A DNA stretch of 64,000 nt from Halomonas qaidamensis (GTDB taxonomy: Bacteria > Pseudomonadota > Gammaproteobacteria > Pseudomonadales > Halomonadaceae): positions 3,224,001 to 3,288,000 of the forward strand of contig NZ_CP080627.1 in assembly GCF_025917315.1 (NCBI RefSeq). The letters are read 5' to 3'. A program made the translations under genes and the position numbers. Shown piece after piece: positions 1-64,000 of this stretch (position 1 is its first letter; each line of letters begins with the position of its first letter). The notes below the pieces were generated by a model. The model was not told where the DNA came from. It ran no database searches and saw only the letters and a list, made by a program, of their open reading frames with translations.

Positions 1-79
1 TGAAGGCCAATATCGTTTAGTCTGGGGGTCGCCAGAGCCGTTCTTATTAATGCGTGGCGCTTAGGCGCCAAGCAAACGG

Positions 80-526
80 TTAATTTCTCACGGTAATCAC
101 TGAGCACTTGGCGGCATGGCTAACTTTGTGTGAAACACTGCCGATCATGACACTCCCTAGGTCACTAAGCCCTCGACTGCCCATCACGATCGCATCAACG
201 CTATTGGCCTTGGCTACGTCTAAAATTACTCTGGCGGGATCACCGCTAACCAATAGCCGTTCAACCTGGGGCGCACCTGCTTGAGTGGCAAAGACAGAGG
301 CTTTTTCTAACAGTGTTTCACCTGCTTGTTCGCGCTCTGCTAAGGTCGACTCAGGATTTACCACGCCTAATCCCCAGACCATCGTAGTTTTGTAGCCGAG
401 CACTTCAGGCACATGCAGCAAATATACTTTTGACAACCCTTCTTTTTTCAGCAAATGACAAGCAACGTCAACCGCTTGCTTGGCATGTTCAGAGCCATCG
501 ACCGGCACTAGAATTGAATCAAACAT
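80..526 (-). CDS. Universal stress protein, UspA family
   Basis: A single 148-aa Usp domain of usual length. The N-terminus (MFDSILVPVDGS) is the first beta strand and the C-terminal GSRGLSDLGSVMIGSVS fits the G2xG9xG(S/T) ATP-binding motif, so this is probably an ATP-binding Usp. It is a soluble cytoplasmic stress protein with no defined reaction. A 6-bp hairpin (TGGCGC/GCGCCA, 55-70) follows the stop. It is transcribed divergently from the LysR gene at 800, and any link to benzoate metabolism is only positional. Confidence 0.93.
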   Translation of the reverse strand: MFDSILVPVDGSEHAKQAVDVACHLLKKEGLSKVYLLHVPEVLGYKTTMVWGLGVVNPESTLAEREQAGETLLEKASVFATQAGAPQVERLLVSGDPARVILDVAKANSVDAIVMGSRGLSDLGSVMIGSVSHKVSHAAKCSVITVRN

Positions 527-799
527 GACCTCACACTCCTTTATTTTTTATAAATAGATACAGGTTTTAAAACAGCAGCGGTCAGCCAATGCCTGTCGGG
601 AAGCCACGCATCATGTGGTAGTATATTTGGCTAATAGACCGCATTAACGCCCCCTGCTTTCAGCGTGCCGATATCGCTCAACTAGAGATAGCAACACCCC
701 ATTTTGCCCACCACTGTTTCGGTACTAAGGCTCATTCTGGTCGTCAAACCACAACAAAACGACTATTGATTAAGTTATTGCCCATACCCAGGAGGTATC

Positions 800-1702
800 A
801 TGGAACTGCGCCACTTACGCTACTTTTGCGTCGTTGCTGAAGAGCTGAACCTCACCTGTGCCGCTGAACGCCTGCATATGTCGCAACCTCCTTTATCTCG
901 CCAAATTAAACAGTTGGAACAAGAAGTTGGCACTGTGCTGTTTGAACGTAGCTCTCGGGGCTTACGCCTAACGCCCGCCGGTACTTTTTTCCAGCAACAT
1001 GCACTGCAAATATTAGAAAAAGTAGAAGTTACTATCGACGCCACTCGGCGTATGGCGCGCAGCCAAAGAACACTCTTCGGTGTGGGCTTTGTTCCTTCTG
1101 TCTTTTATGGCCAACTGCCGATGCTAGTCCGTGACCTAAGAAAACGGGAAAATATCGAGCTATCGCTGGCAGAGATGACAACGGTCCAGCAAATCCAAGC
1201 ACTTAAAGCAGGGCGTATTGATATTGGCTTTGGAAGGCTACGCATTGATGATCCTGATGTTGAGCAAGAGATCCTGTTTAACGAGCCTTTAATAGCAGCA
1301 CTCCCAACAGGCCACCCGTTAGAGGGCACGTCACCTACTTGTGAAGAGCTCGCCAGCAACCCACTGATTATTTTTCCTGCTAAACCACGCCCTAGCATGG
1401 CAGACGTGGTGCTGGGTATCTTTCGTCGTCAGCGGTTAAAAATCGATGTGGTGCAAGAAGCCAATGAGCTGCAAACGGCGCTGAGCCTTGTGGCTTCGGG
1501 GATTGGTATTACCCTGGTGCCTGAACAAGTTAAACGGGTTCAACGTGAAGGTGTTTCCTACGTAACGCTTGCCGATAAGAGCATCACGACGCCTGTGGTA
1601 TGTAGCCGTCGACGGGGCGACAAACCATCACCCATCATGGAAGAGGCAAACGCAATTCTAAAGGTGCTTGTGGACAATCGTCGCTCAGGGCGTTACCCCT
1701 AA
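800..1702 (+). CDS. LysR-type regulator, probably BenM/CatM-like activator
   Basis: A 300-aa LysR protein. The N-terminal winged helix (MELRHLRYFCVVAEELNLTC, then SQPPLSRQIKQLE) is followed by a type 2 periplasmic-binding-like effector domain from about residue 90. It lies tail to tail with benE, the last gene of the cat-ben run. BenM/CatM proteins bind cis,cis-muconate or benzoate and activate ben and cat promoters through ATAC-N7-GTAT sites, and an exact copy of that site lies upstream of catB (9648-9662). The start has a good ribosome site (AGGAGG, about 790-795). Assignment as the benzoate regulator is inferred from neighbourhood and the operator; I cannot tell BenM from CatM. Confidence 0.85.
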   Translation: MELRHLRYFCVVAEELNLTCAAERLHMSQPPLSRQIKQLEQEVGTVLFERSSRGLRLTPAGTFFQQHALQILEKVEVTIDATRRMARSQRTLFGVGFVPSVFYGQLPMLVRDLRKRENIELSLAEMTTVQQIQALKAGRIDIGFGRLRIDDPDVEQEILFNEPLIAALPTGHPLEGTSPTCEELASNPLIIFPAKPRPSMADVVLGIFRRQRLKIDVVQEANELQTALSLVASGIGITLVPEQVKRVQREGVSYVTLADKSITTPVVCSRRRGDKPSPIMEEANAILKVLVDNRRSGRYP

Positions 1703-1708
1703 CGGACT

Positions 1709-1751
1709 AAACCTCATTAAACAAACCTCATTAGATAACCCTCATTAAATA
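1709..1751. repeat. 14-bp tandem repeat, 3 copies, after the LysR stop
   Basis: The core CCTCATTA recurs at 1712, 1726 and 1740, exactly 14 bp apart, with the flanks partly conserved. The array begins about 8 bp after the LysR stop codon. It resembles the other 3'-end tandem arrays in this window. Confidence 0.7.
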
Positions 1752-1792
1752 AAGAGGTAGATTGAATCTCGCCCTGCAAACCCAATGTGTAA

Positions 1793-1826
1793 AAAAATCC
1801 CGCTTTGCGAAAGCAATAACGGGACA
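1793..1826 (-). terminator. Rho-independent terminator of the cat-ben run
   Basis: On the minus strand a nested stem (TCCCG/CGGGA outside, TTGC/GCAA inside) is followed directly by ATTTTTTT. It lies about 60 nt after the benE stop and so would end the long cat-ben transcript. Confidence 0.75.
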
Positions 1827-1883
1827 AGGAGAATATCGAGTAAAAGGGCTAAAAAAGAATAACAAATAAGAAGTGACCGAGTT

Positions 1884-3128
1884 TTAGCCTGTCTTTTCCA
1901 ACACGTTGCGAGCGAAGATAAATTCAAAGTCTTTTGTTTCAAAAATCGCTGAAACAATGACACCTAACACCAGCGCCCAGAACGTGGCGCCAATGCCCAG
2001 AATTTGCAGGCCAGAAGCCGCAATCAGAAAGGCGAACAGCGCGCCTATTTCATGCTTTTTACCAGCAAAGGCAATCGACATTGAGGAGGTAATGACGCGC
2101 ATCAGCGCAAGCCCAGCAATAATCGCGATAAAATAGCGCGGTGTCGCTTCCAGCAGGCTGACGACATAGCCGTAAAAGGGCGCTGCCACCACAAAGATAG
2201 CCGCCGCCACCACTGCCGCGACCCAGCGCTTATCATGGGTACCTGCCTCGGGGGACGAGCAGATTCCGGTCATTGGTGCGGCAATGCAGGTACTGTGCAG
2301 GTTAAAAAACGCCGATACCATGGTGCCAAAGCCACCCACGGCAGTAATGCCGTTGGCAGGCACCTCTTTGTAGCCCATTCCTTTCACCAAGCCCACGCCC
2401 GCAGGGGTTTCCATACCGACTAGAATAATCGCCAACGGCAGGCCATAAGTGAGAAAAGCACTTAGGGTGAAGTGGGGAACAATAAACTCCGGAAAACGGA
2501 TCGTCGCTTCGATACCTGATAGGTCAACGCCTGTCGCTATCAGGTAAAGAATACCTGCGAGCATGGCCACGATCAGAGGGGGAATTTTACGAAATAGCCG
2601 TGCGGAAATGAAAAATGCCAGAATCATAATCGAGGCTGGCACTATCGCGTTCTCCAGCGGGCGTACCATATTGAGTCCAAAGCTCAGTAGCATACCTGCC
2701 ACCATACCCATCACGATTGGCATGGGGATTAAGCGCATCACAATCCCCATCACCCCCGTTAGGCCCGCCACCAGCGCAATCGCCCCCGCAATTAGGCTGG
2801 CTCCTAACGCCGCTTCTAATCCCACCACGGGAATAACGGCGGCGAACATTAGCGCCCCTGGAATAGAGTTAGCCATTGGAATGGGCAGCCGATAATAAGC
2901 GGGCATCACCAAACCAAATAGCCCGTTGATCATCAGGTAACTGATCACCCAGATCATAATAAACGAAGAGTCTAGTCCAGCAGCAGTGCCCGCACTGATA
3001 TGAACGACGCCAACGCTAAGGCCTAAAATACCGGCGACCAAACCGGTACTGGCATTATCAACATTCAGGTCGCGCAGGAAATCACGGGGCGCGTGCCTGA
3101 GGCTAACGCCTTTCTCTATATGTTTCAC
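1884..3128 (-). CDS. benE: Benzoate:proton symporter BenE
   Basis: A 414-aa inner-membrane carrier of the BenE family, with about 12 hydrophobic segments and the family's glycine/proline-rich segments (for example SIPGALMFAAVIPVVG). It imports benzoate with protons. The start is GTG at 3126-3128 with GGAG 8 nt upstream. It follows benD by 57 nt and is last in the minus-strand cat-ben run, just before a strong terminator. Family membership is clear; the exact substrate follows from its position with benABCD. Confidence 0.9.
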   Translation of the reverse strand: MKHIEKGVSLRHAPRDFLRDLNVDNASTGLVAGILGLSVGVVHISAGTAAGLDSSFIMIWVISYLMINGLFGLVMPAYYRLPIPMANSIPGALMFAAVIPVVGLEAALGASLIAGAIALVAGLTGVMGIVMRLIPMPIVMGMVAGMLLSFGLNMVRPLENAIVPASIMILAFFISARLFRKIPPLIVAMLAGILYLIATGVDLSGIEATIRFPEFIVPHFTLSAFLTYGLPLAIILVGMETPAGVGLVKGMGYKEVPANGITAVGGFGTMVSAFFNLHSTCIAAPMTGICSSPEAGTHDKRWVAAVVAAAIFVVAAPFYGYVVSLLEATPRYFIAIIAGLALMRVITSSMSIAFAGKKHEIGALFAFLIAASGLQILGIGATFWALVLGVIVSAIFETKDFEFIFARNVLEKTG

Positions 3129-3185
3129 GGTGTACTCCAGGGTATTGTTATGATTAGCGTTGAAGTGACTATAGCGATAGATGGG

Positions 3186-3986
3186 TTATCCGAGATCACC
3201 ACCTGCAACGGGTAATACGCTGCCGGTGATGTAGCTGGCGTCGTCAGACGCAAGGAATAAAATGGGGGCGACCATTTCATCCAACGTGCCATAACGACCC
3301 ATTAGGCAACTCTGCTTGGTTTGATCAATGTGCGCTTGAAACCAAGCTTTTTCTGTCTCGCTGGTCGGCTCTGGTGTGCCCCGTGAAATACGCCGTGGTG
3401 GCGCTTCAGTGCCGCCAGGGGCTGTCGCAACGACGCGAATGCCATGCTCGGCGTACTCAAATGCCAGCGAAGCGGTCATTGCGTTAACCCCACCTTTCGC
3501 CGCCGAATAAGGAATGCGGTGAATACCACGGGTGGCAGCGGAGGAGACGTTAACAATCACGCCGCTACCCTGTGCCACCATCATGGGAAGCGCCGCCCGA
3601 CAGCACCATAGCGTAGGCATTAAAGAGCGATTGATCTCGGCGGCTATTTGCTCGTCCGTAAATTCAGTGAACGGTTTAAAATTAATCGCACCGCCCACGT
3701 TATTGATTAAAATATCGATACGCCCAAACTGCTTATATGCCACCTGCATTGTTTGCTCAGCACCAGCCCATGTCTCTAGGTCCGTTTGCACACCAACGAC
3801 CTGACGCCCCTGCCCGCTTAGCTGGTCGACAACTTCGTGAATGAGGTCAGCGCGGTCTACCAGAACCAAACGCGCGCCTTCCGCCGCAGCGCGCTCAGCA
3901 AGACGCCGCCCGATCCCTTGGGCTGCGCCAGTGATCACCATGACGCGATCTTGAAAGCGTAAACGGTTAAGACACTGGCTACTCAT
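3186..3986 (-). CDS. benD: Benzoate cis-diol dehydrogenase (1,6-dihydroxycyclohexa-2,4-diene-1-carboxylate dehydrogenase)
   Basis: A 266-aa short-chain dehydrogenase that oxidises and decarboxylates the benzoate cis-diol to catechol with NAD. The cofactor motif TGAAQGIG lies at residues 19-26, the NNVG segment near 95, the active Ser at 148-149, and YSAAK (Tyr160, Lys164). Its ATG overlaps the benC stop by 4 nt (ATGA), showing translational coupling. Its order after benABC matches known ben operons. Confidence 0.93.
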   Translation of the reverse strand: MSSQCLNRLRFQDRVMVITGAAQGIGRRLAERAAAEGARLVLVDRADLIHEVVDQLSGQGRQVVGVQTDLETWAGAEQTMQVAYKQFGRIDILINNVGGAINFKPFTEFTDEQIAAEINRSLMPTLWCCRAALPMMVAQGSGVIVNVSSAATRGIHRIPYSAAKGGVNAMTASLAFEYAEHGIRVVATAPGGTEAPPRRISRGTPEPTSETEKAWFQAHIDQTKQSCLMGRYGTLDEMVAPILFLASDDASYITGSVLPVAGGDLG

Positions 3987-5008
3987 GCGCGCTCTCCCAC
4001 TTGATTCGGAGTGAACTTCTCGTAGTGGAAGCTCTGCGGCGTAATACCTTCGGTATCAAAATGGTTAAGTACCGCATCCACCATGGGGGGCGGGCCGCAA
4101 AGGTAGACATCAATATCACCATCGTGCAGAACGCCCGCATCCATGTGGTGGGTGACATATCCCTTCCGCGGATGCTCGCTGGCGTCGTCAACCACGACCG
4201 TTGAGTAGCTAAAATTCGGCAACGCTTCCTTAAAGGCATCTAACGCATCGGTTTTCACTAGGTGATCATCTTTATTGACGCCGTAGACCATATGGATCGG
4301 TGCGTCGCACTCTTTTTGTACCAACTGCGCCAGCATCGATAAGAACGGTGCTAACCCAGTACCGCCTGCCAACATCAGCACCGGCCGGGTCACCTCGCGC
4401 AGGTAGAAACTACCCAGCGGGCCAGTCAGCTTAAGCCGATCACCCACCTTTGCCCGTTCGGTTAAGTAACCGCTCATCACCCCGTTAGGGATATTACGGA
4501 TAAGGAAAGTGGCTCGTTTATCGCCAGGCAGTGAGCTAAATGAGTAAGAGCGATGCACCTCAGTGCCTGGCACATCAATATGGATATATTGTCCGGGTAG
4601 GAAGGTCAGACCGTCGGCGTTATCCAGATCAACGACAAGCTCAATGCTATCTTCAGAGAGCGACTCGACTGCTGCGACCGTGCCCTCAACGCTGCCTACC
4701 TGGGTTTTACACAGTGTCGAGGCCACCGGCACTTGGATAACGCAGTCTGATGAGGGCACCATTTGGCATGTTAGCACCTGTCCTTCAGCCACCTCCTCGT
4801 CCGAAAGTGCCTCTTCTAGGTACTCGTCACCCATGTCAAATTGGCCCTGTTCGCAATATCCCTTGCAGGTGCCACATACCCCGTCAGAGCAGTCCATCGG
4901 CAGGTTAACTTTTTGCCGATACGCAGCATCAAGAACGGTTTCCCCTTCTTTACAACCGATAAAACGGGTCACGCCGTCTTCAAAGTTGAGGGCAATGGTA
5001 TAGCTCAT
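3983..5008 (-). CDS. benC: Benzoate 1,2-dioxygenase electron transfer component (reductase)
   Basis: A 341-aa NADH:acceptor reductase. It has an N-terminal plant-type [2Fe-2S] domain (Cys40, Cys45, Cys48, Cys81), an FAD domain with the RSYSFSS motif, and a C-terminal NAD domain (GGTGLAPFLSML, CGPPPMV). It passes electrons from NADH to the BenAB oxygenase. I chose the ATG at 5008, giving MSYTIAL, because GGAGGAG stands 8 nt upstream; a start 6 codons further out lacks this. It overlaps benD by 4 nt. Confidence 0.94.
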   Translation of the reverse strand: MSYTIALNFEDGVTRFIGCKEGETVLDAAYRQKVNLPMDCSDGVCGTCKGYCEQGQFDMGDEYLEEALSDEEVAEGQVLTCQMVPSSDCVIQVPVASTLCKTQVGSVEGTVAAVESLSEDSIELVVDLDNADGLTFLPGQYIHIDVPGTEVHRSYSFSSLPGDKRATFLIRNIPNGVMSGYLTERAKVGDRLKLTGPLGSFYLREVTRPVLMLAGGTGLAPFLSMLAQLVQKECDAPIHMVYGVNKDDHLVKTDALDAFKEALPNFSYSTVVVDDASEHPRKGYVTHHMDAGVLHDGDIDVYLCGPPPMVDAVLNHFDTEGITPQSFHYEKFTPNQVGERA

Positions 5009-5032
5009 GGTTGAATCTCCTCCCACATCAGG

Positions 5033-5521
5033 TCAAATGTGGTAAACGTCGATGACCTGCTGGATATAGTCGTTGTTCAGCTGTACGACTTTTCTTGTGA
5101 TGAGCGGTGTTTCACCCGACACATCCAGGGTGTAAAACGCTGCCCCGAAAAAGCTGTCGGTGACTTTGTAGCGGTGGCTAAGCGTGTGCCAGTTAAAGCG
5201 CAGCTCCACCTTATCGCCCTCTTGGGAAAGTATTTCGAGGTTGCTAATTTGGTGGGTGGTGCGTGGCTCAGGTGTGCTTGCACCGCTACGCTCGGTCTTA
5301 ATCCGATAAACCCGGTCTTCCAGCCCTTCACGATTGGCGTAGTAGATCAGTGAAATTTCACTGTGTGGGTCACGGGTCAACTGGTCGTCGTCATCCCAAG
5401 CGGGCATCCAAAACTCAGCGTCTTTGTGGTAGCAGGCCAACCATTCGTCCCACTCGCGGTCGTCCAGTAAACGGGCTTCGCGGTACAGGAAGGCTTGAAG
5501 GTCGTGATAGGTAATGCTCAT
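5033..5521 (-). CDS. benB: Benzoate 1,2-dioxygenase small (beta) subunit
   Basis: A 162-aa ring-hydroxylating dioxygenase beta subunit with the cone-shaped NTF2-like fold. Typical family segments are FLYREARLLDDREWDEWL and the C-terminal RKVVQLNNDYIQQVIDVYHI. It is structural and has no cofactor ligands. The ATG at 5521 is preferred over one 7 codons upstream because GGGGAG precedes it at correct spacing. It lies between benA and benC with gaps of 44 and 24 nt. Confidence 0.94.
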   Translation of the reverse strand: MSITYHDLQAFLYREARLLDDREWDEWLACYHKDAEFWMPAWDDDDQLTRDPHSEISLIYYANREGLEDRVYRIKTERSGASTPEPRTTHQISNLEILSQEGDKVELRFNWHTLSHRYKVTDSFFGAAFYTLDVSGETPLITRKVVQLNNDYIQQVIDVYHI

Positions 5522-5565
5522 AGTGGTTTCTCCCCTGGTCACTCGGCGCCTAGGTGTCTAAACAC

Positions 5566-6933
5566 TTAGGCGGATGCGGTGGCAATGAACTGACTGCGCT
5601 CTTTATCAATTGCGCGCAACATTTCGTCGACCCAGTGTTTGTGGTGCAACACGTAGAGGCCTTCATCTTCGGGGGAAGCGCCACTCAGCAGTGGTTTCAT
5701 ATCGATTGCCTGGGCATTTTCGTCAGCCCCTTCAACCCACTGTTTCGCGCCGCGAGAGAGGTCATTCCATTCCGCTAACGCACCGTTGTAGCCTTCTTGG
5801 CAAGCGCGGAACTCTTCAAGATCATCCGGGGTGCCCATACCAGAGACGTTAAAGAAGTCTTCATACTGGCGGATACGCACGGCGCGGTTTTCAGCCGACT
5901 CGCCTTTAGGAGCGAAGCAGTAGATGGTGACTTCGGTTTTGTTAACGTCGATGGGTCGCAACACGCGAATTTGCGTGGAGAACTGATCCATCAGGTAGAC
6001 GTTAGGGTAGAGACACAGGTTACGCGTTTGGTTAACGATGGAATCTGCACGGGCGTCGCCCAGCTGCTCCTGAATCCACTCTTTTTGCTGATAGACCGGG
6101 CGCACTTCAGGATTAAGCAGACGTGTCCACAGCATCATGTGGCCATTTTTGTAAGAGTAGAAACCGCCTTTACTCTTCGACCAGCCATCAGCGTCCACCG
6201 CTTTGGTGCCGCCTGCATCGTAGTTACGACGCTCCATGGTGGAGGCATAGTTCCAGTGCACTGAGCTTACGTGGTAGCCATCGGCACCGTTTTCAGCCTG
6301 GAGTTTCCAGTTTCCTGAATAGGTGTAAGAGGATGTGCCACGCAGAATTTCCAAGCCTTCCGGTGCTTGATCAACGATGTTATCGATAATCTTGGTGGTT
6401 TCGCCCAGATGTTGCTCAAGAGGCTGAACATCCGCACTCAAACTGCCGAACAGGAAGCCTTTGTAGTTTTCAAAGCGAGGCAGGCGTTTCAGGTCATGGG
6501 AGCCATCTTCTTTAAAAGAGTCGGGGTAGGCACCGACCTTCTCGTTTTTGGCTTTCAGTAACTTGCCGTCGTTCTTAAACGTCCAGCCGTGGAACGGGCA
6601 GGTAAAGGTGCCTTTGTTGCCGCGCTTGCGGCGACACAGCGTCGCGCCACGGTGAGCACAGGCATTAATCAGTCCATGTAGCTCGCCCTGTTTGTCACGG
6701 GTGATAATCACCGGCTGGCGGCCCATAGTGACGGTCATGTAGTCGCCCGGCTCAGCGATTTGGCTTTCGTGGGCCAAAAACAGCCAGTTGCCTTCAAAGA
6801 TATGCTTTAGCTCGAGTTCAAAGAACTCAGGGTCAGTAAACATACTGCGATGGCAGCGAAAAACACCGTTCTCTGGTTCGTCTTGTACGGCACCGCGCAC
6901 GCGGGCTTCGAGCTGATCAAGCTTCGTGGTCAT
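5566..6933 (-). CDS. benA: Benzoate 1,2-dioxygenase large (alpha) subunit
   Basis: The 455-aa catalytic subunit that makes the benzoate 1,2-cis-diol from benzoate, O2 and electrons supplied by BenC. Rieske ligands are Cys92, His94, Cys112 and His115 (CAHRG and CPFHGW). The mononuclear iron site is Asp218, His221 and His226 in [12 protein letters not shown]. Length and motifs are normal for BenA. AGGAGAG precedes the ATG. It follows catA with a 75-nt gap that contains a GC-rich stem-loop, so it may be read from catB onward or from a local promoter. Confidence 0.95.
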
Positions 6934-6966
6934 GATCTCTCTCCTGGTAGTTATCGGTCTTATCGC

Positions 6967-6989
6967 AGCGGGCCTAGGGGCTGGCCCGC
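6967..6989 (-). promoter_or_regulatory. Stem-loop between catA and benA
   Basis: GCGGGCC and GGCCCGC are perfectly complementary around an 8-nt loop. No T-run follows on the minus strand, so this is more likely an mRNA processing or stability element, or a weak attenuator, than a full terminator separating cat from ben. Confidence 0.4.
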
Positions 6990-7008
6990 GTTCATCAGGA
7001 TGGGGGGG

Positions 7009-7983
7009 TTATACCTTGGCAGTACCGGCCAACTGGCTGGCTTGATCAGCCTCGTTTTCTTTAGCGCGTGGGCGGGCGTGGCGTGTTTGCAGCTCAGCGG
7101 CGTCAGTCTTGTTGAGCTCAATATCGAACACAACTTCTGAGAACGGGCCGTCTAGCTCGCGCTGGGCGATGGTGTTTTTATCGTCGATCTTGTTCGCTGG
7201 AACGACTAGCTCTTCACGCGTGGCAAAAGCGAAATCATCAAAGGTGTAGGGGTCACCAGCGAGATTAATCTGGGTAGTCAGGTGCTGATGGCCCGGTGCA
7301 GAGACAAAGTAATGGATATGGGCAGGGCGCTCGCCATGACGACCGAGTGACTTCAACACGACATCCGTTGGGGCACCTTCAGGAACGCCATAACCAGAAG
7401 GGATAATGCTGCGCGCAGTGTAGCGGCCTTGCGCATCGGTATAGATGGTACGGCGCAGGTTGTACTCGCTCTGCGTCTCATCAAAGAAGGAGTAGCCGCC
7501 TTTGGAATTGGCGTGCCAGATTTCGACCTTAGCCCCCTTGACTGGCTGCCCGTCCACATCACGTACCTGGCCGGTTAACCACATGGTCTCGCCGTCGTTA
7601 TCCTGGCCGTCGTCCATGCGCGCAAAGCCTTCTTCTTCTGGGGCGCCAGCCACGTAAAGCGGCCCTTCGATAGTGCGCGGTGTACCTCCAGTACGCTTGG
7701 CTTCAGCGTCGATGGCGTCTTGGCGCATATCAAGGAAGTGGTCAAATCCTAACCCAGGCGATAGCAAACCGAACTGTGTTTGGTTGCCCAAAGCGTTAAG
7801 CAGATTAACAGCAGCCCAGTACTCTTCTTCAGTGACGTTAAAATCGTCAATCAGCTTGAACAGATCGGACACCAAGCGATGAACAATCTGTTTGGCGCGA
7901 TCATTGCCACCCGTTTGGTCGAAACCAGCAATGGTCTTTAAAAAGTTCTGTACGTCTGGTGTGTCAAAAATTTTCACGGTCAT
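7009..7983 (-). CDS. catA: Catechol 1,2-dioxygenase
   Basis: A 324-aa intradiol dioxygenase that cleaves catechol to cis,cis-muconate. It has an N-terminal helical dimerisation domain followed by the beta-sandwich catalytic domain. The Fe(III) ligands are Tyr164 (GGYSFF), Tyr198 (IIPSGYGVP), His222 and His224 (RPAHIHYF), closely matching numbering in the family. It is third in the minus-strand catB-catC-catA-benA run, downstream of catC by 66 nt. The C-terminal tail is rich in charged residues and slightly longer than average. Confidence 0.95.
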   Translation of the reverse strand: MTVKIFDTPDVQNFLKTIAGFDQTGGNDRAKQIVHRLVSDLFKLIDDFNVTEEEYWAAVNLLNALGNQTQFGLLSPGLGFDHFLDMRQDAIDAEAKRTGGTPRTIEGPLYVAGAPEEEGFARMDDGQDNDGETMWLTGQVRDVDGQPVKGAKVEIWHANSKGGYSFFDETQSEYNLRRTIYTDAQGRYTARSIIPSGYGVPEGAPTDVVLKSLGRHGERPAHIHYFVSAPGHQHLTTQINLAGDPYTFDDFAFATREELVVPANKIDDKNTIAQRELDGPFSEVVFDIELNKTDAAELQTRHARPRAKENEADQASQLAGTAKV

Positions 7984-8049
7984 GGTGACATCCTCAGTTT
8001 GTTATAGGCTATTGTTTTATTAATAAGAACTGGCGTATTACTTGGGTAA

Positions 8050-8340
8050 TCAGCGGTCGTCTTCACGTACTGAAGAGGGGTGACGACACAGCGGCTTGAC
8101 GCTAATTTCCATATAAGGAAACAGCGGCAAATTGCTGATCAGTTCTTGCAGCTCGGCGTTGTCTTCAACATCAAAAATACTGATATTTGAGTAGCTACCC
8201 GCTACCCGCCACAGGTGGCGCCATTTGCCTTGGCGCTGTAGGTTTTGGGCATACGCCTTTTCAGTGGCCTTAATATCCGCTGCCTGCTCTGCTGGCATAT
8301 CGGTCGGCAGCTTGACTGTCATCTCTACCTGAAACAGCAT
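8050..8340 (-). CDS. catC: Muconolactone delta-isomerase
   Basis: A 96-aa protein of standard length for this family (MLFQVEMTVKLP...GKWRHLWRVAGSYSNISIFDV). It converts muconolactone to beta-ketoadipate enol-lactone, the substrate of PcaD encoded at 15575. It assembles as a decamer of ferredoxin-like subunits in known homologues. It lies between catB (102 nt gap) and catA (66 nt gap) in the same direction. Confidence 0.95.
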   Translation of the reverse strand: MLFQVEMTVKLPTDMPAEQAADIKATEKAYAQNLQRQGKWRHLWRVAGSYSNISIFDVEDNAELQELISNLPLFPYMEISVKPLCRHPSSVREDDR

Positions 8341-8442
8341 AAATTTCTCCTCTTCAGCCGCGCGCAGATGCCAACATCGACTGGCAAATTTTTACTTATG
8401 CGGCGTGTAGTTGCGACGGATAGTTGCGTGGCTTTAATCGGG

Positions 8443-9561
8443 TTACTGACGTGAGTAGTAAGCCAATTTCTCTTCATCCAAGGTGATGCCCAACCCTGGC
8501 CCTTGGGGCAACGTCACCCCAAACTCGGTGTAGTTAAGTGACTTAATGACAATGTCGTCTTTCAGCAGCAGCGGTCCGAACATTTCAGTGCCCCAGGTCA
8601 TTTCTGGTAGCGTTGCCCAGGCATGTAGTGAAGCGGCCGTTCCAATGGTGCCCTCCAGCAAGGTGCCGCCGTATAAGCCAACGCCCGCGGCTTGCGCCAC
8701 ATGCGCCAGTTCCAACACACCATGGATTCCACCAGACTTGGCAATTTTTAACGCGAAGGCACCGCTGAACCCGCCGCTCACAAGATCGAGGCCGTCGCGG
8801 GCATCCTGCACGGCTTCATCTGCCAGCATCGGCACGTTAAAACGGTTCGCTAGGCGAATAAGCCCTGCATGTTCACGGGCAGGTATGGGCTGCTCAATTA
8901 ACTCGATACCGGCATCCTGTAGCGCTTGAATGCCACGCACGGCGGTGGATTCGTCCCACGCTTGGTTTACGTCAACGCGTACACTGGCGCGATCACCTAA
9001 TGCTTGTTTAATAGCTGCGACGTGACCTACGTCTTGGTCGAGTGAATTAGCACCAATTTTTAATTTAAAATCGCAGTGACGTCGCTGCTCTAAACGCAGC
9101 TGCGCTTCATCGATATCCTTGGCGGTATCGCCGCTGGCTAATGTCCACAGCACAGGCAAATGTTCCTGCCGAGCGCCGCCAAGCAATTCAGCAACGCTTA
9201 AGCCCAAACGTTTGCCTTGTGCATCCAGGAGTGCCGTTTCCAACGCTGATTTAGCAATCATGTTGCCGCGGGCATGTCGGTTCAGGCGGGAGCGCAGCTG
9301 GTGGATATTGCTAGATGACTGGCCGACAAGAAGCGGCGCCAAATAGATATCGATATTGCGCTTAATGCTTTCAGGGCTTTCCGGGCCGTAGGCCAGGCCA
9401 CCAATGGTGGTGCCTTCACCAATTCCTTCGATACCATCGGAGTGGCGCATGCGCACAATCACCATGGTTTGGCAGGCCATAGTGGTCATTGAGAGCTTAT
9501 GCGGACGAATCGTCGGCAAATCGACTAGCAGCGTCTCAATATGTTCGATGACAGTTGACAT
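8443..9561 (-). CDS. catB: Muconate cycloisomerase
   Basis: A 372-aa enolase-superfamily enzyme that lactonises cis,cis-muconate to muconolactone with Mn. It has an N-terminal capping domain and then a barrel with the catalytic lysine motif KLKIGAN and metal ligands in VDVNQAWDE, IEQP and ADEAV. It is the first gene of the cat-ben run. The only long upstream gap (9562-10203) holds the BenM/CatM-type operator 86 nt from its ATG, so this is likely the main promoter. Confidence 0.95.
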   Translation of the reverse strand: MSTVIEHIETLLVDLPTIRPHKLSMTTMACQTMVIVRMRHSDGIEGIGEGTTIGGLAYGPESPESIKRNIDIYLAPLLVGQSSSNIHQLRSRLNRHARGNMIAKSALETALLDAQGKRLGLSVAELLGGARQEHLPVLWTLASGDTAKDIDEAQLRLEQRRHCDFKLKIGANSLDQDVGHVAAIKQALGDRASVRVDVNQAWDESTAVRGIQALQDAGIELIEQPIPAREHAGLIRLANRFNVPMLADEAVQDARDGLDLVSGGFSGAFALKIAKSGGIHGVLELAHVAQAAGVGLYGGTLLEGTIGTAASLHAWATLPEMTWGTEMFGPLLLKDDIVIKSLNYTEFGVTLPQGPGLGITLDEEKLAYYSRQ

Positions 9562-10203
9562 GGCAGCTCCAGCGTCTGGCGTTGTTTAACTAGGGGCAGT
9601 TTGGTGGCCGCCAGTTGTTAAAACCAATATTGTTTGAGTGCCTTGCCATACCGAGAAGGTATTGCTACCAGACGGCTAAATGCGCCTTTTTGTGCTGCTC
9701 AACGCTGTCTGTCTCGCTCTATGCGTGTGATAAAGCGCCACAGAGATAGACGTTTTTCAATGAGTTATCACCGTGCCGCTGAGCTAACCCTGCCAAAATA
9801 AAAAACGGCGCAGCGTTGCACTGTACCGTTGTCGGTGTTTGGCCTTTGACAATCCTATTACTAACGCCAGCCACGCCGGCTGCTGTCATCAGTACGCTGG
9901 AACCTGTCTCTTCTGTTGTCTGCTGTCAGCCGGTTGTTTTGCGACAAAAGCATAATGGTAGGCAGTCTTCGAGAACGTTGGGAGTAACCCATTTTCTACT
10001 TCTCCGCTTCTCCATTTCTCTAGTTCACCTTCTTTCCCTTGCTACTCTCTCCTCTCAAACCGTTCTAAATAGTAGAATGGTCTATGTACTTTTAATCAAT
10101 TTTATTATTATGTTAGCCTGCTTACAATCTCTCTCGTCGTCCAACAGCGATGCATAGTCATCGCAAATTTAGAGACGTTTTATTTAACGTGAGGTTAAAA
10201 GTT
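9562..10203. other. Regulatory gap between catB and the 58-aa peptide gene
   Basis: About 640 nt with no convincing gene. It holds the catB operator at 9648-9662 and a C/T-rich tract at about 9993-10058 on the plus strand, then an AT-rich segment (10068-10120) that could carry the promoter of the small gene at 10204. A 113-codon reading frame inside it (9816-10157) has no family features and a cysteine/valine-rich random composition. Confidence 0.6.
9648..9662 (-). promoter_or_regulatory. BenM/CatM-type operator ATAC-N7-GTAT
   Basis: ATACCGAGAAGGTAT matches the consensus ATAC-N7-GTAT exactly. It lies 86 nt upstream of the catB ATG, where LysR activators of this group bind. The cognate regulator is presumably the LysR protein encoded at 800-1702. 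Confidence 0.75.
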
Positions 10204-10380
10204 ATGAAGTTAATCAATACAGTAGCAGCCGCCGCCCTAATTCTATTCTCTGGTGCAGCACTTGCCGAACGCGGCTCTGGTGAAGACAATCAAATCGCTT
10301 ACCCTGACTCGTCAGCACAGCATCAAACAGATGCCACGACGTTCACTGCCTCTGAATTACCGATTAGGAATTCGAAGTAA
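10204..10380 (+). CDS. 58-aa exported peptide of unknown function (paralogue of 35506-35682)
   Basis: The peptide has a clear Sec signal (MKLINTVAAAALILFSGAALA, cleavage after residue 21) and a 37-aa mature part beginning ERGSGEDNQIAYP. The gene at 35506 on the other strand encodes a second 58-aa peptide with the same signal layout and the identical ERGSGEDNQIAYP block, which confirms that both are real genes. I start at 10204 rather than at an upstream ATG because translation then begins at the signal peptide. A strong terminator follows at 10409. The function is not known; it is probably periplasmic. Confidence 0.82.
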   Translation: MKLINTVAAAALILFSGAALAERGSGEDNQIAYPDSSAQHQTDATTFTASELPIRNSK

Positions 10381-10408
10381 GTGGAGGGGTTCATTATTCA
10401 CTGAACGC

Positions 10409-10444
10409 AAACAGTTGGCGGGCCAAAAGGCCCGCCAACTGTTT
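10409..10444 (+). terminator. Long perfect hairpin terminator
   Basis: A 16-bp perfect stem (AAACAGTTGGCGGGCC and its complement) around AAAA, ending in TTT. It ends the 58-aa peptide gene and, being symmetric, may also stop the convergent LysR transcript. Confidence 0.8.
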
Positions 10445-10500
10445 ATATAGGCAACGTTTATATAGGCAATTTTTATATAAGAAATGTTTATATAAACAGC
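10441..10500. repeat. 15-bp tandem repeat, 4 copies, across the LysR stop codon
   Basis: Four head-to-tail 15-bp units start at 10441, 10456, 10471 and 10486, each built on (G/T)TTTATATA followed by a variable AGCAA-like end. The LysR stop codon (10488-10490) lies inside the last unit, so the array probably expanded from the 3' end of that gene. Confidence 0.8.
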
Positions 10501-11378
10501 GTTGTTGCTAGATCGATAAAATTCTTGAGCACGGGAGGCTCTTCTCCCGAACGCCATGCAAGCCATAGCGGCATGTCACAGGATGATAGTTCCTCTAACT
10601 CAATAAAAACGATACCCGACATCGGGTGGCAACGACTGGCAGCGGGCACAATCGCTAACCCTAGCCCAGCGGCTACCATACTAAGAATAGTCAGGTTATC
10701 AGCCCCATACTGCACTACGAGCGGTTCAAAGTTTAAGCGTGCAAAGTGTGCGACCACCCGGTCGAAATAAACCGGTGAAATGCTGCGGTATCCCCATACA
10801 AACTCAGCGTCACAAAGCGCGGCTAAGCTTGCAGGCGGCGACTCTGCCCATGATGATGAGGCGGGCACCGCCAGAACCAAATGATCGTGCTGCAACAGCT
10901 GCGCATCAATACCCGACGGCATGTCATCATCAAGATAGAGAATACCGACGTCGAGGCTGCCCTGCTGCAGCCTATCTAGCTGCGGCCCAGAAAGCAGCGG
11001 AAAGACATCTAGCGCTACCTTTGGGTAACGTTCCCGATAGCCGCCCATTAACTTGGCAACTTCCGGCAGCCATAGGTGCGTAACGGTCACCCCAAGACTC
11101 AGCTTGCCGGTTTGCCCACTCCCCAGGGCCAAGAGCCGCGCTTTAATATCTGAGCGCTCATCAAGTAACCGCGTGGCTTCGCTATACAGCGCCTTCCCCG
11201 CTACGGTTAAGTGAATACCACGGGCATGGCGATCTAACAGTTGTGTGCCAACACTCTCTTCTAGCAGGCGCATCTGCCGAGTTAACGCCGGTTGGGCGAT
11301 ATGCACGCGTCGACTAGCCGCCGATATCGAACCCGTTTCTACTACCGCGATAAAGTACTCCAGCTGACGAAACTCCAT
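10488..11378 (-). CDS. LysR-type regulator of the divergent symporter/M20 operon
   Basis: A 296-aa LysR protein with an N-terminal winged helix (MEFRQLEYFIAVVETGSISA, AQPALTRQMRLLEE) and an effector domain. It is transcribed divergently from the DUF3311-symporter-amidohydrolase operon, with a 199-nt gap that contains an ATATCA-N3-TGATAT palindrome (11466-11480). It is therefore likely to control that operon and itself. The inducer cannot be read from the sequence. Confidence 0.88.
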   Translation of the reverse strand: MEFRQLEYFIAVVETGSISAASRRVHIAQPALTRQMRLLEESVGTQLLDRHARGIHLTVAGKALYSEATRLLDERSDIKARLLALGSGQTGKLSLGVTVTHLWLPEVAKLMGGYRERYPKVALDVFPLLSGPQLDRLQQGSLDVGILYLDDDMPSGIDAQLLQHDHLVLAVPASSSWAESPPASLAALCDAEFVWGYRSISPVYFDRVVAHFARLNFEPLVVQYGADNLTILSMVAAGLGLAIVPAASRCHPMSGIVFIELEELSSCDMPLWLAWRSGEEPPVLKNFIDLATTLFI

Positions 11379-11465
11379 CGGCGCACTAAGACCTCAGTTA
11401 ACCCTTTGAATAATTAGGCAAGACCCGCGTGTCTTAACCTTTTCCCAATAGCTTCTTAAAAAGCC

Positions 11466-11480
11466 ATATCAATATGATAT
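11466..11480. promoter_or_regulatory. LysR-type palindrome in the divergent promoter
   Basis: ATATCA and TGATAT are perfect inverted arms separated by 3 nt, of the size of T-N11-A LysR boxes. The site lies 88 nt from the LysR start and 98 nt from the start of the next gene on the plus strand. Confidence 0.45.
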
Positions 11481-11577
11481 AGCCAGTATCTAAAATCTAT
11501 ATTTCTGGTATTGGTATTCTTATTTCATAGTGAACGGACAATCCATAACAAGACTCGTATGACGAGCAGGATATCCC

Positions 11578-11790
11578 ATGAACAAAACCTACCACCTTCT
11601 TATTGGACTGCACTTTACTCTGTGCACCCTAGCAATGATTTGGCCTGGCGCATTAATCGCCAACCGTATCGAACCTACCGTGCTCGGCCTGCCCTTTCTG
11701 TTCTTCTGGTACATTTTATGGATGCTGGTGCTGTTTATCGGCATGTGGATTGCCTTCGTGATTCGCCACGGAGGTAGCCGCCATGAATGA
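11578..11790 (+). CDS. Small membrane subunit, DUF3311-like, of a sodium:solute symporter
   Basis: A 70-aa protein with two strongly hydrophobic helices (about residues 5-28 and 36-63) and a basic C-terminal end. Small DUF3311 proteins are commonly encoded directly upstream of SSS-family symporters and are thought to be accessory subunits. Here the stop overlaps the symporter start by 8 nt, so the two are translationally coupled. The family call is from size, topology and context. Confidence 0.8.
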   Translation: MNKTYHLLIGLHFTLCTLAMIWPGALIANRIEPTVLGLPFLFFWYILWMLVLFIGMWIAFVIRHGGSRHE

Positions 11791-13267
11791 TTCACTAATT
11801 GTGGTTGGCATTACCCTCACCTATCTTGCCCTGGTACTTTGGGTTGGGCTACGTGCCCGAGGCCAACAAAACTCTAGTTTGGAAGGTTATGTGGCCGGTG
11901 GCCGTCATGTAGGCGTGGTCATACTGTTCTTTATTTTGGGAGCGGAAATTTTTTCTGCCTTTGCGTTTCTTGGCGCACCGGGCTGGGCTTACAAGCATGG
12001 TGCTCCCGGCTTCTATATTCTTGCCTACCTGTCGCTAGTGCCCATCACCATTTGGGCCATGGGGCCACGTGTGGCCAAACTAGGCCGCGAGCGCGGCTAT
12101 CTCACCCAGGGCGATATGATTGCCGATCACTACCAAAGCAAATCGCTTGGCTTGCTGGCCGGGGTGATTGGTGTATTGGCCTTGGTGCCCTACCTGACGA
12201 TTCAGATTGCCGGTGCCGGACTGCTGTTTCAGGCAGCAACCGACGGGCTGATCCCATTCTGGCTAGGCGCACTCCTCGCCTTTGTGGTCGTCGCTACCTA
12301 TGTTTTTTGCAGCGGGCTAAACGGTATTGGTTGGACCAACCTGATCCAGGGCATCATGATGATCGCGATTGCCTGGTTCTTGGGGCTTAGCATCTCTGAA
12401 CGCATTTACGGCGGCGTAGGCGAAATGTTCAGCCAAATCCAGCTGACCATGCCTGAATATCTGACGATGCCAGGCGCTACCGGCATGAACTGGGGCTATT
12501 TCAGCACCGCTGTATTGGTCAGCGCGTTTGGCGGTGCCATGTGGCCACACCTGTTTATGAAGTTCTACTCTGCTGATAGTGGCAGAACGCTGCGCAAGGT
12601 CAGTGTTTTCTACCCGCTTTACGCCTATCTGCTGGTACCTCTGCTATTTATAGGCTTTGCAGGCATTCTGGCCTTCGCCGACTCACCTTTAGAGCGTTCC
12701 GATACGGTACTGCTGCGTATGGTGATGGATGTAGCCAACTTCTCACCTTGGGTGATCGGCCTAATGCTTTCTGGCGCGCTGGCTGCAGCCATGTCGACCG
12801 GTTCCAACTTAGCGCATACCGCCGCAGTAGTGTTAGTGCGTGATGTAGTCGGCCCGACCGTCATGAAAGGGGCTAGCGAAAAAGCGATGGTCAGCGCTAC
12901 TCGTTGGAGCGTTCTTGGTCTATCACTCATTGCTTACCTATGCGCACTTGCCAACCCTTCATCGTTAGTACTGCTCTTGTTGGGTGCCTATGGCCTTATC
13001 GTGCAGCTTTTCCCTATGGTGCTTGGCGCGCTGTTTTTACCACAGCTACGTCGCAACAGTGTCATGGCAGGCGCGCTAGTGGGCAGCATTGCTTACCTGC
13101 TGATGGATTTTGTTTGGAGCTCTCCCCTCAATTGGCACGCGGGCGTTTGGGCAATGTTGCTTAATATCGCCGTCGTTGGGGTATGTCAGTGGCTCATTAA
13201 ACCAGCCGTACCACCGGTAATTGCCGCCCAGCCTAGTGCTTCAACAACCTCAACTAATGCCCATTAA
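11783..13267 (+). CDS. Sodium:solute symporter (SSS family)
   Basis: A 494-aa inner-membrane carrier with about 13 hydrophobic helices. It has family features such as the N-terminal YVAGGRHVG segment and the conserved SGALAAAMSTGSNLAHTAA region of the sodium site. It imports an organic solute with Na+. It sits between its small subunit and an M20 amidohydrolase, so the substrate is probably an N-acyl amino acid or related carboxylate. Proximity to the benzoate genes makes hippurate a reasonable guess, not shown by the sequence. Confidence 0.92.
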   Translation: MNDSLIVVGITLTYLALVLWVGLRARGQQNSSLEGYVAGGRHVGVVILFFILGAEIFSAFAFLGAPGWAYKHGAPGFYILAYLSLVPITIWAMGPRVAKLGRERGYLTQGDMIADHYQSKSLGLLAGVIGVLALVPYLTIQIAGAGLLFQAATDGLIPFWLGALLAFVVVATYVFCSGLNGIGWTNLIQGIMMIAIAWFLGLSISERIYGGVGEMFSQIQLTMPEYLTMPGATGMNWGYFSTAVLVSAFGGAMWPHLFMKFYSADSGRTLRKVSVFYPLYAYLLVPLLFIGFAGILAFADSPLERSDTVLLRMVMDVANFSPWVIGLMLSGALAAAMSTGSNLAHTAAVVLVRDVVGPTVMKGASEKAMVSATRWSVLGLSLIAYLCALANPSSLVLLLLGAYGLIVQLFPMVLGALFLPQLRRNSVMAGALVGSIAYLLMDFVWSSPLNWHAGVWAMLLNIAVVGVCQWLIKPAVPPVIAAQPSASTTSTNAH

Positions 13268-13283
13268 GTGCCTGGAGAACAGC

Positions 13284-14585
13284 ATGACCACTCAGCTTGA
13301 CTGTTTTACGTTCAAAAGCGCTATCCATACCCAGCTAGCAGCAACCATAGAGGATGTTAAAGCGCTTTATCGACAGCTGCACCAACACCCAGAACTGCCT
13401 TTCCAGGAGCACAACACCAGTGCGCAACTCGCGAAAGCTCTGGAAAGCCTTGGCTATCACGTGACTCGCAACGTGGGCGGTACTGGCGTGGTGGCACTGC
13501 TCAGGAATGGCGAAGGCCCAACGGTCATGCTGCGCGGTGATATGGACGCGCTTCCAATCAAAGAAGAAACCGGGCTGGCGTTTGCCAGCCAGGTCACCGC
13601 CGTTACGGAAAATGGCGCAGAAGTGCCGCTAATGCATGCCTGCGGACACGATCTACACAGCAGCTGCATTGTCGGCACAGCCGCTGTAATGGCAGGTCTG
13701 AAGGAGCACTGGTCAGGTACGTTGATGCTGATTTGCCAGCCCGCCGAGGAAATTTTTGGCGGCGCTAAAGCGATGCTTGAAGATGGGCTTTATACGCGCT
13801 TCCCCCGGCCAGATATCATTCTAGGCCAGCACAATATGCCTGCCCTTGCGGGCACCGTTGGCCATATCTCTGGTAGCGCCATGGCGGCGTGTACCAACTT
13901 AGCGGTTACTATTCACGGCGCAGGCGGACATGGTTCCATGCCCGCCCAAACGGTAGACCCTGTGGTGATTGCAGCCCATGTCGTTACTCGCCTACAGAGT
14001 ATTGTCTCCCGAGAAGTGCCACCGGAAGAAACCGTGGTGGTCACCGTTGGTAAGCTCCATGCAGGCACTCAGGCTAATATCATCCCGCACATTGCTGAGC
14101 TTGAGATCAATATTAGAAGCTTTGATAACGCACTGCACCGTCAGGTAGTGGCATCTATTGAGCGTATTATCCGCGCTGAGTGTGAGGCAGGCCGCACGCC
14201 TAAACCGCCAACCTTCCAAGTGCTCAACGAGACCATCGCTCTGCACAACGACCCGATGGCCGTTGAGCATGTGCGCCACGCCCACGCTGAGCATTTTGGT
14301 GTTGCTAATCTTTACGCTATGCCACGCCTTAATGGCAGTGAAGATTTCCCGCTGTTCGGCAACGCACAAGCAGGCGGTTTTAGCGGCGATGACATTCCCT
14401 ATGTGTATTGGTTTATCGGTGCCACGCCTGCAGAGCGCTGGGCCAACACGCCAGGCGAAAATGTCTCACAGAAAATGCGCCATCTTGAGATGCCACACTC
14501 CCCCTACTACTTTCCTGGCAATGACGTAACGCTACGCACCGGCATTGAAGCGATGACAACCGGCGCGCTGGCTTATTTGTCCTAG
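13284..14585 (+). CDS. M20 family amidohydrolase (hippurate hydrolase/aminoacylase type)
   Basis: A 433-aa M20D-type metal hydrolase. The metal motif MHACGHDLH contains Cys120, His122 and nearby ligands, and QPAEE carries the catalytic Glu155-Glu156. A lid/dimerisation domain (about residues 200-310) is inserted in the catalytic domain. Homologues cleave N-acyl amino acids such as hippurate to an acid and an amino acid. The ATG at 13284 follows TGGAG, and an upstream in-frame ATG would overlap the symporter. Cleaving hippurate would yield benzoate for the adjacent ben genes; this is inference. Confidence 0.88.
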   Translation: MTTQLDCFTFKSAIHTQLAATIEDVKALYRQLHQHPELPFQEHNTSAQLAKALESLGYHVTRNVGGTGVVALLRNGEGPTVMLRGDMDALPIKEETGLAFASQVTAVTENGAEVPLMHACGHDLHSSCIVGTAAVMAGLKEHWSGTLMLICQPAEEIFGGAKAMLEDGLYTRFPRPDIILGQHNMPALAGTVGHISGSAMAACTNLAVTIHGAGGHGSMPAQTVDPVVIAAHVVTRLQSIVSREVPPEETVVVTVGKLHAGTQANIIPHIAELEINIRSFDNALHRQVVASIERIIRAECEAGRTPKPPTFQVLNETIALHNDPMAVEHVRHAHAEHFGVANLYAMPRLNGSEDFPLFGNAQAGGFSGDDIPYVYWFIGATPAERWANTPGENVSQKMRHLEMPHSPYYFPGNDVTLRTGIEAMTTGALAYLS

Positions 14586-14613
14586 AGCTAGTTGTCCTAG
14601 CGCTATTTTCCTA
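14577..14613. repeat. Degenerate 14-15-bp tandem repeat across the M20 stop
   Basis: TTGTCCTAGAGCTA, TTGTCCTAGCGCTA and TTTTCCTAAACG follow one another, with CCTA cores at 14581, 14596 and 14610. The gene's stop codon TAG is in the first unit and is repeated in the next. Confidence 0.55.
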
Positions 14614-14620
14614 AACGTCG

Positions 14621-14649
14621 TCGCGGTAGTGGCAATGCCACTACCGCGA
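14621..14649. terminator. Bidirectional hairpin between convergent operons
   Basis: A perfect 12-bp stem (TCGCGGTAGTGG/CCACTACCGCGA) with a 5-nt loop lies between the M20 gene and the end of the pca operon. No long T-run is attached on either side, so termination may be weak. Confidence 0.6.
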
Positions 14650-14682
14650 TGGACGCTTGAGACAAGCAGCTAAGACGATTTT

Positions 14683-15516
14683 TTAATACGATTGTTTCAA
14701 TCCAAGAATATCGCGCGCCTGCTGCCAAGTGGCCACTGGGCGCTGATACTTTTCACACAACGCGACAGTCCGTTCGACCAACGCTGCATTAGAGAGGGCT
14801 AGCGTATCGCGATCAAGACGCACATTGTCTTCAAGGCCTGTGCGAGTGTGCCCACCGGCAGCAATCGCCCACTCATTAACGACGTATTGATTAGCGCCGA
14901 TACCTGCCCCACACCACTGGGCATCCGGTGCTAAGCGTTTGAGCGTTTCAATATAAAAATCAAACGTAGGCTTGTCCGCTGGCATGGAGTTTTTAACCCC
15001 CATTACAAACTGAACATAGAGCGGAGACGTAATGCTGCCTTGCTCTGCAAGTGCCACCGCCTGATGAATATGGGATAAATCGAACGCCTCGATTTCCGGC
15101 TTAACTGCGTAGGTGCGCATCTCGTCAGCGAGCCACTGCACCAGCTGTGGTGGGTTTTCATAGACACGTGTAGGGAAGTTATTCGACCCCACTGAGAGAC
15201 TGGCCATATCCGGTGCCAATGGCAGCATGCCACCACGGGCTTCTCCTGCGCCAGAGCGCCCACCAGTGGAAAGCTGAATAATCATGCCAGGGCAATGCTG
15301 TTTAAGCCCTTCCATCAGGCGGCCAAATTTCTCAGGGTCTGAGGAGGGTGTTTGATCATCGTTACGCACATGGCAGTGGGCAATGCTTGCGCCAGCCTCG
15401 AAGGCTGCCTGAGTGCTTTCAATCTGCTCTGCAACGGTGATCGGCACTGCCGGGTTATCCTCTTTACGAGGTAAGCTGCCGGTGATGGCGACGCAGATAA
15501 TACAGGGGTTAGACAT
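14683..15516 (-). CDS. Beta-keto acid cleavage enzyme (BKACE, DUF849)
   Basis: A 277-aa barrel enzyme of the 3-keto-5-aminohexanoate cleavage (Kce) family. These enzymes condense a beta-keto acid with acetyl-CoA and split it to acetoacetate plus a new acyl-CoA. The Zn ligands are His47 and His49 (IAHCHVRND) and Glu229 (RTGLEDN), all present. It is the last gene of the pca operon, 58 nt after pcaD, with AAGGAGG before its ATG. The substrate could be beta-ketoadipate or a related keto acid; family members differ widely, so this is inference from context. Confidence 0.88.
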   Translation of the reverse strand: MSNPCIICVAITGSLPRKEDNPAVPITVAEQIESTQAAFEAGASIAHCHVRNDDQTPSSDPEKFGRLMEGLKQHCPGMIIQLSTGGRSGAGEARGGMLPLAPDMASLSVGSNNFPTRVYENPPQLVQWLADEMRTYAVKPEIEAFDLSHIHQAVALAEQGSITSPLYVQFVMGVKNSMPADKPTFDFYIETLKRLAPDAQWCGAGIGANQYVVNEWAIAAGGHTRTGLEDNVRLDRDTLALSNAALVERTVALCEKYQRPVATWQQARDILGLKQSY

Positions 15517-15574
15517 GAGCCCCTCCTTGCTGAATCGGTAGCTGAGCGCTGACGCCGCTCGTTAACCGGAAAGG

Positions 15575-16393
15575 TTAGTGAGAAACAGCGTGAGCGTGCG
15601 CCGTAAGCAGTGCCAGCAGCTTTTCCGCCAGCAGCGCCGGTGCCTCGACTGAGGGCACGTGACCGACGCCCTCAAGAATGGTTAGCGCTGCACCATCGAG
15701 TTCGGCCGATAGTGCTTCCAGCGTTGTTGGTGGCGTCGCCATATCTTCGCTGCCGCCAAGTAACTGCACCTTCACGCTCTTGCCGGTTTTTTTGCCGGTC
15801 AGCTTTCCGCAAAATGTATCGCGGCCCAGCATTTCACACAGCTGTGCGTAGGACTCATCGTCGCCACGGCCCATTTGTACGCACCATCCTGCTTTCAGCG
15901 CCGGGCTTGCCTCAAACGCCGCGGGGGCAAACCAACGCGGCACAATTTCTTGAGCCATCGCCGCCAGGCCCTCATGACGAACCCTATCCGCGCGGGTGTT
16001 CCACAAATCTGCGTTGCCAATCACTGCGCCAGTATTGGTCAGCGTGATGGTCAACAAACGATCGCTGTGTTCAGCGATTAGCTGTTGACCCACCACGCCA
16101 CCAATAGACGTGCCAACAAAGTGGAACTGCTCAGCGCCTGCCAATGCCACCAACGCCAACGCCTCAGCGGCGAGATCAGCGGGCGAAAGTTGCTTACCGC
16201 TAACCGCCTGACTGGCCCCATGGCCGGGTAAATCCCAGGTTAAAACACGGTAGCGCGGCAGCAGTGCGGGGATAATGTCGTCCCACACGGCTTGGCTCAT
16301 CCCTAACGGATGTGCCAATACCACCAGTGGCTTCATTTCATCGCCAAGCAGCCGATAGGCGACGCTGCGATCATTCATCATTTGAAATGCCAT
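15575..16393 (-). CDS. pcaD: 3-oxoadipate enol-lactonase
   Basis: A 272-aa alpha/beta hydrolase that opens beta-ketoadipate enol-lactone to beta-ketoadipate, joining the catechol branch to the PcaIJF steps. The nucleophile elbow is GTSIGG, the oxyanion loop HPLGMS, and the catalytic histidine lies in the C-terminal EGVGHVPSVEAP. I chose the ATG at 16393 because ACGGAGG stands 5 nt upstream; an ATG 8 codons earlier overlaps pcaF. The operon order pcaIJFD fits the beta-ketoadipate pathway. Confidence 0.9.
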   Translation of the reverse strand: MAFQMMNDRSVAYRLLGDEMKPLVVLAHPLGMSQAVWDDIIPALLPRYRVLTWDLPGHGASQAVSGKQLSPADLAAEALALVALAGAEQFHFVGTSIGGVVGQQLIAEHSDRLLTITLTNTGAVIGNADLWNTRADRVRHEGLAAMAQEIVPRWFAPAAFEASPALKAGWCVQMGRGDDESYAQLCEMLGRDTFCGKLTGKKTGKSVKVQLLGGSEDMATPPTTLEALSAELDGAALTILEGVGHVPSVEAPALLAEKLLALLTAHAHAVSH

Positions 16394-16403
16394 ACGGCCT
16401 CCG

Positions 16404-17606
16404 TTAAACGCGCTCAATCAACGTGGCAATACCTTGCCCAACACCCACACACATGGTGCACAGCGCATAGCATTTACCTGTATTTTGAAGCTCGTGGGCG
16501 GCGGTCATTAGTAGCCGAGCGCCCGACATTCCCAAAGGGTGGCCCAATGCAATGGCACCGCCGTTTGGATTCACCCGCGGGTCATCGTCGTTAAGCCCAA
16601 GATCGCGCATGCAAGCAAGCGCCTGAGCGGCAAACGCCTCGTTAAACTCGAACACATCGATCTCGTCTATCGTGATTCCCGTACGCTTGAGCAACTTCTG
16701 TACGGCGGGCACTGGGCCGTAACCCATAATCCGCGGTTCAACCCCTGCCGTGGCCATACCGATAATTTTGGCCATCGGCGTCAGGCCGTGCTGTTTTACT
16801 GCCGCTTGGCTTGCCACCAGCATCGCCGCTGCGCCGTCGTTAACGCCGGAGGCATTGCCTGCGGTCACGCTGCCGCCATCACGAAAGGGTGTCGGTAAAG
16901 CCGCCAATTTTGCCAAGGTAGTTTCCCGCAGGTGCTCATCCTGATCGAAGATCAGCGGTGCCTGCTTGCGGCGGGGAATGTCAATGGCGGTGATCTCTTG
17001 CGCGAAACGGCCCGCTTGCTGGGCACTCGCCGCTTTCTGCTGGGAACGCAGTGCGAAAATATCCTGGTCTTTCCGCGAGATACTGAATTGCTCGGCGACG
17101 TTTTCCGCCGTTTCTGGCATTGAATCAACGCCGTAAGCTTTTTTCATTAGCGGGTTTATAAAGCGCCAGCCAATGGTGGTGTCTTCAATTTTTTGGCCGC
17201 GCGCGAAAGCGCTGTCGGCCTTGCCCATCACGTAAGGAGCCCGAGACATAGACTCGACACCACCGGCCAAGGCCAGCTCCATTTCGCCCGCTTTAATGGC
17301 GCGAAACGCCGTACCAACGGCATCCATGCCTGAGCCACACAGGCGGTTTATGGTCGTGCCAGGTACGGAGGTCGGGATGCCCGCCAGCAGCGACGACATG
17401 CGTGCCACGTTGCGATTATCCTCCCCCGCCTGATTGGCACAGCCCATAAATACTTCATCAATGGCGGCAGGATCGAGATCCGGCGCTTGTGCCAACACCG
17501 CTTTAAAGATCGTCGCGGCCACATCATCGGGCCGCATGCTGGCCAAGGTGCCACCGAAGCGGCCAATGGCGGTGCGGCGCGGGTGGCATAAATAGACATC
17601 ACTCAT
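16404..17606 (-). CDS. pcaF: 3-oxoadipyl-CoA thiolase
   Basis: A 400-aa thiolase that cleaves 3-oxoadipyl-CoA to succinyl-CoA and acetyl-CoA. The acyl-carrying Cys90 is in [12 protein letters not shown]. The C-terminal motifs [16 protein letters not shown] and [10 protein letters not shown] carry the catalytic His and Cys. Length 400 is typical of PcaF. AAGGAG precedes the ATG, 10 nt after the pcaJ stop. Confidence 0.94.
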
Positions 17607-17616
17607 ACAAAGCTCC

Positions 17617-18384
17617 TTATTCGCCCGCGTGGGCCCGCTCGGTGCGTGCTTTCAGTTCGCGCAATATGTCAAGCTCGTTGGCGTTCGGTTCCGGCGTGCT
17701 TTCCAGCTGTTCAGCAAAGCGAATATCCCAGCCGGTCGCATCGATCACTTGTTCACGAGTGACGCCAGGATGCAGCGACACCACCACCAGCTCTTTGGTA
17801 TCTGGGTCGGGCTTCATCACGCACAGGTCGGTAATGACCCGTGTGGGGCCTTTACCAATATTAGGAACGTTGTCGCGCCCCTTGCCGTCACGGCCAAACC
17901 CGAGTGTGGTGACGAAGTCGACATCTTTCACAAAAGCACGCTTGGAGTGCTTGAGAGTAATAAAGACTTCACCGGCATTAGTGGCAATTTCAGGCGCACC
18001 GCCGCCGCCTGGCAGGCGAACCTTGGGCGCTTTGTAATCGCCAATCAGCGTAGTGTTGAGGTTGGCAAAACGGTCAATTTGCGCGGTGCCTAAAAAGCCC
18101 ACATTGACTTTCCCACCCTGCAGCCAATAGCGGAACATTTCCGGTACGGCCACCGTGGTTAGCGCTGATTCGCACAGCTCGCCGTCACCAATCGAGAGCG
18201 GCAGAATGTCAGGCTTGGTTTGCAGGGTGCCAGACTCATAAATCAACACTACCTCAGGCGCATGCGTTAAGCGCGCCAGGTTAGCGGCTTCAGAAGGAAG
18301 ACCAATACCCACAAAGCAGGTCATGCCATTTTCCAACGCACGGGCTGCCGTCACGGTCATCATTTCAGAAGAGGTGTAACTCAT
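17617..18384 (-). CDS. pcaJ: 3-oxoadipate CoA-transferase beta subunit
   Basis: A 255-aa family I CoA-transferase beta subunit. The catalytic glutamate is probably Glu50 in IYESG. With PcaI it transfers CoA from succinyl-CoA to 3-oxoadipate. Its ATG overlaps the pcaI stop (ATGA), so the two subunits are translationally coupled. The glycine-rich GIGLP and GGGGAPE segments are as expected. Confidence 0.94.
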   Translation of the reverse strand: MSYTSSEMMTVTAARALENGMTCFVGIGLPSEAANLARLTHAPEVVLIYESGTLQTKPDILPLSIGDGELCESALTTVAVPEMFRYWLQGGKVNVGFLGTAQIDRFANLNTTLIGDYKAPKVRLPGGGGAPEIATNAGEVFITLKHSKRAFVKDVDFVTTLGFGRDGKGRDNVPNIGKGPTRVITDLCVMKPDPDTKELVVVSLHPGVTREQVIDATGWDIRFAEQLESTPEPNANELDILRELKARTERAHAGE

Positions 18385-19217
18385 CAGGCTTGGCCTCCCG
18401 CAGGGTTGTTGTCAGCACGGTATACGTTGTCGTCGAGCCACTGGGTGAACGTATCGCGATCACGCGCAATGGCATCCCACTCTTTATAGAAGCGGTTACT
18501 GCGACCGTAGTAGCCATGGGTATACGAAGGCAGCGCGCCCTTTTCTGCCACGGCAACGGCACTAATCGCCCAGCCAGGAATCACGCAGGCATTGGGGTGG
18601 GCGTTCAGGTCATCGACAATTTCTTCCACGGTGACAATGCTGTGCTTAGCAGCCAGCACCGCCTCTTTCTGTACGCCCACAATACCTTCCACCAGCACAT
18701 TACCCTGACGATCTGCCCGCTGGGCGTGAATGATCGACACATCTGGCCGCACCGAGGGCACTGCCGCTAGGCGTTCGCCGGTAAACGGGCACTCAATAAA
18801 TTTGATTTGATCATTCACGCTCGGCAGCTCGCTACCCACATAGCCACGCAACACAGCCAGGGGCAGGCCAGCGGCCCCGGCTTCAAACGCGCAGGCCATC
18901 GCCGCATGGCTGTGCTCTAAAATTTCAATTTTTTGCGGCCAGCCTTTCTCAACCGCATCACGCAGGCGGTGAAGTGAGCCAACCCCTGGGTTACCACCCC
19001 AGGAAAAAATCACTTTCTTAGCGCAGCCCGCGCCGATCAACTGGTCATAAATGATATCGGGGGTCATGCGGATCAGCGTTAGGTCGCGCTTTTTCTGGCG
19101 AATAACTTCGTGACCCGCGGCAAACGGAATCAGGTGGGTAAAGCCTTCCATGGCAACGGTAGCGCCGTCGTCGACGTAGCGTGCTACCGCGTCATGCAAG
19201 CTGAGAAACTCGGCCAT
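18384..19217 (-). CDS. pcaI: 3-oxoadipate CoA-transferase alpha subunit
   Basis: A 277-aa family I CoA-transferase alpha subunit (MAEFLSLHDAVARYVDDGAT, SWGGNPGVGSLHRLRDAVE). It partners PcaJ. I start at the ATG at 19217, which gives the usual N-terminus and has AGAGG upstream; an ATG 20 codons further out adds a basic stretch unlike the family and runs into the promoter. It is the first gene of pcaIJFD-BKACE, divergent from the IclR regulator. Confidence 0.92.
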   Translation of the reverse strand: MAEFLSLHDAVARYVDDGATVAMEGFTHLIPFAAGHEVIRQKKRDLTLIRMTPDIIYDQLIGAGCAKKVIFSWGGNPGVGSLHRLRDAVEKGWPQKIEILEHSHAAMACAFEAGAAGLPLAVLRGYVGSELPSVNDQIKFIECPFTGERLAAVPSVRPDVSIIHAQRADRQGNVLVEGIVGVQKEAVLAAKHSIVTVEEIVDDLNAHPNACVIPGWAISAVAVAEKGALPSYTHGYYGRSNRFYKEWDAIARDRDTFTQWLDDNVYRADNNPAGGQA

Positions 19218-19368
19218 GATAGGTGCCTCTTCGTTGATAATTGCCTTTTTGAAGGCTTTTATTCGCATAACGAACATATATTCTCTTTGCGAACAAATTA
19301 ATCCTCAAGCGCCCACAAGTCAACTCCGATTTGTCGCTGGGTTTTATTAACGAGCGTTGTCACTTATT

Positions 19369-19383
19369 GTTCGCCATTCGAAC
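19369..19383. promoter_or_regulatory. IclR/PcaR-type palindrome in the divergent promoter
   Basis: GTTCG-N5-CGAAC forms a perfect 15-bp palindrome in the 216-nt gap between pcaI and the IclR gene. Related CGAACA half-sites recur at 19271 and 19290. Known PcaR/PobR operators contain a similar GTTCG half-site, so this is a likely autoregulatory and pca-activating site. Confidence 0.6.
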
Positions 19384-19433
19384 AAAGTGTTATTTTCACG
19401 CCTCGTTTCCCCATCGACGCAGCAGAGACCCCG

Positions 19434-20228
19434 ATGAGCAATGCCTTACCAGAAGATGTTTTAAAACCAACGGATCGTGATTTTGTTGCGGCGCTGGCCA
19501 GCGGGCTGGAGGTCGTGATGGCGTTTGATGAGACGCACACGCGAATGACGCTCAGCGAAGTCGCCGAGCGCACAGGGATGAATCGAGCGAAAGCTCGGCG
19601 GTTTTTACTGACGCTCCACGCCCTTGGCTATGTGCGTAAGCAGCAGCGCTACTTCGAGCTAACCCCTAAGGTGCTGCAGCTGGGGTACTCGTATTTAGCG
19701 TCTAATAATTACCGGGGGGTCATACAGCAGTATCTGGAGGAGATTACCCGCCAGTGCGGCGAATCCTCATCGCTGGGGGTACTCGACGGTGACGACGTTA
19801 TCTACTTGGCCCGCTCAGCCGCCCCACACCGTTTAATGGCAATCACCCTTTCAGTAGGCACTCGCCTACCGGCGGCTTATACCTCCATGGGCAGAGTGCT
19901 ACTTGCCCAGTTGCCGGATAGCGAGTTGGATAACTACCTGAGCCAGCTCACCTTAACGCGCCATACCGACAAAACCATTACCGATCCCGCAGCACTGAAA
20001 GCAGCGATACAACAAGCACGAGAACAGGGCTACGCGATCACCGATCAGGAATTGGATTCCGGCCTGCGCTCAATAGCAGTACCGGTATTTGATACCCACG
20101 AAAAGCTGATTGGCGCGATTAACATCAGTACCAATGCAGCCCGTGTGGAGTTGTCGACACTGCTGGAAACGTATCGACCGCTATTGATGGAAAAAGCACA
20201 GCTCATCCGCCAGTCGGTGAGTGTGTGA
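19434..20228 (+). CDS. pcaR: IclR family regulator of the pca operon (PcaR type)
   Basis: A 264-aa protein with an N-terminal IclR winged helix (TLSEVAERTGMNRAKARRFLLTLHALGYV, shown in part) and a C-terminal GAF-like effector domain. PcaR proteins sense beta-ketoadipate and activate pca genes. It is divergent from pcaI, with a GTTCG-N5-CGAAC palindrome between them. Its last 26 nt overlap the end of the convergent nuclease gene, which is unusual and suggests a later insertion there. Confidence 0.86.
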   Translation: MSNALPEDVLKPTDRDFVAALASGLEVVMAFDETHTRMTLSEVAERTGMNRAKARRFLLTLHALGYVRKQQRYFELTPKVLQLGYSYLASNNYRGVIQQYLEEITRQCGESSSLGVLDGDDVIYLARSAAPHRLMAITLSVGTRLPAAYTSMGRVLLAQLPDSELDNYLSQLTLTRHTDKTITDPAALKAAIQQAREQGYAITDQELDSGLRSIAVPVFDTHEKLIGAINISTNAARVELSTLLETYRPLLMEKAQLIRQSVSV

Positions 20229-21294
20229 GCTCCATTCCAGAGGCCTTCGCCTGTGCAATCTGCTGCTGTACCAGATCCCGCTCACGCTCCAGTTCACGGC
20301 GCAGTTCTTCTTCCGTCGGTAGATAAGGATGGTATTTAGCGGCAAACATCTGTGCGCTGTCGGTGAGTACCGAGTATTTCACCACCGCTTCGCTTTTCTG
20401 GCTGCACAAGATAAGACCAATGGTGGGATTGTCGTCTTGCTCTTTGTAATGCTGATCGTAGATGCGGATATAGCTATCCATCTGCCCCACATCCTGATGA
20501 GTAAGCTTGCCTAGCTTGAGATCCACCAGAAGAAAGCATTTGAGTTTGAAGTTATAGAACACCAGGTCGATATAGAAGTCCTGGTCTTCGGTGGTGAGGC
20601 GCTGCTGGCGGGCGACAAAGGCAAAGCCTTTGCCTAGTTCGAGCAGAAAAGCTTGCAGGTTATCAATCAGACCGCGTTCAAGATCTGCTTCCAGATAGCG
20701 CTCGGCAGGCAGGTCGAGAAAATCCAGAATATAAGGGTCACGCAGGTAGTGTCGGGCGGCCTGTTGGGCTAACGGGCGCGTACGAGCTTCGGCCTCCTGC
20801 TCTACCGCTGTACGATCCTGACTGCTCAGCAGCCGCTCGTAATACAGCGTACTGATCTGGCGTTCCAATGCTCGACTGCTCCAATGCTGGCTTGCCGCTT
20901 CTGCCATGTACCACTCTCTGGCCTGAAGGTTATCAATCCGCAGCAGAATACGATAATGCGTCCAGCTCAATTCGAGACGCAGTGCGTCTCGAATTGGGAA
21001 CGCCTCATAGAACCGCCGCATATTGCGCAAGTTAGTAACATCAAAGCCCTTGCCAAACTCACGGGTCAGTTCGCTGGAGAGCCGCTGAAGCTGCTGTTTA
21101 CCATAGGCTGCGCGGGAGTCGCCTTGCTGCTCGTCTTCCACAATCAGGCGGCCTATCTGCCAGTAGGTCTGCACCATGGTGCTGTTGACCGCCTGCACCA
21201 CCTGCTGGCGGGCAGTGGCAACCAGCTCGCGGATCTCAGACACCAGCCGGGGGCTGAGATCCGCCTGCGATTCCTTGTCTTTTTCAGGCACCAT
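20203..21294 (-). CDS. YhcG-type PDDEXK nuclease domain protein (DUF1016)
   Basis: A 363-aa protein with an N-terminal DUF1016 helical domain (QVVQAVNSTMVQTYWQIGRL, then ELSWTHYRILLRI) and a C-terminal PD-(D/E)XK nuclease domain (DFYIDLVFYN and FLLVDLKLG carry the Asp and D-x-K). These proteins occur beside restriction-modification loci and may act in DNA processing. The ATG at 21294 has AAGGAG 7 nt upstream. A short reading frame resembling the C-terminus of a type I methyltransferase overlaps the start by 11 nt. Its 3' end overlaps pcaR by 26 nt, so its last residues may be altered. Confidence 0.85.
   Translation of the reverse strand: MVPEKDKESQADLSPRLVSEIRELVATARQQVVQAVNSTMVQTYWQIGRLIVEDEQQGDSRAAYGKQQLQRLSSELTREFGKGFDVTNLRNMRRFYEAFPIRDALRLELSWTHYRILLRIDNLQAREWYMAEAASQHWSSRALERQISTLYYERLLSSQDRTAVEQEAEARTRPLAQQAARHYLRDPYILDFLDLPAERYLEADLERGLIDNLQAFLLELGKGFAFVARQQRLTTEDQDFYIDLVFYNFKLKCFLLVDLKLGKLTHQDVGQMDSYIRIYDQHYKEQDDNPTIGLILCSQKSEAVVKYSVLTDSAQMFAAKYHPYLPTEEELRRELERERDLVQQQIAQAKASGMELTHSPTGG
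20968..20996. repeat. 29-nt palindrome inside the YhcG-type gene
   Basis: Two perfect 14-nt inverted arms (CAATTCGAGACGCA and its complement) flank one central base. The palindrome encodes part of the conserved ALRLELSWTHY segment. Arms of this length are not expected by chance in 64 kb. Confidence 0.8.
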
Positions 21295-21463
21295 AACCAA
21301 GCTCCTTTATGTAGCCACCCACCTGCTCATTCAGTTTTGCAATCTCGCTTTCAATCTCCTTCTGCAACGTAAGCCTAACCGAGCCCTGGCTTAGTGGGTA
21401 GTTCTTACCTATCACCCAGTGGTTGCCTGTCCAAGCCAGCAATGAAAAAAATCCAATCTGGTC
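21284..21463 (-). pseudogene. Possible remnant of a type I methyltransferase (HsdM) C-terminus
   Basis: An open frame without a start reads ...LQKEIESEIAKLNEQVGGYI then KELGYGA and stop. The coiled segment ending in LKELGYG-like residues is typical of HsdM C-termini. The stop overlaps the start of the nuclease gene by 11 nt. Upstream of about 21463 the frame is closed by a stop, so no complete gene is present. The resemblance is short and the call tentative. Confidence 0.35.
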
Positions 21464-21666
21464 ATATTAGCGCTGGGGCAACCTGTCATTGCCCGTGAGA
21501 CCTGCCGAGAATATGCCCACACAAGGAAACAAAATCTGTCATTTGCACTGCCGAGTAAACGACGGGTGCCCTTGTTAACGCAGACTCACTACGCCCAACA
21601 ACACCGACTATTTAGCGTGGTGGCGTGGAGATACCCACAACACAACAAGATTTCTAAGGTGACCTC
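21464..21666. other. Gap between the HsdM-like remnant and the SDR gene
   Basis: About 200 nt without a gene. The end nearest 21666 should carry the promoter of the plus-strand SDR gene; I see no clear operator or terminator. Confidence 0.4.
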
Positions 21667-22470
21667 ATGGACAACACTCGACTCAAAGGTAAACACTGCC
21701 TGATTACTGGCGCAGCTCGCGGCATGGGCGCTGCCGTTGCCGAACACTATGCTGCCCAAGGTGCAAAGGTATGTGTGGCGGATATCAATCTTGAAGGGTG
21801 CGAGGAAGTGGCTGCACGTATCAAGGCTAACGGCGGTGAAGCCATTGCGGTCAAACTTAACGTTACTGATCGGGCCGATGTTCAAGCCGCAGTTAAAGCC
21901 ACCGTTGACGCCTTTGGTAGCCTGAACGTGATGGTCAATAATGCGGGTATCAACAAGCCATTAATGTTCCTGGATATTACCGAAGAAAACTGGCACCAAA
22001 TCATGGATGTTAATGCGCTGGGCTGTCTGCTCGGTATGCAGGAAGCGGCCAAGCAGATGATTGATCAGGGTAAGGAAAACGGCCCTTATAAAATCATTAA
22101 CGTAGGCTCGATTCTATCTCGTCAGGCCTTTGACGACGTGGTGCCCTACTCCTGCAGCAAACATGCGGTACTGGCCATGATCAACGGCGGCGCCAAGGCG
22201 CTGGTCGACCACAATATTACCGTTAACGGCTATGGCCCTGGTGTGGTGCGCACCGAACTGTGGGAACAGCTTGATAAAGACTTGGTCAGCATCGGTAAGT
22301 TTGAAAAACAGGGTCAGTCGATGGACGAGCTTGCTGAGAAGATGATTCTAATGAAGCGCTACTCCTACCCGGAAGACGTGGTCGGCACCGCCTCTTTCCT
22401 AGCCAGCGCTGAATCTGATTACATGACCGGCCAGCTACTGATGATTGATGGCGGCATGATCATGCAGTAA
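21667..22470 (+). CDS. Short-chain dehydrogenase (polyol/acetoin-type)
   Basis: A 267-aa classical SDR. The NAD(P) motif TGAARGMG is near residue 16, NNAG near 92, the active Ser in NVGSILS, and YSCSK holds Tyr and Lys. The C-terminal TGQLLMIDGGM is typical. The closest functional groups are sorbitol/polyol and acetoin dehydrogenases, so it may oxidise a hydroxyl of a polyol or cyclitol. It stands alone on the plus strand, close to the end of the hydroxyquinol locus, with which it could cooperate. Confidence 0.85.
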   Translation: MDNTRLKGKHCLITGAARGMGAAVAEHYAAQGAKVCVADINLEGCEEVAARIKANGGEAIAVKLNVTDRADVQAAVKATVDAFGSLNVMVNNAGINKPLMFLDITEENWHQIMDVNALGCLLGMQEAAKQMIDQGKENGPYKIINVGSILSRQAFDDVVPYSCSKHAVLAMINGGAKALVDHNITVNGYGPGVVRTELWEQLDKDLVSIGKFEKQGQSMDELAEKMILMKRYSYPEDVVGTASFLASAESDYMTGQLLMIDGGMIMQ

Positions 22471-22474
22471 CTAT

Positions 22475-22798
22475 CATTCGGGAATGACGGGAATGGCTCC
22501 GCAGAACCGTCATTCCCGCATGCCCTTAGCGGGAATCCATGTTGACCTAGTACTCAGACTTCAGCGGGAAAGATCAAGGTGGATTCCCGATAACCCCGCT
22601 CGGGAATGACGAGGGGCGGTGGTTGATTCGGGAATGACGAGGAGTGGTGGTTGATTCGGGAATGACGAGGAGTGGTTGATTCGGGAATGACGAGGAGTGG
22701 TTCATTCGGGAATGACGCGGTGGTGGCTCACGGGGGAGTGACGGGGACGGCCCCGCCAAACTGTCATTCCCGCATGCCCTTAGCGGGAATCCATGTTG
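22475..22798. repeat. REP-like palindromic array
   Basis: Two nearly identical units beginning GTCATTCCCGCATGCCCTTA (22509-22544 and 22763-22798), each with a CCCGC/GCGGG inverted pair, flank an array of five CGGGAATGACG units starting at 22601, 22629, 22657, 22682 and 22707 (25-28-bp period). CGGGAATGACGG at 22479 is complementary to CCGTCATTCCCG at 22508. The array fills the gap between the SDR gene and the convergent regulator gene. No REP-associated transposase is in the window. Confidence 0.85.
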
Positions 22799-22837
22799 GT
22801 TTTTGTCCGTGCCATCCGTGAGTGTCCGTGGCCAGCC

Positions 22838-24631
22838 TTAGTAATGCCCCTTTTCGCGCATCACCTTATCGGCGCGTTCCTGAGCAATGGAAAGCGCCTT
22901 CTTGATTGAGCGGCGTCCATCCAGCACCTCGAAGATCTCATTACCCGCAATGCTGATCAGCTCGGTAATACCCGGCACGGGTGGGCGCGGCCAGGCCTGT
23001 AAAATATCCTTCTTTGCCATGTCATCGACAATCTCAATCAGCGGCGAGAGCGCCGCGACTTCCGGGTCCTGGCTGACGCTGAAACGCGGCGTCACCAGGC
23101 TACCGTTCATGATGTAAAGCTTGGACATATTAGGCGATGTCAGATGCTTTAGCGCCGTCCAGACCGCTTCAACACGCTCCGGCGCCAGGTTGGCAGGAAT
23201 CGCCAGCGCATAGCCACCAATCGGCGTGATGGCACGCCCATGATTGCCCACCGGATGCGACAGATAGCCGGTATTACCATGAGCCGGTGACGTTTTATCA
23301 AACTCAATCAGCGGTGCCAATAAGGTGTAGCAGTAGGCCATGCTGGCTCCCCCCGAGGCGTAGGACTGCGCACGCTCATACCAGGACATAGTCAGGATAT
23401 TCGGCGGGGAGTATTTCAACAGATCCAGCATGTATTCACAGGCGCGGTAAGCGGCATCCGACTGAAACATGGGCCGCAGCTGCTGGCCTTTGGCGTGCTG
23501 AAAATCATAGCCACCCAGGCATCTCGGCAGATCAATAATCGGCTGGCCGAACTTGGCCATCAGAAAGCTGAAGGTATGCCCCAGCGGTGTACCTCTGGCC
23601 GCATTCCAGGCAATGCCATAGCGCCCCTTGGCAGGGTCGTGCAGTTGCCTGGCCACCTTGACCAGCGCTTCCGTGGTGGTGGGTGGCGCTAACTGGGCGG
23701 CAGCGAAAATATCCTGGCGGTAGCAGAGCAGTTCAGGCGTAGTCTGCACCGGTATCCCATACTGGCTGCCCGCATAGCCTGAGCTCTGGATCGCCATAGG
23801 GTGGAAGTCAGACAAGTCATGGCCATCGCGCTGAATCAAGGAATCCAGTGGCATCAGGATACCGCTGGCCGCCAGATCACCAAACCAGGGTAAATCGCAG
23901 GCGACAATGTCATAGCGTGATTTTGTCAGGCGCGCATTATCGTGGATATCTTCCAGCAGGTTATCGATCGAACGCGCCTTGTTGCGAATTTCTAGGCCAA
24001 AGATCGATTCCAGCTGGCGCTTCAGGTTGTGCATCGCCATGAAGGTGGGATCGGCATGGGCCAGCACCCGCAGACCGCCCTTCAATTCAAGCCGCGCAGA
24101 AAGTACCGCTGGCGTGGATATCACCGGCTGTGACGCTGACGCCCCTAAAAATATCTTGCTGGCTGACTCAGAGGCAGGGTCTATCCCGAACAGCGGCCCG
24201 AGGATTCCCTTGATACGCTCGGCATAGCGCTCCCACTCTTCAATCATTTCAGGCGATGGGTGCAGAGAAACGGTTTTGCCGGTTTTGGTTCTGGGCCGTG
24301 AGATAATCAGCCCACGCTGACGAATACTTTCGATGCCTCGTTTGGCCGTTCCATACGAAAGCCCAGAAGCATCCGCCAGCGAGGTGGGCGTCGTCAGCCT
24401 GCCTGCCAGGTGATTACGCATCAGATGTAGCAGCATGCGCATTTCGCGATAGCCCGGCGACATGGTCAAGGTGCTTTCGGTTTCATCTTCCAGCTTTTCA
24501 ATAAAATCAATAAAGCGGGCCAGCTCAGTATTGGATATTTTCGATACCGGCATTTGCGATAGTTTGTCGTAAGGCCCTTCAGGATTGACGTCATCTAACC
24601 CGGCTTGACCAGCCATCGGCGTATTTCTCAT
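22838..24631 (-). CDS. One-component regulator: winged helix fused to a solute-binding-protein domain
   Basis: A 597-aa protein without signal peptide or membrane helix. Residues about 55-130 look like a winged helix (LTTPTSLADASGLSYGTAKR, ESIRQRGLIISRPRTKTGK). Residues about 180-590 resemble an ABC extracellular solute-binding protein of family 1 (ESIFGLEIRNKARSIDNLLEDI, GIPVQTTPELLCYRQDIF, GRYGIAWNAARGTPLG, PIGGYALAIPANL). A cytoplasmic sensor of a small ligand is the simplest reading. I prefer the ATG at 24631 to a GTG one codon earlier. It follows the TauE gene in the same direction, so it may regulate the adjoining hydroxyquinol locus. Confidence 0.8.
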   Translation of the reverse strand: MRNTPMAGQAGLDDVNPEGPYDKLSQMPVSKISNTELARFIDFIEKLEDETESTLTMSPGYREMRMLLHLMRNHLAGRLTTPTSLADASGLSYGTAKRGIESIRQRGLIISRPRTKTGKTVSLHPSPEMIEEWERYAERIKGILGPLFGIDPASESASKIFLGASASQPVISTPAVLSARLELKGGLRVLAHADPTFMAMHNLKRQLESIFGLEIRNKARSIDNLLEDIHDNARLTKSRYDIVACDLPWFGDLAASGILMPLDSLIQRDGHDLSDFHPMAIQSSGYAGSQYGIPVQTTPELLCYRQDIFAAAQLAPPTTTEALVKVARQLHDPAKGRYGIAWNAARGTPLGHTFSFLMAKFGQPIIDLPRCLGGYDFQHAKGQQLRPMFQSDAAYRACEYMLDLLKYSPPNILTMSWYERAQSYASGGASMAYCYTLLAPLIEFDKTSPAHGNTGYLSHPVGNHGRAITPIGGYALAIPANLAPERVEAVWTALKHLTSPNMSKLYIMNGSLVTPRFSVSQDPEVAALSPLIEIVDDMAKKDILQAWPRPPVPGITELISIAGNEIFEVLDGRRSIKKALSIAQERADKVMREKGHY

Positions 24632-24679
24632 CACGGCCTCACTTAATTATTGTGCCGACAAAGGCCTGTTTTGCATTAT

Positions 24680-25417
24680 TTAATGTATGCCATCCATGAT
24701 AAGTCGAATCCCTAACAGAATCAGCAGGCAAAGAATGACCCGGAAAAACAGCTCGCCATCAATGCGCTTCTGAATCACCAGCCCCAACCGCACGCCTAAC
24801 CACGCCACCGGCATCAACAACAAAGCGATGGTCAGATTATCAATATTCACTAGGCCCAGCAGTGTGTAAGGCACCAGCTTGACCAGGTTGGTAATCGCTA
24901 GAAACACCACGGCAGTGCCCAGAAACTGCTGCTTGGTCAGCTGGCACTGCAACAGGTAAAAATTCAGCGGCGGGCCGCCCGCATGGGCAATAAAGCTGGT
25001 AAAGCCTGCTATCCCGCCGCACAGCCGCCCCACCCAGCGAGGCATCAACTTGCCACGTAACGGTTTAAACAGCCCCCACAAGCCAAACAGTACCGAGAAA
25101 ATACCCAACAGTAGTTTCAGCAGTGCTTCATCAAACCAGCCATAGGTGAAATAACCTACTCCAACACCTAATATCGCAGGTGGAAACATCAGCCACAATA
25201 AACGATCAACCCGCTGCCGCCACCACGCTTTTAGGCTAAAGATATCCATCACAATTAGCAGCGGCAGCATCACCGCCACGGCAAATGTTGGGCTTGCCTT
25301 GAGCGAGATCAACGGCACGGCCACAACGCCCACGCCACCGGCAAAACCTGATTTGGAAATACCGGTCAGCAGCACAGCGACGACCATCAGCAGAACAAAT
25401 AACCAATCAATTGTCAT
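24680..25417 (-). CDS. TauE/SafE family membrane transporter
   Basis: A 245-aa inner-membrane protein with about 8 hydrophobic helices and the internally repeated TauE/SafE layout (GISKSGFAGGVGVVAVPLI in the first half; GFTSFIAHAGGPPLNFYLLQ in the second). The family moves sulfite, sulfoacetate or other organic anions. It stands between the regulator gene and a terminator that closes the catabolic operon, so it could be separately transcribed. The substrate is unknown. Confidence 0.88.
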   Translation of the reverse strand: MTIDWLFVLLMVVAVLLTGISKSGFAGGVGVVAVPLISLKASPTFAVAVMLPLLIVMDIFSLKAWWRQRVDRLLWLMFPPAILGVGVGYFTYGWFDEALLKLLLGIFSVLFGLWGLFKPLRGKLMPRWVGRLCGGIAGFTSFIAHAGGPPLNFYLLQCQLTKQQFLGTAVVFLAITNLVKLVPYTLLGLVNIDNLTIALLLMPVAWLGVRLGLVIQKRIDGELFFRVILCLLILLGIRLIMDGIH

Positions 25418-25480
25418 GACACGCCTCTTTTATGCGCCGCAGTCTGTAGAAAAAAGCCTGTAGATAAAAAGTCTGCGGAT

Positions 25481-25514
25481 AAAAAAAGAGGCCATGATCG
25501 TCACGGCCCCTTTT
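25481..25514 (-). terminator. Terminator after the HadB/RutE-type gene
   Basis: On the minus strand AAAGGGGCC pairs with GGCCTCTTT (one G-U) around an 11-nt loop and runs into seven Ts. It separates the hydroxyquinol catabolic genes from tauE and the regulator. Confidence 0.75.
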
Positions 25515-25562
25515 CGGATACTTGATTCTGTCACACGTTAATCGGAATGAATCCCGATAGGC

Positions 25563-26153
25563 TCACAGAATCTGGCAAACTTCCTCAAAGGCGAAGCGGT
25601 CGCCACGCGGGAACAGCGCTTCTGGATCGCCATAGCCCAGGTTGCACAGGAAGTTGCTTTTCACCTTGCCATCAGGGAAGAACTCTTCATCGACGGCAGC
25701 GTTGTTGAAACCGGACATCGGGCCAGCATCCAGACCGAGTGCGCGAGCAGCCATGATCAGATAGCCACCCTGAATCGAGCTGTTGCGGAAGGCGGTGGAG
25801 TGAATGAAGTCCGGTTTGCCTTCGAACAGTGATTTAGCATCTTTGTTGTGGGCAAACATGCGCGGCAAATGCTCATAAAACTCGGTATCAAAACCAATCA
25901 CAGCCACCACTGGGGCTTTCATGGTCTTCTCCTGGTTACCTGGCAGCAGCGCTGGCTTCAAGCGTTCTTTAGCTTCGTCAGTAGTCAGGAAAATAATCCG
26001 CGATGGCTGACAGTTCATCGACGTAGGGCCAAAGTGCATCAAGTTATACAGTTCGCGCAGGGTGTCTTCACTTACCTCACGGTCCTGCCAAACGTTATGG
26101 GTACGTGCTTCAGTAAATAGCGTGGCGATAGCTTTTTGATCAATCGTTGTCAT
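25563..26153 (-). CDS. HadB/RutE family nitroreductase-fold reductase, probable quinone reductase
   Basis: A 196-aa FMN enzyme, the same length as RutE (malonic semialdehyde reductase). Family signs include HFGPTSMNCQPSRIIFLTTD and the C-terminal GDRFAFEEVC. In chlorophenol clusters the related HadB/TcpB protein stands next to a hydroxyquinol dioxygenase and maleylacetate reductase and reduces the oxidised quinone back to hydroxyquinol. Here it directly follows the hydroxyquinol dioxygenase gene (59 nt), so that role fits better than pyrimidine catabolism. No other rut gene is present. Confidence 0.85.
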   Translation of the reverse strand: MTTIDQKAIATLFTEARTHNVWQDREVSEDTLRELYNLMHFGPTSMNCQPSRIIFLTTDEAKERLKPALLPGNQEKTMKAPVVAVIGFDTEFYEHLPRMFAHNKDAKSLFEGKPDFIHSTAFRNSSIQGGYLIMAARALGLDAGPMSGFNNAAVDEEFFPDGKVKSNFLCNLGYGDPEALFPRGDRFAFEEVCQIL

Positions 26154-26212
26154 GTCATTTCCTCTTTCGGTTTAACCAGCTCAGTACGAGCCGGGCGTTC
26201 AGGGTGAGACGC

Positions 26213-27076
26213 TCAGGCCGTCTTTAAGCCGAAGTCGTAATGGAAGTAGCGGTAAGGGGTTTCCATCTGCCGGCCATCGGGTGCCTGTCCCGCTGGCTGC
26301 TGCGCAAACTCTTTGACCAGTGAATCTTTCACACCAAAGACCGCATCCGAATCGAGATAAGGATCGTCTTCAGCAAAAATCTGAGTCACCAGAGTTTCGT
26401 ACCCTGGCGCCATCAGCATGAAATGCACGTGGGCAGGGCGATACGGATGGCGTCCGGTGATTTCGAGCATCTTGCCTACCGGCCCATCGGTCGGAATCGG
26501 GTAAGGCGATGGCGTCACCGTCCAGAAGGCATAACGCCCCTGGTCGTCGGTGTGAAAGCGCGCGCGTAACGAGGCGCTTTCAAGCTCAGGCTTCTGGACG
26601 TCATAAAAGCCTTCACTGTCCGACTGCCAGACATCAATGGTGACATTCGCCAATGGCTTGCCCTGATCATCGTGGACATGGCCCTCAACAAATAACGGCT
26701 CACCTTCAACGCCCCAGTTGATGGCGTCGCCCTGGTTCGCTTGGGGAGGGTCAGCGACGTAAAAAGGCCCTAGCACAGTGCTTTCGGTGATCTTGGGGTC
26801 ACTGCTTGGGTGGTTGATGGCATCCACCAGCATGGTCACGCCCAGGGTGTCGGACAGCAAGATGAACTCCTGGCGCTCGTCATCGCATATCTGCCCGGTA
26901 CGGGTGAGAAACTCAATCGCCTGGGTCCACTCTTGTTCAGTGGGCTGCACCTCGCGCAAATACGCATGCAGATGTTTTACCAAGCCATTGAGCAAGGTTT
27001 TAAGCCGTTCGTCCTCACAGCTTGAAAATTCATCAATCACTGCCTGGGTAATATTGTCGGTGGTCAGGTTACGCAT
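26213..27076 (-). CDS. Hydroxyquinol 1,2-dioxygenase
   Basis: A 287-aa intradiol dioxygenase converting 1,2,4-trihydroxybenzene to maleylacetate (3-hydroxy-cis,cis-muconate). It has an N-terminal helical domain and a catalytic domain with Fe ligands Tyr158 (GFYDV), Tyr192 (SPYPIP), His216 and His218 (YRPAHVHFM). The PYPIPTDGPVG region is typical of the hydroxyquinol group and differs from CatA at 7009. The ATG at 27076 has GGAGG upstream and lies 1 nt after the preceding stop; longer starts run into that gene. Confidence 0.92.
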   Translation of the reverse strand: MRNLTTDNITQAVIDEFSSCEDERLKTLLNGLVKHLHAYLREVQPTEQEWTQAIEFLTRTGQICDDERQEFILLSDTLGVTMLVDAINHPSSDPKITESTVLGPFYVADPPQANQGDAINWGVEGEPLFVEGHVHDDQGKPLANVTIDVWQSDSEGFYDVQKPELESASLRARFHTDDQGRYAFWTVTPSPYPIPTDGPVGKMLEITGRHPYRPAHVHFMLMAPGYETLVTQIFAEDDPYLDSDAVFGVKDSLVKEFAQQPAGQAPDGRQMETPYRYFHYDFGLKTA

Positions 27077-27077
27077 C

Positions 27078-27998
27078 TTATTGCCCTCCCTGCTGTGCAG
27101 GCGTTGGCTCACCCAGCCCGGAAAGGCGTTCGGTGTGATGTACGGTAGCGATATAGTCATCATCGCCATGTCCGGTGGCGATCAGCGCGGTATAGGCTTC
27201 ACGCATTTGCGCTGCCAGCGGCGTCGACACCCCTGAGCCATGGGCACAGTTCAGGATCAGGTCAAGATCCTTGGCCATCTGGGCGGCGGAAAACGTCGAG
27301 GTGAAATCGCGCTGTGAAAGCGGCGGCACCTTGTACTTCACCATGGGTGAGCCCACCGCGCTGTCAGAAATCAGCTCCAACATGGCGTCCCATTCAATGT
27401 TGCCTTTACGCGCCAGGGTCAGGGCTTCGCTCAGCATGCCGGCACTCACCGCAATCATCAGGTTGATGGCCAGCTTGGCGACCCGAGCCTGCTCTTCATC
27501 GCCTAGCCAATACTGCGCCTTGGTAAAGGCGTCAAACACGGGTTTCGCCGCTTCCAATGCATCGCGTGGGCCAGACACCATCGCCGACAGCGTGCCAGCC
27601 TCTGCTGCCACCGGGTTGCCTGACACCGGGCTGCGCAGATAGGCAATGCCTTGGGCTTTGGCTGCTTCAGCTACCCGTGCTGAGGCTTCCACACTCACCG
27701 TGCTGGTTTCGATCAGGATGCTGCCAGGCGTCATGTGACGAATAAGCTCACCCGGTTCAAGACACAGGCTGAGCAGTGCCCGGTCATCGGGAATCGAGAC
27801 AAATACCAGGCCACACTCCGCCACGGCGCTGGCAAGCGACTGATGCGGGGTAATGCCTATGTCTTCGGCGAGCGCCAGACGCTGTGCTGAAAGATCAAAG
27901 CCTTGAACGGCAGTCCCGGCCTGAATAATCCGGTTGGCCATCGGCAAGCCCAACTTGCCCAGGCCAACCCAGGCGACCTTGGAGGATGAATGGGACAT
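27078..27998 (-). CDS. NAD(P)-dependent beta-hydroxyacid dehydrogenase (3-hydroxyisobutyrate dehydrogenase-like)
   Basis: A 306-aa member of the beta-hydroxyacid dehydrogenase family. The N-terminal Rossmann motif is GLGKLGLPMANRI, the substrate motif SPVSGNPVAAEAGTLSAMVS, and the catalytic lysine is in AKLAINLM. Members oxidise 3-hydroxyisobutyrate, tartronate semialdehyde or similar compounds. Start and stop overlap or abut the neighbouring catabolic genes (1 nt with the amidohydrolase), so it is part of the same pathway. The substrate is unknown. Confidence 0.9.
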   Translation of the reverse strand: MSHSSSKVAWVGLGKLGLPMANRIIQAGTAVQGFDLSAQRLALAEDIGITPHQSLASAVAECGLVFVSIPDDRALLSLCLEPGELIRHMTPGSILIETSTVSVEASARVAEAAKAQGIAYLRSPVSGNPVAAEAGTLSAMVSGPRDALEAAKPVFDAFTKAQYWLGDEEQARVAKLAINLMIAVSAGMLSEALTLARKGNIEWDAMLELISDSAVGSPMVKYKVPPLSQRDFTSTFSAAQMAKDLDLILNCAHGSGVSTPLAAQMREAYTALIATGHGDDDYIATVHHTERLSGLGEPTPAQQGGQ

Positions 27999-29371
27999 TA
28001 GTGTGCCTCCTGTGTGGATTGCGCTTCACGCGCCAGCAGTTCGGCGTGAATGCGATGGCCTGACGCGGCAAGCTCGGCAATGCCCTGTTGAGTGTTCATC
28101 AACAGGCGACCGCCACGTTTCTTGAACTGCCCGGCCACCATGACGCTGTCGACGTTGGCTAAGCTTGTCTGCATGACAACGCTGGAAATCGGGTCGTTGA
28201 CCGGCTGCATATTGAGTTGATTGCTGTCCAGCAGTACCAGATCCGCCTGCTTGCCTGGGGTCAGGCTGCCAATGCGGTCATCAAGCCCCAGGGCTTTCGC
28301 GCCATCCAGCGTGATCCAGCCCAGCGCTTCCCGGGTGGTAATGGTCGAGGTATCGGGGATCTTGCCCTGCTCCCGGCGAGAGGCATCGTTATCCAGGGAA
28401 CGCTGCATGCCCAGGGCCGCACGGGCCACGCTGAACATATCGCCAGAAAGCACCGATTCAAGATCCACTCCCAGTGAAACTACGCCGCCGTGCTGGCGTA
28501 CCAGGCCAGTGACCGGAAAGCCGTGGCCCTGGGTCATCTCGTTTTCCGGGGCCACTGAAAAGGTCACGCCGCTGGCACAGAACCGGGACATCTGACCATC
28601 ATCCAGGCTCTGGCCATGGACAATATTGATATCCGGGCCTAGCAGGCCACGGGCTTCTACTTCGTCCCAGGCGCCGGGGGCCACGGCTTCGCCACCGCCC
28701 TGGTGCATGGACGCGACCAGACCGAATTCTTTGGCCAGGGCAAAGTCCTGCAGGGTGACCTCCAGGGTGGAGTAATGCGGCCCCAGAATCGCCATCCCTA
28801 GAGTGACCAGGCCAGCAGGGTCAGACAGCTCCCCTGCCAGCAAGCGCTCAATTTCATGGCGCGGATGGGGAATTTCACTAAAGTGCGGCTGACCGGGTTT
28901 GGGGTCAGGCTTGGGCGAGCCGTGCATAAACAGTGCCCGAATGCCGGCTTCCTTCAGCCCTCGCACGGCGGCGTCAGTGTGTTCTGGCGTCGGGTTATTG
29001 TGGCACCAGTCACCCAGCGTGGTGGTGCCACAGTTAAGCTGATTGATCGCGCCCATGCGGGTGGCAATATAAATATCATCCGGCGTGAACAATGCTGCTA
29101 GGCCACGGTGTACATGGCGGAAATACTCCAGCAGCGTCCAGTTGGCCGCCACGCCGCGCAGGCCGGTCTGCCAGGTATGCATATGCGCATTCACCAGCCC
29201 AGGAATGAGGATACCGCCGCCACAGTCAATCACCTCGGCATCCGCACCTGCCGCCAGATCATGGCCCACGGCCGCAATCCGCTCATCCTCAACCAGCACC
29301 TGGCCGTTGCTTAACTCACCCAGCGCTGGGTCCATGGTGATCACGGTAGCGTTAATAAACAGAGTTTTCAT
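27998..29371 (-). CDS. TRZ/ATZ-type amidohydrolase
   Basis: A 457-aa amidohydrolase-superfamily enzyme of the cytosine deaminase/chlorohydrolase branch. Metal ligands are His63 and His65 (NAHMHTW), His223 (SMHQGG), His252 (VHGQS) and Asp303 (LGVDLES). The N- and C-terminal beta-sandwich parts frame the barrel. It should deaminate or hydrolytically cleave a cyclic compound. It overlaps the maleylacetate reductase gene by 4 nt, placing it in the hydroxyquinol pathway, where such an enzyme is not a known member. The substrate is not identifiable from sequence. Confidence 0.88.
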   Translation of the reverse strand: MKTLFINATVITMDPALGELSNGQVLVEDERIAAVGHDLAAGADAEVIDCGGGILIPGLVNAHMHTWQTGLRGVAANWTLLEYFRHVHRGLAALFTPDDIYIATRMGAINQLNCGTTTLGDWCHNNPTPEHTDAAVRGLKEAGIRALFMHGSPKPDPKPGQPHFSEIPHPRHEIERLLAGELSDPAGLVTLGMAILGPHYSTLEVTLQDFALAKEFGLVASMHQGGGEAVAPGAWDEVEARGLLGPDINIVHGQSLDDGQMSRFCASGVTFSVAPENEMTQGHGFPVTGLVRQHGGVVSLGVDLESVLSGDMFSVARAALGMQRSLDNDASRREQGKIPDTSTITTREALGWITLDGAKALGLDDRIGSLTPGKQADLVLLDSNQLNMQPVNDPISSVVMQTSLANVDSVMVAGQFKKRGGRLLMNTQQGIAELAASGHRIHAELLAREAQSTQEAH

Positions 29372-30447
29372 AGCGCCTCCCCGCGTTCAGATTGTGGCCG
29401 CAAGCCTGCCTGGGCATTGCTCAGCAGGCGCGCAATCCCGTCAACGGTGATGTCTCTCGGGTTCCAGTAAGGGTTGCGGGTGGCCATCGCCGTGGCTTTG
29501 TCCACATCATTGATGCCGAAGCCTAGTTCCGATAGTGCGCTGGGAGCGCCAACCGCACGCCCCAGGTCATACAGACCAGTGGCCGCATCGTCGCACCCCA
29601 AGGCGCGTTGGATACGCATCATCGCCTGCGGCGCGGCCGGGGCGTTGTAGGCCACCGCATACGGCAACACGATGGTGTGCGTTTCTGCATGGGGAAGATT
29701 GAAAGAGCCGCCCAGGGTATGGCACAGCTTGTGGTGCAGCGACATGCCTACCGAGCCCAAACAGGCGCCACACAGCCAAGCGCCGTAAAGTGCATCGGCA
29801 CGTGCGTCGACGTTGGACAGATCATTGGCGATAACCGGCAGGCTTCGCGCCAGAGCAGCAATGCCTTCTTCGGCCATCAGTGCAATCACTGGGTTGCCAT
29901 CGCGGGCATAAAGCGCTTCCACCGCATGGGCGATGGCGTTAATACCACTGGTGCCCGACATGCCAGCTGGCAGCGTCAAGGTCAGGTCAACGTCGTAAAT
30001 CACCGTTTCCGGCAGCACGTCTAGGGTACGCTGGGTGGTTTTCTCACCGTCACGGGTTTCACCCAGGATCGGCGTCATTTCCGACCCGGCATAGGTGGTG
30101 GGAATAGCAATCTGGGCTAACCCTGTGCGCAGCGCTATCGCCTTGCCCAAGCCAATGGTAGAGCCACCGCCAATGGCGATGGTGCAATCCACGTCCAGTT
30201 CCTTGACGACCTGCATAGCATCATCCGTGATCTCCACAGGTGTGTGCATGGCGGCGTTGGCATAGACACCGACGCCTTTATCACCCAACTGCTGCAAGAC
30301 ATCCTGGGCCTGTTGCTGCTGCTGGGGCGTGGCCAGTACCAAGGCACGTGAACAGCCGAGATGAGCAAGCTCTTCACTTAGACGTGACAGGGTTCCTCGG
30401 CCAAACACCACGCGGGATGGTAAGCCATTATAAACAAAGGGTTGCAT
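29368..30447 (-). CDS. Maleylacetate reductase
   Basis: A 359-aa iron-containing alcohol dehydrogenase-family protein that reduces maleylacetate to beta-ketoadipate. The family-specific segments GLPSRVVFGRGTLSRL, IGGGSTIGLGKAIAL and PTTYAGSEMTPI are present. Its product would enter the PcaIJF steps encoded at 16404-19217. The ATG at 30447 gives the normal N-terminus; an upstream start adds 22 atypical residues. It follows the importer ATPase gene by 72 nt and overlaps the amidohydrolase gene by 4 nt. Confidence 0.93.
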   Translation of the reverse strand: MQPFVYNGLPSRVVFGRGTLSRLSEELAHLGCSRALVLATPQQQQQAQDVLQQLGDKGVGVYANAAMHTPVEITDDAMQVVKELDVDCTIAIGGGSTIGLGKAIALRTGLAQIAIPTTYAGSEMTPILGETRDGEKTTQRTLDVLPETVIYDVDLTLTLPAGMSGTSGINAIAHAVEALYARDGNPVIALMAEEGIAALARSLPVIANDLSNVDARADALYGAWLCGACLGSVGMSLHHKLCHTLGGSFNLPHAETHTIVLPYAVAYNAPAAPQAMMRIQRALGCDDAATGLYDLGRAVGAPSALSELGFGINDVDKATAMATRNPYWNPRDITVDGIARLLSNAQAGLRPQSERGEAL

Positions 30448-30519
30448 GGAACATTCCTTATACGTTTGAAGTGGTCTGTATGTGCTCTTTGCAGTGCACA
30501 TCAGTCGCAACACAGCGAG

Positions 30520-32064
30520 CTAGCTCGCCTGTGCCTGCTTGCCCATGCCGGTAATCGCCTGAACCAGTTCGTCCTCACTGACGTTATCGCCATCAAATTC
30601 AGCGGTCACACGGCCGTCGTACATAGCGATAATGCGGTTACTCAACCCCAGCACTTCCGGCATCTCGGAAGAGATCACCAGCACCGCATAGCCGGATTTA
30701 GCTAAGTCTTTCACCAGGGTGTGAATTTCCGACTTGGAACCTACATCAATGCCTCGGGTGGGCTCATCAAGAATCAATAGCTTCGGATGGGTATGCAGCC
30801 ATTTGCCGATAACAATCTTCTGCTGGTTACCACCGCTGAGGTTGCCCACCTTCTGTCGCCAGCTAGGCGTCTTGATCTTCATTGCCTGATGATATTTGTC
30901 ATAGACTTCACGCTCTTTCGAACTCGTCATAAAGCCCAGTGACGACACGCTAGAAAGACTTGCCAGGGTCATGTTGTCTCGGCAGTTCATGCCCAGAATC
31001 AGCCCTTGGTCTTTGCGGTCTTCAGGGACTAACGCAACGCCACTGGCAACCGCATCGTGGGCGCTGCGAAAGTTGACAACGTCACCATCCAATACCACTT
31101 CCCCAGCGGAAGGCGTGCGCAATCCAAAGATGGTTTCTGCTACTTCAGAGCGCCCTGCCCCTACTAGGCCATACATGCCAACAATCTCGCCCTTGCGCAC
31201 GTTAAAGCTGACGTTCTCGAACACCCGCTTCACCGAGAGGTTGCGCACTTCCAGCAGGTTGTCGCCGAACTCCGTTGGCTTGCTGGCATGATCAAGCTCC
31301 AGACTGCGGCCGATCATCATCCGGGTGATCTCGTCTTCGTTGGTATCTACGGTATTGACGGTGCCGGTGTATTCGCCGTCTCGCAGCACCGAAATGCGGT
31401 GAGAAAGGTGAAAGATCTCGTCCATACGGTGGGAGATATACACAATCCCCACGCCCTGCTCACACAGCGAATTGATCACATCGTAAAGCACCGGCTTTTC
31501 GTGGTCGGTGAGCGACGCTGTCGGTTCATCAAACACCACGACTTGGGGGGTGAAGGCCAGTGCCCGACCAATTTCCACCATCTGTTTCTTAGCAATCGAC
31601 AGCGAACCCACCAGGTCATCGTGCTGAAAGCCACACTTGAGGGTTTCCAGTATCTTGTTGGTATCCTCGCGCAGCTTGCGCCAGTCAACGCGGTTGAACG
31701 GTTTTCTTGGCAGGCTACCCAGAAAAATGTTTTCGGCGACCGTCATCTCCGGTACCAGCGACTGCTCCTGGTGGATCAGCACTACGCCTGCACGCTTGGC
31801 ATGTTTGGGGTTTTCAAAGGCCATCTCTTGGCCGCCCAGAATAATCTTGCCTTCATTGGCTTGATGCTTACCGGCCAGCACCTTCATCAGGGTTGATTTA
31901 CCCGCGCCATTCTCCCCAAGCAAGGCGTGTACCTCGCCGGGACGGACATCGAAATCGACATTGTTGAGTGCCACAACACCAGGGAATCGCTTGGTAATAC
32001 CTTTGAGTTCAAGTATCGGCGCGGCGTCAACCGGCTGGCGTGATTGGGTTGGGGAGGGATTCAT
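30520..32064 (-). CDS. Sugar-type ABC importer ATPase (RbsA/MglA type, two domains)
   Basis: A 514-aa duplicated ATPase. The first domain has GENGAGKST and the family's QANEGKIILGG region; the second has the degenerate GLVGAGRSE and the signature LSGGNQQK with ILDEPTRGIDVGSK. It drives import of monosaccharide-like solutes with two permeases and a binding protein. Its ATG overlaps nothing upstream but its start codon shares 4 nt with the permease stop. The importer is fused by operon structure to hydroxyquinol genes. Confidence 0.94.
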   Translation of the reverse strand: MNPSPTQSRQPVDAAPILELKGITKRFPGVVALNNVDFDVRPGEVHALLGENGAGKSTLMKVLAGKHQANEGKIILGGQEMAFENPKHAKRAGVVLIHQEQSLVPEMTVAENIFLGSLPRKPFNRVDWRKLREDTNKILETLKCGFQHDDLVGSLSIAKKQMVEIGRALAFTPQVVVFDEPTASLTDHEKPVLYDVINSLCEQGVGIVYISHRMDEIFHLSHRISVLRDGEYTGTVNTVDTNEDEITRMMIGRSLELDHASKPTEFGDNLLEVRNLSVKRVFENVSFNVRKGEIVGMYGLVGAGRSEVAETIFGLRTPSAGEVVLDGDVVNFRSAHDAVASGVALVPEDRKDQGLILGMNCRDNMTLASLSSVSSLGFMTSSKEREVYDKYHQAMKIKTPSWRQKVGNLSGGNQQKIVIGKWLHTHPKLLILDEPTRGIDVGSKSEIHTLVKDLAKSGYAVLVISSEMPEVLGLSNRIIAMYDGRVTAEFDGDNVSEDELVQAITGMGKQAQAS

Positions 32065-33020
32065 ATCCGCACCTCCTTGGTCGAGGGCGCATTGAGTTTC
32101 TTATCAATAATAAGTACTGAAATGAGGATCGCACCGAGGATCACCAGCACGTAGAAGGCTGGCACCTGCATCAGGTTCATGCCATTACGCAGAATGCCGA
32201 TTGCCAACACGCCGCCCAGGGTGCCTACAATGCTGCCGTAGCCACCGGTCAGTTTGGTGCCACCCAGCACAACCGCGGTAATCACCCAAAGCTCATAGTC
32301 ACGCCCCAAATTCGGCGTCGCCGCTCCCATCTGACTGGCTAGCAATACACCTGCCAGGGCAGCAAAGAAGCCCACAATAATAAAGTTGATCATCATATGG
32401 CGGCCCAGGCGGATGCCCGCATCGATGGAGGCTTCAGGGTTGCCGCCAACGGCAAAGGTATTACGGCCATGGCCGGTACGGGTTAGCACCAGATGCATGA
32501 TCAATGCGCAAACTAGAAAGATGATGGCCAACACCGGTACCGGCCCAATCGTGCTGGTACCAAAGTCTGCAAACGCAAAGTTCATAGCAAAGAAGGACTG
32601 CTCACCGGTGTACAGGAAAATCAGGCCGCGTACGCCTAGCATGGCGCCGAGCGTAACGATGAAAGCGTTAACACCGGTTTTCCACACCACAAACCCATTC
32701 AGGGCACCCAGCAAGATTCCTGAACCCAAGGCCGCTAGAATTGCCAGCGTCATGCTAACTTCCTGCAAACCCACCGCTAGGGAAGCGGCTAGCCCTAGTA
32801 TCGCTCCCACTGACAAATCGATGTTGCCGTTGATCATAACGAAGGTCATGCCTAGGGCGATCAGGCCAATCGTTGAGGTCTGCACCAGAATATTGGTGAT
32901 GTTGCCAAACGATAGGAAGTACTCCGACATAAAGCTGAAGAAAATAAAGAGCGCGATAACAAACACCCAGATAGGCTGGATACTCGTCCTGCCACGGAAG
33001 AATCCTTTAATTGATGTCAT
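32061..33020 (-). CDS. Sugar-type ABC importer permease
   Basis: A 319-aa RbsC-type inner-membrane permease with about 9-10 hydrophobic helices. It has the family GNIDLSVGAILGLAASLAVG segment and the cytoplasmic loop with GGNPEASIDAGIRLGRH that contacts the ATPase. It is paralogous to the neighbouring permease at 33037; both share GGNP and LGGT(K/S)L motifs. It is the second of two different permeases, as in heteromeric CUT2-type systems. Confidence 0.93.
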   Translation of the reverse strand: MTSIKGFFRGRTSIQPIWVFVIALFIFFSFMSEYFLSFGNITNILVQTSTIGLIALGMTFVMINGNIDLSVGAILGLAASLAVGLQEVSMTLAILAALGSGILLGALNGFVVWKTGVNAFIVTLGAMLGVRGLIFLYTGEQSFFAMNFAFADFGTSTIGPVPVLAIIFLVCALIMHLVLTRTGHGRNTFAVGGNPEASIDAGIRLGRHMMINFIIVGFFAALAGVLLASQMGAATPNLGRDYELWVITAVVLGGTKLTGGYGSIVGTLGGVLAIGILRNGMNLMQVPAFYVLVILGAILISVLIIDKKLNAPSTKEVRI

Positions 33021-33036
33021 GTTGCATTCCTCCGCG

Positions 33037-34047
33037 TTATGAGTGGGTCGTGAACAAGCTCTTACGCTTGTTAGCGAGATCCAGCCATACGGCCAGAATG
33101 ATAATGACCCAGGTCACAATCCACTGGATGTAATAGGGGTAGCCCATCAACAGCAGGCCATTCTGGATAAAGCCCAGGATCAACACGCCAATCACGGTTT
33201 TCCAAATACTGCCCGCACCGCCCAGCAGGCTGGTGCCGCCCAGAATGATCCCCGCCAATACCAGCAGCTCGTAGCCCTGGCCTACGTTGTTTTGCGAGCC
33301 CATTACCCGTGAGCCAAGTACTAGAGCGGCACAGGCCACACAGAAAGCTGAAATCAGATAGGTGCTAAACACGCACCAGTTCTTGCGAATACCAGAGTAA
33401 ACGGCGGCCATCGGGTTACCGCCCACCGCAAAAATGCGTCGGCCGTATCCGGTATAGGACATCACCACCTGCATCACGATAGCTAGCAGACCAAACATAA
33501 GAATAGGGACCGCAATACCACCGACATAGCCACGTCCAAAGAACGCAAACCAGGTGCCTTCCTGATCGGCGATATCGACGTTTTGTCCGCCGCTGTAGAT
33601 CAGCACAAAGCCTTGAATGGCCGATAGCATCGCCAAGGTCACAATCAGTGAATTGAGACGCAGAAAGCCAATCAAAAACCCGTTCACAGCACCAATCATC
33701 AGGGTCAGCGCGAACATCAACAAAATGGCATTAGTGGGGCCTATTTTGTCGTGTAAATCGACTACTAGAACGGTAGAAAACGACAGCATCGAGCCTACTG
33801 AGAGGTCAAGGTTGCCACCGATAATCACCACGCTGACACCGACTGCGATGATGCCAATGATGGATGCCTGACGCACCACGGTCATGATGTTGGACTGGGA
33901 GAGAAACTGCTCAGAGAAGAACGAAAAAACGAACATACTGAGCAGGAAAAAAATAAGTATTCCCTGAGCCGATAGAAAACTCAGCACACCAGCCTTGCTA
34001 AGTTTTCCCGGCAGCAGCCTAGGTTTTGATTGCTCTGCGGAAGCCAT
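33037..34047 (-). CDS. Sugar-type ABC importer permease
   Basis: A 336-aa RbsC-type permease with conserved GGNLDLSVGSMLSFSTVLVV and GGNPMAAVYSGIRKN segments. I start at the ATG at 34047, which has AGGTGA upstream; a start 15 codons further out is possible. It lies 167 nt downstream of the binding-protein gene and 16 nt before the second permease gene. Together with 30520 and 32061 it makes a heterodimeric channel. Confidence 0.93.
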   Translation of the reverse strand: MASAEQSKPRLLPGKLSKAGVLSFLSAQGILIFFLLSMFVFSFFSEQFLSQSNIMTVVRQASIIGIIAVGVSVVIIGGNLDLSVGSMLSFSTVLVVDLHDKIGPTNAILLMFALTLMIGAVNGFLIGFLRLNSLIVTLAMLSAIQGFVLIYSGGQNVDIADQEGTWFAFFGRGYVGGIAVPILMFGLLAIVMQVVMSYTGYGRRIFAVGGNPMAAVYSGIRKNWCVFSTYLISAFCVACAALVLGSRVMGSQNNVGQGYELLVLAGIILGGTSLLGGAGSIWKTVIGVLILGFIQNGLLLMGYPYYIQWIVTWVIIILAVWLDLANKRKSLFTTHS

Positions 34048-34214
34048 GCTATTCACCTGTATAAAATCACCTCGGAAAGCACCGGTTAGCACGGGGGCTA
34101 TCCCGCCACGCTAACCGTACCCCCCTACGCAGGAAACCTGCCTTTAGGGTCACGCCGTGCCGGTGTTAGTAGGCGATACACACCCATAACACCAGGCAGC
34201 AGTACGCTCTGCCT

Positions 34215-35153
34215 TTAGAAAACCGGACGGTCAAACGCTTCGAGGTTTTCAGCGGTGATTTTTGGTGTTTCGAAGAAGTTCATTTTCGGCACTTCTTCTC
34301 CAGCCAGTACATCTAGGGCTGTTTGCAAAGCTGCTTCCGCATCATCAACAGGAGACTGATAAATAGAACCGTAATACTCGCCACGCTCAATAGCGTCGTA
34401 GCCAACTGCAAAGTTGGTGGCGCCAATGAAGATAATGTCATCTGCACGATCGGCGCCTTTAGCAGCATTTAAAGCGCCAACGCCCATATTGTCATCGCCG
34501 GAATAAACACCATCAATACGATCATACTTGGTCAAGAAATCTTCCATCACCCGCTGTGCGCGCTCGCGGTTCCAGTTGCCTGGCTGGGTCTCCATTAACT
34601 CAACACCTGGACACGCTTCAGCGAGGCGCTCTTCAAAACCGGCCGCACGCTCCATGGCCGTGGTATAACCGGGTTGGCCGGCAATCTGTACGATTTGTCC
34701 TTCTCCACCCAAGGCATCACACATCATCTCAGCAGAGGAAATACCTTGCTGGACATTGTCTGGGCCAGAGAAGGCAGCGATGAACTCAAGTCCCGCTTCA
34801 GCAATTTTAGAGTTGGTGACGACCACCGGAATACCTGCGTTATGCGCTTGGCGAATGGCAGGGATAACAGCCTGTCCATTGGTTGGCCAAATAATAATGG
34901 CGTCGACACGCTGCTGAATAAGATCCTGCATCTGGCCAATCTGACGCGCGACATCGCCGCCAGCATCCAGCACAACAATATCTACATTGCCAGCGCTCTC
35001 TGCAGCAGCTTCAAAGGCACTCTCATAGGTAGTTTGGTAACTATCAACACCGACGTTGTTTTGGGTAATACCAATGCGATAGGTGCTTTCAGCTTGCGCC
35101 GTCGTGATCGACATCATAATGACAGATGCGGCAATAGCGGTTTTCTTGAACAT
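34215..35153 (-). CDS. Sugar-type ABC importer substrate-binding protein
   Basis: A 312-aa periplasmic-binding protein of the ribose/galactose class (peripla_BP_4). A signal peptide ends at AQA (residue 21) and the mature protein starts ESTYRIGITQNN. Lobe features include DAGGDVARQIGQMQDLIQQ and GVYSGDDNMGVGALNAA. It is the first gene of the minus-strand importer-hydroxyquinol operon and should set its substrate specificity. The ligand is probably a polyol, cyclitol or sugar-like ring; this is inference from family and context. Confidence 0.92.
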   Translation of the reverse strand: MFKKTAIAASVIMMSITTAQAESTYRIGITQNNVGVDSYQTTYESAFEAAAESAGNVDIVVLDAGGDVARQIGQMQDLIQQRVDAIIIWPTNGQAVIPAIRQAHNAGIPVVVTNSKIAEAGLEFIAAFSGPDNVQQGISSAEMMCDALGGEGQIVQIAGQPGYTTAMERAAGFEERLAEACPGVELMETQPGNWNRERAQRVMEDFLTKYDRIDGVYSGDDNMGVGALNAAKGADRADDIIFIGATNFAVGYDAIERGEYYGSIYQSPVDDAEAALQTALDVLAGEEVPKMNFFETPKITAENLEAFDRPVF

Positions 35154-35505
35154 TGCGTTTCTCCTGACGTTTTTTAGTAATTGTTTTTAGCCTGCAGGCC
35201 ATACAAGCCTGGGTTTGGAGCTTACTGCCGGGCTTTGTTTCGGCACAACGCGACCGCCATATAGAAATGGCCAAAATGGTTATTTTTTGTTGCTTACACG
35301 CAAAGAGAGAAACATAAACTAAAAAACAAAGCCGCGCAGAAAGACAAAAAAACCGAGAATAGCGAGGGATGAGGGACGAGGAGAGCAAGGAATGAGGAGA
35401 CAGCTAAAGAAAAGGCGGTGACTGAATGGCCGCATAGCGGCCACTATAAAAGAGGCCGCTATGCTAATGAACTAACACAGACAGTTATTCAAGCTACGCT
35501 AACGC
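35154..35505. other. Promoter gap of the importer-hydroxyquinol operon
   Basis: About 350 nt without a gene. The part next to 35153 should hold the operon promoter; I find no certain operator. A purine-rich plus-strand tract lies at about 35340-35410, and a stem-loop at 35433-35463. Confidence 0.5.
35433..35463 (-). terminator. Stem-loop after the 58-aa peptide gene
   Basis: CATAGCGGCC and GGCCGCTATG form a perfect 10-bp stem with an 11-nt loop, about 43 nt past the small gene. There is no T-run after it on the minus strand, so termination is uncertain. Confidence 0.45.
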
Positions 35506-35682
35506 TTAACGATTTCTGGCTGACAGATCAACAAATGCGTTATGCCCATCAGCACCGCTTTGCTGTTGAGACGTCGATTCAGGATAGGCGATCTGATTAT
35601 CTTCACCAGAACCCCGCTCTGCTAACGCAACACCAGAGACCAGTGCAAGAGCGATGGCAGCGACGATGTTAAGTACTTTCAT
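35506..35682 (-). CDS. 58-aa exported peptide of unknown function (paralogue of 10204-10380)
   Basis: Translation of the minus strand gives MKVLNIVAAIALALVSGVALA as the signal peptide and then ERGSGEDNQIAYP, identical over 13 residues to the peptide encoded at 10204. The rest of the tail (ESTSQQQSGADGHNAFVDLS) has diverged. Length is also 58 aa. GAGAGA precedes the ATG at correct distance. It stands between hiuH and the importer operon, reading in the same direction as both. Function unknown; probably periplasmic. Confidence 0.85.
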   Translation of the reverse strand: MKVLNIVAAIALALVSGVALAERGSGEDNQIAYPESTSQQQSGADGHNAFVDLSARNR

Positions 35683-35776
35683 GATTCATTCTCTCTCGTT
35701 TTACTTAAGCAACAAATAAATGGAACATCTAAAAAGATGTGCTCACGAATAAACCAGGGGGTTCATCGATGCTTAA

Positions 35777-36187
35777 TTAGTTACCGCGGTACGTTGAGTA
35801 GCCGTAAGGGCTAAGCAGCAGTGGAATGTGGTAATGCTGGTCAGCATCTTCTACCTCGAAAGGCACTGGTACATTGGGGAAGAAAGTAGCGGTGCCGTGT
35901 GCTTCAAACCATTCACCGGTTTCAAACGTCACACGGTAAGTACCTGGTAAGAATGCCTCATCAGTGGGATAAAGGGCTGACACACGACCTGCATCGTCGG
36001 TAGTTGCTGTTGCCAGTGACTCCCAGCCCCCATCGGTATGTCGTTCAAGCTCAACATCAACGCCGGGGGATGGCTGGCCGTTCTGGATATTGAGGACATG
36101 AACGCTTAGCGGGTTATCAGCCGCCAGTGCAGTGGCAGCAACGCTGCTAAAAACCATACCGGCAAACAGGGCAGACAATAGTTTCAT
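35777..36187 (-). CDS. hiuH: Periplasmic hydroxyisourate hydrolase (transthyretin-like)
   Basis: A 136-aa protein with a signal peptide (cleavage near ALA, residue 22) and a transthyretin-like domain that hydrolyses 5-hydroxyisourate. The active-site segments HVLNIQNGQP, RHTDGGWE and HYHIPLLLSPYGYSTYRGN are present. The normal C-terminal signature YRGS reads YRGN here. It is followed upstream by a GlcG-like gene, which is divergent from an HprRS-type two-component system, an arrangement like hiuH-hprRS of enterics. Confidence 0.9.
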   Translation of the reverse strand: MKLLSALFAGMVFSSVAATALAADNPLSVHVLNIQNGQPSPGVDVELERHTDGGWESLATATTDDAGRVSALYPTDEAFLPGTYRVTFETGEWFEAHGTATFFPNVPVPFEVEDADQHYHIPLLLSPYGYSTYRGN

Positions 36188-36236
36188 AAAAAAACATCCT
36201 TTTAGGGTGATAGGTAAAGAGCGATCTTTATGGGAT

Positions 36237-36728
36237 TTACTGGGGTATTACGCTGTCGATAGCCGTCAGGGCACAGCCTTCGTCAATGGCAGAACCACCT
36301 GCTCCGGCAACGCCAAGGGCACCAATCAGCTCACCCTCGACTCTGAGCGGCACACCGCCACCCAATAGCAGCAATTCATCCAACGTGTTTAGGTTGGCCG
36401 ACTCAGGGTCTTGGCGAGCATGCTCAGATAACGCGCGGCTGGTACTGCCGGTCGACAAAGACGTAAATGCTTTGCGTTGGGCGGCCACCGTGTTGTGGGG
36501 GCCGATGTTGTCATCGCGTTGCAAAGCCACCAGGTTGCCACCACGGTCTACCGCAGCGACCACGGCTGTACGGCCATCGGCATGGCACGCTTCCAAGGTG
36601 GCATTCACTAAGCGATTAGCCAGATCTAGCGACAGCGTCTGCTGCTGTAGCGGCCCGGTATCGGCAAGCACGCTACCGGCCAACAAGACAGCACCAAGCA
36701 GGGGCAGGCGAGCACGTCGTGATGTCAT
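36237..36728 (-). CDS. Exported GlcG/HbpS-like protein (DUF336)
   Basis: A 163-aa protein with an N-terminal signal peptide (MTSRRARLPLLGAVLLAGSV) and one GlcG/HbpS domain (NATLEACHADGRTAVVAAVD, GGGVPLRVEGELIGALGVAG). Family members bind heme or small ligands; in some systems they sense redox stress. The ATG at 36728 has AAGGAG upstream, and a longer start is less likely. It lies 49 nt before hiuH and probably shares its transcript, starting at the palindrome 36795-36812. Confidence 0.85.
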   Translation of the reverse strand: MTSRRARLPLLGAVLLAGSVLADTGPLQQQTLSLDLANRLVNATLEACHADGRTAVVAAVDRGGNLVALQRDDNIGPHNTVAAQRKAFTSLSTGSTSRALSEHARQDPESANLNTLDELLLLGGGVPLRVEGELIGALGVAGAGGSAIDEGCALTAIDSVIPQ

Positions 36729-36794
36729 GAAAGTCTCCTTATCAAGTGATGGCATCATCCTGACAGCTCGACCTCGTCAAACACCTGACGGCAG

Positions 36795-36812
36795 CATTAC
36801 AGATTTGTAATG
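36795..36812. promoter_or_regulatory. HprR/CusR-type palindrome in the divergent promoter
   Basis: CATTACA-N4-TGTAATG is a perfect inverted repeat in the 135-nt gap between the GlcG-like gene and the response regulator gene. From memory it closely matches the HprR (YedW) box of E. coli, CATTACA-N4-TGTAATG. It would coordinate the two-component genes with glcG-hiuH. Confidence 0.7.
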
Positions 36813-36863
36813 TGAAAAAGCGTCCGATCCGGCTACTCTGTGTCGATTTCGCGGGGACACGGC

Positions 36864-37535
36864 ATGCGTATCCTGGTAGTAGAAGACGAACAAAAAACCG
36901 CTGATTACCTGAGCAGAGGGCTAGGTGAATCAGGTTATGCCGTTGAGATAGCACGCGATGGATACGATGCGCAGCATTACATTGAAGAGGACGAATTCGA
37001 CCTGATCATTCTTGATGTCATGCTGCCCGGCCTTGATGGCTGGCAGTTGCTACCACTGATCCGCCGCCGCAGCCAAGTACCAGTGCTATTTTTGACCGCC
37101 CGCGATGCCGTGGAGTATCGCGTTAAAGGGCTGGAATTAGGTGCAGACGACTACTTGGTCAAGCCCTTCTCATTTGTCGAACTGCTAGCCCGCGTGCGCA
37201 CACTGTTACGCCGCAGCCCGCCTCGCGAAAGAGAGCACTTTCGCGTCGCCGATTTAGAGATGGATGTTTTGCGCCGCCGCGTTACCCGTCAAGGCGAACG
37301 ACTTGCACTCACCAACAAAGAATTTGCGCTTTTAGAGCTATTTCTCGACCGAGAAGGTGAAGTGCTATCACGCACCTATATTGCTTCTCGGGTGTGGCAA
37401 ATGAATTTTGACAGCGATACCAACGTCGTCGAAGTGGCTATCCGGCGACTTCGCGCTAAACTCGACGACCCCTTTCCCACTAAACTCATCCACACCGAGC
37501 GCGGCATGGGTTATGTGCTTGAGGAGCGTTCTTAA
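36864..37535 (+). CDS. OmpR-family response regulator, HprR/CusR type
   Basis: A 223-aa response regulator with a receiver domain ([20 protein letters not shown]; phosphoacceptor Asp in ILDVMLPG; Lys in [10 protein letters not shown]) and a C-terminal winged helix ([33 protein letters not shown]). The ATG at 36864 matches the family N-terminus. Its stop is overlapped by 1 nt with the sensor kinase start. The divergent hiuH neighbour and the shared palindrome favour an HprR-type, redox-responsive role over pure copper sensing, but both are possible. Confidence 0.9.
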
Positions 37536-38908
37536 TGCCAACGCTGAACTCGTTAGCAACGCGCTTATCGCTACTTTTTGCCCTGGTCAGCGTGCTACTG
37601 CTGGGCAGTATCGGCACTTATCTCTACCACTCGCTGACACGTGAAATTGCTTGGCGTGATGACCAAATGCTGCATGGCCGCCTAGAGCGCATGGAAGCGC
37701 TGCTCTACGATGGTGAAAGTATTACGATGCTTCACCAACGCCCTCAACTCTATGCCAACATGCTGGGCAATCACGACAGCTTACTGTGGGTAATTGATAA
37801 CGAGGGACAGGTATTGATTGAGGTTAACCCAAGCAATCTGCCTGTGCCGGATCTACCGATGACGACGACCGTCCGCTTTAATGATACGTCCGGGTCAATA
37901 CCAGCAAGACTGGCATGGCACACCCTTGAACAAAATGGCCAGCCATTAACACTGGTCGCAGGTAAGTTACTTAATGAGCGTAATCAGATGCTCGCTGCCT
38001 ACCAGTTCAAGCTATGGATTGCATTAATCGTCGGCGCCTTACTGGCATTTTTACTTGGCTGGGGCGTCAGCCGACAGGGGCTTCAACCGCTGCGACGCTT
38101 AGCTGAACAGGCGGCACGCATTGACATTCGCCAACTGAATCATCGCCTAAGTGTGGCTGGCGAAACCGAGGAAATCAGCCGTCTCAGCCAAGGCCTGAAT
38201 CGAATGCTCGATCGATTAGAAGAAGGGTTTTCGCAGCTCTCACGCCACTCTGCAGATATGGCACACGAACTGCGAACCCCCTTAACCAACTTGCTAGGAC
38301 AGACACAACATACCCTGCGCCGGGACAGAAGTGATGCGGAGTATCGTCAGGTGCTGGAATCGAATATCGAAGAGTATGAGCGCTTATCAAGAATGATCGA
38401 TAGCCTGCTGTTCCTAGCACGTACCGAAAGCCCTTCACATACCCTACCCTGTGAGCAGGTCGACCTCGGTGAGTTAGTCACTCAGCTATGTGATTACTTC
38501 GAGGGCATGGCAGAGGACGATGATCGCTCGCTAGTGAACCACAGCCACGGTAGCGTGGTTGCCAACCGTGACCTACTGCGCACAGCCTTAGCCAATCTAA
38601 TCGCTAATGCCCTGCGCTATGGGCGCTCAGGAACCCCTATCAGCATCTCTACCACCAGCGTTGAAGGCCAAATCGAGTTACGCATTCATAATCATGGCCC
38701 CGCGATACCACCAGAAGACTTGCCAAGAGTGTTTGAGCGGTTCTATCGCTGCGACCCAGCGCGAAGCGGCGTGGCAGGTTCAGGCGGCTTAGGGCTAGCC
38801 ATTGTTCGCTCTATTGCACAGTGGCATCAAGGCGACGTCCAGGTTGAAAGTAATAACCAAGAAGGCACTACCTTTACGTTAACGCTCAAGAGTAACGACG
38901 AAGCATAA
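37535..38908 (+). CDS. Sensor histidine kinase, HprS/CusS type
   Basis: A 457-aa inner-membrane kinase of the heavy-metal sensor class. It has a transmembrane helix near the start, a periplasmic domain (about residues 35-160), a second helix (about 165-185), HAMP, the phosphoacceptor motif MAHELRTPLTNLL, and an ATPase domain with NALRYGR and SGGLGLAIVRSI. It should phosphorylate the regulator encoded just upstream. The last residues and stop lie in a 19-bp tandem repeat. Confidence 0.92.
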   Translation: MPTLNSLATRLSLLFALVSVLLLGSIGTYLYHSLTREIAWRDDQMLHGRLERMEALLYDGESITMLHQRPQLYANMLGNHDSLLWVIDNEGQVLIEVNPSNLPVPDLPMTTTVRFNDTSGSIPARLAWHTLEQNGQPLTLVAGKLLNERNQMLAAYQFKLWIALIVGALLAFLLGWGVSRQGLQPLRRLAEQAARIDIRQLNHRLSVAGETEEISRLSQGLNRMLDRLEEGFSQLSRHSADMAHELRTPLTNLLGQTQHTLRRDRSDAEYRQVLESNIEEYERLSRMIDSLLFLARTESPSHTLPCEQVDLGELVTQLCDYFEGMAEDDDRSLVNHSHGSVVANRDLLRTALANLIANALRYGRSGTPISISTTSVEGQIELRIHNHGPAIPPEDLPRVFERFYRCDPARSGVAGSGGLGLAIVRSIAQWHQGDVQVESNNQEGTTFTLTLKSNDEA

Positions 38909-38963
38909 GAGTAACGACGAAGCATAAGAGTAACGACGAATCATAGGAGTAACGACGATTAAG
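38891..38963. repeat. 19-bp tandem repeat, nearly 4 copies, across the kinase stop
   Basis: AGTAACGACGAAGCATAAG occurs at 38891 and 38910 identically, at 38929 with two changes, and in part at 38948. The kinase stop codon is inside unit one and the TAA is repeated in unit two, so the array grew out of the gene's 3' end. Confidence 0.85.
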
Positions 38964-38968
38964 TAACA

Positions 38969-39778
38969 TCATCCACCTAGCCAAGCGTTAATTTCTCGAA
39001 CGACGCGGTCTGGATGGGTCATGTGAATGCAATGCCCTTCGCTTGCCATTATCCGCAGCGTGCTATCAGGTAAATGGGCATGTAGGTAATGACCAACCTC
39101 TGGATTTGCCAAGGAGTCTATCTCACTTTGCAGCACTAAAGAGGGATGTGCCGTTTGAGACAGTAAATGGCGATAGTCTGAGAAAAAAGTGGCGCGCGCA
39201 AACGATTTAGCCACCACCGGGTCGGTAGAGCAGAAACTACTGGAAAGCTCTCCAATTAATTGCTGAGAGCTCTCGGCCCCCATAATGAGAGGCGCCAGAT
39301 AATTGGCCCAGCCCATATAATTTCGATCCATCAGTTCAATAAGCTCTTCAAGATCTGCTCGCTCAAAGCCGCCATAGTAATCTGGCGGCATATTTAGAAA
39401 ACACGGTGAAGGGCAGATCATAATCTGACTGGAGAATCGTTCTGGCTGAGCAATGGCCGCTAATAGGCCAATGTTGCAACTAACTGAATGACCAACAAAA
39501 TGCACCTCAGTCAGATCTAGAGCTTCACAGATGTCGGTCACATCGTGTGCATAGCCTTCCAGGGCACAGTAGCGCGATTCGCTGAAGGCCGAAATTTGCG
39601 ATTGGCCTGATCCCACATAATCAAAAAGCACCAGCGTATAGTGCTCTTGTAATTGTGGAATGAGGTACTGCCACACATTTTGATCACAGCCAAAACCATG
39701 GGCTAACATTAGTGTTTTGCTGCCAGACCCAATAATTTTTACATTATTTCTTTCAATTACTCTTTCTTTCGTCAACAC
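38969..39778 (-). CDS. RsbQ/KAI2-type alpha/beta hydrolase
   Basis: A protein of about 269 aa, closely resembling Bacillus RsbQ (GSGSKTLMLAHGFGCDQNVW, FDYVGSGQSQ, SPCFLNMPPDYYGGFE, SFARATFFSDYRHLL). Counting from an alternative TTG start at 39835, the triad is Ser117 (VGHSVS), Asp240 and His268 (EGHCIHM). RsbQ supplies a hydrophobic ligand signal to a PAS partner. I favour the GTG at 39778 because AGAGG lies 7 nt upstream. The preceding gene on this strand encodes PAS-GGDEF-EAL, suggesting a hydrolase-PAS sensor pair. A convergent kinase gene ends 61 nt away. Confidence 0.85.
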   Translation of the reverse strand: MLTKERVIERNNVKIIGSGSKTLMLAHGFGCDQNVWQYLIPQLQEHYTLVLFDYVGSGQSQISAFSESRYCALEGYAHDVTDICEALDLTEVHFVGHSVSCNIGLLAAIAQPERFSSQIMICPSPCFLNMPPDYYGGFERADLEELIELMDRNYMGWANYLAPLIMGAESSQQLIGELSSSFCSTDPVVAKSFARATFFSDYRHLLSQTAHPSLVLQSEIDSLANPEVGHYLHAHLPDSTLRIMASEGHCIHMTHPDRVVREINAWLGG

Positions 39779-39938
39779 GTAAACGCCTCTACTTTCTTCT
39801 AACAAATCTGCTATTTTTTTAAAACCTTCCAACAATCTTTAACTTCTTTTAGCAACATCGCTTAATAAAATTATCGCTAATTTTAGATTAAAACACTTCA
39901 CTAAATTATCTCAAAAAATTAATCTTATGCTGTCGAAC

Positions 39939-41681
39939 TCAAACACCTGAATGTTTAAATTTTCGTTGAAATCCCCCTTTTTCCCACTCTTCGATCCATT
40001 TTTTAAAAGCGGTCGCTGTCATCGGGCGGGCAATAAAATATCCTTGTCCACATTCACAGCCTAGTTCAATAAGCTGCTGACTATGTTGAAGAGTTTCAAC
40101 ACCTTCTGCGACCAAGTCACATTCGAACGCGCCTGCAAAACCAATAACGCCCTTTAGAATGGCAAGGTCGCCAACGCTAGTCAGCATGTTTTGTACAAAA
40201 CTACGATCGATTTTAAGTGTATCGACCGATAGGTCTCTTAGGTGGCTTAATGAGGAGTAACCGGTCCCAAAGTCATCTAATGAGATACGAATTCCCATCA
40301 TACGACAGGCAGTCAACACCGAGTAAACATGACTGACGTCCTCGATAGTGCTTGTTTCCAGCACTTCAAGCTCAAGCCGCTGTTTAGGTAAGTTGGGGAA
40401 GCCTGCTAGTAGGCTGCTTAAATCGTGAAGAAACTGGGAATGCTGTAAGTGATACCCATCAATATTAACACTCACATGGAAATTCAAACCCTGCTGAAGC
40501 CACGCCTGAAGCTGGCAAAGCGCGCTATTAATTACCCAGCGTCCCAGCTCTATCCCGGTAGCCGTATTAGTAAGCACAGGTAAAAAAGTAGCCGGTGCTT
40601 TTAACCCCTCATCAGGATGGTTCCAACGTATGAGAGCTTCTGCTCCCAGCACCTTACCCGTCAACATATTGATTTTTGGTTGATAGTAAAGCTCAAACTG
40701 GCCATCTTCCATCGCCTCCCTAATGGCAGATAGCTCTGATTGCTTGCCTTTTTGCACTTGCTCATTGTCGACATTGAATAGACATATCTGATTCTTACCA
40801 GCAAGCTTTGCTTGATACATCGCTTGGTCAGCCTGACGGATTAGCTGGTCTGGCTCAACGTCTTTCGACTGTGGATATAGCGTAACGCCAATACTGGCCG
40901 AGAGCTGTAAAAGCACAGAATCGATATCAAAAGGTTCTGCTAACTTACTGATCAGCCGAGAAAGTGCTTCTTCTACTAAACTGGCACTAAAGCTGCTATT
41001 TAAAAAAATCACAAACTCATCACCACCAAAGCGGGCAATTAAGTCATCACTTCTGAGGTTACTGGCCAATCGCTTAGCGACTAGTTGGAGTATTTTATCG
41101 CCCATATGGTGACCGTAGCGATCATTAACCTCTTTGAATCCATCAAGATCAACAAACGCAAGCGCAAATGCCAAGCCATCTTTCTTGGAATCAACGATTT
41201 TCTGGTCAAGGTGTTTGGTCAAGGCAGTGCGATTAGGTAGACCTGTCAACTGGTCAGTGTCTGATATGGTACGCAGCAAAGAAACTTTTTGCTCTAGCAG
41301 TTGTTTGGTTTCTGTCAGCTCTTCAAACAGTTGTTCAGAGCGGCTAGCACTACTAATACTCCAAAAAAGTCGTTCATTGTCGCTATCGCCACAACGTACA
41401 CTAACCACAATGGGTAGTACGCTATTAGAGCGGGTCACCATAGAAAGACGGATTTCTTCGCACCGTTTTTCACGTACCAAAATAGGCACTATATAAGTGT
41501 CATACATAATCTGTGACGCTCTGCTTAATAGCGTAAACAGATCAATATCCACTACTTCATCCGTTGAATAACCGTGATATTGCTCAAGATAGCGATTACT
41601 ATAGAGAATCCGACGTTTATAGTCGGTCACCATGCACCCTACAGGGAAATCATTAAGCGCATATAAGTTAGCTATAACCAT
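39939..41681 (-). CDS. PAS-GGDEF-EAL cyclic-di-GMP protein
   Basis: A 580-aa cytoplasmic protein. A PAS-like domain (about residues 10-115; CMVTDYKRRILYSNRYLEQY) is followed by GGDEF (LTGLPNRTALTKHLD, FGGDEFVIF) and EAL (GAEALIRWNHP, DDFGTGYSSLSHL, LVAEGVET). Both catalytic motifs look intact, so it could make and degrade c-di-GMP. Its direct downstream neighbour is an RsbQ-type hydrolase, so the PAS domain may receive that protein's signal. Confidence 0.92.
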   Translation of the reverse strand: MVIANLYALNDFPVGCMVTDYKRRILYSNRYLEQYHGYSTDEVVDIDLFTLLSRASQIMYDTYIVPILVREKRCEEIRLSMVTRSNSVLPIVVSVRCGDSDNERLFWSISSASRSEQLFEELTETKQLLEQKVSLLRTISDTDQLTGLPNRTALTKHLDQKIVDSKKDGLAFALAFVDLDGFKEVNDRYGHHMGDKILQLVAKRLASNLRSDDLIARFGGDEFVIFLNSSFSASLVEEALSRLISKLAEPFDIDSVLLQLSASIGVTLYPQSKDVEPDQLIRQADQAMYQAKLAGKNQICLFNVDNEQVQKGKQSELSAIREAMEDGQFELYYQPKINMLTGKVLGAEALIRWNHPDEGLKAPATFLPVLTNTATGIELGRWVINSALCQLQAWLQQGLNFHVSVNIDGYHLQHSQFLHDLSSLLAGFPNLPKQRLELEVLETSTIEDVSHVYSVLTACRMMGIRISLDDFGTGYSSLSHLRDLSVDTLKIDRSFVQNMLTSVGDLAILKGVIGFAGAFECDLVAEGVETLQHSQQLIELGCECGQGYFIARPMTATAFKKWIEEWEKGGFQRKFKHSGV

Positions 41682-41820
41682 GATCTGCCTTGAGTAAAGT
41701 CACGATGATTTATGAGTAAAAGTATTTTACATATGCGTATAGTCTCTGATAATGAAATAAGTTGCCATTTTTAAAGCGTAACTATTTGATACAAAGATAA
41801 GAATTTTCAATATCCACATG

Positions 41821-41840
41821 AAAAGCCCCCCAGAGGGAGC
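41821..41840 (-). terminator. Terminator after ccoG
   Basis: On the minus strand GCTCCC-TCT-GGGGGGC pairs with a single G-U and is followed by TTTT. It lies 16 nt past the ccoG stop. Confidence 0.6.
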
Positions 41841-41855
41841 GTTCTCAGGAAACAG

Positions 41856-43337
41856 TTATTCTCTTTGAGGCCCTAGGAAGCGTGTTTCGTTGGAGCTTGT
41901 TATCGACGGGTCGTCTAAAGCGACAAAATGTAGCTCAATAGAGTGGCTAGGCAGCCTAAGGGTGTCCTCTTCTACGGTCAGTGCAATGCGTAAGTGGCGG
42001 GTTTTGTTAGCTTCTACCTCAATGGTTTCCACTCCTTGTAAACGCAGGCCTGGCAGACCCGCGGCTGATAGCGCATAACGATGCGGCTGGCTATCGTGAT
42101 TACGTAGCGTTACGTTGTAATAATTAATGACCCGCCCATCTGCCGTGCCTTCAAACAGCGTTTGCCGGTCCCGCACAATGTCCACGTCAATAGGTACTCG
42201 CGTATTCAAGAAACTAACGAGCAGTACCACCATGGATAGCAGTGCTACCGCGTAAGCAATTAGCTGCGGACGCCAAAAACGGGTGGTTTTACCTGACAAC
42301 GCCCGCTCTGTGGTATATCGCACAAGGCCAAGCGGTTTATTAATACGTGCCATTACGCTGTCACAGGCATCAATACACGCGGCACAGCCAATGCATTCAT
42401 ACTGCAACCCATCACGAATATCGATGCCTGTTGGGCATACCTGAACACACAGCTCACAGTCGATGCAGTCGCCAACCCGGGTTGTTTCAATACCCTTATG
42501 GAGATGATTGTTCTTGAGATGATTGCGACGCGGCTCACCGCGGGCAGCATCATAAGACACGATTAGCGTATTAGCGTCGAACATCGCTGACTGAAAGCGC
42601 GAGTAAGGACACATATGAAGACATACTTGATGGCGCAGCCAGCCAGCATTTAAGTACGTAAAAACCGTGAAGAAGCCGATCCAAAATAGCGCCCAGGGGT
42701 GCGCATTTAGGCTGATAAAATCCACCACTAACGCTCGAATCGGCGTGAAATAACCGACGAAGGTGACCCCTGTTGCCAAAGCAATTAGCAGCCAAGCGGT
42801 ATGTTTAGCTGTCTTACGCCACAGCGTATCCAGCGTACGTGGTGCCTTATCACGGCGTATGCGCCGGTGCCGTGGCCCTTCCAAGCGATGCTCAAACCAT
42901 ATAAACAAAAAGGTCCAAACACTTTGCGGGCAGCTATAGCCACACCACACTCGGCCAGCCGCTACCGTGATCAAAAACAGGCCAAACGCGCACAGCACTA
43001 AGATCCAGGTAAGTAAGATAAAATCTTGTGGATAAAACGTCGCCGCAAACAGATGAAACTCTTGTGCAGAAAGATCGAACCATACCAGCGGCCGATCCCC
43101 CCAGTTGACCCATGGCAAGCCAAAATACAGCGCCATTAGCAACCAATTCGAGCGCCGCCGAATGCGCTGAAAAAAACCACCTATCTCTCGCACGTACACA
43201 TGCCCAAGCTTAGGGGGCTTACTATGATGAGGTGGCTGATAGCTAGATGGCTGAGCATGAGATGGCTGAGAGGATGGCGTATGGTGACTAACCGAAGGGT
43301 CTGTGGTCAGGTTTTGCAGTGGAATGCGTTGCGTCAT
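41856..43337 (-). CDS. ccoG: Cytochrome cbb3 oxidase accessory ferredoxin CcoG
   Basis: A 493-aa inner-membrane iron-sulfur protein (RdxA/FixG family) that reduces copper for cbb3 oxidase assembly. It has a basic N-terminus, membrane helices in the first half (WLLMALYFGLPWVNW, FHLFAATFYPQDFILLTWIL), the GRVWCGYSCPQSVW motif, two 4Fe-4S motifs (CIDCELCVQVCP, CIGCAACIDACD) and a C-terminal Ig-like periplasmic domain. I start at the ATG at 43337. No ccoNOP gene is in the window. Confidence 0.93.
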   Translation of the reverse strand: MTQRIPLQNLTTDPSVSHHTPSSQPSHAQPSSYQPPHHSKPPKLGHVYVREIGGFFQRIRRRSNWLLMALYFGLPWVNWGDRPLVWFDLSAQEFHLFAATFYPQDFILLTWILVLCAFGLFLITVAAGRVWCGYSCPQSVWTFLFIWFEHRLEGPRHRRIRRDKAPRTLDTLWRKTAKHTAWLLIALATGVTFVGYFTPIRALVVDFISLNAHPWALFWIGFFTVFTYLNAGWLRHQVCLHMCPYSRFQSAMFDANTLIVSYDAARGEPRRNHLKNNHLHKGIETTRVGDCIDCELCVQVCPTGIDIRDGLQYECIGCAACIDACDSVMARINKPLGLVRYTTERALSGKTTRFWRPQLIAYAVALLSMVVLLVSFLNTRVPIDVDIVRDRQTLFEGTADGRVINYYNVTLRNHDSQPHRYALSAAGLPGLRLQGVETIEVEANKTRHLRIALTVEEDTLRLPSHSIELHFVALDDPSITSSNETRFLGPQRE

Positions 43338-43639
43338 ACCGATATCCAAAAAGGAGAGAATAGAGGTCTATACGATCGAGGGGCGTCGCCGATGATTCAC
43401 CACTACTATCCCCACTAAGCGGCACTACAAACAGGCGCAGTTTTAGAGAAATAGTGCGTATCAGTTTAAGGATTGCCCACTAGCAACCCCGCTGCTGATA
43501 TGCTTTTTTTTAATAGACGTGAGCCTGTTTTAAGTTTCTTACATGCGCCACAGTGGCCTCCCCCAACGGCAGAGAGCCTCACTGTAATGGCGTATATTGA
43601 CGCTCTGCTCTACTCAACGCATCGACGATGGTTTACACC

Positions 43640-45049
43640 ATGAAACGTTATGAACAATTTGCTGATGAGATAGCCACGCTGATCCGCCAGGGCGTGCTTG
43701 GCCCTGGCGAGCGGATCCCGTCTGTTCGCCAGGCCAGCCACCGCCACGGGATCAGCCCGTCGACGGTGTTTCAGGCTTACTACCTCCTGGAAAATCGCGG
43801 GCTCATCACAGCGCGGGCGCGCTCAGGCTATTTTGTTCGTGAACATGCTCGGCGCCTGCTGGGTGAACCACGGATGACGTTGCAACCCACCGACCCAGCG
43901 GAAGTAGAGGTCAGTGAGCTCGTATTTTCGGTACTCGACTCACTGCAGGATGACCGAACGGTGCCCTTTGGGTCCGCCTTTCCAAGCCCCGAACTTTTCC
44001 CGCTGTCGCGTCTTAGCACCAGCATGACACGGGGGCTACGAGCACTTTCGCCTCAGCAAGTGGTGGCTGATATGACCACTGGACATATCGATCTGTGTCG
44101 ACAGATTGCCTTGCGCTACATGCTAGGCGGTATTCAACTACCGATGGAAGAGCTGGTGATTACCAATGGCGCAATGGAGGCCCTTAACTTAGCCCTACAG
44201 TGCGTAACCCAGCCGGGAGACCTTGTAGCGATTGAGTCGCCGGCGTTTTATGCCAGCTTACAAGTGTTGGAACGGCTGAAGCTGCGAGCGGTGGAAATTC
44301 CGGTTCACCCACGGGAGGGCATTGATCTAGAGATATTGGCAGAACGCCTGGAAGCATTGCCTATTAAAGCCTGCTGGTTTATGAGCCATCTGCAAAACCC
44401 ACTCGGTGCCAGTCTAAGCAAGGAACGAAAACAGGCGCTGTATCAGCTATTAAAGCAGCATCAAGTTCCCATGTTAGAAGATGATGTGTATGCCGAGCTG
44501 ACCTTTGGTAGCTCCCCTCCTGCTCCGGTAAAAGCGTTTGATGAGGAGGGGCTAGTTATCCACTGTAGCTCTTTCTCGAAATGCTTGGCGCCTGGCTATC
44601 GTGTTGGCTGGGTAGCAGGCGGACGCTACGCAGAAGCCATTTCACGACTGAAGTTAATGACGACCATCTCGCCTTCCATTCCCGCCCAAGCAGCCATTGC
44701 CGATTATTTACAGCACGGTGGCTATGACCGCCACTTACGTAAGCTCCGCCATGCGCTAGAAGCCCAACAAGGCAGCATGCTAGCGTCTGCAGATCGCCAC
44801 TTCCCCACCCAAACGCGTATTACCCGCCCTGCTGGCGGCTATTTTTTGTGGGTAGAGTTTCCTGAGCAAGTGGATTCGCTGCGCTTATTTAACATGGCGC
44901 GCGACCATGGCGTTAGCTTAGCCCCAGGCCCCATCTTTTCGGCCACCCAACAGTTCCGGCACTGCGTACGCTTAAGCTACGGCCATCCATGGACAGCGCG
45001 GAGCGAACGGGGCATGGAAACCCTTGGGCAGCTGCTAAATCTGTTTTAA
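43640..45049 (+). CDS. MocR-type GntR/aminotransferase-fold regulator
   Basis: A 469-aa protein with an N-terminal GntR winged helix (GPGERIPSVRQASHRHGISP) joined to an aspartate aminotransferase-fold domain. The PLP lysine lies in SSFSKCLAPGYRVGWV, and AIESPAFYASLQVLERL is typical. MocR regulators use the PLP domain as a sensor, though some members act as aminotransferases. It is alone, downstream of nothing in its direction, divergent from ccoG. The target is not evident. Confidence 0.9.
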   Translation: MKRYEQFADEIATLIRQGVLGPGERIPSVRQASHRHGISPSTVFQAYYLLENRGLITARARSGYFVREHARRLLGEPRMTLQPTDPAEVEVSELVFSVLDSLQDDRTVPFGSAFPSPELFPLSRLSTSMTRGLRALSPQQVVADMTTGHIDLCRQIALRYMLGGIQLPMEELVITNGAMEALNLALQCVTQPGDLVAIESPAFYASLQVLERLKLRAVEIPVHPREGIDLEILAERLEALPIKACWFMSHLQNPLGASLSKERKQALYQLLKQHQVPMLEDDVYAELTFGSSPPAPVKAFDEEGLVIHCSSFSKCLAPGYRVGWVAGGRYAEAISRLKLMTTISPSIPAQAAIADYLQHGGYDRHLRKLRHALEAQQGSMLASADRHFPTQTRITRPAGGYFLWVEFPEQVDSLRLFNMARDHGVSLAPGPIFSATQQFRHCVRLSYGHPWTARSERGMETLGQLLNLF

Positions 45050-45374
45050 TCGCCCAAGCTACGTTATGGAACAGCACCACCTAGCAACGACAAAGCAGCG
45101 CTAAAGCAATTCTTCACAACAATTCTTAAAAGAAGTTCTGTTCAAGTACTCTTAAAAAGTGCTCTTAAAAAGTGCTCTTAACAACTACTCTTAAAAGCGG
45201 CTCTTAAAAGCGACTTTTACAAACTACTCTTAAAAATAATTCACGCCCACCTGCGAAATACATAGGCTGGTAAATAATTATTTGGTTTTTGAGTCATTGT
45301 GTCCTATTAATGATAGTGACGTTAATAAAAATTAAACCTCACTGCTACTCGAGCGATATAATAGACATTAACCT
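45050..45374. repeat. 13-bp tandem array, about 10 units
   Basis: In this gap, units with a (C/T)TCTTAAAA-like core start every 13 bp at 45110, 45123, 45136, 45149, 45162, 45175, 45188, 45201, 45214 and 45227. The middle units (45149 and 45162) are nearly identical; the outer ones are degenerate. The last 100 nt before 45375 should hold the promoter of the PAS-GGDEF gene. No gene is seen here. Confidence 0.85.
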
Positions 45375-46226
45375 ATGCCTGTCGACCTACAAGCGCTCTA
45401 TCCAAAGCTGGTTCATTTGATGCTGGACACGGTCTTCGTGGTCGATGGAGACAATCACATCCTCTTTGTGAGTGATGCTTGTGAGTCATTGCTTGGTTAC
45501 CGTGCCGATGAGCTGGTTGGCTCTCTAATCACTAACTATATGCATCCTGATGACCTATCGGCTACGCGAGCATCTATTGTCCGGGTTATGAATGGCCAGC
45601 ACCATGTCGATTTCCGCAACCGCTATCTCCGCAAGGATGGTAGCACCGTACACATTTTATGGTCTGCCCGCTGGTATAAAGAAGAGGAGGTTCGGATAGG
45701 TGTAGCACGGGACGTAACCGCCCTAGTGCAAGCCGAAGAGGAGTTGCGCTTTCTTGCTCATCACGACCCACTCACTAAGCTAACAAATCGGTCGCTCTTC
45801 TATGATCGCTTGACCACCAGTATCAGCGCAGCTCGGCGCCATCAGAATCGCCTCGCCCTGCTCTTCCTGGATATTAATGACTTCAAGTTAATTAACGATA
45901 CCTATGGACATGCCGTGGGCGATGGGGTGCTCTGTACGGTGGCTCGACGGTTAGAAAGCTGCCTACGCGAAACGGATACCGTCGCGCGGATGGGCGGTGA
46001 TGAATTTACGGTACTACTGACGGACATCCAGTCAATTAAGAGCGTTTCACAAAAGATAGATCAGATTCTCACCGTCATGGCGAAACCACTAGGCGCAGAA
46101 TTTGGAGAGATCAGCATGCCATCCTGTAGTATCGGTGTGGCCTGCTACCCTGCCGATGGGGAGGATGCCGATACGCTGCTCAAGCATGCCGATAATGCTA
46201 TGTATAAAGTAAAAAAGTGCCGCTAA
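45375..46226 (+). CDS. PAS-GGDEF diguanylate cyclase
   Basis: A 283-aa protein with one PAS domain (about residues 8-125; LGYRADELVGSLITNYMHPD) and a GGDEF domain (HHDPLTKLTNRSLFYDRL, ARMGGDEFTVLLTD). The active GGDEF signature is intact, so it should make c-di-GMP in response to its PAS input. There is no membrane segment. It follows the 13-bp array and has no partner gene in its direction. Confidence 0.92.
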   Translation: MPVDLQALYPKLVHLMLDTVFVVDGDNHILFVSDACESLLGYRADELVGSLITNYMHPDDLSATRASIVRVMNGQHHVDFRNRYLRKDGSTVHILWSARWYKEEEVRIGVARDVTALVQAEEELRFLAHHDPLTKLTNRSLFYDRLTTSISAARRHQNRLALLFLDINDFKLINDTYGHAVGDGVLCTVARRLESCLRETDTVARMGGDEFTVLLTDIQSIKSVSQKIDQILTVMAKPLGAEFGEISMPSCSIGVACYPADGEDADTLLKHADNAMYKVKKCR

Positions 46227-46235
46227 TAGGTAGCA

Positions 46236-46466
46236 TTAGCTGAGTGTCATGTTAATAACCATTAAAGCAACGAGCGCCACGATTGCAGGCCAAGGGCTGC
46301 GTAGTACCACTCCAAACAGGGTCATTGGGATTAAAATGGTCAGCGACGCCATTATGTGTGGCACCTCAGCCAAACCACTCGCAGCCATGCTCCGAATATA
46401 GATAAGCCCCAGCATGCCAAGCAGCAGTCCAAACCATACGTTACGATCACCCAGTCGTGATGACAT
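46236..46466 (-). CDS. Small membrane protein of unknown function
   Basis: A 76-aa protein with about two or three hydrophobic helices (VWFGLLLGMLGLIYIRSM, MASLTILIPMTLFGVVLRS, PAIVALVALMVINMTL) and a good GGGGGA ribosome site. I do not recognise a family. It lies 37 nt from the end of the next gene on this strand's other side and is convergent with the PAS-GGDEF gene. It may be transcribed alone. Confidence 0.65.
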   Translation of the reverse strand: MSSRLGDRNVWFGLLLGMLGLIYIRSMAASGLAEVPHIMASLTILIPMTLFGVVLRSPWPAIVALVALMVINMTLS

Positions 46467-46503
46467 ATGTTAAATCCCCCTTATCATTTCATCGCGCTTA
46501 CTG

Positions 46504-48276
46504 CTATATGGCGAACGACGCCTCTGCGCCAAACTGCAACGCCGCTAAGTGACGATAAAGCGGACTAGTGGTCATTAATTCAGCATGGCTGCCCGAGGCC
46601 ACAAGCCGGCCATCTTTCAGCACCAACAGGCGATCGGCATTAATCACCGTCGCTAAGCGGTGAGCAATCACAATGCTGGTGCGTCCGCGCATTAGCCTAT
46701 CCAGCGCCTGTTGTACAAGGCGCTCGCTTTCCGCATCTAGCGCACTGGTCGCTTCATCCAGCAGTAGTACCGCCGGATTTTTAAGCAGCGCACGGGCAAT
46801 CGCCAACCGCTGGCGCTGGCCACCGGAAAGCTGTACACCACCTGGGCCAAGAGGCGTGTCATACCCTTGGGGAAGCGCGTCGATAAAGTCGCTGGCGCTG
46901 GCATCAACAGCAGCTGCACGCAGCCTTTCATCGCTTGCTTCAGGGCAGCCATAGCGAAGGTTGTCAGCCACCGAGCCACTAAACAGTACCGGCTCTTGAG
47001 CAACTAATCCCATGGCCCCACGCAACTCAGCAATATCTATCGTGCGAATATCAAGACCATCCAGCGTAACGCGCCCTTGGTCTGGGTCGTAAAAGCGTAG
47101 CAGCAACCCAAGCAAGGTGCTTTTGCCAGCCCCAGAGGGCCCAACAACGGCCACCCGCTCTCCGGCCTGAATGCTCACATTAAAACCACTAAGGGCGGGT
47201 GTTTCTCTCCCCGGATAGGTGAAGCGAATATCTTCTAGGGTTATTTCACCACGGGCGGGCGGCAATGCCACGGCGTTGGCCGGCGACTGTATGGTGGGGT
47301 GGGTATCCAATAGCTCCAGCAGCCGTTCAGCCGCACCCGCGGCGCGCTGCACATCTCCAGCTACTTCCGCTAAGGTAGCCACCGCACCTGCCGCAAGTAG
47401 CGCGTAGAAAATAAATGCCGACAACTCACCAGCACTCATGGTGCCCGCCAGCACCGCCTGCCCACCTTGCCAAAGCATTAACCCAACGCCGCTAAAAACC
47501 ACCAGCAACGCGACACCGGTTAACCAGGCACGCTGCTGGGTTCGCGCCACCGCGCTACTAAATGCCTGCTCTACCCGCTGGCCGTAGCGACGTTTATCAA
47601 CGGCTTCGTGATTAAACGCCTGGAGGGTTTGGAGCCCGCTAAGTGCCTCTTCGGCATAACGACCAAGCTCCGCAATACGATCTTGGCTGGTGCGCGAAAG
47701 CCGCCGCACACGCCGGCCGTACCACACAATCGGCAGCAGCGTGGCAGGAATACCCAAAAGCACCATCGCTGAAAGCCACGGCTGGGTCACCAGCATCAAC
47801 ACTACCGCCCCCACCAACATGACCAGATTACGCAATGCCAGTGAAATCGATGACCCAAATAGGCTTTGCAACACACTGGTGTCGGCAGTCAGCCGCGACG
47901 CGACTTCCCCCGCTGCACGGCCGTCGCTAGCACTCTCGAAAAAGCTCGGCTCCAGAGTGAGCAAATGGTCAAAAACACGTTGGCGTAGATCCGCCGCCAA
48001 ACGCTCTCCAATCCAGGTGACTTGGTAGTAACGCAGTGCTGATGCCATCGCTAATAGCGCTACCACGCCAAGCATTAACCCCAGCGTTTTGGCCAACGCC
48101 TGGGAATCCGCCGCCAAAAAGCCATTATCGATGACTAAACGTAAGCCGTTGCCCAGCAACAGCACGCTGCCAGACGCTAGCAGCAGGGCGAAGCCCGCTA
48201 AGGCAAGACGTAAACGATAAGGACGCAAAAGTGCTAATAACCGAAGCAGGACACGACGATTGGGGCGCTGGCTCAT
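46504..48276 (-). CDS. ABC exporter, fused permease and ATPase (MsbA-like)
   Basis: A 590-aa half-transporter with six membrane helices in residues about 15-310 and a C-terminal ATPase: Walker A GPSGAGKST, signature LSGGQRQRLAIARALL, Walker B LLLDEATSALD. It should homodimerise and export a lipid, drug or peptide. It resembles lipid/multidrug exporters of the MsbA/LmrA type rather than the essential MsbA of the lipid A pathway, since no lpx gene is adjacent. Confidence 0.9.
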   Translation of the reverse strand: MSQRPNRRVLLRLLALLRPYRLRLALAGFALLLASGSVLLLGNGLRLVIDNGFLAADSQALAKTLGLMLGVVALLAMASALRYYQVTWIGERLAADLRQRVFDHLLTLEPSFFESASDGRAAGEVASRLTADTSVLQSLFGSSISLALRNLVMLVGAVVLMLVTQPWLSAMVLLGIPATLLPIVWYGRRVRRLSRTSQDRIAELGRYAEEALSGLQTLQAFNHEAVDKRRYGQRVEQAFSSAVARTQQRAWLTGVALLVVFSGVGLMLWQGGQAVLAGTMSAGELSAFIFYALLAAGAVATLAEVAGDVQRAAGAAERLLELLDTHPTIQSPANAVALPPARGEITLEDIRFTYPGRETPALSGFNVSIQAGERVAVVGPSGAGKSTLLGLLLRFYDPDQGRVTLDGLDIRTIDIAELRGAMGLVAQEPVLFSGSVADNLRYGCPEASDERLRAAAVDASASDFIDALPQGYDTPLGPGGVQLSGGQRQRLAIARALLKNPAVLLLDEATSALDAESERLVQQALDRLMRGRTSIVIAHRLATVINADRLLVLKDGRLVASGSHAELMTTSPLYRHLAALQFGAEASFAI

Positions 48277-48632
48277 ATAGATAGATACTCGCTAAGAAAA
48301 GCGGTTTTCGACCATAGCAGGCTCTAAGGCGGCCTGCAGCCAACAATTGCGTAGTGTGCGCTTTCGCCACTGCTGGGTTACCGGGTAAGGGGGTGTTAAA
48401 GTAACTAATAGCGCCCACACCCTATTAGTCCATGGCGCCCAGATTAACCGTACCATCCTCTAAAAAGGCCCAAAACGATGACAATGACAGCGCCAACAAA
48501 ACCGACGCCAGCAACAACGCCAACGCGATTACCTTGCCGTGGCTGCCTAGCCGACTGCATAAATTATGCGACCTGCGAAGGCAAGCCTTGGCGAAAAGTC
48601 ACTCGCCCCTCTTAAGACCACGAGGGCCGCCG
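48277..48632. other. Gap between ABC exporter and MFS genes
   Basis: About 356 nt. It should contain the ABC exporter promoter at its left end and the 3' region of the MFS gene at its right end. Two overlapping plus-strand frames begin here but run through the MFS gene's end in antisense, without family features. I see no clear structure. Confidence 0.4.
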
Positions 48633-49937
48633 TTACTGTGCTTCGTTTATTGCGACAGGCTCAATGGGTTCGCCGTTCTCGTCAAGCAGCTGGTGGTCGT
48701 AGGCTGCCTGAAGGCCAGTATCTTCAACAGATGGCTGCTCTTCTTGCGCTTCTTCTGCTGTTTCCTCCGTCCAGTCTGCCCAGTAATCAATATGGCCTGG
48801 ATAAATAGGCGATAAGATCGCCACCACAATGCCAATAGCAGAAAACACCGAAAACGCGTAGGCATAGCCAGAACTATCTACCAGCATACCCACCACCGGG
48901 GACCCCGCTGCCTGCCCCAATGCGCACGCCATAAATGGCAGCACAGGCCCCATAGAAAGCCGTCCTGGCAATAGCCGTATGCCCGTCATTAAATACAGAC
49001 CCGTTAAACTCATATAGGCAAGGCCAAATACTAGCGCTGCAAACATCGCCAGCCCTAATTGATCTGGACTAGCAGCCAGCAATACTAGGCTTGAAGAGAG
49101 CATCATCAGCATTAATGCTTGTGTGATAGGCGGGTTATTGCGGTCAGCTAAATCACTCACCATGGCTCCCCCAAGCCCAGCAAGCCCCACGGCAAACCAA
49201 AGCCAACCGGTTTGATTAGCAGGCAACGCGCCAAGGGTGACGACCAAATCAGGGGCGAACAGCCAGAACGGTGCAGACACAACGCCCATTGCGAACGCAA
49301 AGAGTGAAAGCCGGATAAGACGTGACCATTGCAACCGCGTAATTGGCGGTGGCGGAGCTGCATTGGCGGGTATTACACGTGAAACCGAGGGGATAAAGTA
49401 CCACGCGGCCACCACCCCCAGGCCTGCTAACACGGCAAACGTTGAGTAAGTAAAGCGCCAGGCATCAGCTAGAAATATAACGGTCGGCACCGCCACAATA
49501 ATCCCGACACTCGTGCCCGCATTCATAATAGAGCTAACACGGCCATGCATCGTTCGGCTAACCAACGCCTGCATCGCAGCGGTCAACGCAGGCATCATCA
49601 ACCCCGTGCAGATGCCACAAATAAACACCCCAACACCAAGCGATAAGGCATTTGACGACTGACTGATAACGACCAGACCTGCCACACCGAACCCACCAGA
49701 GAGCACCGCCAGGTTCCGCGCCCCTAGCCGATCCGCGGCGAGCGGAGCAAATAGGGTCGCCAACACGAAACTAATAAACGGCAGAGCCCCAATAATACCG
49801 ACTAAGTACGCTGTTAGTTCCAGTTCTGCGCTAATGGAAGGCACGAATAAGCCAAACGCAAAGCGTGCAAGCCCATAGCTAATCGCGACCAGGGCTGCCC
49901 CAAATAGAGCAAACCCCATGTTCGATAAGGTCTTCAT
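48633..49937 (-). CDS. MFS transporter, YbfB/YjiJ type
   Basis: A 434-aa inner-membrane carrier with 12 hydrophobic helices (ISYGLARFAFGLFVPSIS at the start is typical of the YbfB group). The cytoplasmic C-terminal tail (about 45 residues) is rich in Glu and Gln. It is a proton-coupled exporter or importer of unknown substrate. It is alone on the minus strand, with nothing in its direction nearby. Confidence 0.88.
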   Translation of the reverse strand: MKTLSNMGFALFGAALVAISYGLARFAFGLFVPSISAELELTAYLVGIIGALPFISFVLATLFAPLAADRLGARNLAVLSGGFGVAGLVVISQSSNALSLGVGVFICGICTGLMMPALTAAMQALVSRTMHGRVSSIMNAGTSVGIIVAVPTVIFLADAWRFTYSTFAVLAGLGVVAAWYFIPSVSRVIPANAAPPPPITRLQWSRLIRLSLFAFAMGVVSAPFWLFAPDLVVTLGALPANQTGWLWFAVGLAGLGGAMVSDLADRNNPPITQALMLMMLSSSLVLLAASPDQLGLAMFAALVFGLAYMSLTGLYLMTGIRLLPGRLSMGPVLPFMACALGQAAGSPVVGMLVDSSGYAYAFSVFSAIGIVVAILSPIYPGHIDYWADWTEETAEEAQEEQPSVEDTGLQAAYDHQLLDENGEPIEPVAINEAQ

Positions 49938-50250
49938 CCTGGGTCTCCGCTGTCACATGCTGCGTGAATGCAAGTCCAATTAGGTTATTGTCGTAGCAAC
50001 ATCCAAGATGAGCAATGCAGAGACATAATTGCTAAACGACGTAATAGCAGCCAATCATTTCCAACGAAAATAAAGAACAGGCAGATCAACTCTTTATAAC
50101 CTGGGCCGGCTATATAAATAAAAGGACTTTTTTATAGAGACAGGCTAAAAACAACGTAAAAAATAAATAGTTAAGAACGCAAAAACCCCGCACTTGGCGG
50201 GGTTTTAAAGCTTACCGAACTAGTCGGTAGCTAATATCGCAGTATGGGGT
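49938..50250. other. Gap between MFS and cold-shock genes
   Basis: About 310 nt of AT-rich sequence without a gene. It contains the terminator of the cold-shock gene at 50182-50206 and should contain the MFS gene promoter near 49938. Confidence 0.5.
50182..50206 (-). terminator. Rho-independent terminator of the cold-shock gene
   Basis: AAAACCCCGC and GCGGGGTTTT form a 10-bp stem with a 5-nt loop, followed by T on the minus strand. It lies 45 nt past the cold-shock stop. Confidence 0.85.
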
Positions 50251-50457
50251 TTATTCCATAACCTTAATATTAGAAGCTTGAAGGCCTTTTTGGCCCTGTG
50301 TGACGTCAAAAGAAACCTTCTGACCGTCTTGCAGGGACTTAAAGCCTTCTGCTTGAATTTCGGAGAAGTGCGCGAACAAGTCGTCGCCGCTAACTTCAGG
50401 AGAAATAAAGCCGAAGCCTTTAGTGTCGTTAAACCACTTTACGGTACCAGTTGCCAT
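50251..50457 (-). CDS. Cold-shock protein, CspA family
   Basis: A 68-aa single cold-shock domain of standard length. It has the RNA-binding motifs KGFGFI (RNP1) and DLFAHF (RNP2 region) and starts [16 protein letters not shown]. It is a cytoplasmic RNA chaperone. It is a monocistronic gene with a strong terminator and a long AT-rich upstream region, as expected for a cold-shock mRNA with a structured leader. Confidence 0.96.
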
Positions 50458-51017
50458 GATCGAAATCCTCGATTTAGCGAAATTAATGCCGGGGAAATAC
50501 CCGAGTTACAGAGGGCAGAACAAGAAACTTTCACCAGGCTCAACGCTAAAATGCTTCGATACTGCTGACAACGTTCGACTTGCTAACCAACTGCAATCAG
50601 TCTGCGCTTCTATAGCACTCCCGTCAACCATAGTCATAAAAAAGATTTAAATAAGAAAAAACGGCTTCCATAAATATTTCAATAAGTGCTTATGCATAAG
50701 CTTACATGCATACAAGCTTCTTCACATTAATGGTTAATATTAGTAATTACCTGTGATCGGGAGCCGCTTATTCTTTTCAGTCACTAATAATAAATAATTT
50801 ATAAGAAAATATTTCAAATGAGAAAAAATGACCAAGAAGTCTCTAATCAACGATAGGGGGCAAGCCAGAAAATAGCGCTAGGTTGCGGTTCTTCTGGCCA
50901 ACGGCCATAATTTTTTATACATTAGCTGTACAAGCAAACACAGAGCGAACAACAAAGCCCACTCTATAACATGACGTGACACTCTACAAAGTGAAGCGAT
51001 TACCAGGAAGACTACCT
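50458..51017. other. Upstream region and probable leader of the cold-shock gene
   Basis: About 560 nt, strongly AT-rich, without a credible gene. Adjacent to 50457 it should be the 5' leader of the cold-shock mRNA. I do not see a conserved cold box with certainty. Confidence 0.5.
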
Positions 51018-51377
51018 TCATTCAGTGCTTGAAACGTCCCGCTCTACCCGGGCCAAGGTTAGCCGTCGCCCCTCATGCGGTGAAAACTGAAACCGACCTT
51101 CTACCTCTACGACGTCACCTAGAAATGGGGCTATTTGCTGATGAGGAAAAACCTCAACGCGATTGAGGTGTTCGTCTTCAATCCAATAGTGAAGTGGATC
51201 ATTAAAATGCCGTACCACGCCATGGGTCACTATTTGGTTGTCGTCAAAGGCAGTGGGATTATTCGCTAAGATAGTCAACGGCACCGTTACGGTTAATTGG
51301 CCACGACATCCAGTGATAAGGGTTACAAGCAGCAGAGTAACAGCCATTAGACCGATACGTTTTCGAAGTGGCCTCAT
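51018..51377 (-). CDS. Small lipoprotein, possible OB-fold
   Basis: A 119-aa protein with a basic start, one hydrophobic helix and the lipobox LITGC with Cys24 as the lipidated residue. The rest (about 90 residues; DNQIVTHGVVRHFNDPLHYW, VVEVEGRFQFSPHEGRRLTL) reads like a small beta-barrel of OB type. I do not recognise a specific family. It is divergent from the metallopeptidase gene at 51537. Confidence 0.75.
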   Translation of the reverse strand: MRPLRKRIGLMAVTLLLVTLITGCRGQLTVTVPLTILANNPTAFDDNQIVTHGVVRHFNDPLHYWIEDEHLNRVEVFPHQQIAPFLGDVVEVEGRFQFSPHEGRRLTLARVERDVSSTE

Positions 51378-51536
51378 TGCGTCCCCCCACTGATAATTGC
51401 TTATGACTGATGATTGTTTACGGATGGTTGTTTACAGATGGTTGTTTACGGATAGTTGTACAAGGCGTTGTGTGACTTTGCTCATCTTAACGCCACGCAA
51501 GAGTATAAATCTTCTATTTTTGCCTAGGGGTATCGA

Positions 51537-53540
51537 ATGTTCCCATGCCGACGCTATCGTAGCCCGTTATTATGGCTTAGTTCCCTAAGTGTTCTTTTAT
51601 GGCTGTTGACAGCAGGACACGTCTGGGGAGAACCCACCACGGCATCAGCTGAGCAGCGCACTCTGTTCATTCAGTTCGACCCCACCACTCGGACGCTTCA
51701 AGGCGAACTGCGTCAACCTCTCTCTACTTCAAGCCGCTTTCGCTTACTTGAGGGCTTAACGCTGACCTCGGCGCAGCGTGGCGATGAAGAACTGACGATT
51801 ATTCAAGATACTGATGGGCACTGGCAGCTACCCACAGTTACCAATGCAGCAGACAACACGACACCCATTACACTTCGCTGGGAAGGCACGCTGCCAGACG
51901 CCAGTTCCAACAGCCGTCTCCAAGTAGCAACGGATGGTAGCTTGCTACCTAGCCGTGCCGGCTGGTACCCCGACCTAAGCGATTCCGCCATGCCTCTAGG
52001 GTTAACCGTTAGCGTGCTCAATGGGCAGCTCGCCGTCGCCACCGGCTCATTGATAGAAGAGCAACGCACACGCGATCACTATGTGGCGCACTTTTATCAT
52101 CCGCACACTCGTGATGTAGAAATTGCTACTGGCCCCTGGCAGCTTCGCGAACGTGAGGTTGACGGGGTAACTCTGCGCACGCTCTTTCCCGAAGCGCTGG
52201 ATACCGCCTTCGGAGAGACGTATTTGCAACACGCCACCAAACAATTGGCACTCTTTCAAGCACGCCTGGGGCCGCTACCTTATAAAAGCTTCTCTATCGC
52301 AGCATCGCCCGCGCCTATCGGTCTTGCCTTTCCTGGTTTTACGCTGCTTGGCGAGCGGGTCATCCCGCTACCCTTTATTCCTAGCACTTCGCTGCCTCAT
52401 GAACTGATGCACGCTTGGTGGGGGGCAGGGGTCAATGTTGACTACTCCAGCGGCAATTGGGCCGAAGCGCTCACCACCTATCTAGCCGATTACGCCTTAG
52501 CGGAGCAGCGCGACAACGCCGATGCTATGCGACACCGCTGGCTGGCCGACCTAGCGGCGTTGCCCAACAGCCAAGAAATCGCCTTGCAAGATTTTCGTGG
52601 AGCCCCCGACCCAGCGGGCCGCCTTATTGGCTACCAGCACGGCGCGATGCTTTTTCATATGCTGCGCCAGCGCATTGGCGATGAGGCGTTTGACAACGGC
52701 CTACGCCACCTTGCAGGTGAATGGATGCACCGCACGGCGGATTGGCCGGCACTAATTGACGCCTTCAGCCTGGCCTCTGGCGAGTCACAACAAGCCTTCT
52801 TAACTGCCTGGCTTACCCGTCCGGGACGCCCCACGCTACATGTAGAATCCATACAAACAGAAGCCCATGACGAGGGCTACCGCATCAGCGGTACGCTGAT
52901 CCAGCGCGGCCAACATGCACCTTGGCCAATGGAAATTCCGGTAGTGGTCAACACCGAAGAGGGCCCAGTGAATGTACGCCAAGCCATGCATGACACGCAC
53001 CAATCCTTCGAGCTGCATTTGACAGCTCGCCCCCTGTCCCTTGAGGTAGATCCAGCGGCTGACCTGCTACGCCACCCTGGCCCAACCCCGGCCATTCTAC
53101 GCCAGCTAATGCTTGACCCAACCACGCAGGTGCTCGCCCTGGACGAAACCCTCCTCCCCTTGGCACGACAAGTGTTAGGGCGAGATGCCGAAGCGCTTGC
53201 TACGCCAGTTAACGTGCAGGATGAGACACAGCCACCGCTGTTAGTGATCGGCACCACCGAGGCACTGAATGAGTGGCGTCACGGCAACCCGCTACCCGCA
53301 CCGCCACAGCCAATAGCGAATGCAGGGGAAGCACGCTTTTGGATGGCACCAGGCACGCGCATCGGTTTGCTGAGCGGCGATAATGCCGCTGCTATCACCC
53401 AACTCGCCGCCTCGCTGCGCCACCACGGACAGCAAAGCTATGTCGTACGCGGACAAAGCGCTGACACCTCACAAGCGGGCCGCTGGCCAGCCGACGCGTC
53501 TGCGCTTCGGGTGACCTTTACCGCCAGCGATTTCAAATAA
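51537..53540 (+). CDS. Exported M1-like metallopeptidase
   Basis: A 667-aa protein with an N-terminal signal/anchor helix (LLWLSSLSVLLWLLTAGHVW) and an M1-type zinc peptidase core. HELMH (His288, Glu289, His292) and Glu310 (NWAEALTTYLADY) form a gluzincin site, with 17 residues between the second His and Glu instead of the usual 18. The first 200 residues form a beta domain. The C-terminal 150 residues look like a separate beta-rich domain. It probably acts in the periplasm; the peptide substrate is unknown. Confidence 0.82.
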   Translation: MFPCRRYRSPLLWLSSLSVLLWLLTAGHVWGEPTTASAEQRTLFIQFDPTTRTLQGELRQPLSTSSRFRLLEGLTLTSAQRGDEELTIIQDTDGHWQLPTVTNAADNTTPITLRWEGTLPDASSNSRLQVATDGSLLPSRAGWYPDLSDSAMPLGLTVSVLNGQLAVATGSLIEEQRTRDHYVAHFYHPHTRDVEIATGPWQLREREVDGVTLRTLFPEALDTAFGETYLQHATKQLALFQARLGPLPYKSFSIAASPAPIGLAFPGFTLLGERVIPLPFIPSTSLPHELMHAWWGAGVNVDYSSGNWAEALTTYLADYALAEQRDNADAMRHRWLADLAALPNSQEIALQDFRGAPDPAGRLIGYQHGAMLFHMLRQRIGDEAFDNGLRHLAGEWMHRTADWPALIDAFSLASGESQQAFLTAWLTRPGRPTLHVESIQTEAHDEGYRISGTLIQRGQHAPWPMEIPVVVNTEEGPVNVRQAMHDTHQSFELHLTARPLSLEVDPAADLLRHPGPTPAILRQLMLDPTTQVLALDETLLPLARQVLGRDAEALATPVNVQDETQPPLLVIGTTEALNEWRHGNPLPAPPQPIANAGEARFWMAPGTRIGLLSGDNAAAITQLAASLRHHGQQSYVVRGQSADTSQAGRWPADASALRVTFTASDFK

Positions 53541-53556
53541 CAGCATTCAGCCATCA

Positions 53557-54519
53557 TTATCGCTGCTCATCGCTGGGTAGATCACCGTTATCGGTGCTCT
53601 TATCGGTATCGAGCCGATGTGACTGCTGCCACAGTCGAGCCACGAGTTCTTGGATAAAAGTACGCACAATCAGCGAGGGGCGTCGCCCCACCCGCGTCAC
53701 CACACAGAAAGGCGAGGCAATTTCTACCTGATCAGGCAGCAGCACTTTAAGCTCGCCCCGCTCAACCCAGTGGTTAGCATAATAACGCGGCAAATTGCCG
53801 ATAAAGTGACCGCTGAGTATCAGCAGCGCCTGGGCTTCCATATTCGAAGCATGGGCACCTACCTGGGCATTAGGAAAACTTTTAAGTTCTTGTAGGTTCG
53901 CGTAAGGGCGCACCACAAATGGATGATTAATGACTTCTTCAACCGTTAATTTGGCGCTATCACGAGCGAACAGCGGATGCCGTTTCGCGCAATAAATGCC
54001 GTGGACTTCAGTATAGATCTGGCGGTGCTGCAACCCTTCCATTTGCGCGGTTTCCGGCAAAATACCAAGCTGTAGTTCACCGTTGGCGATCTCTCCAATC
54101 AGTCGATCAGGACTTCCCACCGTAATATTCAGCCGCGCTTTCGGGTTCTTACGCAGAAACTCACCAATCACCCCCTGCAAGTCAAGATCCACATCCATAA
54201 TGGTGTTATCCACTACGCCTAAGCGCAGCGTGCCATACACAGAGCTGCGCAGCTCGCTCATTTCGCTATCGAAATCATCTACCGAAGAGAGCAGCAGCTT
54301 GGCCCGCTCATACACAATGGCGCCGCGCTCGGTTAGCTCAAACCCCTGCCTTCCACGGCGACAAACGATAAACCCCACCCGTTCTTCAAGCGCGCGGATA
54401 TGAAAACTGACAGCGGACTGGCTCATATGGAGCGCCGTTTGCGCACCGGCAAAACCACGGTGCTCAGCCACAGCAAGGAAAACAGAGAGGCTTTTAAGGT
54501 CAGCAGCGGACAGCTTCAT
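53557..54519 (-). CDS. LysR-type regulator of the ABC/ureohydrolase operon
   Basis: A 320-aa LysR protein with a winged helix (LKSLSVFLAVAEHRGFAGAQ, MSQSAVSFHIRALEERV) and an effector domain. It is divergent from the ABC importer operon at 54678, with an AACAA-N5-TTGTT palindrome in the 158-nt gap. It is likely the operon's substrate-responsive regulator. Confidence 0.88.
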   Translation of the reverse strand: MKLSAADLKSLSVFLAVAEHRGFAGAQTALHMSQSAVSFHIRALEERVGFIVCRRGRQGFELTERGAIVYERAKLLLSSVDDFDSEMSELRSSVYGTLRLGVVDNTIMDVDLDLQGVIGEFLRKNPKARLNITVGSPDRLIGEIANGELQLGILPETAQMEGLQHRQIYTEVHGIYCAKRHPLFARDSAKLTVEEVINHPFVVRPYANLQELKSFPNAQVGAHASNMEAQALLILSGHFIGNLPRYYANHWVERGELKVLLPDQVEIASPFCVVTRVGRRPSLIVRTFIQELVARLWQQSHRLDTDKSTDNGDLPSDEQR

Positions 54520-54578
54520 TGGCGTGCTCTACGTTGGTGCAATTAACATCAATAAATCGGGTATAAACATCAAGAGAT

Positions 54579-54593
54579 AACAATTTTATTGTT
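54579..54593. promoter_or_regulatory. LysR-type palindrome in the divergent promoter
   Basis: AACAA and TTGTT are perfect inverted arms around TTTTA. It lies 60 nt from the LysR start and 85 nt from the start of the binding-protein gene. Confidence 0.45.
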
Positions 54594-54677
54594 GCATAAC
54601 TCCTGCTTAACTCAAGGTGTTCTTGCTCAGCTGGCCTTCGCCGCTGATTCGAGTCTCACCATCCGAGGAGCATCCCC

Positions 54678-55505
54678 ATGCAACGCATTCAGACTATTAC
54701 CGCTGGCCTCCTACTTGGCATTGGCTTCGCCACTACCGCCCACGGCGACCTATTAGACGATATCCGTTCTGAAGGCACCTTCACGGTAGGTACGGAAGCG
54801 CGTTTCGCCCCCTTTGAATACATTGAAGATGGCGAAATTGTCGGCTACTCCGCCGATATCATGGAGCACATCATGACCGAGCTTGAGGGGGTCGAGTTAA
54901 TTCGTATGGACCTACCCTGGCAAGGCATTTTGCCGGGGCTTGAGCGCGAGCGTTTTGACTACGTCATTACCTCTGTTACCGCCACACCCGAGCGCATGCA
55001 GCGCTACCACCTAAGCGCACCGATTGCCGATGCCACAATGGCGATTCTCAAACGCGCTGGCGAAGATGACATCAGCACCCCTGAAGATATCGCCGGCAAA
55101 GTAGCCGCTGCCCAGGCGGGCTCTGCCCAGCTGGAAGCACTCGAAGCATTGGCCGCACAGCTAGAAGAGGCAGGCACGCCTGTTGCCGATATCCGCACTT
55201 ATACCGGCGTTGACGAAGCCTACGCCGAGCTGGGTACCGGCCGCGTAGATGTGGTGATTAATAGCCTGCCTAATTTGCTCGAAGCAGAACGCACCCGCCC
55301 AGATGTCTTTGAAGTGGTTGGCACTTTCGGTGACCCGGTGTACTTCTCCTGGGCAGGACGTGATGACGAAGAGAGCGCCTCGCTGAATGCCTTTATGGAC
55401 GAGCAGATTCAGCGTCTCAACCAAGACGGCACCCTGAATGAACTGCAAGAGAAGTGGTTCGGTGGCCCGATGGATCTCCCGTTAGAACTGCCATCGGCTG
55501 AGTAA
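54678..55505 (+). CDS. Polar amino acid-type ABC importer binding protein
   Basis: A 275-aa periplasmic binding protein of family 3. A signal peptide ends at AHG (residue 23). The mature start DLLDDIRSEGTFTVGTEARF and the segment GYSADIMEHIMTELEGVE are typical; PWQGILPGLERERFDYVITS follows the glutamine/histidine-binding pattern. It is the first gene of the LysR-controlled operon and should bind the guanidino or ureido substrate used by the following enzymes. The ligand is not identifiable. Confidence 0.9.
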   Translation: MQRIQTITAGLLLGIGFATTAHGDLLDDIRSEGTFTVGTEARFAPFEYIEDGEIVGYSADIMEHIMTELEGVELIRMDLPWQGILPGLERERFDYVITSVTATPERMQRYHLSAPIADATMAILKRAGEDDISTPEDIAGKVAAAQAGSAQLEALEALAAQLEEAGTPVADIRTYTGVDEAYAELGTGRVDVVINSLPNLLEAERTRPDVFEVVGTFGDPVYFSWAGRDDEESASLNAFMDEQIQRLNQDGTLNELQEKWFGGPMDLPLELPSAE

Positions 55506-55573
55506 AACGGCACACAGTGAGTGTTCCATTTCCTTGCTTGCCGTTTAACTGTGACGTGGTGCTAACCGACAGG

Positions 55574-55613
55574 GGCGCTACATGGGGGTGCTACATGACA
55601 GGAGTGCTACATG
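55574..55613 (+). repeat. Three GCTACATG repeats before the permease start
   Basis: GCTACATG occurs three times, with ATGs at 55582, 55595 and 55611, each preceded by a GGGG or AGGA-like segment. Only the last opens the permease gene. The earlier ones may have arisen by duplication of the start region. Confidence 0.6.
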
Positions 55614-56267
55614 TTTGAGATTCTGCTCAACCACTACCCTGTGCTGCTCAAAGGCTTGACCACCACCTTGGTGGTCTCGCTTTCCGCCATCGCATTGGGG
55701 TTAGTACTGGGCGTTTTGCTGGCGTTTGGTTTAACCAGCCGTTATCGCCTGGTGCGCTGGCCCTGCGGGCTTTACCGCAGCTTCTGGCGCGGCACTCCCA
55801 TCTTGCTGCAACTACTGTTGGTCTACTATCTGTTGCCCGAAATGGGCATTGAGATAGCTCCCATTTCGGCTGCCATTCTGACCTTAACGCTGAATACCGG
55901 GGCGTTTCAGGCGGAAATATTTCGCAGCGGCATTAGCCATATTCCTGCCGGACAAATAGAAGCAGCGCGCATGGCGGGTATCTCCGCGTGGCAAACCCGC
56001 AGGCGCATCATTATGCCTCAGGTATTTCGCCTCACTCTGCCGCCGCTGACGAATGAAATCATCACCATTGTTAAAAACTCATCGCTGATTTCGGTAATTG
56101 CCGTTACAGAGCTGATGCGGGTGAGCGAACAAATTGCCTCGCGCACCTTTCAGCCGCTGGAAACCTACCTTGCCGCTGCGCTGCTCTACCTCGCGGTTAA
56201 CTTGGTGCTGGCACGAATCAGCGCTTACTTAGAACGCCGTATGAGCGGCGGCCTCGCCACCGACTAG
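55611..56267 (+). CDS. Polar amino acid-type ABC importer permease
   Basis: A 218-aa HisQ/GlnP-type permease with about five helices and the EAA loop ISAWQTRRRIIMPQVFRLTL, which contacts the ATPase. It starts at the third of three duplicated ATGs. A second, similar permease follows 13 nt after its stop, so the channel is heteromeric. Confidence 0.92.
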   Translation: MFEILLNHYPVLLKGLTTTLVVSLSAIALGLVLGVLLAFGLTSRYRLVRWPCGLYRSFWRGTPILLQLLLVYYLLPEMGIEIAPISAAILTLTLNTGAFQAEIFRSGISHIPAGQIEAARMAGISAWQTRRRIIMPQVFRLTLPPLTNEIITIVKNSSLISVIAVTELMRVSEQIASRTFQPLETYLAAALLYLAVNLVLARISAYLERRMSGGLATD

Positions 56268-56280
56268 GGAAGTGTCCGTT

Positions 56281-56979
56281 ATGTTCGATATTACCCTGCT
56301 ATGGGAAGCCCGCGCGCTAATTCTGCAAGGGTTGTGGAACACGCTATGGATCTGCTTTTTAGGCTGCTTACTGGCGCTTTCATTAGGCTTAGTGCTGGCA
56401 GCTCTGCGGCTTGCTAACCCACGCCTCTTTGGGTACCCGGTGGCCTGCTATGTGGAACTATGCCGCGGCACGCCACTGCTCATCCTGCTGTTTTTACTCT
56501 ATTACGGTGGCCCCAGTATTGGCCTGCGGCTGGACGCCGAGATCGCCGGTGTCACCGGCATTGGCCTGTATGGCGCAGGGTACTTTGCAGAAATTTATCG
56601 CGGCGGTTTCAAATCAATTCCTAAAGGCCAGCTGGAAGCGGCGCGCATGCTCGGCATTTCACCCTGGCAAACGCTGATTCGCATTCAAATCCCTCAAATG
56701 GCACGCCTTATCGTACCGCCCGGCACTAATCAGCTGATTATTTTGGTCAAGGAGTCGGCGCTGATCTCGATTATTTCGGTGGATGACCTGACCAAAAACG
56801 CCACCACACTTGTTAACCAGACGTTCCAGGTCATTGAGCCCTATTTAGCGGTTGCCCTGCTCTACTGGCTGATGATTGAACTGGTTGCCCGGGGTGGCTA
56901 TGCGCTGGAAAAGCGTTTAGCCAATCGACAACCGCGCCCTGTGGCGCAACAAGGAGCCAACTCCCATGCCAATGGCTGA
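56281..56979 (+). CDS. Polar amino acid-type ABC importer permease
   Basis: A 232-aa HisM-type permease with the EAA loop [20 protein letters not shown] and [19 protein letters not shown] start at the ATG at 56281, with AGGGAAG upstream; a GTG 3 codons earlier is an alternative. Its stop is overlapped by 14 nt by the ATPase gene. Confidence 0.92.
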
Positions 56980-57784
56980 AATGCGCTCGCCGTCTTCACC
57001 GGCTCGACAAAAAGCGATTGTCGAGGCACACGGCATCAGTAAGCAGTTTGGTGATTTGGAAGTGCTGACCAACATCGACTTTAGCCTCACTCCATCTGAA
57101 GTGGTCTGTGTGATTGGCCCCTCCGGCTCAGGTAAGTCAACTCTGCTGCGCTGTCTGGCCTTTTTAGAGCCCTATGACCACGGCAGCGTCTATATCGACG
57201 GTCAGCTGTTGGGCTTTGAGGATCGCAACGGTAAACGGGTGCGCACTAGCGAAAAGCGCGTGGATGACGTGCGAACCCCCGTGGGCATGGTCTTCCAACA
57301 CTTTCATTTATGGCCCCATCGCACGGCGCTGGAGAACGTCACCGAAGCCCTGCGTCTGGTCAACGGCCTGTCACGCCGTGATGCCGAAGCCGAAGGCATG
57401 ACCCTATTAGCACAAGTTGGCCTTGCCGATCGGGCAGGCCATTTCCCCGAAAGCCTTTCTGGTGGCCAAAAGCAGCGCGTGGCGATTGCTCGGGCGCTGG
57501 CTATGAAACCCAGGGTGATGTTCTTCGATGAACCTACCTCAGCCCTTGACCCCGAGCTGGTAGGTGAAGTGCTAGATGTCATGAAAGCCCTGGCCGCCGA
57601 TGGCATGACCATGGTGATTGTGACCCACGAAATGGGCTTTGCCGCCAAGGTTGCCGACCGCGTGATTTTTATGGATCAAGGCCGCGTCGTAGAGAGCGGA
57701 CCGCCTGCCACGCTGTTTCGTCAACCTAAAAGCCAGCGGCTGCAGCAGTTTCTTAATACCTGGCGCGAGCGCCACATCGACTAG
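56966..57784 (+). CDS. Polar amino acid-type ABC importer ATPase
   Basis: A 272-aa ATPase of the GlnQ/HisP type: Walker [10 protein letters not shown], signature [16 protein letters not shown], Walker [12 protein letters not shown], and the C-terminal [20 protein letters not shown]. It energises the two permeases encoded just upstream. The extended insertion between the P-loop and Q-loop ([20 protein letters not shown]) occurs in several HisP relatives. Confidence 0.93.
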
Positions 57785-57814
57785 CTCGCATTATGACGAC
57801 ACTTGGAGAATATA

Positions 57815-58534
57815 ATGAGCTCTGACCCACGTTTTGACCATGCTCGTATCGAGCAACTACCGCGCAGCAACAGCGAACCTTGCGGCCATAATCACAGTTT
57901 GGAAAACCCCATCTCCCCCGATGGCACGCCGATCCTGGGTGAGCGCTATGAAGTTGCCGCTCGTGGTGGTCGGGCGGTACGTTTAAAAGCGGGGCAAACC
58001 CTCCGCATCATCAATACCCATGGCACTCAAGTATGTGATACCTGGGCGTTTAGCGCCGATAACATCAACGAATTTATGTCCTGGGAACATGGGCGCGCCT
58101 GGCTGAGCGCGCTGATTCCTAATGTCGGCGATCCGTTAATAAGTAACCGGCGGCGTCCAATCATGACCCTGACAGCCGATACTTCGCCCGGCATTCACGA
58201 CACGCTCATGGCGGCCTGCGACTTGTTCCGCTACATGACGCTAGGCGTCGAAGGCTACCATGATAGCTGTGCCGACAATCTGCGCTTGGCCCTGAAAGCC
58301 ATTGGTGTTGATACCCCTGAAGTACCCCAACCACTGAATCTATGGATGAACATTCCCGTTAATGCGCAAATGAAGGTGGATTGGTGCCCGCCAGTTTCCG
58401 CCCCTGGTGACTATGTCGAACTACGCGCCGAGATGGACTGTATTGTGGCCATGTCTGCCTGCCCACAAGACATCATCCCAATCAACGGCGCTGACTGTGT
58501 GCCTGTCGAGGTACATTTTGAAGTGTATGAATAA
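57815..58534 (+). CDS. DUF1989 protein (urea carboxylase-associated family)
   Basis: A 239-aa single-domain DUF1989 protein. Conserved features visible are the GGRAVRLKAGQTLRIINTHG segment, NEFMSWEHGRAW and the Cys-rich TLGVEGYHDSCADNLRLAL. Related pairs act as carboxyguanidine deiminase subunits, but only one copy is present here. It follows the ATPase by 30 nt; the ATG at 57815 has TTGGAG upstream. A role in guanidino or ureido nitrogen metabolism is inferred from the family and the following amidase and ureohydrolase. Confidence 0.85.
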   Translation: MSSDPRFDHARIEQLPRSNSEPCGHNHSLENPISPDGTPILGERYEVAARGGRAVRLKAGQTLRIINTHGTQVCDTWAFSADNINEFMSWEHGRAWLSALIPNVGDPLISNRRRPIMTLTADTSPGIHDTLMAACDLFRYMTLGVEGYHDSCADNLRLALKAIGVDTPEVPQPLNLWMNIPVNAQMKVDWCPPVSAPGDYVELRAEMDCIVAMSACPQDIIPINGADCVPVEVHFEVYE

Positions 58535-58583
58535 CCGCCTGTGTAAAGCACCGCTTGTATGAGCACCCACTAGGACATGCCTG

Positions 58584-59873
58584 ATGGAAAGCCACATAAA
58601 TGACACAGCCGACAGCACCATGATGGACCTGAAGGCCATCGCGGCGGCGGTAAACCCAGACCGTCTTGCTCATGACCTGGCAACGCTTGCCACGTTTGGC
58701 GGCCGTTCAGATGGCGGCGTGGCGCGTTTGGCACTGGACGATAACGATACCCAGGCGCGGCGGTGGCTGGTCGAACAGGCCAGCTTCCTGGGTGCCAAGG
58801 CGAGCGTTGATGCTATCGGAAACGTATTTCTTGACGTCCCCGGTAGCCAGCCCTCGCTAGCACCGGTTGTCACGGGTAGCCATTTGGATAGCCAACCAGC
58901 AGGTGGTAAGTACGACGGTGCGTTGGGCGTGCTGGCTGGCCTTGAGGCGCTACGTGCGCTTAAGCAGGCAGGCTTTACACCGCGTCGCCCCCTATCGCTG
59001 GTCAGCTGGACCAATGAAGAGGGCGCGCGCTTTTCGCCAGGCACGTCTGGCTCAGCCGTTTTTTGCGGCGTACGAAGCCTGGAAGACACCCGACAGCTGA
59101 CAGACAGCGACGACATCAGCCTAGGCAGCGCATTGGATGTTTGTTTAGCTGAACTGGATGCTGCAGGCGTGCCTCGCCGCCCACTGGCCACCCCCATGCA
59201 CGCCTTTATTGAACTGCATATTGAGCAAGGGCCTATCTTAGAGCGCGATCAGGTACCGGTGGGCGTCGTCGAGGGTATTCAAGGTGTTAGCTGGTTTGAA
59301 GTCACGGTAACAGGCAGTGCTAACCATGCGGGCACTACCCCACGGGCGTTGCGCCGTGATGCCTTCGAAGGCGCGTGCGCGTTGGCAACCGCCCTACGGG
59401 AAGCCGCCTGCGATAGTGAAGACCGAGTGCGTTTCACCATTGGTAAATTTGTCGTTAGCCCTGGCTCGGTGAATACCATCCCTGACCATGTCACTTTCAG
59501 TATTGATGTACGCCATCCCGACGCTGCCACCTTAAAAGCGCTGGAAGCCACCTTTACTCAACTTGCCCAGCAACGCTGGGCGGACTGCCAAGCAACGCTG
59601 ACACCACTGGCCCACGTTGAGCCGGTGGATTTTCCTAACTCACTTACCCGCCTGCTTGACGACACTGCACATACGCTCGAGATCACCACAACACGCTTAG
59701 TATCAGGTGCTTTTCACGATGCGATTCATCTTGCTAAACACTGCCCAACGGCCATGCTTTTTGTGCCCTGCCGTCATGGCCTTAGCCACCACCCGGACGA
59801 GCACATCACGCTCAGTGATGCCGTGGCGGGCACCCAACTATTAGCCGCCAGCCTGGCAAACCTCACCCGATAA
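58584..59873 (+). CDS. M20-type Zn amidase (N-carbamoylase/allantoate amidohydrolase-like)
   Basis: A 429-aa M20 hydrolase of the carbamoylase/AllC group. TGSHLDSQPAGGKYDGALGV and WTNEEGARFSPGTSGS carry metal and catalytic residues; HIEQGP and HAGTTP mark the dimerisation domain; the C-terminal SGAFHDAIHLAKHCPTAMLF completes the site. Such enzymes remove a carbamoyl or ureido group from an N-substituted amino acid. It lies in the DUF1989 operon, 12 nt before the ureohydrolase gene. Confidence 0.88.
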   Translation: MESHINDTADSTMMDLKAIAAAVNPDRLAHDLATLATFGGRSDGGVARLALDDNDTQARRWLVEQASFLGAKASVDAIGNVFLDVPGSQPSLAPVVTGSHLDSQPAGGKYDGALGVLAGLEALRALKQAGFTPRRPLSLVSWTNEEGARFSPGTSGSAVFCGVRSLEDTRQLTDSDDISLGSALDVCLAELDAAGVPRRPLATPMHAFIELHIEQGPILERDQVPVGVVEGIQGVSWFEVTVTGSANHAGTTPRALRRDAFEGACALATALREAACDSEDRVRFTIGKFVVSPGSVNTIPDHVTFSIDVRHPDAATLKALEATFTQLAQQRWADCQATLTPLAHVEPVDFPNSLTRLLDDTAHTLEITTTRLVSGAFHDAIHLAKHCPTAMLFVPCRHGLSHHPDEHITLSDAVAGTQLLAASLANLTR

Positions 59874-59885
59874 GGAGGGCACGTA

Positions 59886-60932
59886 ATGACCAAGGGCACA
59901 GACGGGACTCGCCGCAATGCAGCCACCGGCGAACGTTACCCCGCGCACCAGGAACCACGCTATCGAGAAATCGCCAGTTTCTTACGGGCACCGCTAGCCG
60001 ATTCGTTAGAAGCACTTGATATTGCACTGATCGGCATTCCGTTTGATGGCGGGGTGAGCAATCGCCCTGGCACCCGCCACGGCCCTCGTGAAATTCGCAA
60101 CCAGTCGAGCATGATGCGTAGCCTGCATCACGTTACCCAAACTGACCCGTTTGCCCAGGCACGCATTGCCGATATTGGCGACGTACGGTTTTCATCGATC
60201 TACGATCTTGAACACGTCTCTGATGATATTGCCGCTTATTACGTGGCGATTGCCAAGGCAGGGGTTATCCCCCTTAGCGCCGGTGGCGACCACTCCATCA
60301 CCTACCCTATTCTGCGTGGCTTAGCCACCAATGGTCCGGTGGGGTTAATCCATATTGACGCCCACACCGATACTTGGGACGAGTTTCAAGGCTCGAAATT
60401 TCACCACGGAGGCCCCTTTCGGCTTGCCTGTGAGCATGGTCTTATTGACCCAAAACGCACGGTGCAAATCGGTATTCGTGGAGCCCAAAATACTCCCCAG
60501 GGCTGGGACTACTCGGCCTCTACCGGCATGCGGGTTATGTTTATGGAGGAGGTCGATACCCTAGGTATCGAGGCAGTAGTCGCCGAAGCGCGGCGTATTG
60601 TAGGCAGTGGCCCCGTATACCTATCTTTCGATATTGATAGCATTGACCCCGCCTTCGCCCCTGGCACCGGTACGCCTGAAGTAGGTGGCCTCACTAGCCT
60701 GCAAGCCCTTCAGCTAGTGCGTGGTTTTCGTGGCCTGCCGCTGATCGGTGCTGACGTCGTAGAGGTATCCCCGCCGTTTGACGCCAGCGGCAATACCGCA
60801 CTGCTGGGAGCCACGCTAATGTACGAGCTGCTCTGCTTAATAGCAGAACAGGTAGACGCCAACCATCAACTGCAAACAGCGTCAGCGCATCATCGTGCTA
60901 AGAATAGCATTATTGATAATGGTTCTTATTAA
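59886..60932 (+). CDS. Agmatinase-family ureohydrolase (guanidino compound hydrolase)
   Basis: A 348-aa Mn-dependent ureohydrolase. Metal ligands are His136 (GGDHSITYP), Asp158, His160 and Asp162 (IDAHTDTWDE), Asp249 and Asp251 (SFDIDSIDPAFAPGTGTPEV). An N-terminal extension of about 40 residues (NAATGERYPAHQEPRYREIA) precedes the core, as in guanidinobutyrase-like enzymes. It releases urea from a guanidino compound. The substrate could be guanidinobutyrate, guanidinopropionate or guanidine itself; the operon alone cannot decide. It is the last gene of the ABC-DUF1989-amidase operon. Confidence 0.88.
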   Translation: MTKGTDGTRRNAATGERYPAHQEPRYREIASFLRAPLADSLEALDIALIGIPFDGGVSNRPGTRHGPREIRNQSSMMRSLHHVTQTDPFAQARIADIGDVRFSSIYDLEHVSDDIAAYYVAIAKAGVIPLSAGGDHSITYPILRGLATNGPVGLIHIDAHTDTWDEFQGSKFHHGGPFRLACEHGLIDPKRTVQIGIRGAQNTPQGWDYSASTGMRVMFMEEVDTLGIEAVVAEARRIVGSGPVYLSFDIDSIDPAFAPGTGTPEVGGLTSLQALQLVRGFRGLPLIGADVVEVSPPFDASGNTALLGATLMYELLCLIAEQVDANHQLQTASAHHRAKNSIIDNGSY

Positions 60933-60933
60933 T
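60915..60933. promoter_or_regulatory. Fur-box-like sequence upstream of the AraC gene
   Basis: GATAATGGTTCTTATTAAT matches 13 of 19 positions of the Fur consensus by my alignment. It overlaps the last codons of the ureohydrolase gene, 176 nt before the AraC start. Iron repression of the siderophore genes is expected. Confidence 0.5.
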
Positions 60934-61054
60934 ATTACTATCTTGTTATTATTCTTCGTGGTGCGCTATGACCTTTGCAGTGATGCAACGCCTCCTCGGT
61001 CTTTATACCCTGCCGGTTCTGAAAGACAGCAGTAGGCCACTGACACCATGGCAT

Positions 61055-61093
61055 GTATCGCTACTGTCTATCGCTACTGTCTATCGCTAACGT
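61055..61093. repeat. 13-bp tandem repeat, 3 copies, before the AraC gene
   Basis: (G/C)TATCGCTACTGT at 61055 and 61068 and CTATCGCTAACGT at 61081, each 13 bp, end 15 nt before the AraC start, in the promoter or leader region. Confidence 0.8.
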
Positions 61094-61108
61094 CTAGAGG
61101 ATGAGGGG

Positions 61109-62053
61109 ATGGCAAGGGCTGGCATTTATCGGATGACCGTTGCGGATTTTCTCAATTACGGCCACCGCTACTGCATTGAGTATTGCTTTCCAGCCGCGTC
61201 ATGCCCACCAGAGCGGGTGGCCCAGCTACCCGTTGCCCAAGGCCGGGTGGAAGAGATGGTGCTCTTTCCTGGTGTCGAATTGGTGCTTTCCGATATCGAA
61301 GTGGTTCACCCTTATGCTTCGCACTCACTGGGCACGGCAGCGCGGCTGAACGTGGTCGTCATAGAGGGACGCGTACGGCTAGGTTCGGGCACAAAACAGC
61401 ACTGGCTGACGGCAGGACAGGCCTATACGGTGCGCCTGGATGAACGGCAAGTTCTTGACGCCTACCAGCCCGAGGGCCAGCGACTGCGCACCCTTTGCCT
61501 ATCACTAGACGAAGCGGCGATGCGCCAGTGGTGCGGCGAAACGTTTCCGACGGCGCCATCTCGTACATGGCCACTTACCCCACCATTGACCCTGTCTATA
61601 GAGCAGAGTTTTCGCTCGCCTTTGACGGACCTACCCCGACGGCTGCTCTTCCAGGGGTTAGCGCTGCAGTTACTGGCTCAGGGGCTGGCACCGCCCCGCG
61701 AAAGCATTCAGGCAACGGCGTCACCCAGCCGCCTGGAGTTGGTTCGCCGCCTGCTTGAGGAAGCCCCCGAACGGGAGCATTGCTTAGAGGTGCTAGCGGC
61801 GCGCGCCGCGATGAGCCCGAGCACCCTGGTGCGTCGCTTCAAAACTGCCTACGGCTGTTCGCCTATCGACTACCTGCGTCGCATCCGCCTAACGCTAGCC
61901 CGAGAGTTACTGCTTGATGGGCATAGCATTCAACAAGCCGCCCACCTGAGCGGTTATCGTCATGCCAGCAATTTTACGACCGCTTTCCGTCGGGCCTTTG
62001 GTGTTTCTCCCAGCAGTCTGACGAAGCCCAGCAGCCTGACGAAACGCCATTAA
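61109..62053 (+). CDS. AraC family regulator (PchR-like)
   Basis: A 314-aa regulator with an N-terminal sensing domain and a C-terminal AraC HTH pair (MSPSTLVRRFKTAYGCSPID, SIQQAAHLSGYRHASNFTTA, AFGVSPSSL). It directly precedes a TonB-dependent receptor gene, the usual arrangement for siderophore-responsive PchR-type activators. The C-terminal SSLTKP-SSLTKR is an 18-bp duplication (62012-62047). Confidence 0.9.
   Translation: MARAGIYRMTVADFLNYGHRYCIEYCFPAASCPPERVAQLPVAQGRVEEMVLFPGVELVLSDIEVVHPYASHSLGTAARLNVVVIEGRVRLGSGTKQHWLTAGQAYTVRLDERQVLDAYQPEGQRLRTLCLSLDEAAMRQWCGETFPTAPSRTWPLTPPLTLSIEQSFRSPLTDLPRRLLFQGLALQLLAQGLAPPRESIQATASPSRLELVRRLLEEAPEREHCLEVLAARAAMSPSTLVRRFKTAYGCSPIDYLRRIRLTLARELLLDGHSIQQAAHLSGYRHASNFTTAFRRAFGVSPSSLTKPSSLTKRH
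62012..62047. repeat. 18-bp duplication at the AraC gene 3' end
   Basis: AGCAGTCTGACGAAGCCC and AGCAGCCTGACGAAACGC are adjacent and in frame, encoding SSLTKP and SSLTKR just before the stop codon. Confidence 0.7.
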
Positions 62054-62119
62054 CAAACCCAACCTGCGTCCCGCGCATAGCAAATCGCCCAGCGCGCATA
62101 ACTCAGCACGCCAACAAAA

Positions 62120-62138
62120 TGGAACAATTCTCATTACC
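62120..62138. promoter_or_regulatory. Weak Fur-box-like sequence before the receptor gene
   Basis: TGGAACAATTCTCATTACC matches the Fur consensus at 11 of 19 positions by my alignment, including ATTCTCATTA. It lies 26 nt before the receptor ATG. Confidence 0.4.
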
Positions 62139-62164
62139 AAAAGTATTCACACTGAGAAGCATCC

Positions 62165-64000
62165 ATGCCACAGCTAAACCGCCTAACCCTGGCCATCGCG
62201 CTGGCCTCTGCGCCACTTTCCATGCCACTTTCAATGCCACTACTCGCCGACGAGCCACTCGAAACCCTAACGGTGACCGCCAGCGCTGCCACCAAATCCA
62301 CGACGCCCTTCATAGAGACGCCTCAGGCCGTCTCAGTGGTCGAGCGGAAACAGTGGGAATCCCGTGGAGCCGAAAGTGTTCAGCGCGCCGCCGACTATAC
62401 GCCGGGGGTGTTCACCAACCAGCTGGGCGCTTCCAACCGCTATGACTACCTAGTGCTGCGCGGCTTCGCCGACGGCAGCATCAACAACACCTTCCTCGAT
62501 GGTCTCAAAGTCATGAGCGATGGAGGCTCCTTCAGTTCACTTTCGGTCGACCCCTGGTTCCTAGAATCCATCGAGGTCGTCAAGGGCCCCGCTTCCGTGC
62601 TTTATGGGCGCGCCTCTCCCGGTGGTTTGGTCGCACAGACCAGTCGCCGCCCAGAATTTGAACCTGGCGGCGAGCTGCGCCTACGCCTCGGCAACCACGC
62701 CAATCGCAGCGCCGCGTTCGATGTTACCGGCCCGCTGGATGCCGAGCGCCGCCTCGCTTTCCGCCTCACGGGTCTAGCGCGAGCCGCCGACACTCAGTTC
62801 GGCCCAGCAGAAGAGCAGCGTTACGCCATTGCTCCCCAGCTAACCTGGGACATAACCGATGCCACTAGCCTAAACCTGCATGCCTATTTGCAGCATGAAC
62901 CCGAAGGGGGTTATCACGCAGGTCTTCCTTATGAAGGCACTGTGATTGATCGCAACGGCCGACGCATCTCAAATAGCTTCTTTGAAGGTGAAGAAGCCTT
63001 TGAAAAATTCCAACGTGATCAGGTCATGGTGGGCTATGAAGTAGAACATCACTTCAATGATGCGGTGAGTGCTCGCCAACGGCTGCGCTACACCGAAACC
63101 AGTGTCGAACTAGATCAGGTTTATGCTTTTGGCTGGGCCTCGGCCACCGAGCTCAACCGCTACTACTCTGGCGGCGACGAGTCGCTTGATGCACTAACCG
63201 TCGACAACCAGCTAGAGGCTCGTGTTTCCACCGGCGGTGTGGACCATACCCTGTTGTTAGGCCTTGATTATCAGCAGCGCGACAATGACGTCACCTGGAC
63301 CTCGGGCGCTTTCCCGACCATTGATGCCTTCAACCCCCACTATGGCGATGACCCCAGTGCGATGTACCCGGCAACACGCCAGCACCGAGAGCTTGAACAG
63401 ACCGGTCTCTATCTGCAAGACCAAATGGCCTTTGGCAATTGGCACGCCAACCTAGGCCTGCGCCACGACTGGGTAGATATCACCAATACCGACCCGGATA
63501 GCGGTTCCGCCAGCACACTGGATGACACACAGCTTAGCGGACGCGCCGGTTTGCTCTATCACTTTGACAACGGCCTAGCGCCTTATCTCAGCTATACCAC
63601 CTCCTTCAGCCCCAATAGCACCACCGACCAAAACGGCGACCTACTGGCGCCATCTGAAGGCGAACAGGTAGAGCTTGGTTTGAAGTATCAGCCACCCGGC
63701 ACACAAGATCGTTACAACGTAGCCCTGTTCGATATCACCCAGGAGAATGTTTCCACCAAGCTGCCCAACGAAACCTTCCACCGCGCCACCGGCAAGATAG
63801 AGTCCCGAGGGGTCGAAGTGGAAGCGCATCATCAGTTGACCGATGCTATCTCCCTGCAAACCGCCTACAGCTACACCGACGTGACCCTGGAGAAAACCGG
63901 CGATGCCAATGAAGGCAACCGCAACAACCAGATACCACGCCACCAGCTCGCCGTGTGGGGCAGCTATGCCTTTCAATCCGGCGCACTTGCTGGCTTAGAT
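62165..64000 (+). CDS. TonB-dependent siderophore receptor (partial, cut by window edge)
   Basis: An open frame of at least 612 codons that continues past the window. It has a signal peptide (MPQLNRLTLAIALASAPLSM, with a repeated MPLS/MPL stretch), a probable TonB box (ETLTVTASA), a plug domain (ESVQRAADYTPGVFTNQLG, VLRGFADGS, VVKGPASVLYG) and then outer-membrane beta strands. It should import a ferric siderophore into the periplasm. It lies 111 nt after the AraC gene and probably forms a Fur-regulated unit with it. The 3' end is missing only because the window stops. Confidence 0.93.
   Translation, partial: MPQLNRLTLAIALASAPLSMPLSMPLLADEPLETLTVTASAATKSTTPFIETPQAVSVVERKQWESRGAESVQRAADYTPGVFTNQLGASNRYDYLVLRGFADGSINNTFLDGLKVMSDGGSFSSLSVDPWFLESIEVVKGPASVLYGRASPGGLVAQTSRRPEFEPGGELRLRLGNHANRSAAFDVTGPLDAERRLAFRLTGLARAADTQFGPAEEQRYAIAPQLTWDITDATSLNLHAYLQHEPEGGYHAGLPYEGTVIDRNGRRISNSFFEGEEAFEKFQRDQVMVGYEVEHHFNDAVSARQRLRYTETSVELDQVYAFGWASATELNRYYSGGDESLDALTVDNQLEARVSTGGVDHTLLLGLDYQQRDNDVTWTSGAFPTIDAFNPHYGDDPSAMYPATRQHRELEQTGLYLQDQMAFGNWHANLGLRHDWVDITNTDPDSGSASTLDDTQLSGRAGLLYHFDNGLAPYLSYTTSFSPNSTTDQNGDLLAPSEGEQVELGLKYQPPGTQDRYNVALFDITQENVSTKLPNETFHRATGKIESRGVEVEAHHQLTDAISLQTAYSYTDVTLEKTGDANEGNRNNQIPRHQLAVWGSYAFQSGALAGLD

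Follow-up and report, generated by a model that had tools for sequence, protein, structure and literature searches.

A conserved proteobacterial operon that may lead from a cyclic polyol to hydroxyquinol

Introduction

The hydroxyquinol branch of chlorophenol, nitrophenol and resorcinol breakdown uses a hydroxyquinol 1,2-dioxygenase (HQD) and a maleylacetate reductase (MAR), often together with a HadB/TcpB-type reductase. Nine minus-strand genes of Halomonas qaidamensis, at 25563-35153 of the stretch that we analyzed (the window; 64,000 nucleotides of NZ_CP080627.1, positions 3,224,001 to 3,288,000), resemble this branch in having HQD, MAR and a HadB/RutE-type reductase (NTR). Unlike the classical branch, they include no hydroxylase, and in its place are found a CUT2 importer, an amidohydrolase (AMH), a beta-hydroxyacid dehydrogenase (BHAD) and, close by, an SDR. 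A control cluster from Variovorax RA8 (L165) carries a flavin reductase, an HpaB-type hydroxylase, a reductase with the annotated type of NTR, MAR and HQD. From which compound, then, might the Halomonas operon obtain hydroxyquinol?

Results and discussion

A conserved nine-gene operon

The operon and its terminator are as follows.

25483..25515, minus: intrinsic terminator (folding energy -21.2 kcal/mol, z=-3.25; 2 of 200 shuffles equally good)
25563..26153, minus: NTR, RutE/HadB-type flavoprotein reductase (PRK05365, 298 bits, cut-off 152; PDB 7vqk, E=1e-37)
26213..27079, minus: HQD (PF00775 and PF04444; best solved relative 1tmx, E=4e-85)
27078..27998, minus: BHAD (PF03446 and PF14833; best NCBIfam match 168 bits, below cut-off)
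27998..29371, minus: AMH, PRK08204-type amidohydrolase (NCBIfam PRK08204, 576 bits, cut-off 391)
29368..30450, minus: MAR (3jzd/3hl0/3w5s, E<=1e-120)
30520..32064, minus: CUT2 ATPase (best NCBIfam matches AraG/RbsA, 559/557 bits, below cut-offs)
32061..33020, minus: CUT2 permease 2 (best NCBIfam match AraH, 211 bits, below cut-off)
33037..34050, minus: CUT2 permease 1 (best NCBIfam match AraH, 181 bits, below cut-off)
34215..35153, minus: SBP, periplasmic substrate-binding protein of the CUT2 importer (best NCBIfam match RbsB, 119 bits, below cut-off)

The gene content, strand and position given by the sequence-only reading agree with the gene calls and with NCBIfam, Pfam and PDB matches, after refinement of the starts of HQD (27079), MAR (30450) and permease 1 (34050). 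The genes are tightly packed, with overlaps of 4 bases (AMH/MAR and ATPase/permease 2) and 2 bases (HQD/BHAD), a single shared base (BHAD/AMH), and gaps of 16 (permease 2 to permease 1), 59 (NTR to HQD), 69 (MAR to ATPase) and 164 bases (permease 1 to SBP). A strong terminator closes the operon. It had been placed at 25481 in the sequence-only reading, and the folded hairpin listed above bears this out; the list from a simple terminator scan does not include it.

All nine genes are present in 31 of 80 AMH loci, in the same order throughout, except that two Marinobacterium loci (L041 and L042) have an extra SDR after SBP. Among 82 congeneric genomes, AMH and an HQD of >90% identity occur in the same 17 (17/17 co-occurrence), a count that takes in the H. 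qaidamensis genome itself and one other of the same species. The nine genes therefore form a real conserved unit, more than chance would give, and the proposed tie between the importer and the lower hydroxyquinol pathway holds across those 31 loci.

The ribose-type CUT2 set is complete, with SBP, two permeases and a double-length ATPase that is the sole match at E<=1e-60 in the H. qaidamensis genome. The solved structures nearest to SBP are 2ioy, 5hko, 4rs3 and 4rsm, and 2ioy is also the top Foldseek match of its predicted model (pLDDT 86). Because all four importer genes score below the substrate-specific NCBIfam cut-offs, their class can be assigned and their substrate cannot. Between the two main clades, importer proteins are no more than 28-45% alike, which counts against the route proposed below.

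The lower pathway and its outlet

Close homology predicts that HQD is a hydroxyquinol-type intradiol dioxygenase, which would give maleylacetate, and that MAR would reduce maleylacetate to 3-oxoadipate. Other genes of the window, likewise by close homology, would finish the degradation:

14683..15516, minus: 3-oxoadipate:acetyl-CoA acetyltransferase, BKACE (NF053568, 494.6 bits, cut-off 350)
16404..17606, minus: 3-oxoadipyl-CoA thiolase, pcaF (TIGR02430, 674.8 bits, cut-off 597)
17617..19277, minus: two CoA-transferase subunits (PF01144, 154.8 and 76.9 bits)
19434..20228, plus: PcaR/PcaU-type IclR regulator of the lower pathway (TIGR02431, 308 bits, cut-off 284.75)

The CoA-transferase subunits match no NCBIfam model at E<=1e-20, and the pair is read as a 3-oxoadipate CoA-transferase because of its neighborhood. 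BKACE, a match to which occurs in 10 of the 31 orthologous loci, is a possible outlet for 3-oxoadipate. Of the whole route proposed below, it is this half, from HQD and MAR onward, that close homology predicts.

Candidate genes for the upper pathway

Three further genes adjoin the operon in nearly all orthologous loci:

21667..22470, plus: SDR, polyol/acetoin-type dehydrogenase (best PDB matches 3wye/3a28, butanediol dehydrogenases, and 4e6p/6pei/1k2w, sorbitol dehydrogenases)
22838..24634, minus: SBP_bac_1 protein with an N-terminal extension (PF01547/PF13416; 30 of 31 loci)
24680..25417, minus: TauE/SafE-type exporter (PF01925; 30 of 31 loci, in Halomonadaceae and Marinobacterium)

The SDR, whose participation had been suggested from the sequence, belongs to the conserved unit: it is present in 30 of 31 loci, and the exception (L028) is truncated by a contig end. 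Its top NCBIfam matches are all below cut-off. The SBP_bac_1 protein, which Skermanella (L098) and Kaistia (L069) likewise encode, is a candidate regulator.

NTR exceeds the cut-off of a model named "malonic semialdehyde reductase" (PRK05365). In Variovorax RA8, a reductase of the same annotated type adjoins HQD, MAR and the HpaB-type hydroxylase, and it is plausible that NTR, despite the name of its model, reduces a quinone such as hydroxybenzoquinone.

AMH has the fold of isocytosine deaminase, AtzA and TrzN (predicted model pLDDT 91.6) and the metal site of the TRZ/ATZ amidohydrolases (HxH, H, H, D); H63, H65, H223 and H252 are kept in 91 of 91 sequences and D303 in 90. It departs from AtzA, TrzN and the isocytosine and guanine deaminases in its low identity (18-27% among the fold matches listed) and in lacking the catalytic Glu three residues past the third metal His. 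That column, which aligns with the Glu of 7ww2, holds Gly (Gly226) in 88 of 91 sequences.

This substitution is evidence against deamination by AMH. An aminocyclitol or aminophenol that AMH deaminates on the way to hydroxyquinol would fit the solved TRZ/ATZ relatives, which are mostly deaminases or chlorohydrolases. Given the Gly, however, and the lack of any aminotransferase or ammonia-handling gene within the nine-gene unit, we regard such a route as highly improbable. The sequence-only reading had offered a sugar- or cyclitol-like ring and a deaminated ring compound as sources. The latter is disfavored by the Gly column, and the former is favored because of the CUT2 importer, the dehydrogenase-type neighbors and the dehydratase-type genes in HQD clusters without AMH.

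A proposed route from a cyclic polyol

In our preferred reading, to which we give a probability of about 0.38, a cyclic polyol is oxidized and dehydrated to hydroxybenzoquinone or hydroxyquinol and then cleaved to 3-oxoadipate, with AMH in the position of the dehydratase. The substrate, which would be made aromatic first, might be a cyclitol, for example a cyclohexanepentol, or a closely related compound. After uptake by the CUT2 importer, the SDR at 21667 is proposed to oxidize a ring hydroxyl to a ketone, and AMH, a metal amidohydrolase fold without the deaminase Glu, would promote dehydration of the keto ring; its position suggests this role. BHAD is the candidate for a second oxidation, so that C6H12O5 - 4 H - 2 H2O would give 2-hydroxy-1,4-benzoquinone (C6H4O3), which NTR would convert to hydroxyquinol (C6H6O3), the predicted substrate of HQD. 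The proposed second dehydration has no dedicated gene. The upper half comes without a curated substrate, as the matches of the SDR, BHAD, Gfo/Idh, FAA hydrolase and FAD oxidase genes are all below cut-offs. None of the reports listed by our literature searches matches this pathway.

The quinate/shikimate hydroaromatic pathway leads to protocatechuate. The proposed route would resemble it in that an alicyclic polyol is oxidized and dehydrated to an aromatic diol, followed by intradiol opening toward 3-oxoadipate. It differs in that its hub would be hydroxyquinol and in that the operon has no dehydroquinase-type gene, although some HQD clusters without AMH have them. Myo-inositol catabolism, the iol pathway, would share with our proposal a sugar-type import and an oxidized ring, and an IolG-like gene occurs in sister loci of Mesorhizobium; however, there is no IolB/C/D/E-type gene among the nine operon genes. 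The fold matches of AMH include entries titled "Amidohydrolase, AHS with 3-HAA," which we take to be NatAM. This zinc amidohydrolase of benzoxazole formation eliminates water instead of adding it (PMC7204872), as AMH would in our proposal, but its substrate and reaction are different, and AMH is no close relative.

If the proposal is correct, it would join sugar-alcohol catabolism with aromatic ring cleavage, two fields that have been kept apart, and would explain what an unassigned part of the amidohydrolase superfamily does. A genome with hydroxyquinol genes would then not have to be one that breaks down pollutants or lignin, and it could be tested what becomes of cyclitols from plants and algae. 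Should the substrate be another one, an entry to hydroxyquinol that is conserved in alpha-, beta- and gammaproteobacteria and has no hydroxylase in its cluster is still biochemistry without an assignment, and its gene set is clear.

Ring hydroxylases

The operon had been read as lacking a ring hydroxylase, and flavin-hydroxylase queries match none of the 31 orthologous loci within the fetched stretches (at most 10 kb on each side of AMH). The accompanying statement that a hydroxylase comes first in known hydroxyquinol clusters proved too general, as HQD clusters without an annotated hydroxylase exist. Flavin-hydroxylase and HpaB queries, which do not detect Rieske, P450 or other oxygenases, have matches at only 13 of 60 HQD places; an HQD neighborhood without a hydroxylase is not rare.

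A hydroxylase encoded elsewhere might nonetheless make hydroxyquinol from a phenol, with the importer and AMH acting in a side branch or on an aromatic that carries a modification. In H. qaidamensis, two flavin hydroxylases of the PRK08132 type are encoded 64-77 kb away from the operon, and flavin hydroxylases stand beside AMH-HQD pairs at six places (Ramlibacter L065, L066 and L087; Burkholderiales MAG L053; L134 (=L224); Bosea L100). In two loci without HQD (Shinella L103 and Burkholderia L159), a flavin aromatic-hydroxylase-type gene overlaps AMH relatives of 46-47% identity, which implies that part of the AMH family at least works with aromatic hydroxylation. The genus also has eight HQD places without AMH; of the seven fetched, four have a Rieske oxygenase (L122 by Pfam; L121, L126 and L127 by best blast match to the same cluster) and one an FAD hydroxylase. 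However, the two PRK08132-type enzymes occur in only 8 and 5 of the 17 operon-bearing congeners, and both are missing from nine. In two of these nine, G033 and G035, no FAD_binding_3 match exceeds 117 bits. HpaB is absent from the H. qaidamensis genome. We consider this explanation unlikely. Examined for flavin enzymes in the congeners, the suggestion that the operon might always be accompanied by a known hydroxylase elsewhere is not borne out by the two PRK08132-type enzymes in nine of 17, nor by FAD_binding_3 matches of more than 117 bits in two of those nine.

Related loci beyond the nine-gene clade

Pairs of AMH and HQD are found again in Bradyrhizobium, Bosea, Mesorhizobium, Skermanella and Burkholderiales, where most have neighbors of the alcohol- or hydroxyacid-dehydrogenase type. 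Outside the nine-gene clade, the 80 AMH loci include 21 more such pairs, 17 of which have an SDR, Gfo/Idh, GMC or FAD-oxidase match in the fetched stretch (for L065 and L068, a weak SDR match alone, 27-31%); 10 have a CUT2 ATPase and four a flavin hydroxylase. Two points here speak against the proposed route: the Bradyrhizobium-type FAD oxidase is closest to GlcD, an alpha-hydroxyacid enzyme, and AMH without HQD occurs in 28 of the 80 loci, some of them cut by contig ends.

These neighbors bear on another explanation, in which AMH cuts an imported conjugate (a glycoside, ester, amide, or methoxy- or amino-quinone precursor) to yield hydroxyquinol or hydroxybenzoquinone directly; the SDR, GMC, FAD oxidase or Gfo/Idh enzyme may first oxidize the sugar part, as in 3-keto-glycoside breakdown. 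AMH belongs to a hydrolase superfamily and keeps all five metal ligands, and NTR could reduce the freed hydroxybenzoquinone. GMC genes are close to AMH in two loci, overlapping it in Variovorax (L101) and preceding it by 103 bases in Cupriavidus (L104), and in Skermanella a ThuA-family gene immediately precedes AMH. Hydrolytic release is nevertheless rather unlikely in our estimate, as no gene that would handle the freed sugar is seen to be conserved across the loci, and dehydratase-type genes occur in HQD clusters that lack AMH.

These clusters lack AMH and contain members of dehydratase-type families. Dehydroquinase-II or xylose-isomerase-like genes accompany HQD in Paraburkholderia, Sinorhizobium and others, in two cases with a CUT2 importer. 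The Paraburkholderia largidicola cluster combines a CUT2 importer, dehydroquinase II and a zinc alcohol dehydrogenase with BHAD, YciI, MAR and SDR genes; locus L206 has a CUT2-type SBP, an ATPase match, a permease, Gfo/Idh, a xylose-isomerase-like TIM barrel, Dabb and MAR; and Sinorhizobium meliloti Rm41 has dehydroquinase II, a TIM barrel and MAR.

Four sister loci of Mesorhizobium and Kaistia have no MAR match. Their FAA hydrolase is best matched by 2,4-didehydro-3-deoxy-L-rhamnonate hydrolase (179-182 bits, cut-off 500; two scanned) and their Gfo/Idh by IolG (91-104 bits, cut-off 355; three scanned). Malonyl-CoA synthase scores 858 bits (cut-off 558; one scanned), and malonyl-CoA decarboxylase is recognized by PF05292 (one scanned) and by tblastn matches in all four. 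The set fits a ring with one extra oxygen: C6H6O4 + O2 -> C6H6O6 -> pyruvate + malonate.

A wider generalization, possible but doubtful, is that several bacterial classes aromatize cyclitols in order to burn them, either via hydroxyquinol or, in the Mesorhizobium type, via a tetrahydroxybenzene that yields pyruvate and malonate. The Glu-less amidohydrolase clade would then be a ring dehydratase, interchangeable with dehydroquinase-II and IolE-like TIM barrels. Against the cyclitol reading, two (L223 and L226) of the six surveyed places with a TIM barrel or dehydroquinase encode a shikimate dehydrogenase (447 and 444 bits, with a cut-off of 235), and their product may be protocatechuate.

Operon content and conservation

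All nine genes proposed in the sequence-only reading were recovered by gene calls and by NCBIfam and Pfam searches, with names that were right in outline. The terminator proposed to close the operon is likewise present.

25563-35153, minus strand: operon, in the order SBP (binding protein, 34215-35153), permease 1, permease 2, ATPase, maleylacetate reductase (MAR), AMH (PRK08204-type amidohydrolase, 27998-29371), beta-hydroxyacid dehydrogenase (BHAD), hydroxyquinol 1,2-dioxygenase (HQD) and NTR (RutE/HadB-type flavoprotein reductase; NCBIfam label malonic semialdehyde reductase)
25483-25515: terminator, -21.2 kcal/mol, z=-3.25
24680-25417: TauE/SafE-type gene
22838-24634: 598-aa SBP_bac_1 protein
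21667-22470, plus strand: dehydrogenase (SDR)

The first four genes encode a CUT2 (ribose-type) importer by sequence. Structures of relatives are solved for both HQD (E=4e-85) and MAR (E=1e-126). Where compared, the proteins of the window share 97-100% identity with those of Halomonas alkaliantarctica FS-N4.

AMH was used to scan bacterial genome contigs, and 80 loci were kept of 415 candidates, with none of the 80 dropped; gene strings of the compared loci are based on tblastn. All nine genes occur in identical order in 31 of the 80 loci, whose hosts are all Halomonadaceae or Marinobacterium. The earlier suggestion that SDR could take part gains support from its presence in 30 of these 31 loci, and the TauE gene and the SBP_bac_1 protein are equally frequent (30/31 each). 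The sole locus without matches to these three genes, L028, is interrupted by a contig end. Flavin-hydroxylase queries matched none of the 31 nine-gene loci.

Among 82 congeneric genomes, the host included, AMH is present in 17, and an HQD orthologue of >90% identity is present in the same 17. HQD of 45-54% identity is the sole kind in five further genomes, and G491 carries both kinds. This lower-identity HQD occupies eight places in the genus, seven of which were examined (L121-L127). A Rieske-type gene is found in four (L122 by Pfam; L121, L126 and L127 by best blast match, same cluster) and an FAD hydroxylase in one, and no oxygenase was seen in L123 or L124. On the AMH tree, the HQD label requires 11 changes versus 25.8 in shuffles and is thus clustered, a result that near-copies alone make likely. 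Rows L101-L105 have long branches. The structure alignment (A3) holds 31 rows picked for spread.

A putative route from a cyclic polyol

Our reading, to which we assign a probability of about 0.38, is that a cyclic polyol is imported, then oxidized and dehydrated to hydroxyquinol. AMH would be the dehydrating enzyme, SDR, BHAD and NTR would act in a presumed order, and HQD and MAR would lead to 3-oxoadipate. The window holds a catechol 1,2-dioxygenase and, at 14683-19277, two possible outlets for 3-oxoadipate (the CoA-transferase pair with the thiolase, and the acetyltransferase):

7009-7983: catechol 1,2-dioxygenase (TIGR02439, 477 bits, cut-off 392)
14683: 3-oxoadipate:acetyl-CoA acetyltransferase (494.6 bits, cut-off 350)
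16404: pcaF, 3-oxoadipyl-CoA thiolase (674.8 bits, cut-off 597)
17617-19277: two CoA-transferase subunits (PF01144; no NCBIfam model match)
19434: PcaR/PcaU-type regulator

The nearest solved relatives of SBP are the ribose-binding protein 2ioy and the mycobacterial carbohydrate-binding proteins 5hko, 4rs3 and 4rsm, which we take to be alditol binders. Like the latter three, SBP carries an Asn at the position of the Asp-Arg pair of the ribose type, a site with a presumed functional role. SDR is closest to butanediol and sorbitol dehydrogenases. These relatives fit a polyol and prove none. The two CUT2 importers may have a single origin; in each of four f66 genomes, the cluster ATPase is the top match by E-value, at 42-44% identity versus 41-43% for the next copy.

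The metal ligands H63, H65, H223 and H252 are present in all 91 AMH sequences and D303 in 90. In 88 of the 91, Gly occupies position H223+3, which phmmer pairs with a Glu of the isocytosine deaminase 7ww2. This Glu is presumably catalytic in deaminases. Its absence argues against the proposed origin of hydroxyquinol from a deaminated ring, and deamination by AMH is very improbable. A structural model of AMH (pLDDT 91.6) matches 7ww2, AtzA and TrzN, as well as entries titled 'Amidohydrolase, AHS with 3-HAA'.

NatAM, a zinc amidohydrolase, eliminates water in what its description calls 'a reverse hydrolysis reaction' (PMC7204872), and so offers a precedent for a water-eliminating member of the amidohydrolase superfamily. 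AMH belongs to the same superfamily, and water elimination by it is a proposal. That hydroxyquinol is instead set free by hydrolysis seems rather unlikely. None of the matches listed from the open-licence PMC literature tied hydroxyquinol to a cyclitol, to an amidohydrolase of the AMH kind or to a CUT2 importer, which is weak evidence of absence.

Hydroxyquinol might also be supplied by a distant ring hydroxylase, because the host genome (3.82 Mb) encodes two PRK08132-type flavin hydroxylases 64-77 kb from the operon; HpaB is absent from it. The first is found in 26 of the 82 congeneric genomes, including 8 of the 17 with the operon; for the second, counted at 86% identity or more, the figures are 10 and 5. 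Nine of the 17 carry neither enzyme; these two flavin hydroxylases are therefore not obligate. Two of these nine, G033 and G035, lack any FAD_binding_3 match above 117 bits, and the other seven have stronger matches. We consider a distant hydroxylase an unlikely source.

AMH loci beyond the Halomonas type

HQD adjoins AMH in 52 of the 80 loci, and 21 of these lie outside the Halomonas-type clade. Ten loci from Bradyrhizobium, Azorhizobium, Xanthobacter and Tardiphaga pair a CUT2 ATPase with a FAD_binding_4/FAD-oxidase_C protein, in most cases along with Dabb, MAR, BHAD and YciI. Among plasmid loci, Bosea L099 and L100 follow this Bradyrhizobium pattern; in L100, a flavin hydroxylase lies farther upstream. 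A Skermanella plasmid (L098) carries the Halomonas-type set plus ThuA and a 3-oxoadipate:acetyl-CoA acetyltransferase-type (BKACE) gene. GMC is found in the Paraburkholderia AMH-HQD locus L062, and GMC oxidoreductases in plasmid loci of Paraburkholderia D15 and Cupriavidus N-1 (pBB2). Among six AMH-HQD loci of Burkholderiales and Ramlibacter, four include a flavin hydroxylase.

The four AMH-HQD loci of Mesorhizobium and Kaistia contain SDR, Gfo/Idh, YciI and FAA hydrolase genes, and the MAR query was unmatched in all four. The best model for Gfo/Idh is IolG (91-104 bits, below the cut-off of 355; three scanned), and that for the FAA hydrolase is 2,4-didehydro-3-deoxy-L-rhamnonate hydrolase (179-182 bits, below the cut-off of 500; two scanned). 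One locus scanned encodes malonyl-CoA synthase (858 bits, cut-off 558) and, likewise in one locus, malonyl-CoA decarboxylase (PF05292, no NCBIfam model match). A ring with an extra oxygen, C6H6O4, might be cleaved here to C6H6O6 (the 2,4-dioxoadipate level), which the FAA-type hydrolase would split into pyruvate and malonate. This route was drawn from arithmetic and family resemblance and is not a result.

AMH stands without HQD in 28 of the 80 loci, some interrupted by contig ends. In two such plasmid loci, from Shinella (L103) and Burkholderia (L159), AMH overlaps a gene of the flavin aromatic-hydroxylase type, which counts against a polyol-only role for the family. Because of these overlaps, confidence in the cyclic-polyol reading was lowered to the value given, and the broader proposal that several bacterial classes aromatize cyclitols was lowered too and is doubtful.

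AMH relatives (38-47%) in L103, L159 and the Rhodococcus plasmid L160 have no HQD alongside; their neighbours encode alpha/beta hydrolases and flavin-hydroxylase-type enzymes or FAD monooxygenases. In Reyranella and relatives (L059, L074, L075, L081, L083, L085, L086), AMH without HQD clusters with BHAD and a tricarboxylate-type binding protein, together with a MetE-catalytic-domain protein (PF01717, L075) and a GMC oxidoreductase. These loci represent a putative other pathway using the same amidohydrolase family.

HQD clusters without AMH

A survey of 398 Pseudomonadota genomes gave 66 HQD places in 41 genomes, 60 of which were examined by tblastn with the query set; the six left out are the host's own, G005 (= L124), G091:635952, G176:402867, G161:69135 and G327:121224. 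AMH occurs in seven of the 60, all seven with a CUT2 ATPase and an FAD oxidase; the CUT2 ATPase occurs in 10 of the 60 overall. A flavin or HpaB hydroxylase is found in 13, including L224, which also has AMH. The other 47 lack a match to the hydroxylase queries, which covered the flavin and HpaB types; thus, hydroxylase absence by itself says little.

Dehydroquinase II or a xylose-isomerase-like TIM barrel occurs without AMH in six of the 60. Pfam confirms the TIM barrels of L176, L183, L206 and L223 (PF01261) and the dehydroquinase of L180 (PF01220). L206 combines HQD and the TIM barrel with Gfo/Idh, a Peripla_BP_4 binding protein, a CUT2 ATPase match, a permease, Dabb and MAR; the permease is of the GguB type (554 bits, cut-off 450). 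L223 and L226 may be quinate-type clusters, since each encodes a shikimate dehydrogenase (447 bits in L223, 444 in L226; cut-off 235); this weakens the count of six.

Eleven plasmid HQD neighbourhoods were chosen by hand, not at random, and all but L229 are annotated. Of these 10, four (L163, L164, L166, L167) have dehydroquinase II and/or a sugar-isomerase-like TIM barrel, two (L165, L231) have a hydroxylase-type gene, and four (L162, L168, L230, L232) have neither. The Paraburkholderia largidicola plasmid carries a CUT2 importer, dehydroquinase II (PF01220, 153 bits), zinc alcohol dehydrogenase, BHAD, YciI, HQD, MAR and SDR; that of S. meliloti Rm41 carries dehydroquinase II, MAR, NTF2, HQD and a TIM barrel. 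The same theme accompanies HQD on plasmids of S. americanum (L166) and Caballeronia NK8. Such enzymes may stand in the place of AMH in clusters that lack it.

In L218 and L215, the neighbours of HQD (42%) are SDR, genes resembling BKACE and a further CUT2 importer, and neither AMH nor a hydroxylase was matched. In L232 (Rhizobium leguminosarum pRlvC), aminomethyltransferase-family, methylenetetrahydrofolate reductase and purU genes precede HQD and MAR, and the annotation of the stretch viewed includes no hydroxylase; its gene set resembles a route that would reach hydroxyquinol by folate-dependent demethylation. Hydrolysis of sesamol or a related methylenedioxy compound was rejected as a candidate: nothing fitting appeared among the literature matches listed, and this R. 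leguminosarum cluster, the sole folate-type HQD cluster seen, has no annotated amidohydrolase.

Linked genes

The gene for the TauE/SafE-type exporter recurs beyond these loci, with an annotated copy close to HQD in S. americanum L166 and a match in L188. It raised the idea of a sulfonated ring with sulfite export, which was rejected because TauE, matched in 30 of the 31 nine-gene loci, has no match in the remaining 21 AMH-HQD loci. Upstream of the operon, at 35777-36758, are hydroxyisourate-hydrolase/transthyretin-like and HbpS-like genes, both with an apparent signal peptide. Urate breakdown, suggested by the former, was set aside because that gene is in only 2 of the 31 loci.

The 598-aa protein has its SBP_bac_1 domain at residues 241-501; no signal peptide was seen by eye, and the N-terminal part has no Pfam match and reads as winged-helix-like. 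Outside the nine-gene loci, it also occurs in Skermanella L098 and Kaistia L069. It is possibly a one-component regulator that senses its substrate through an importer-type domain.
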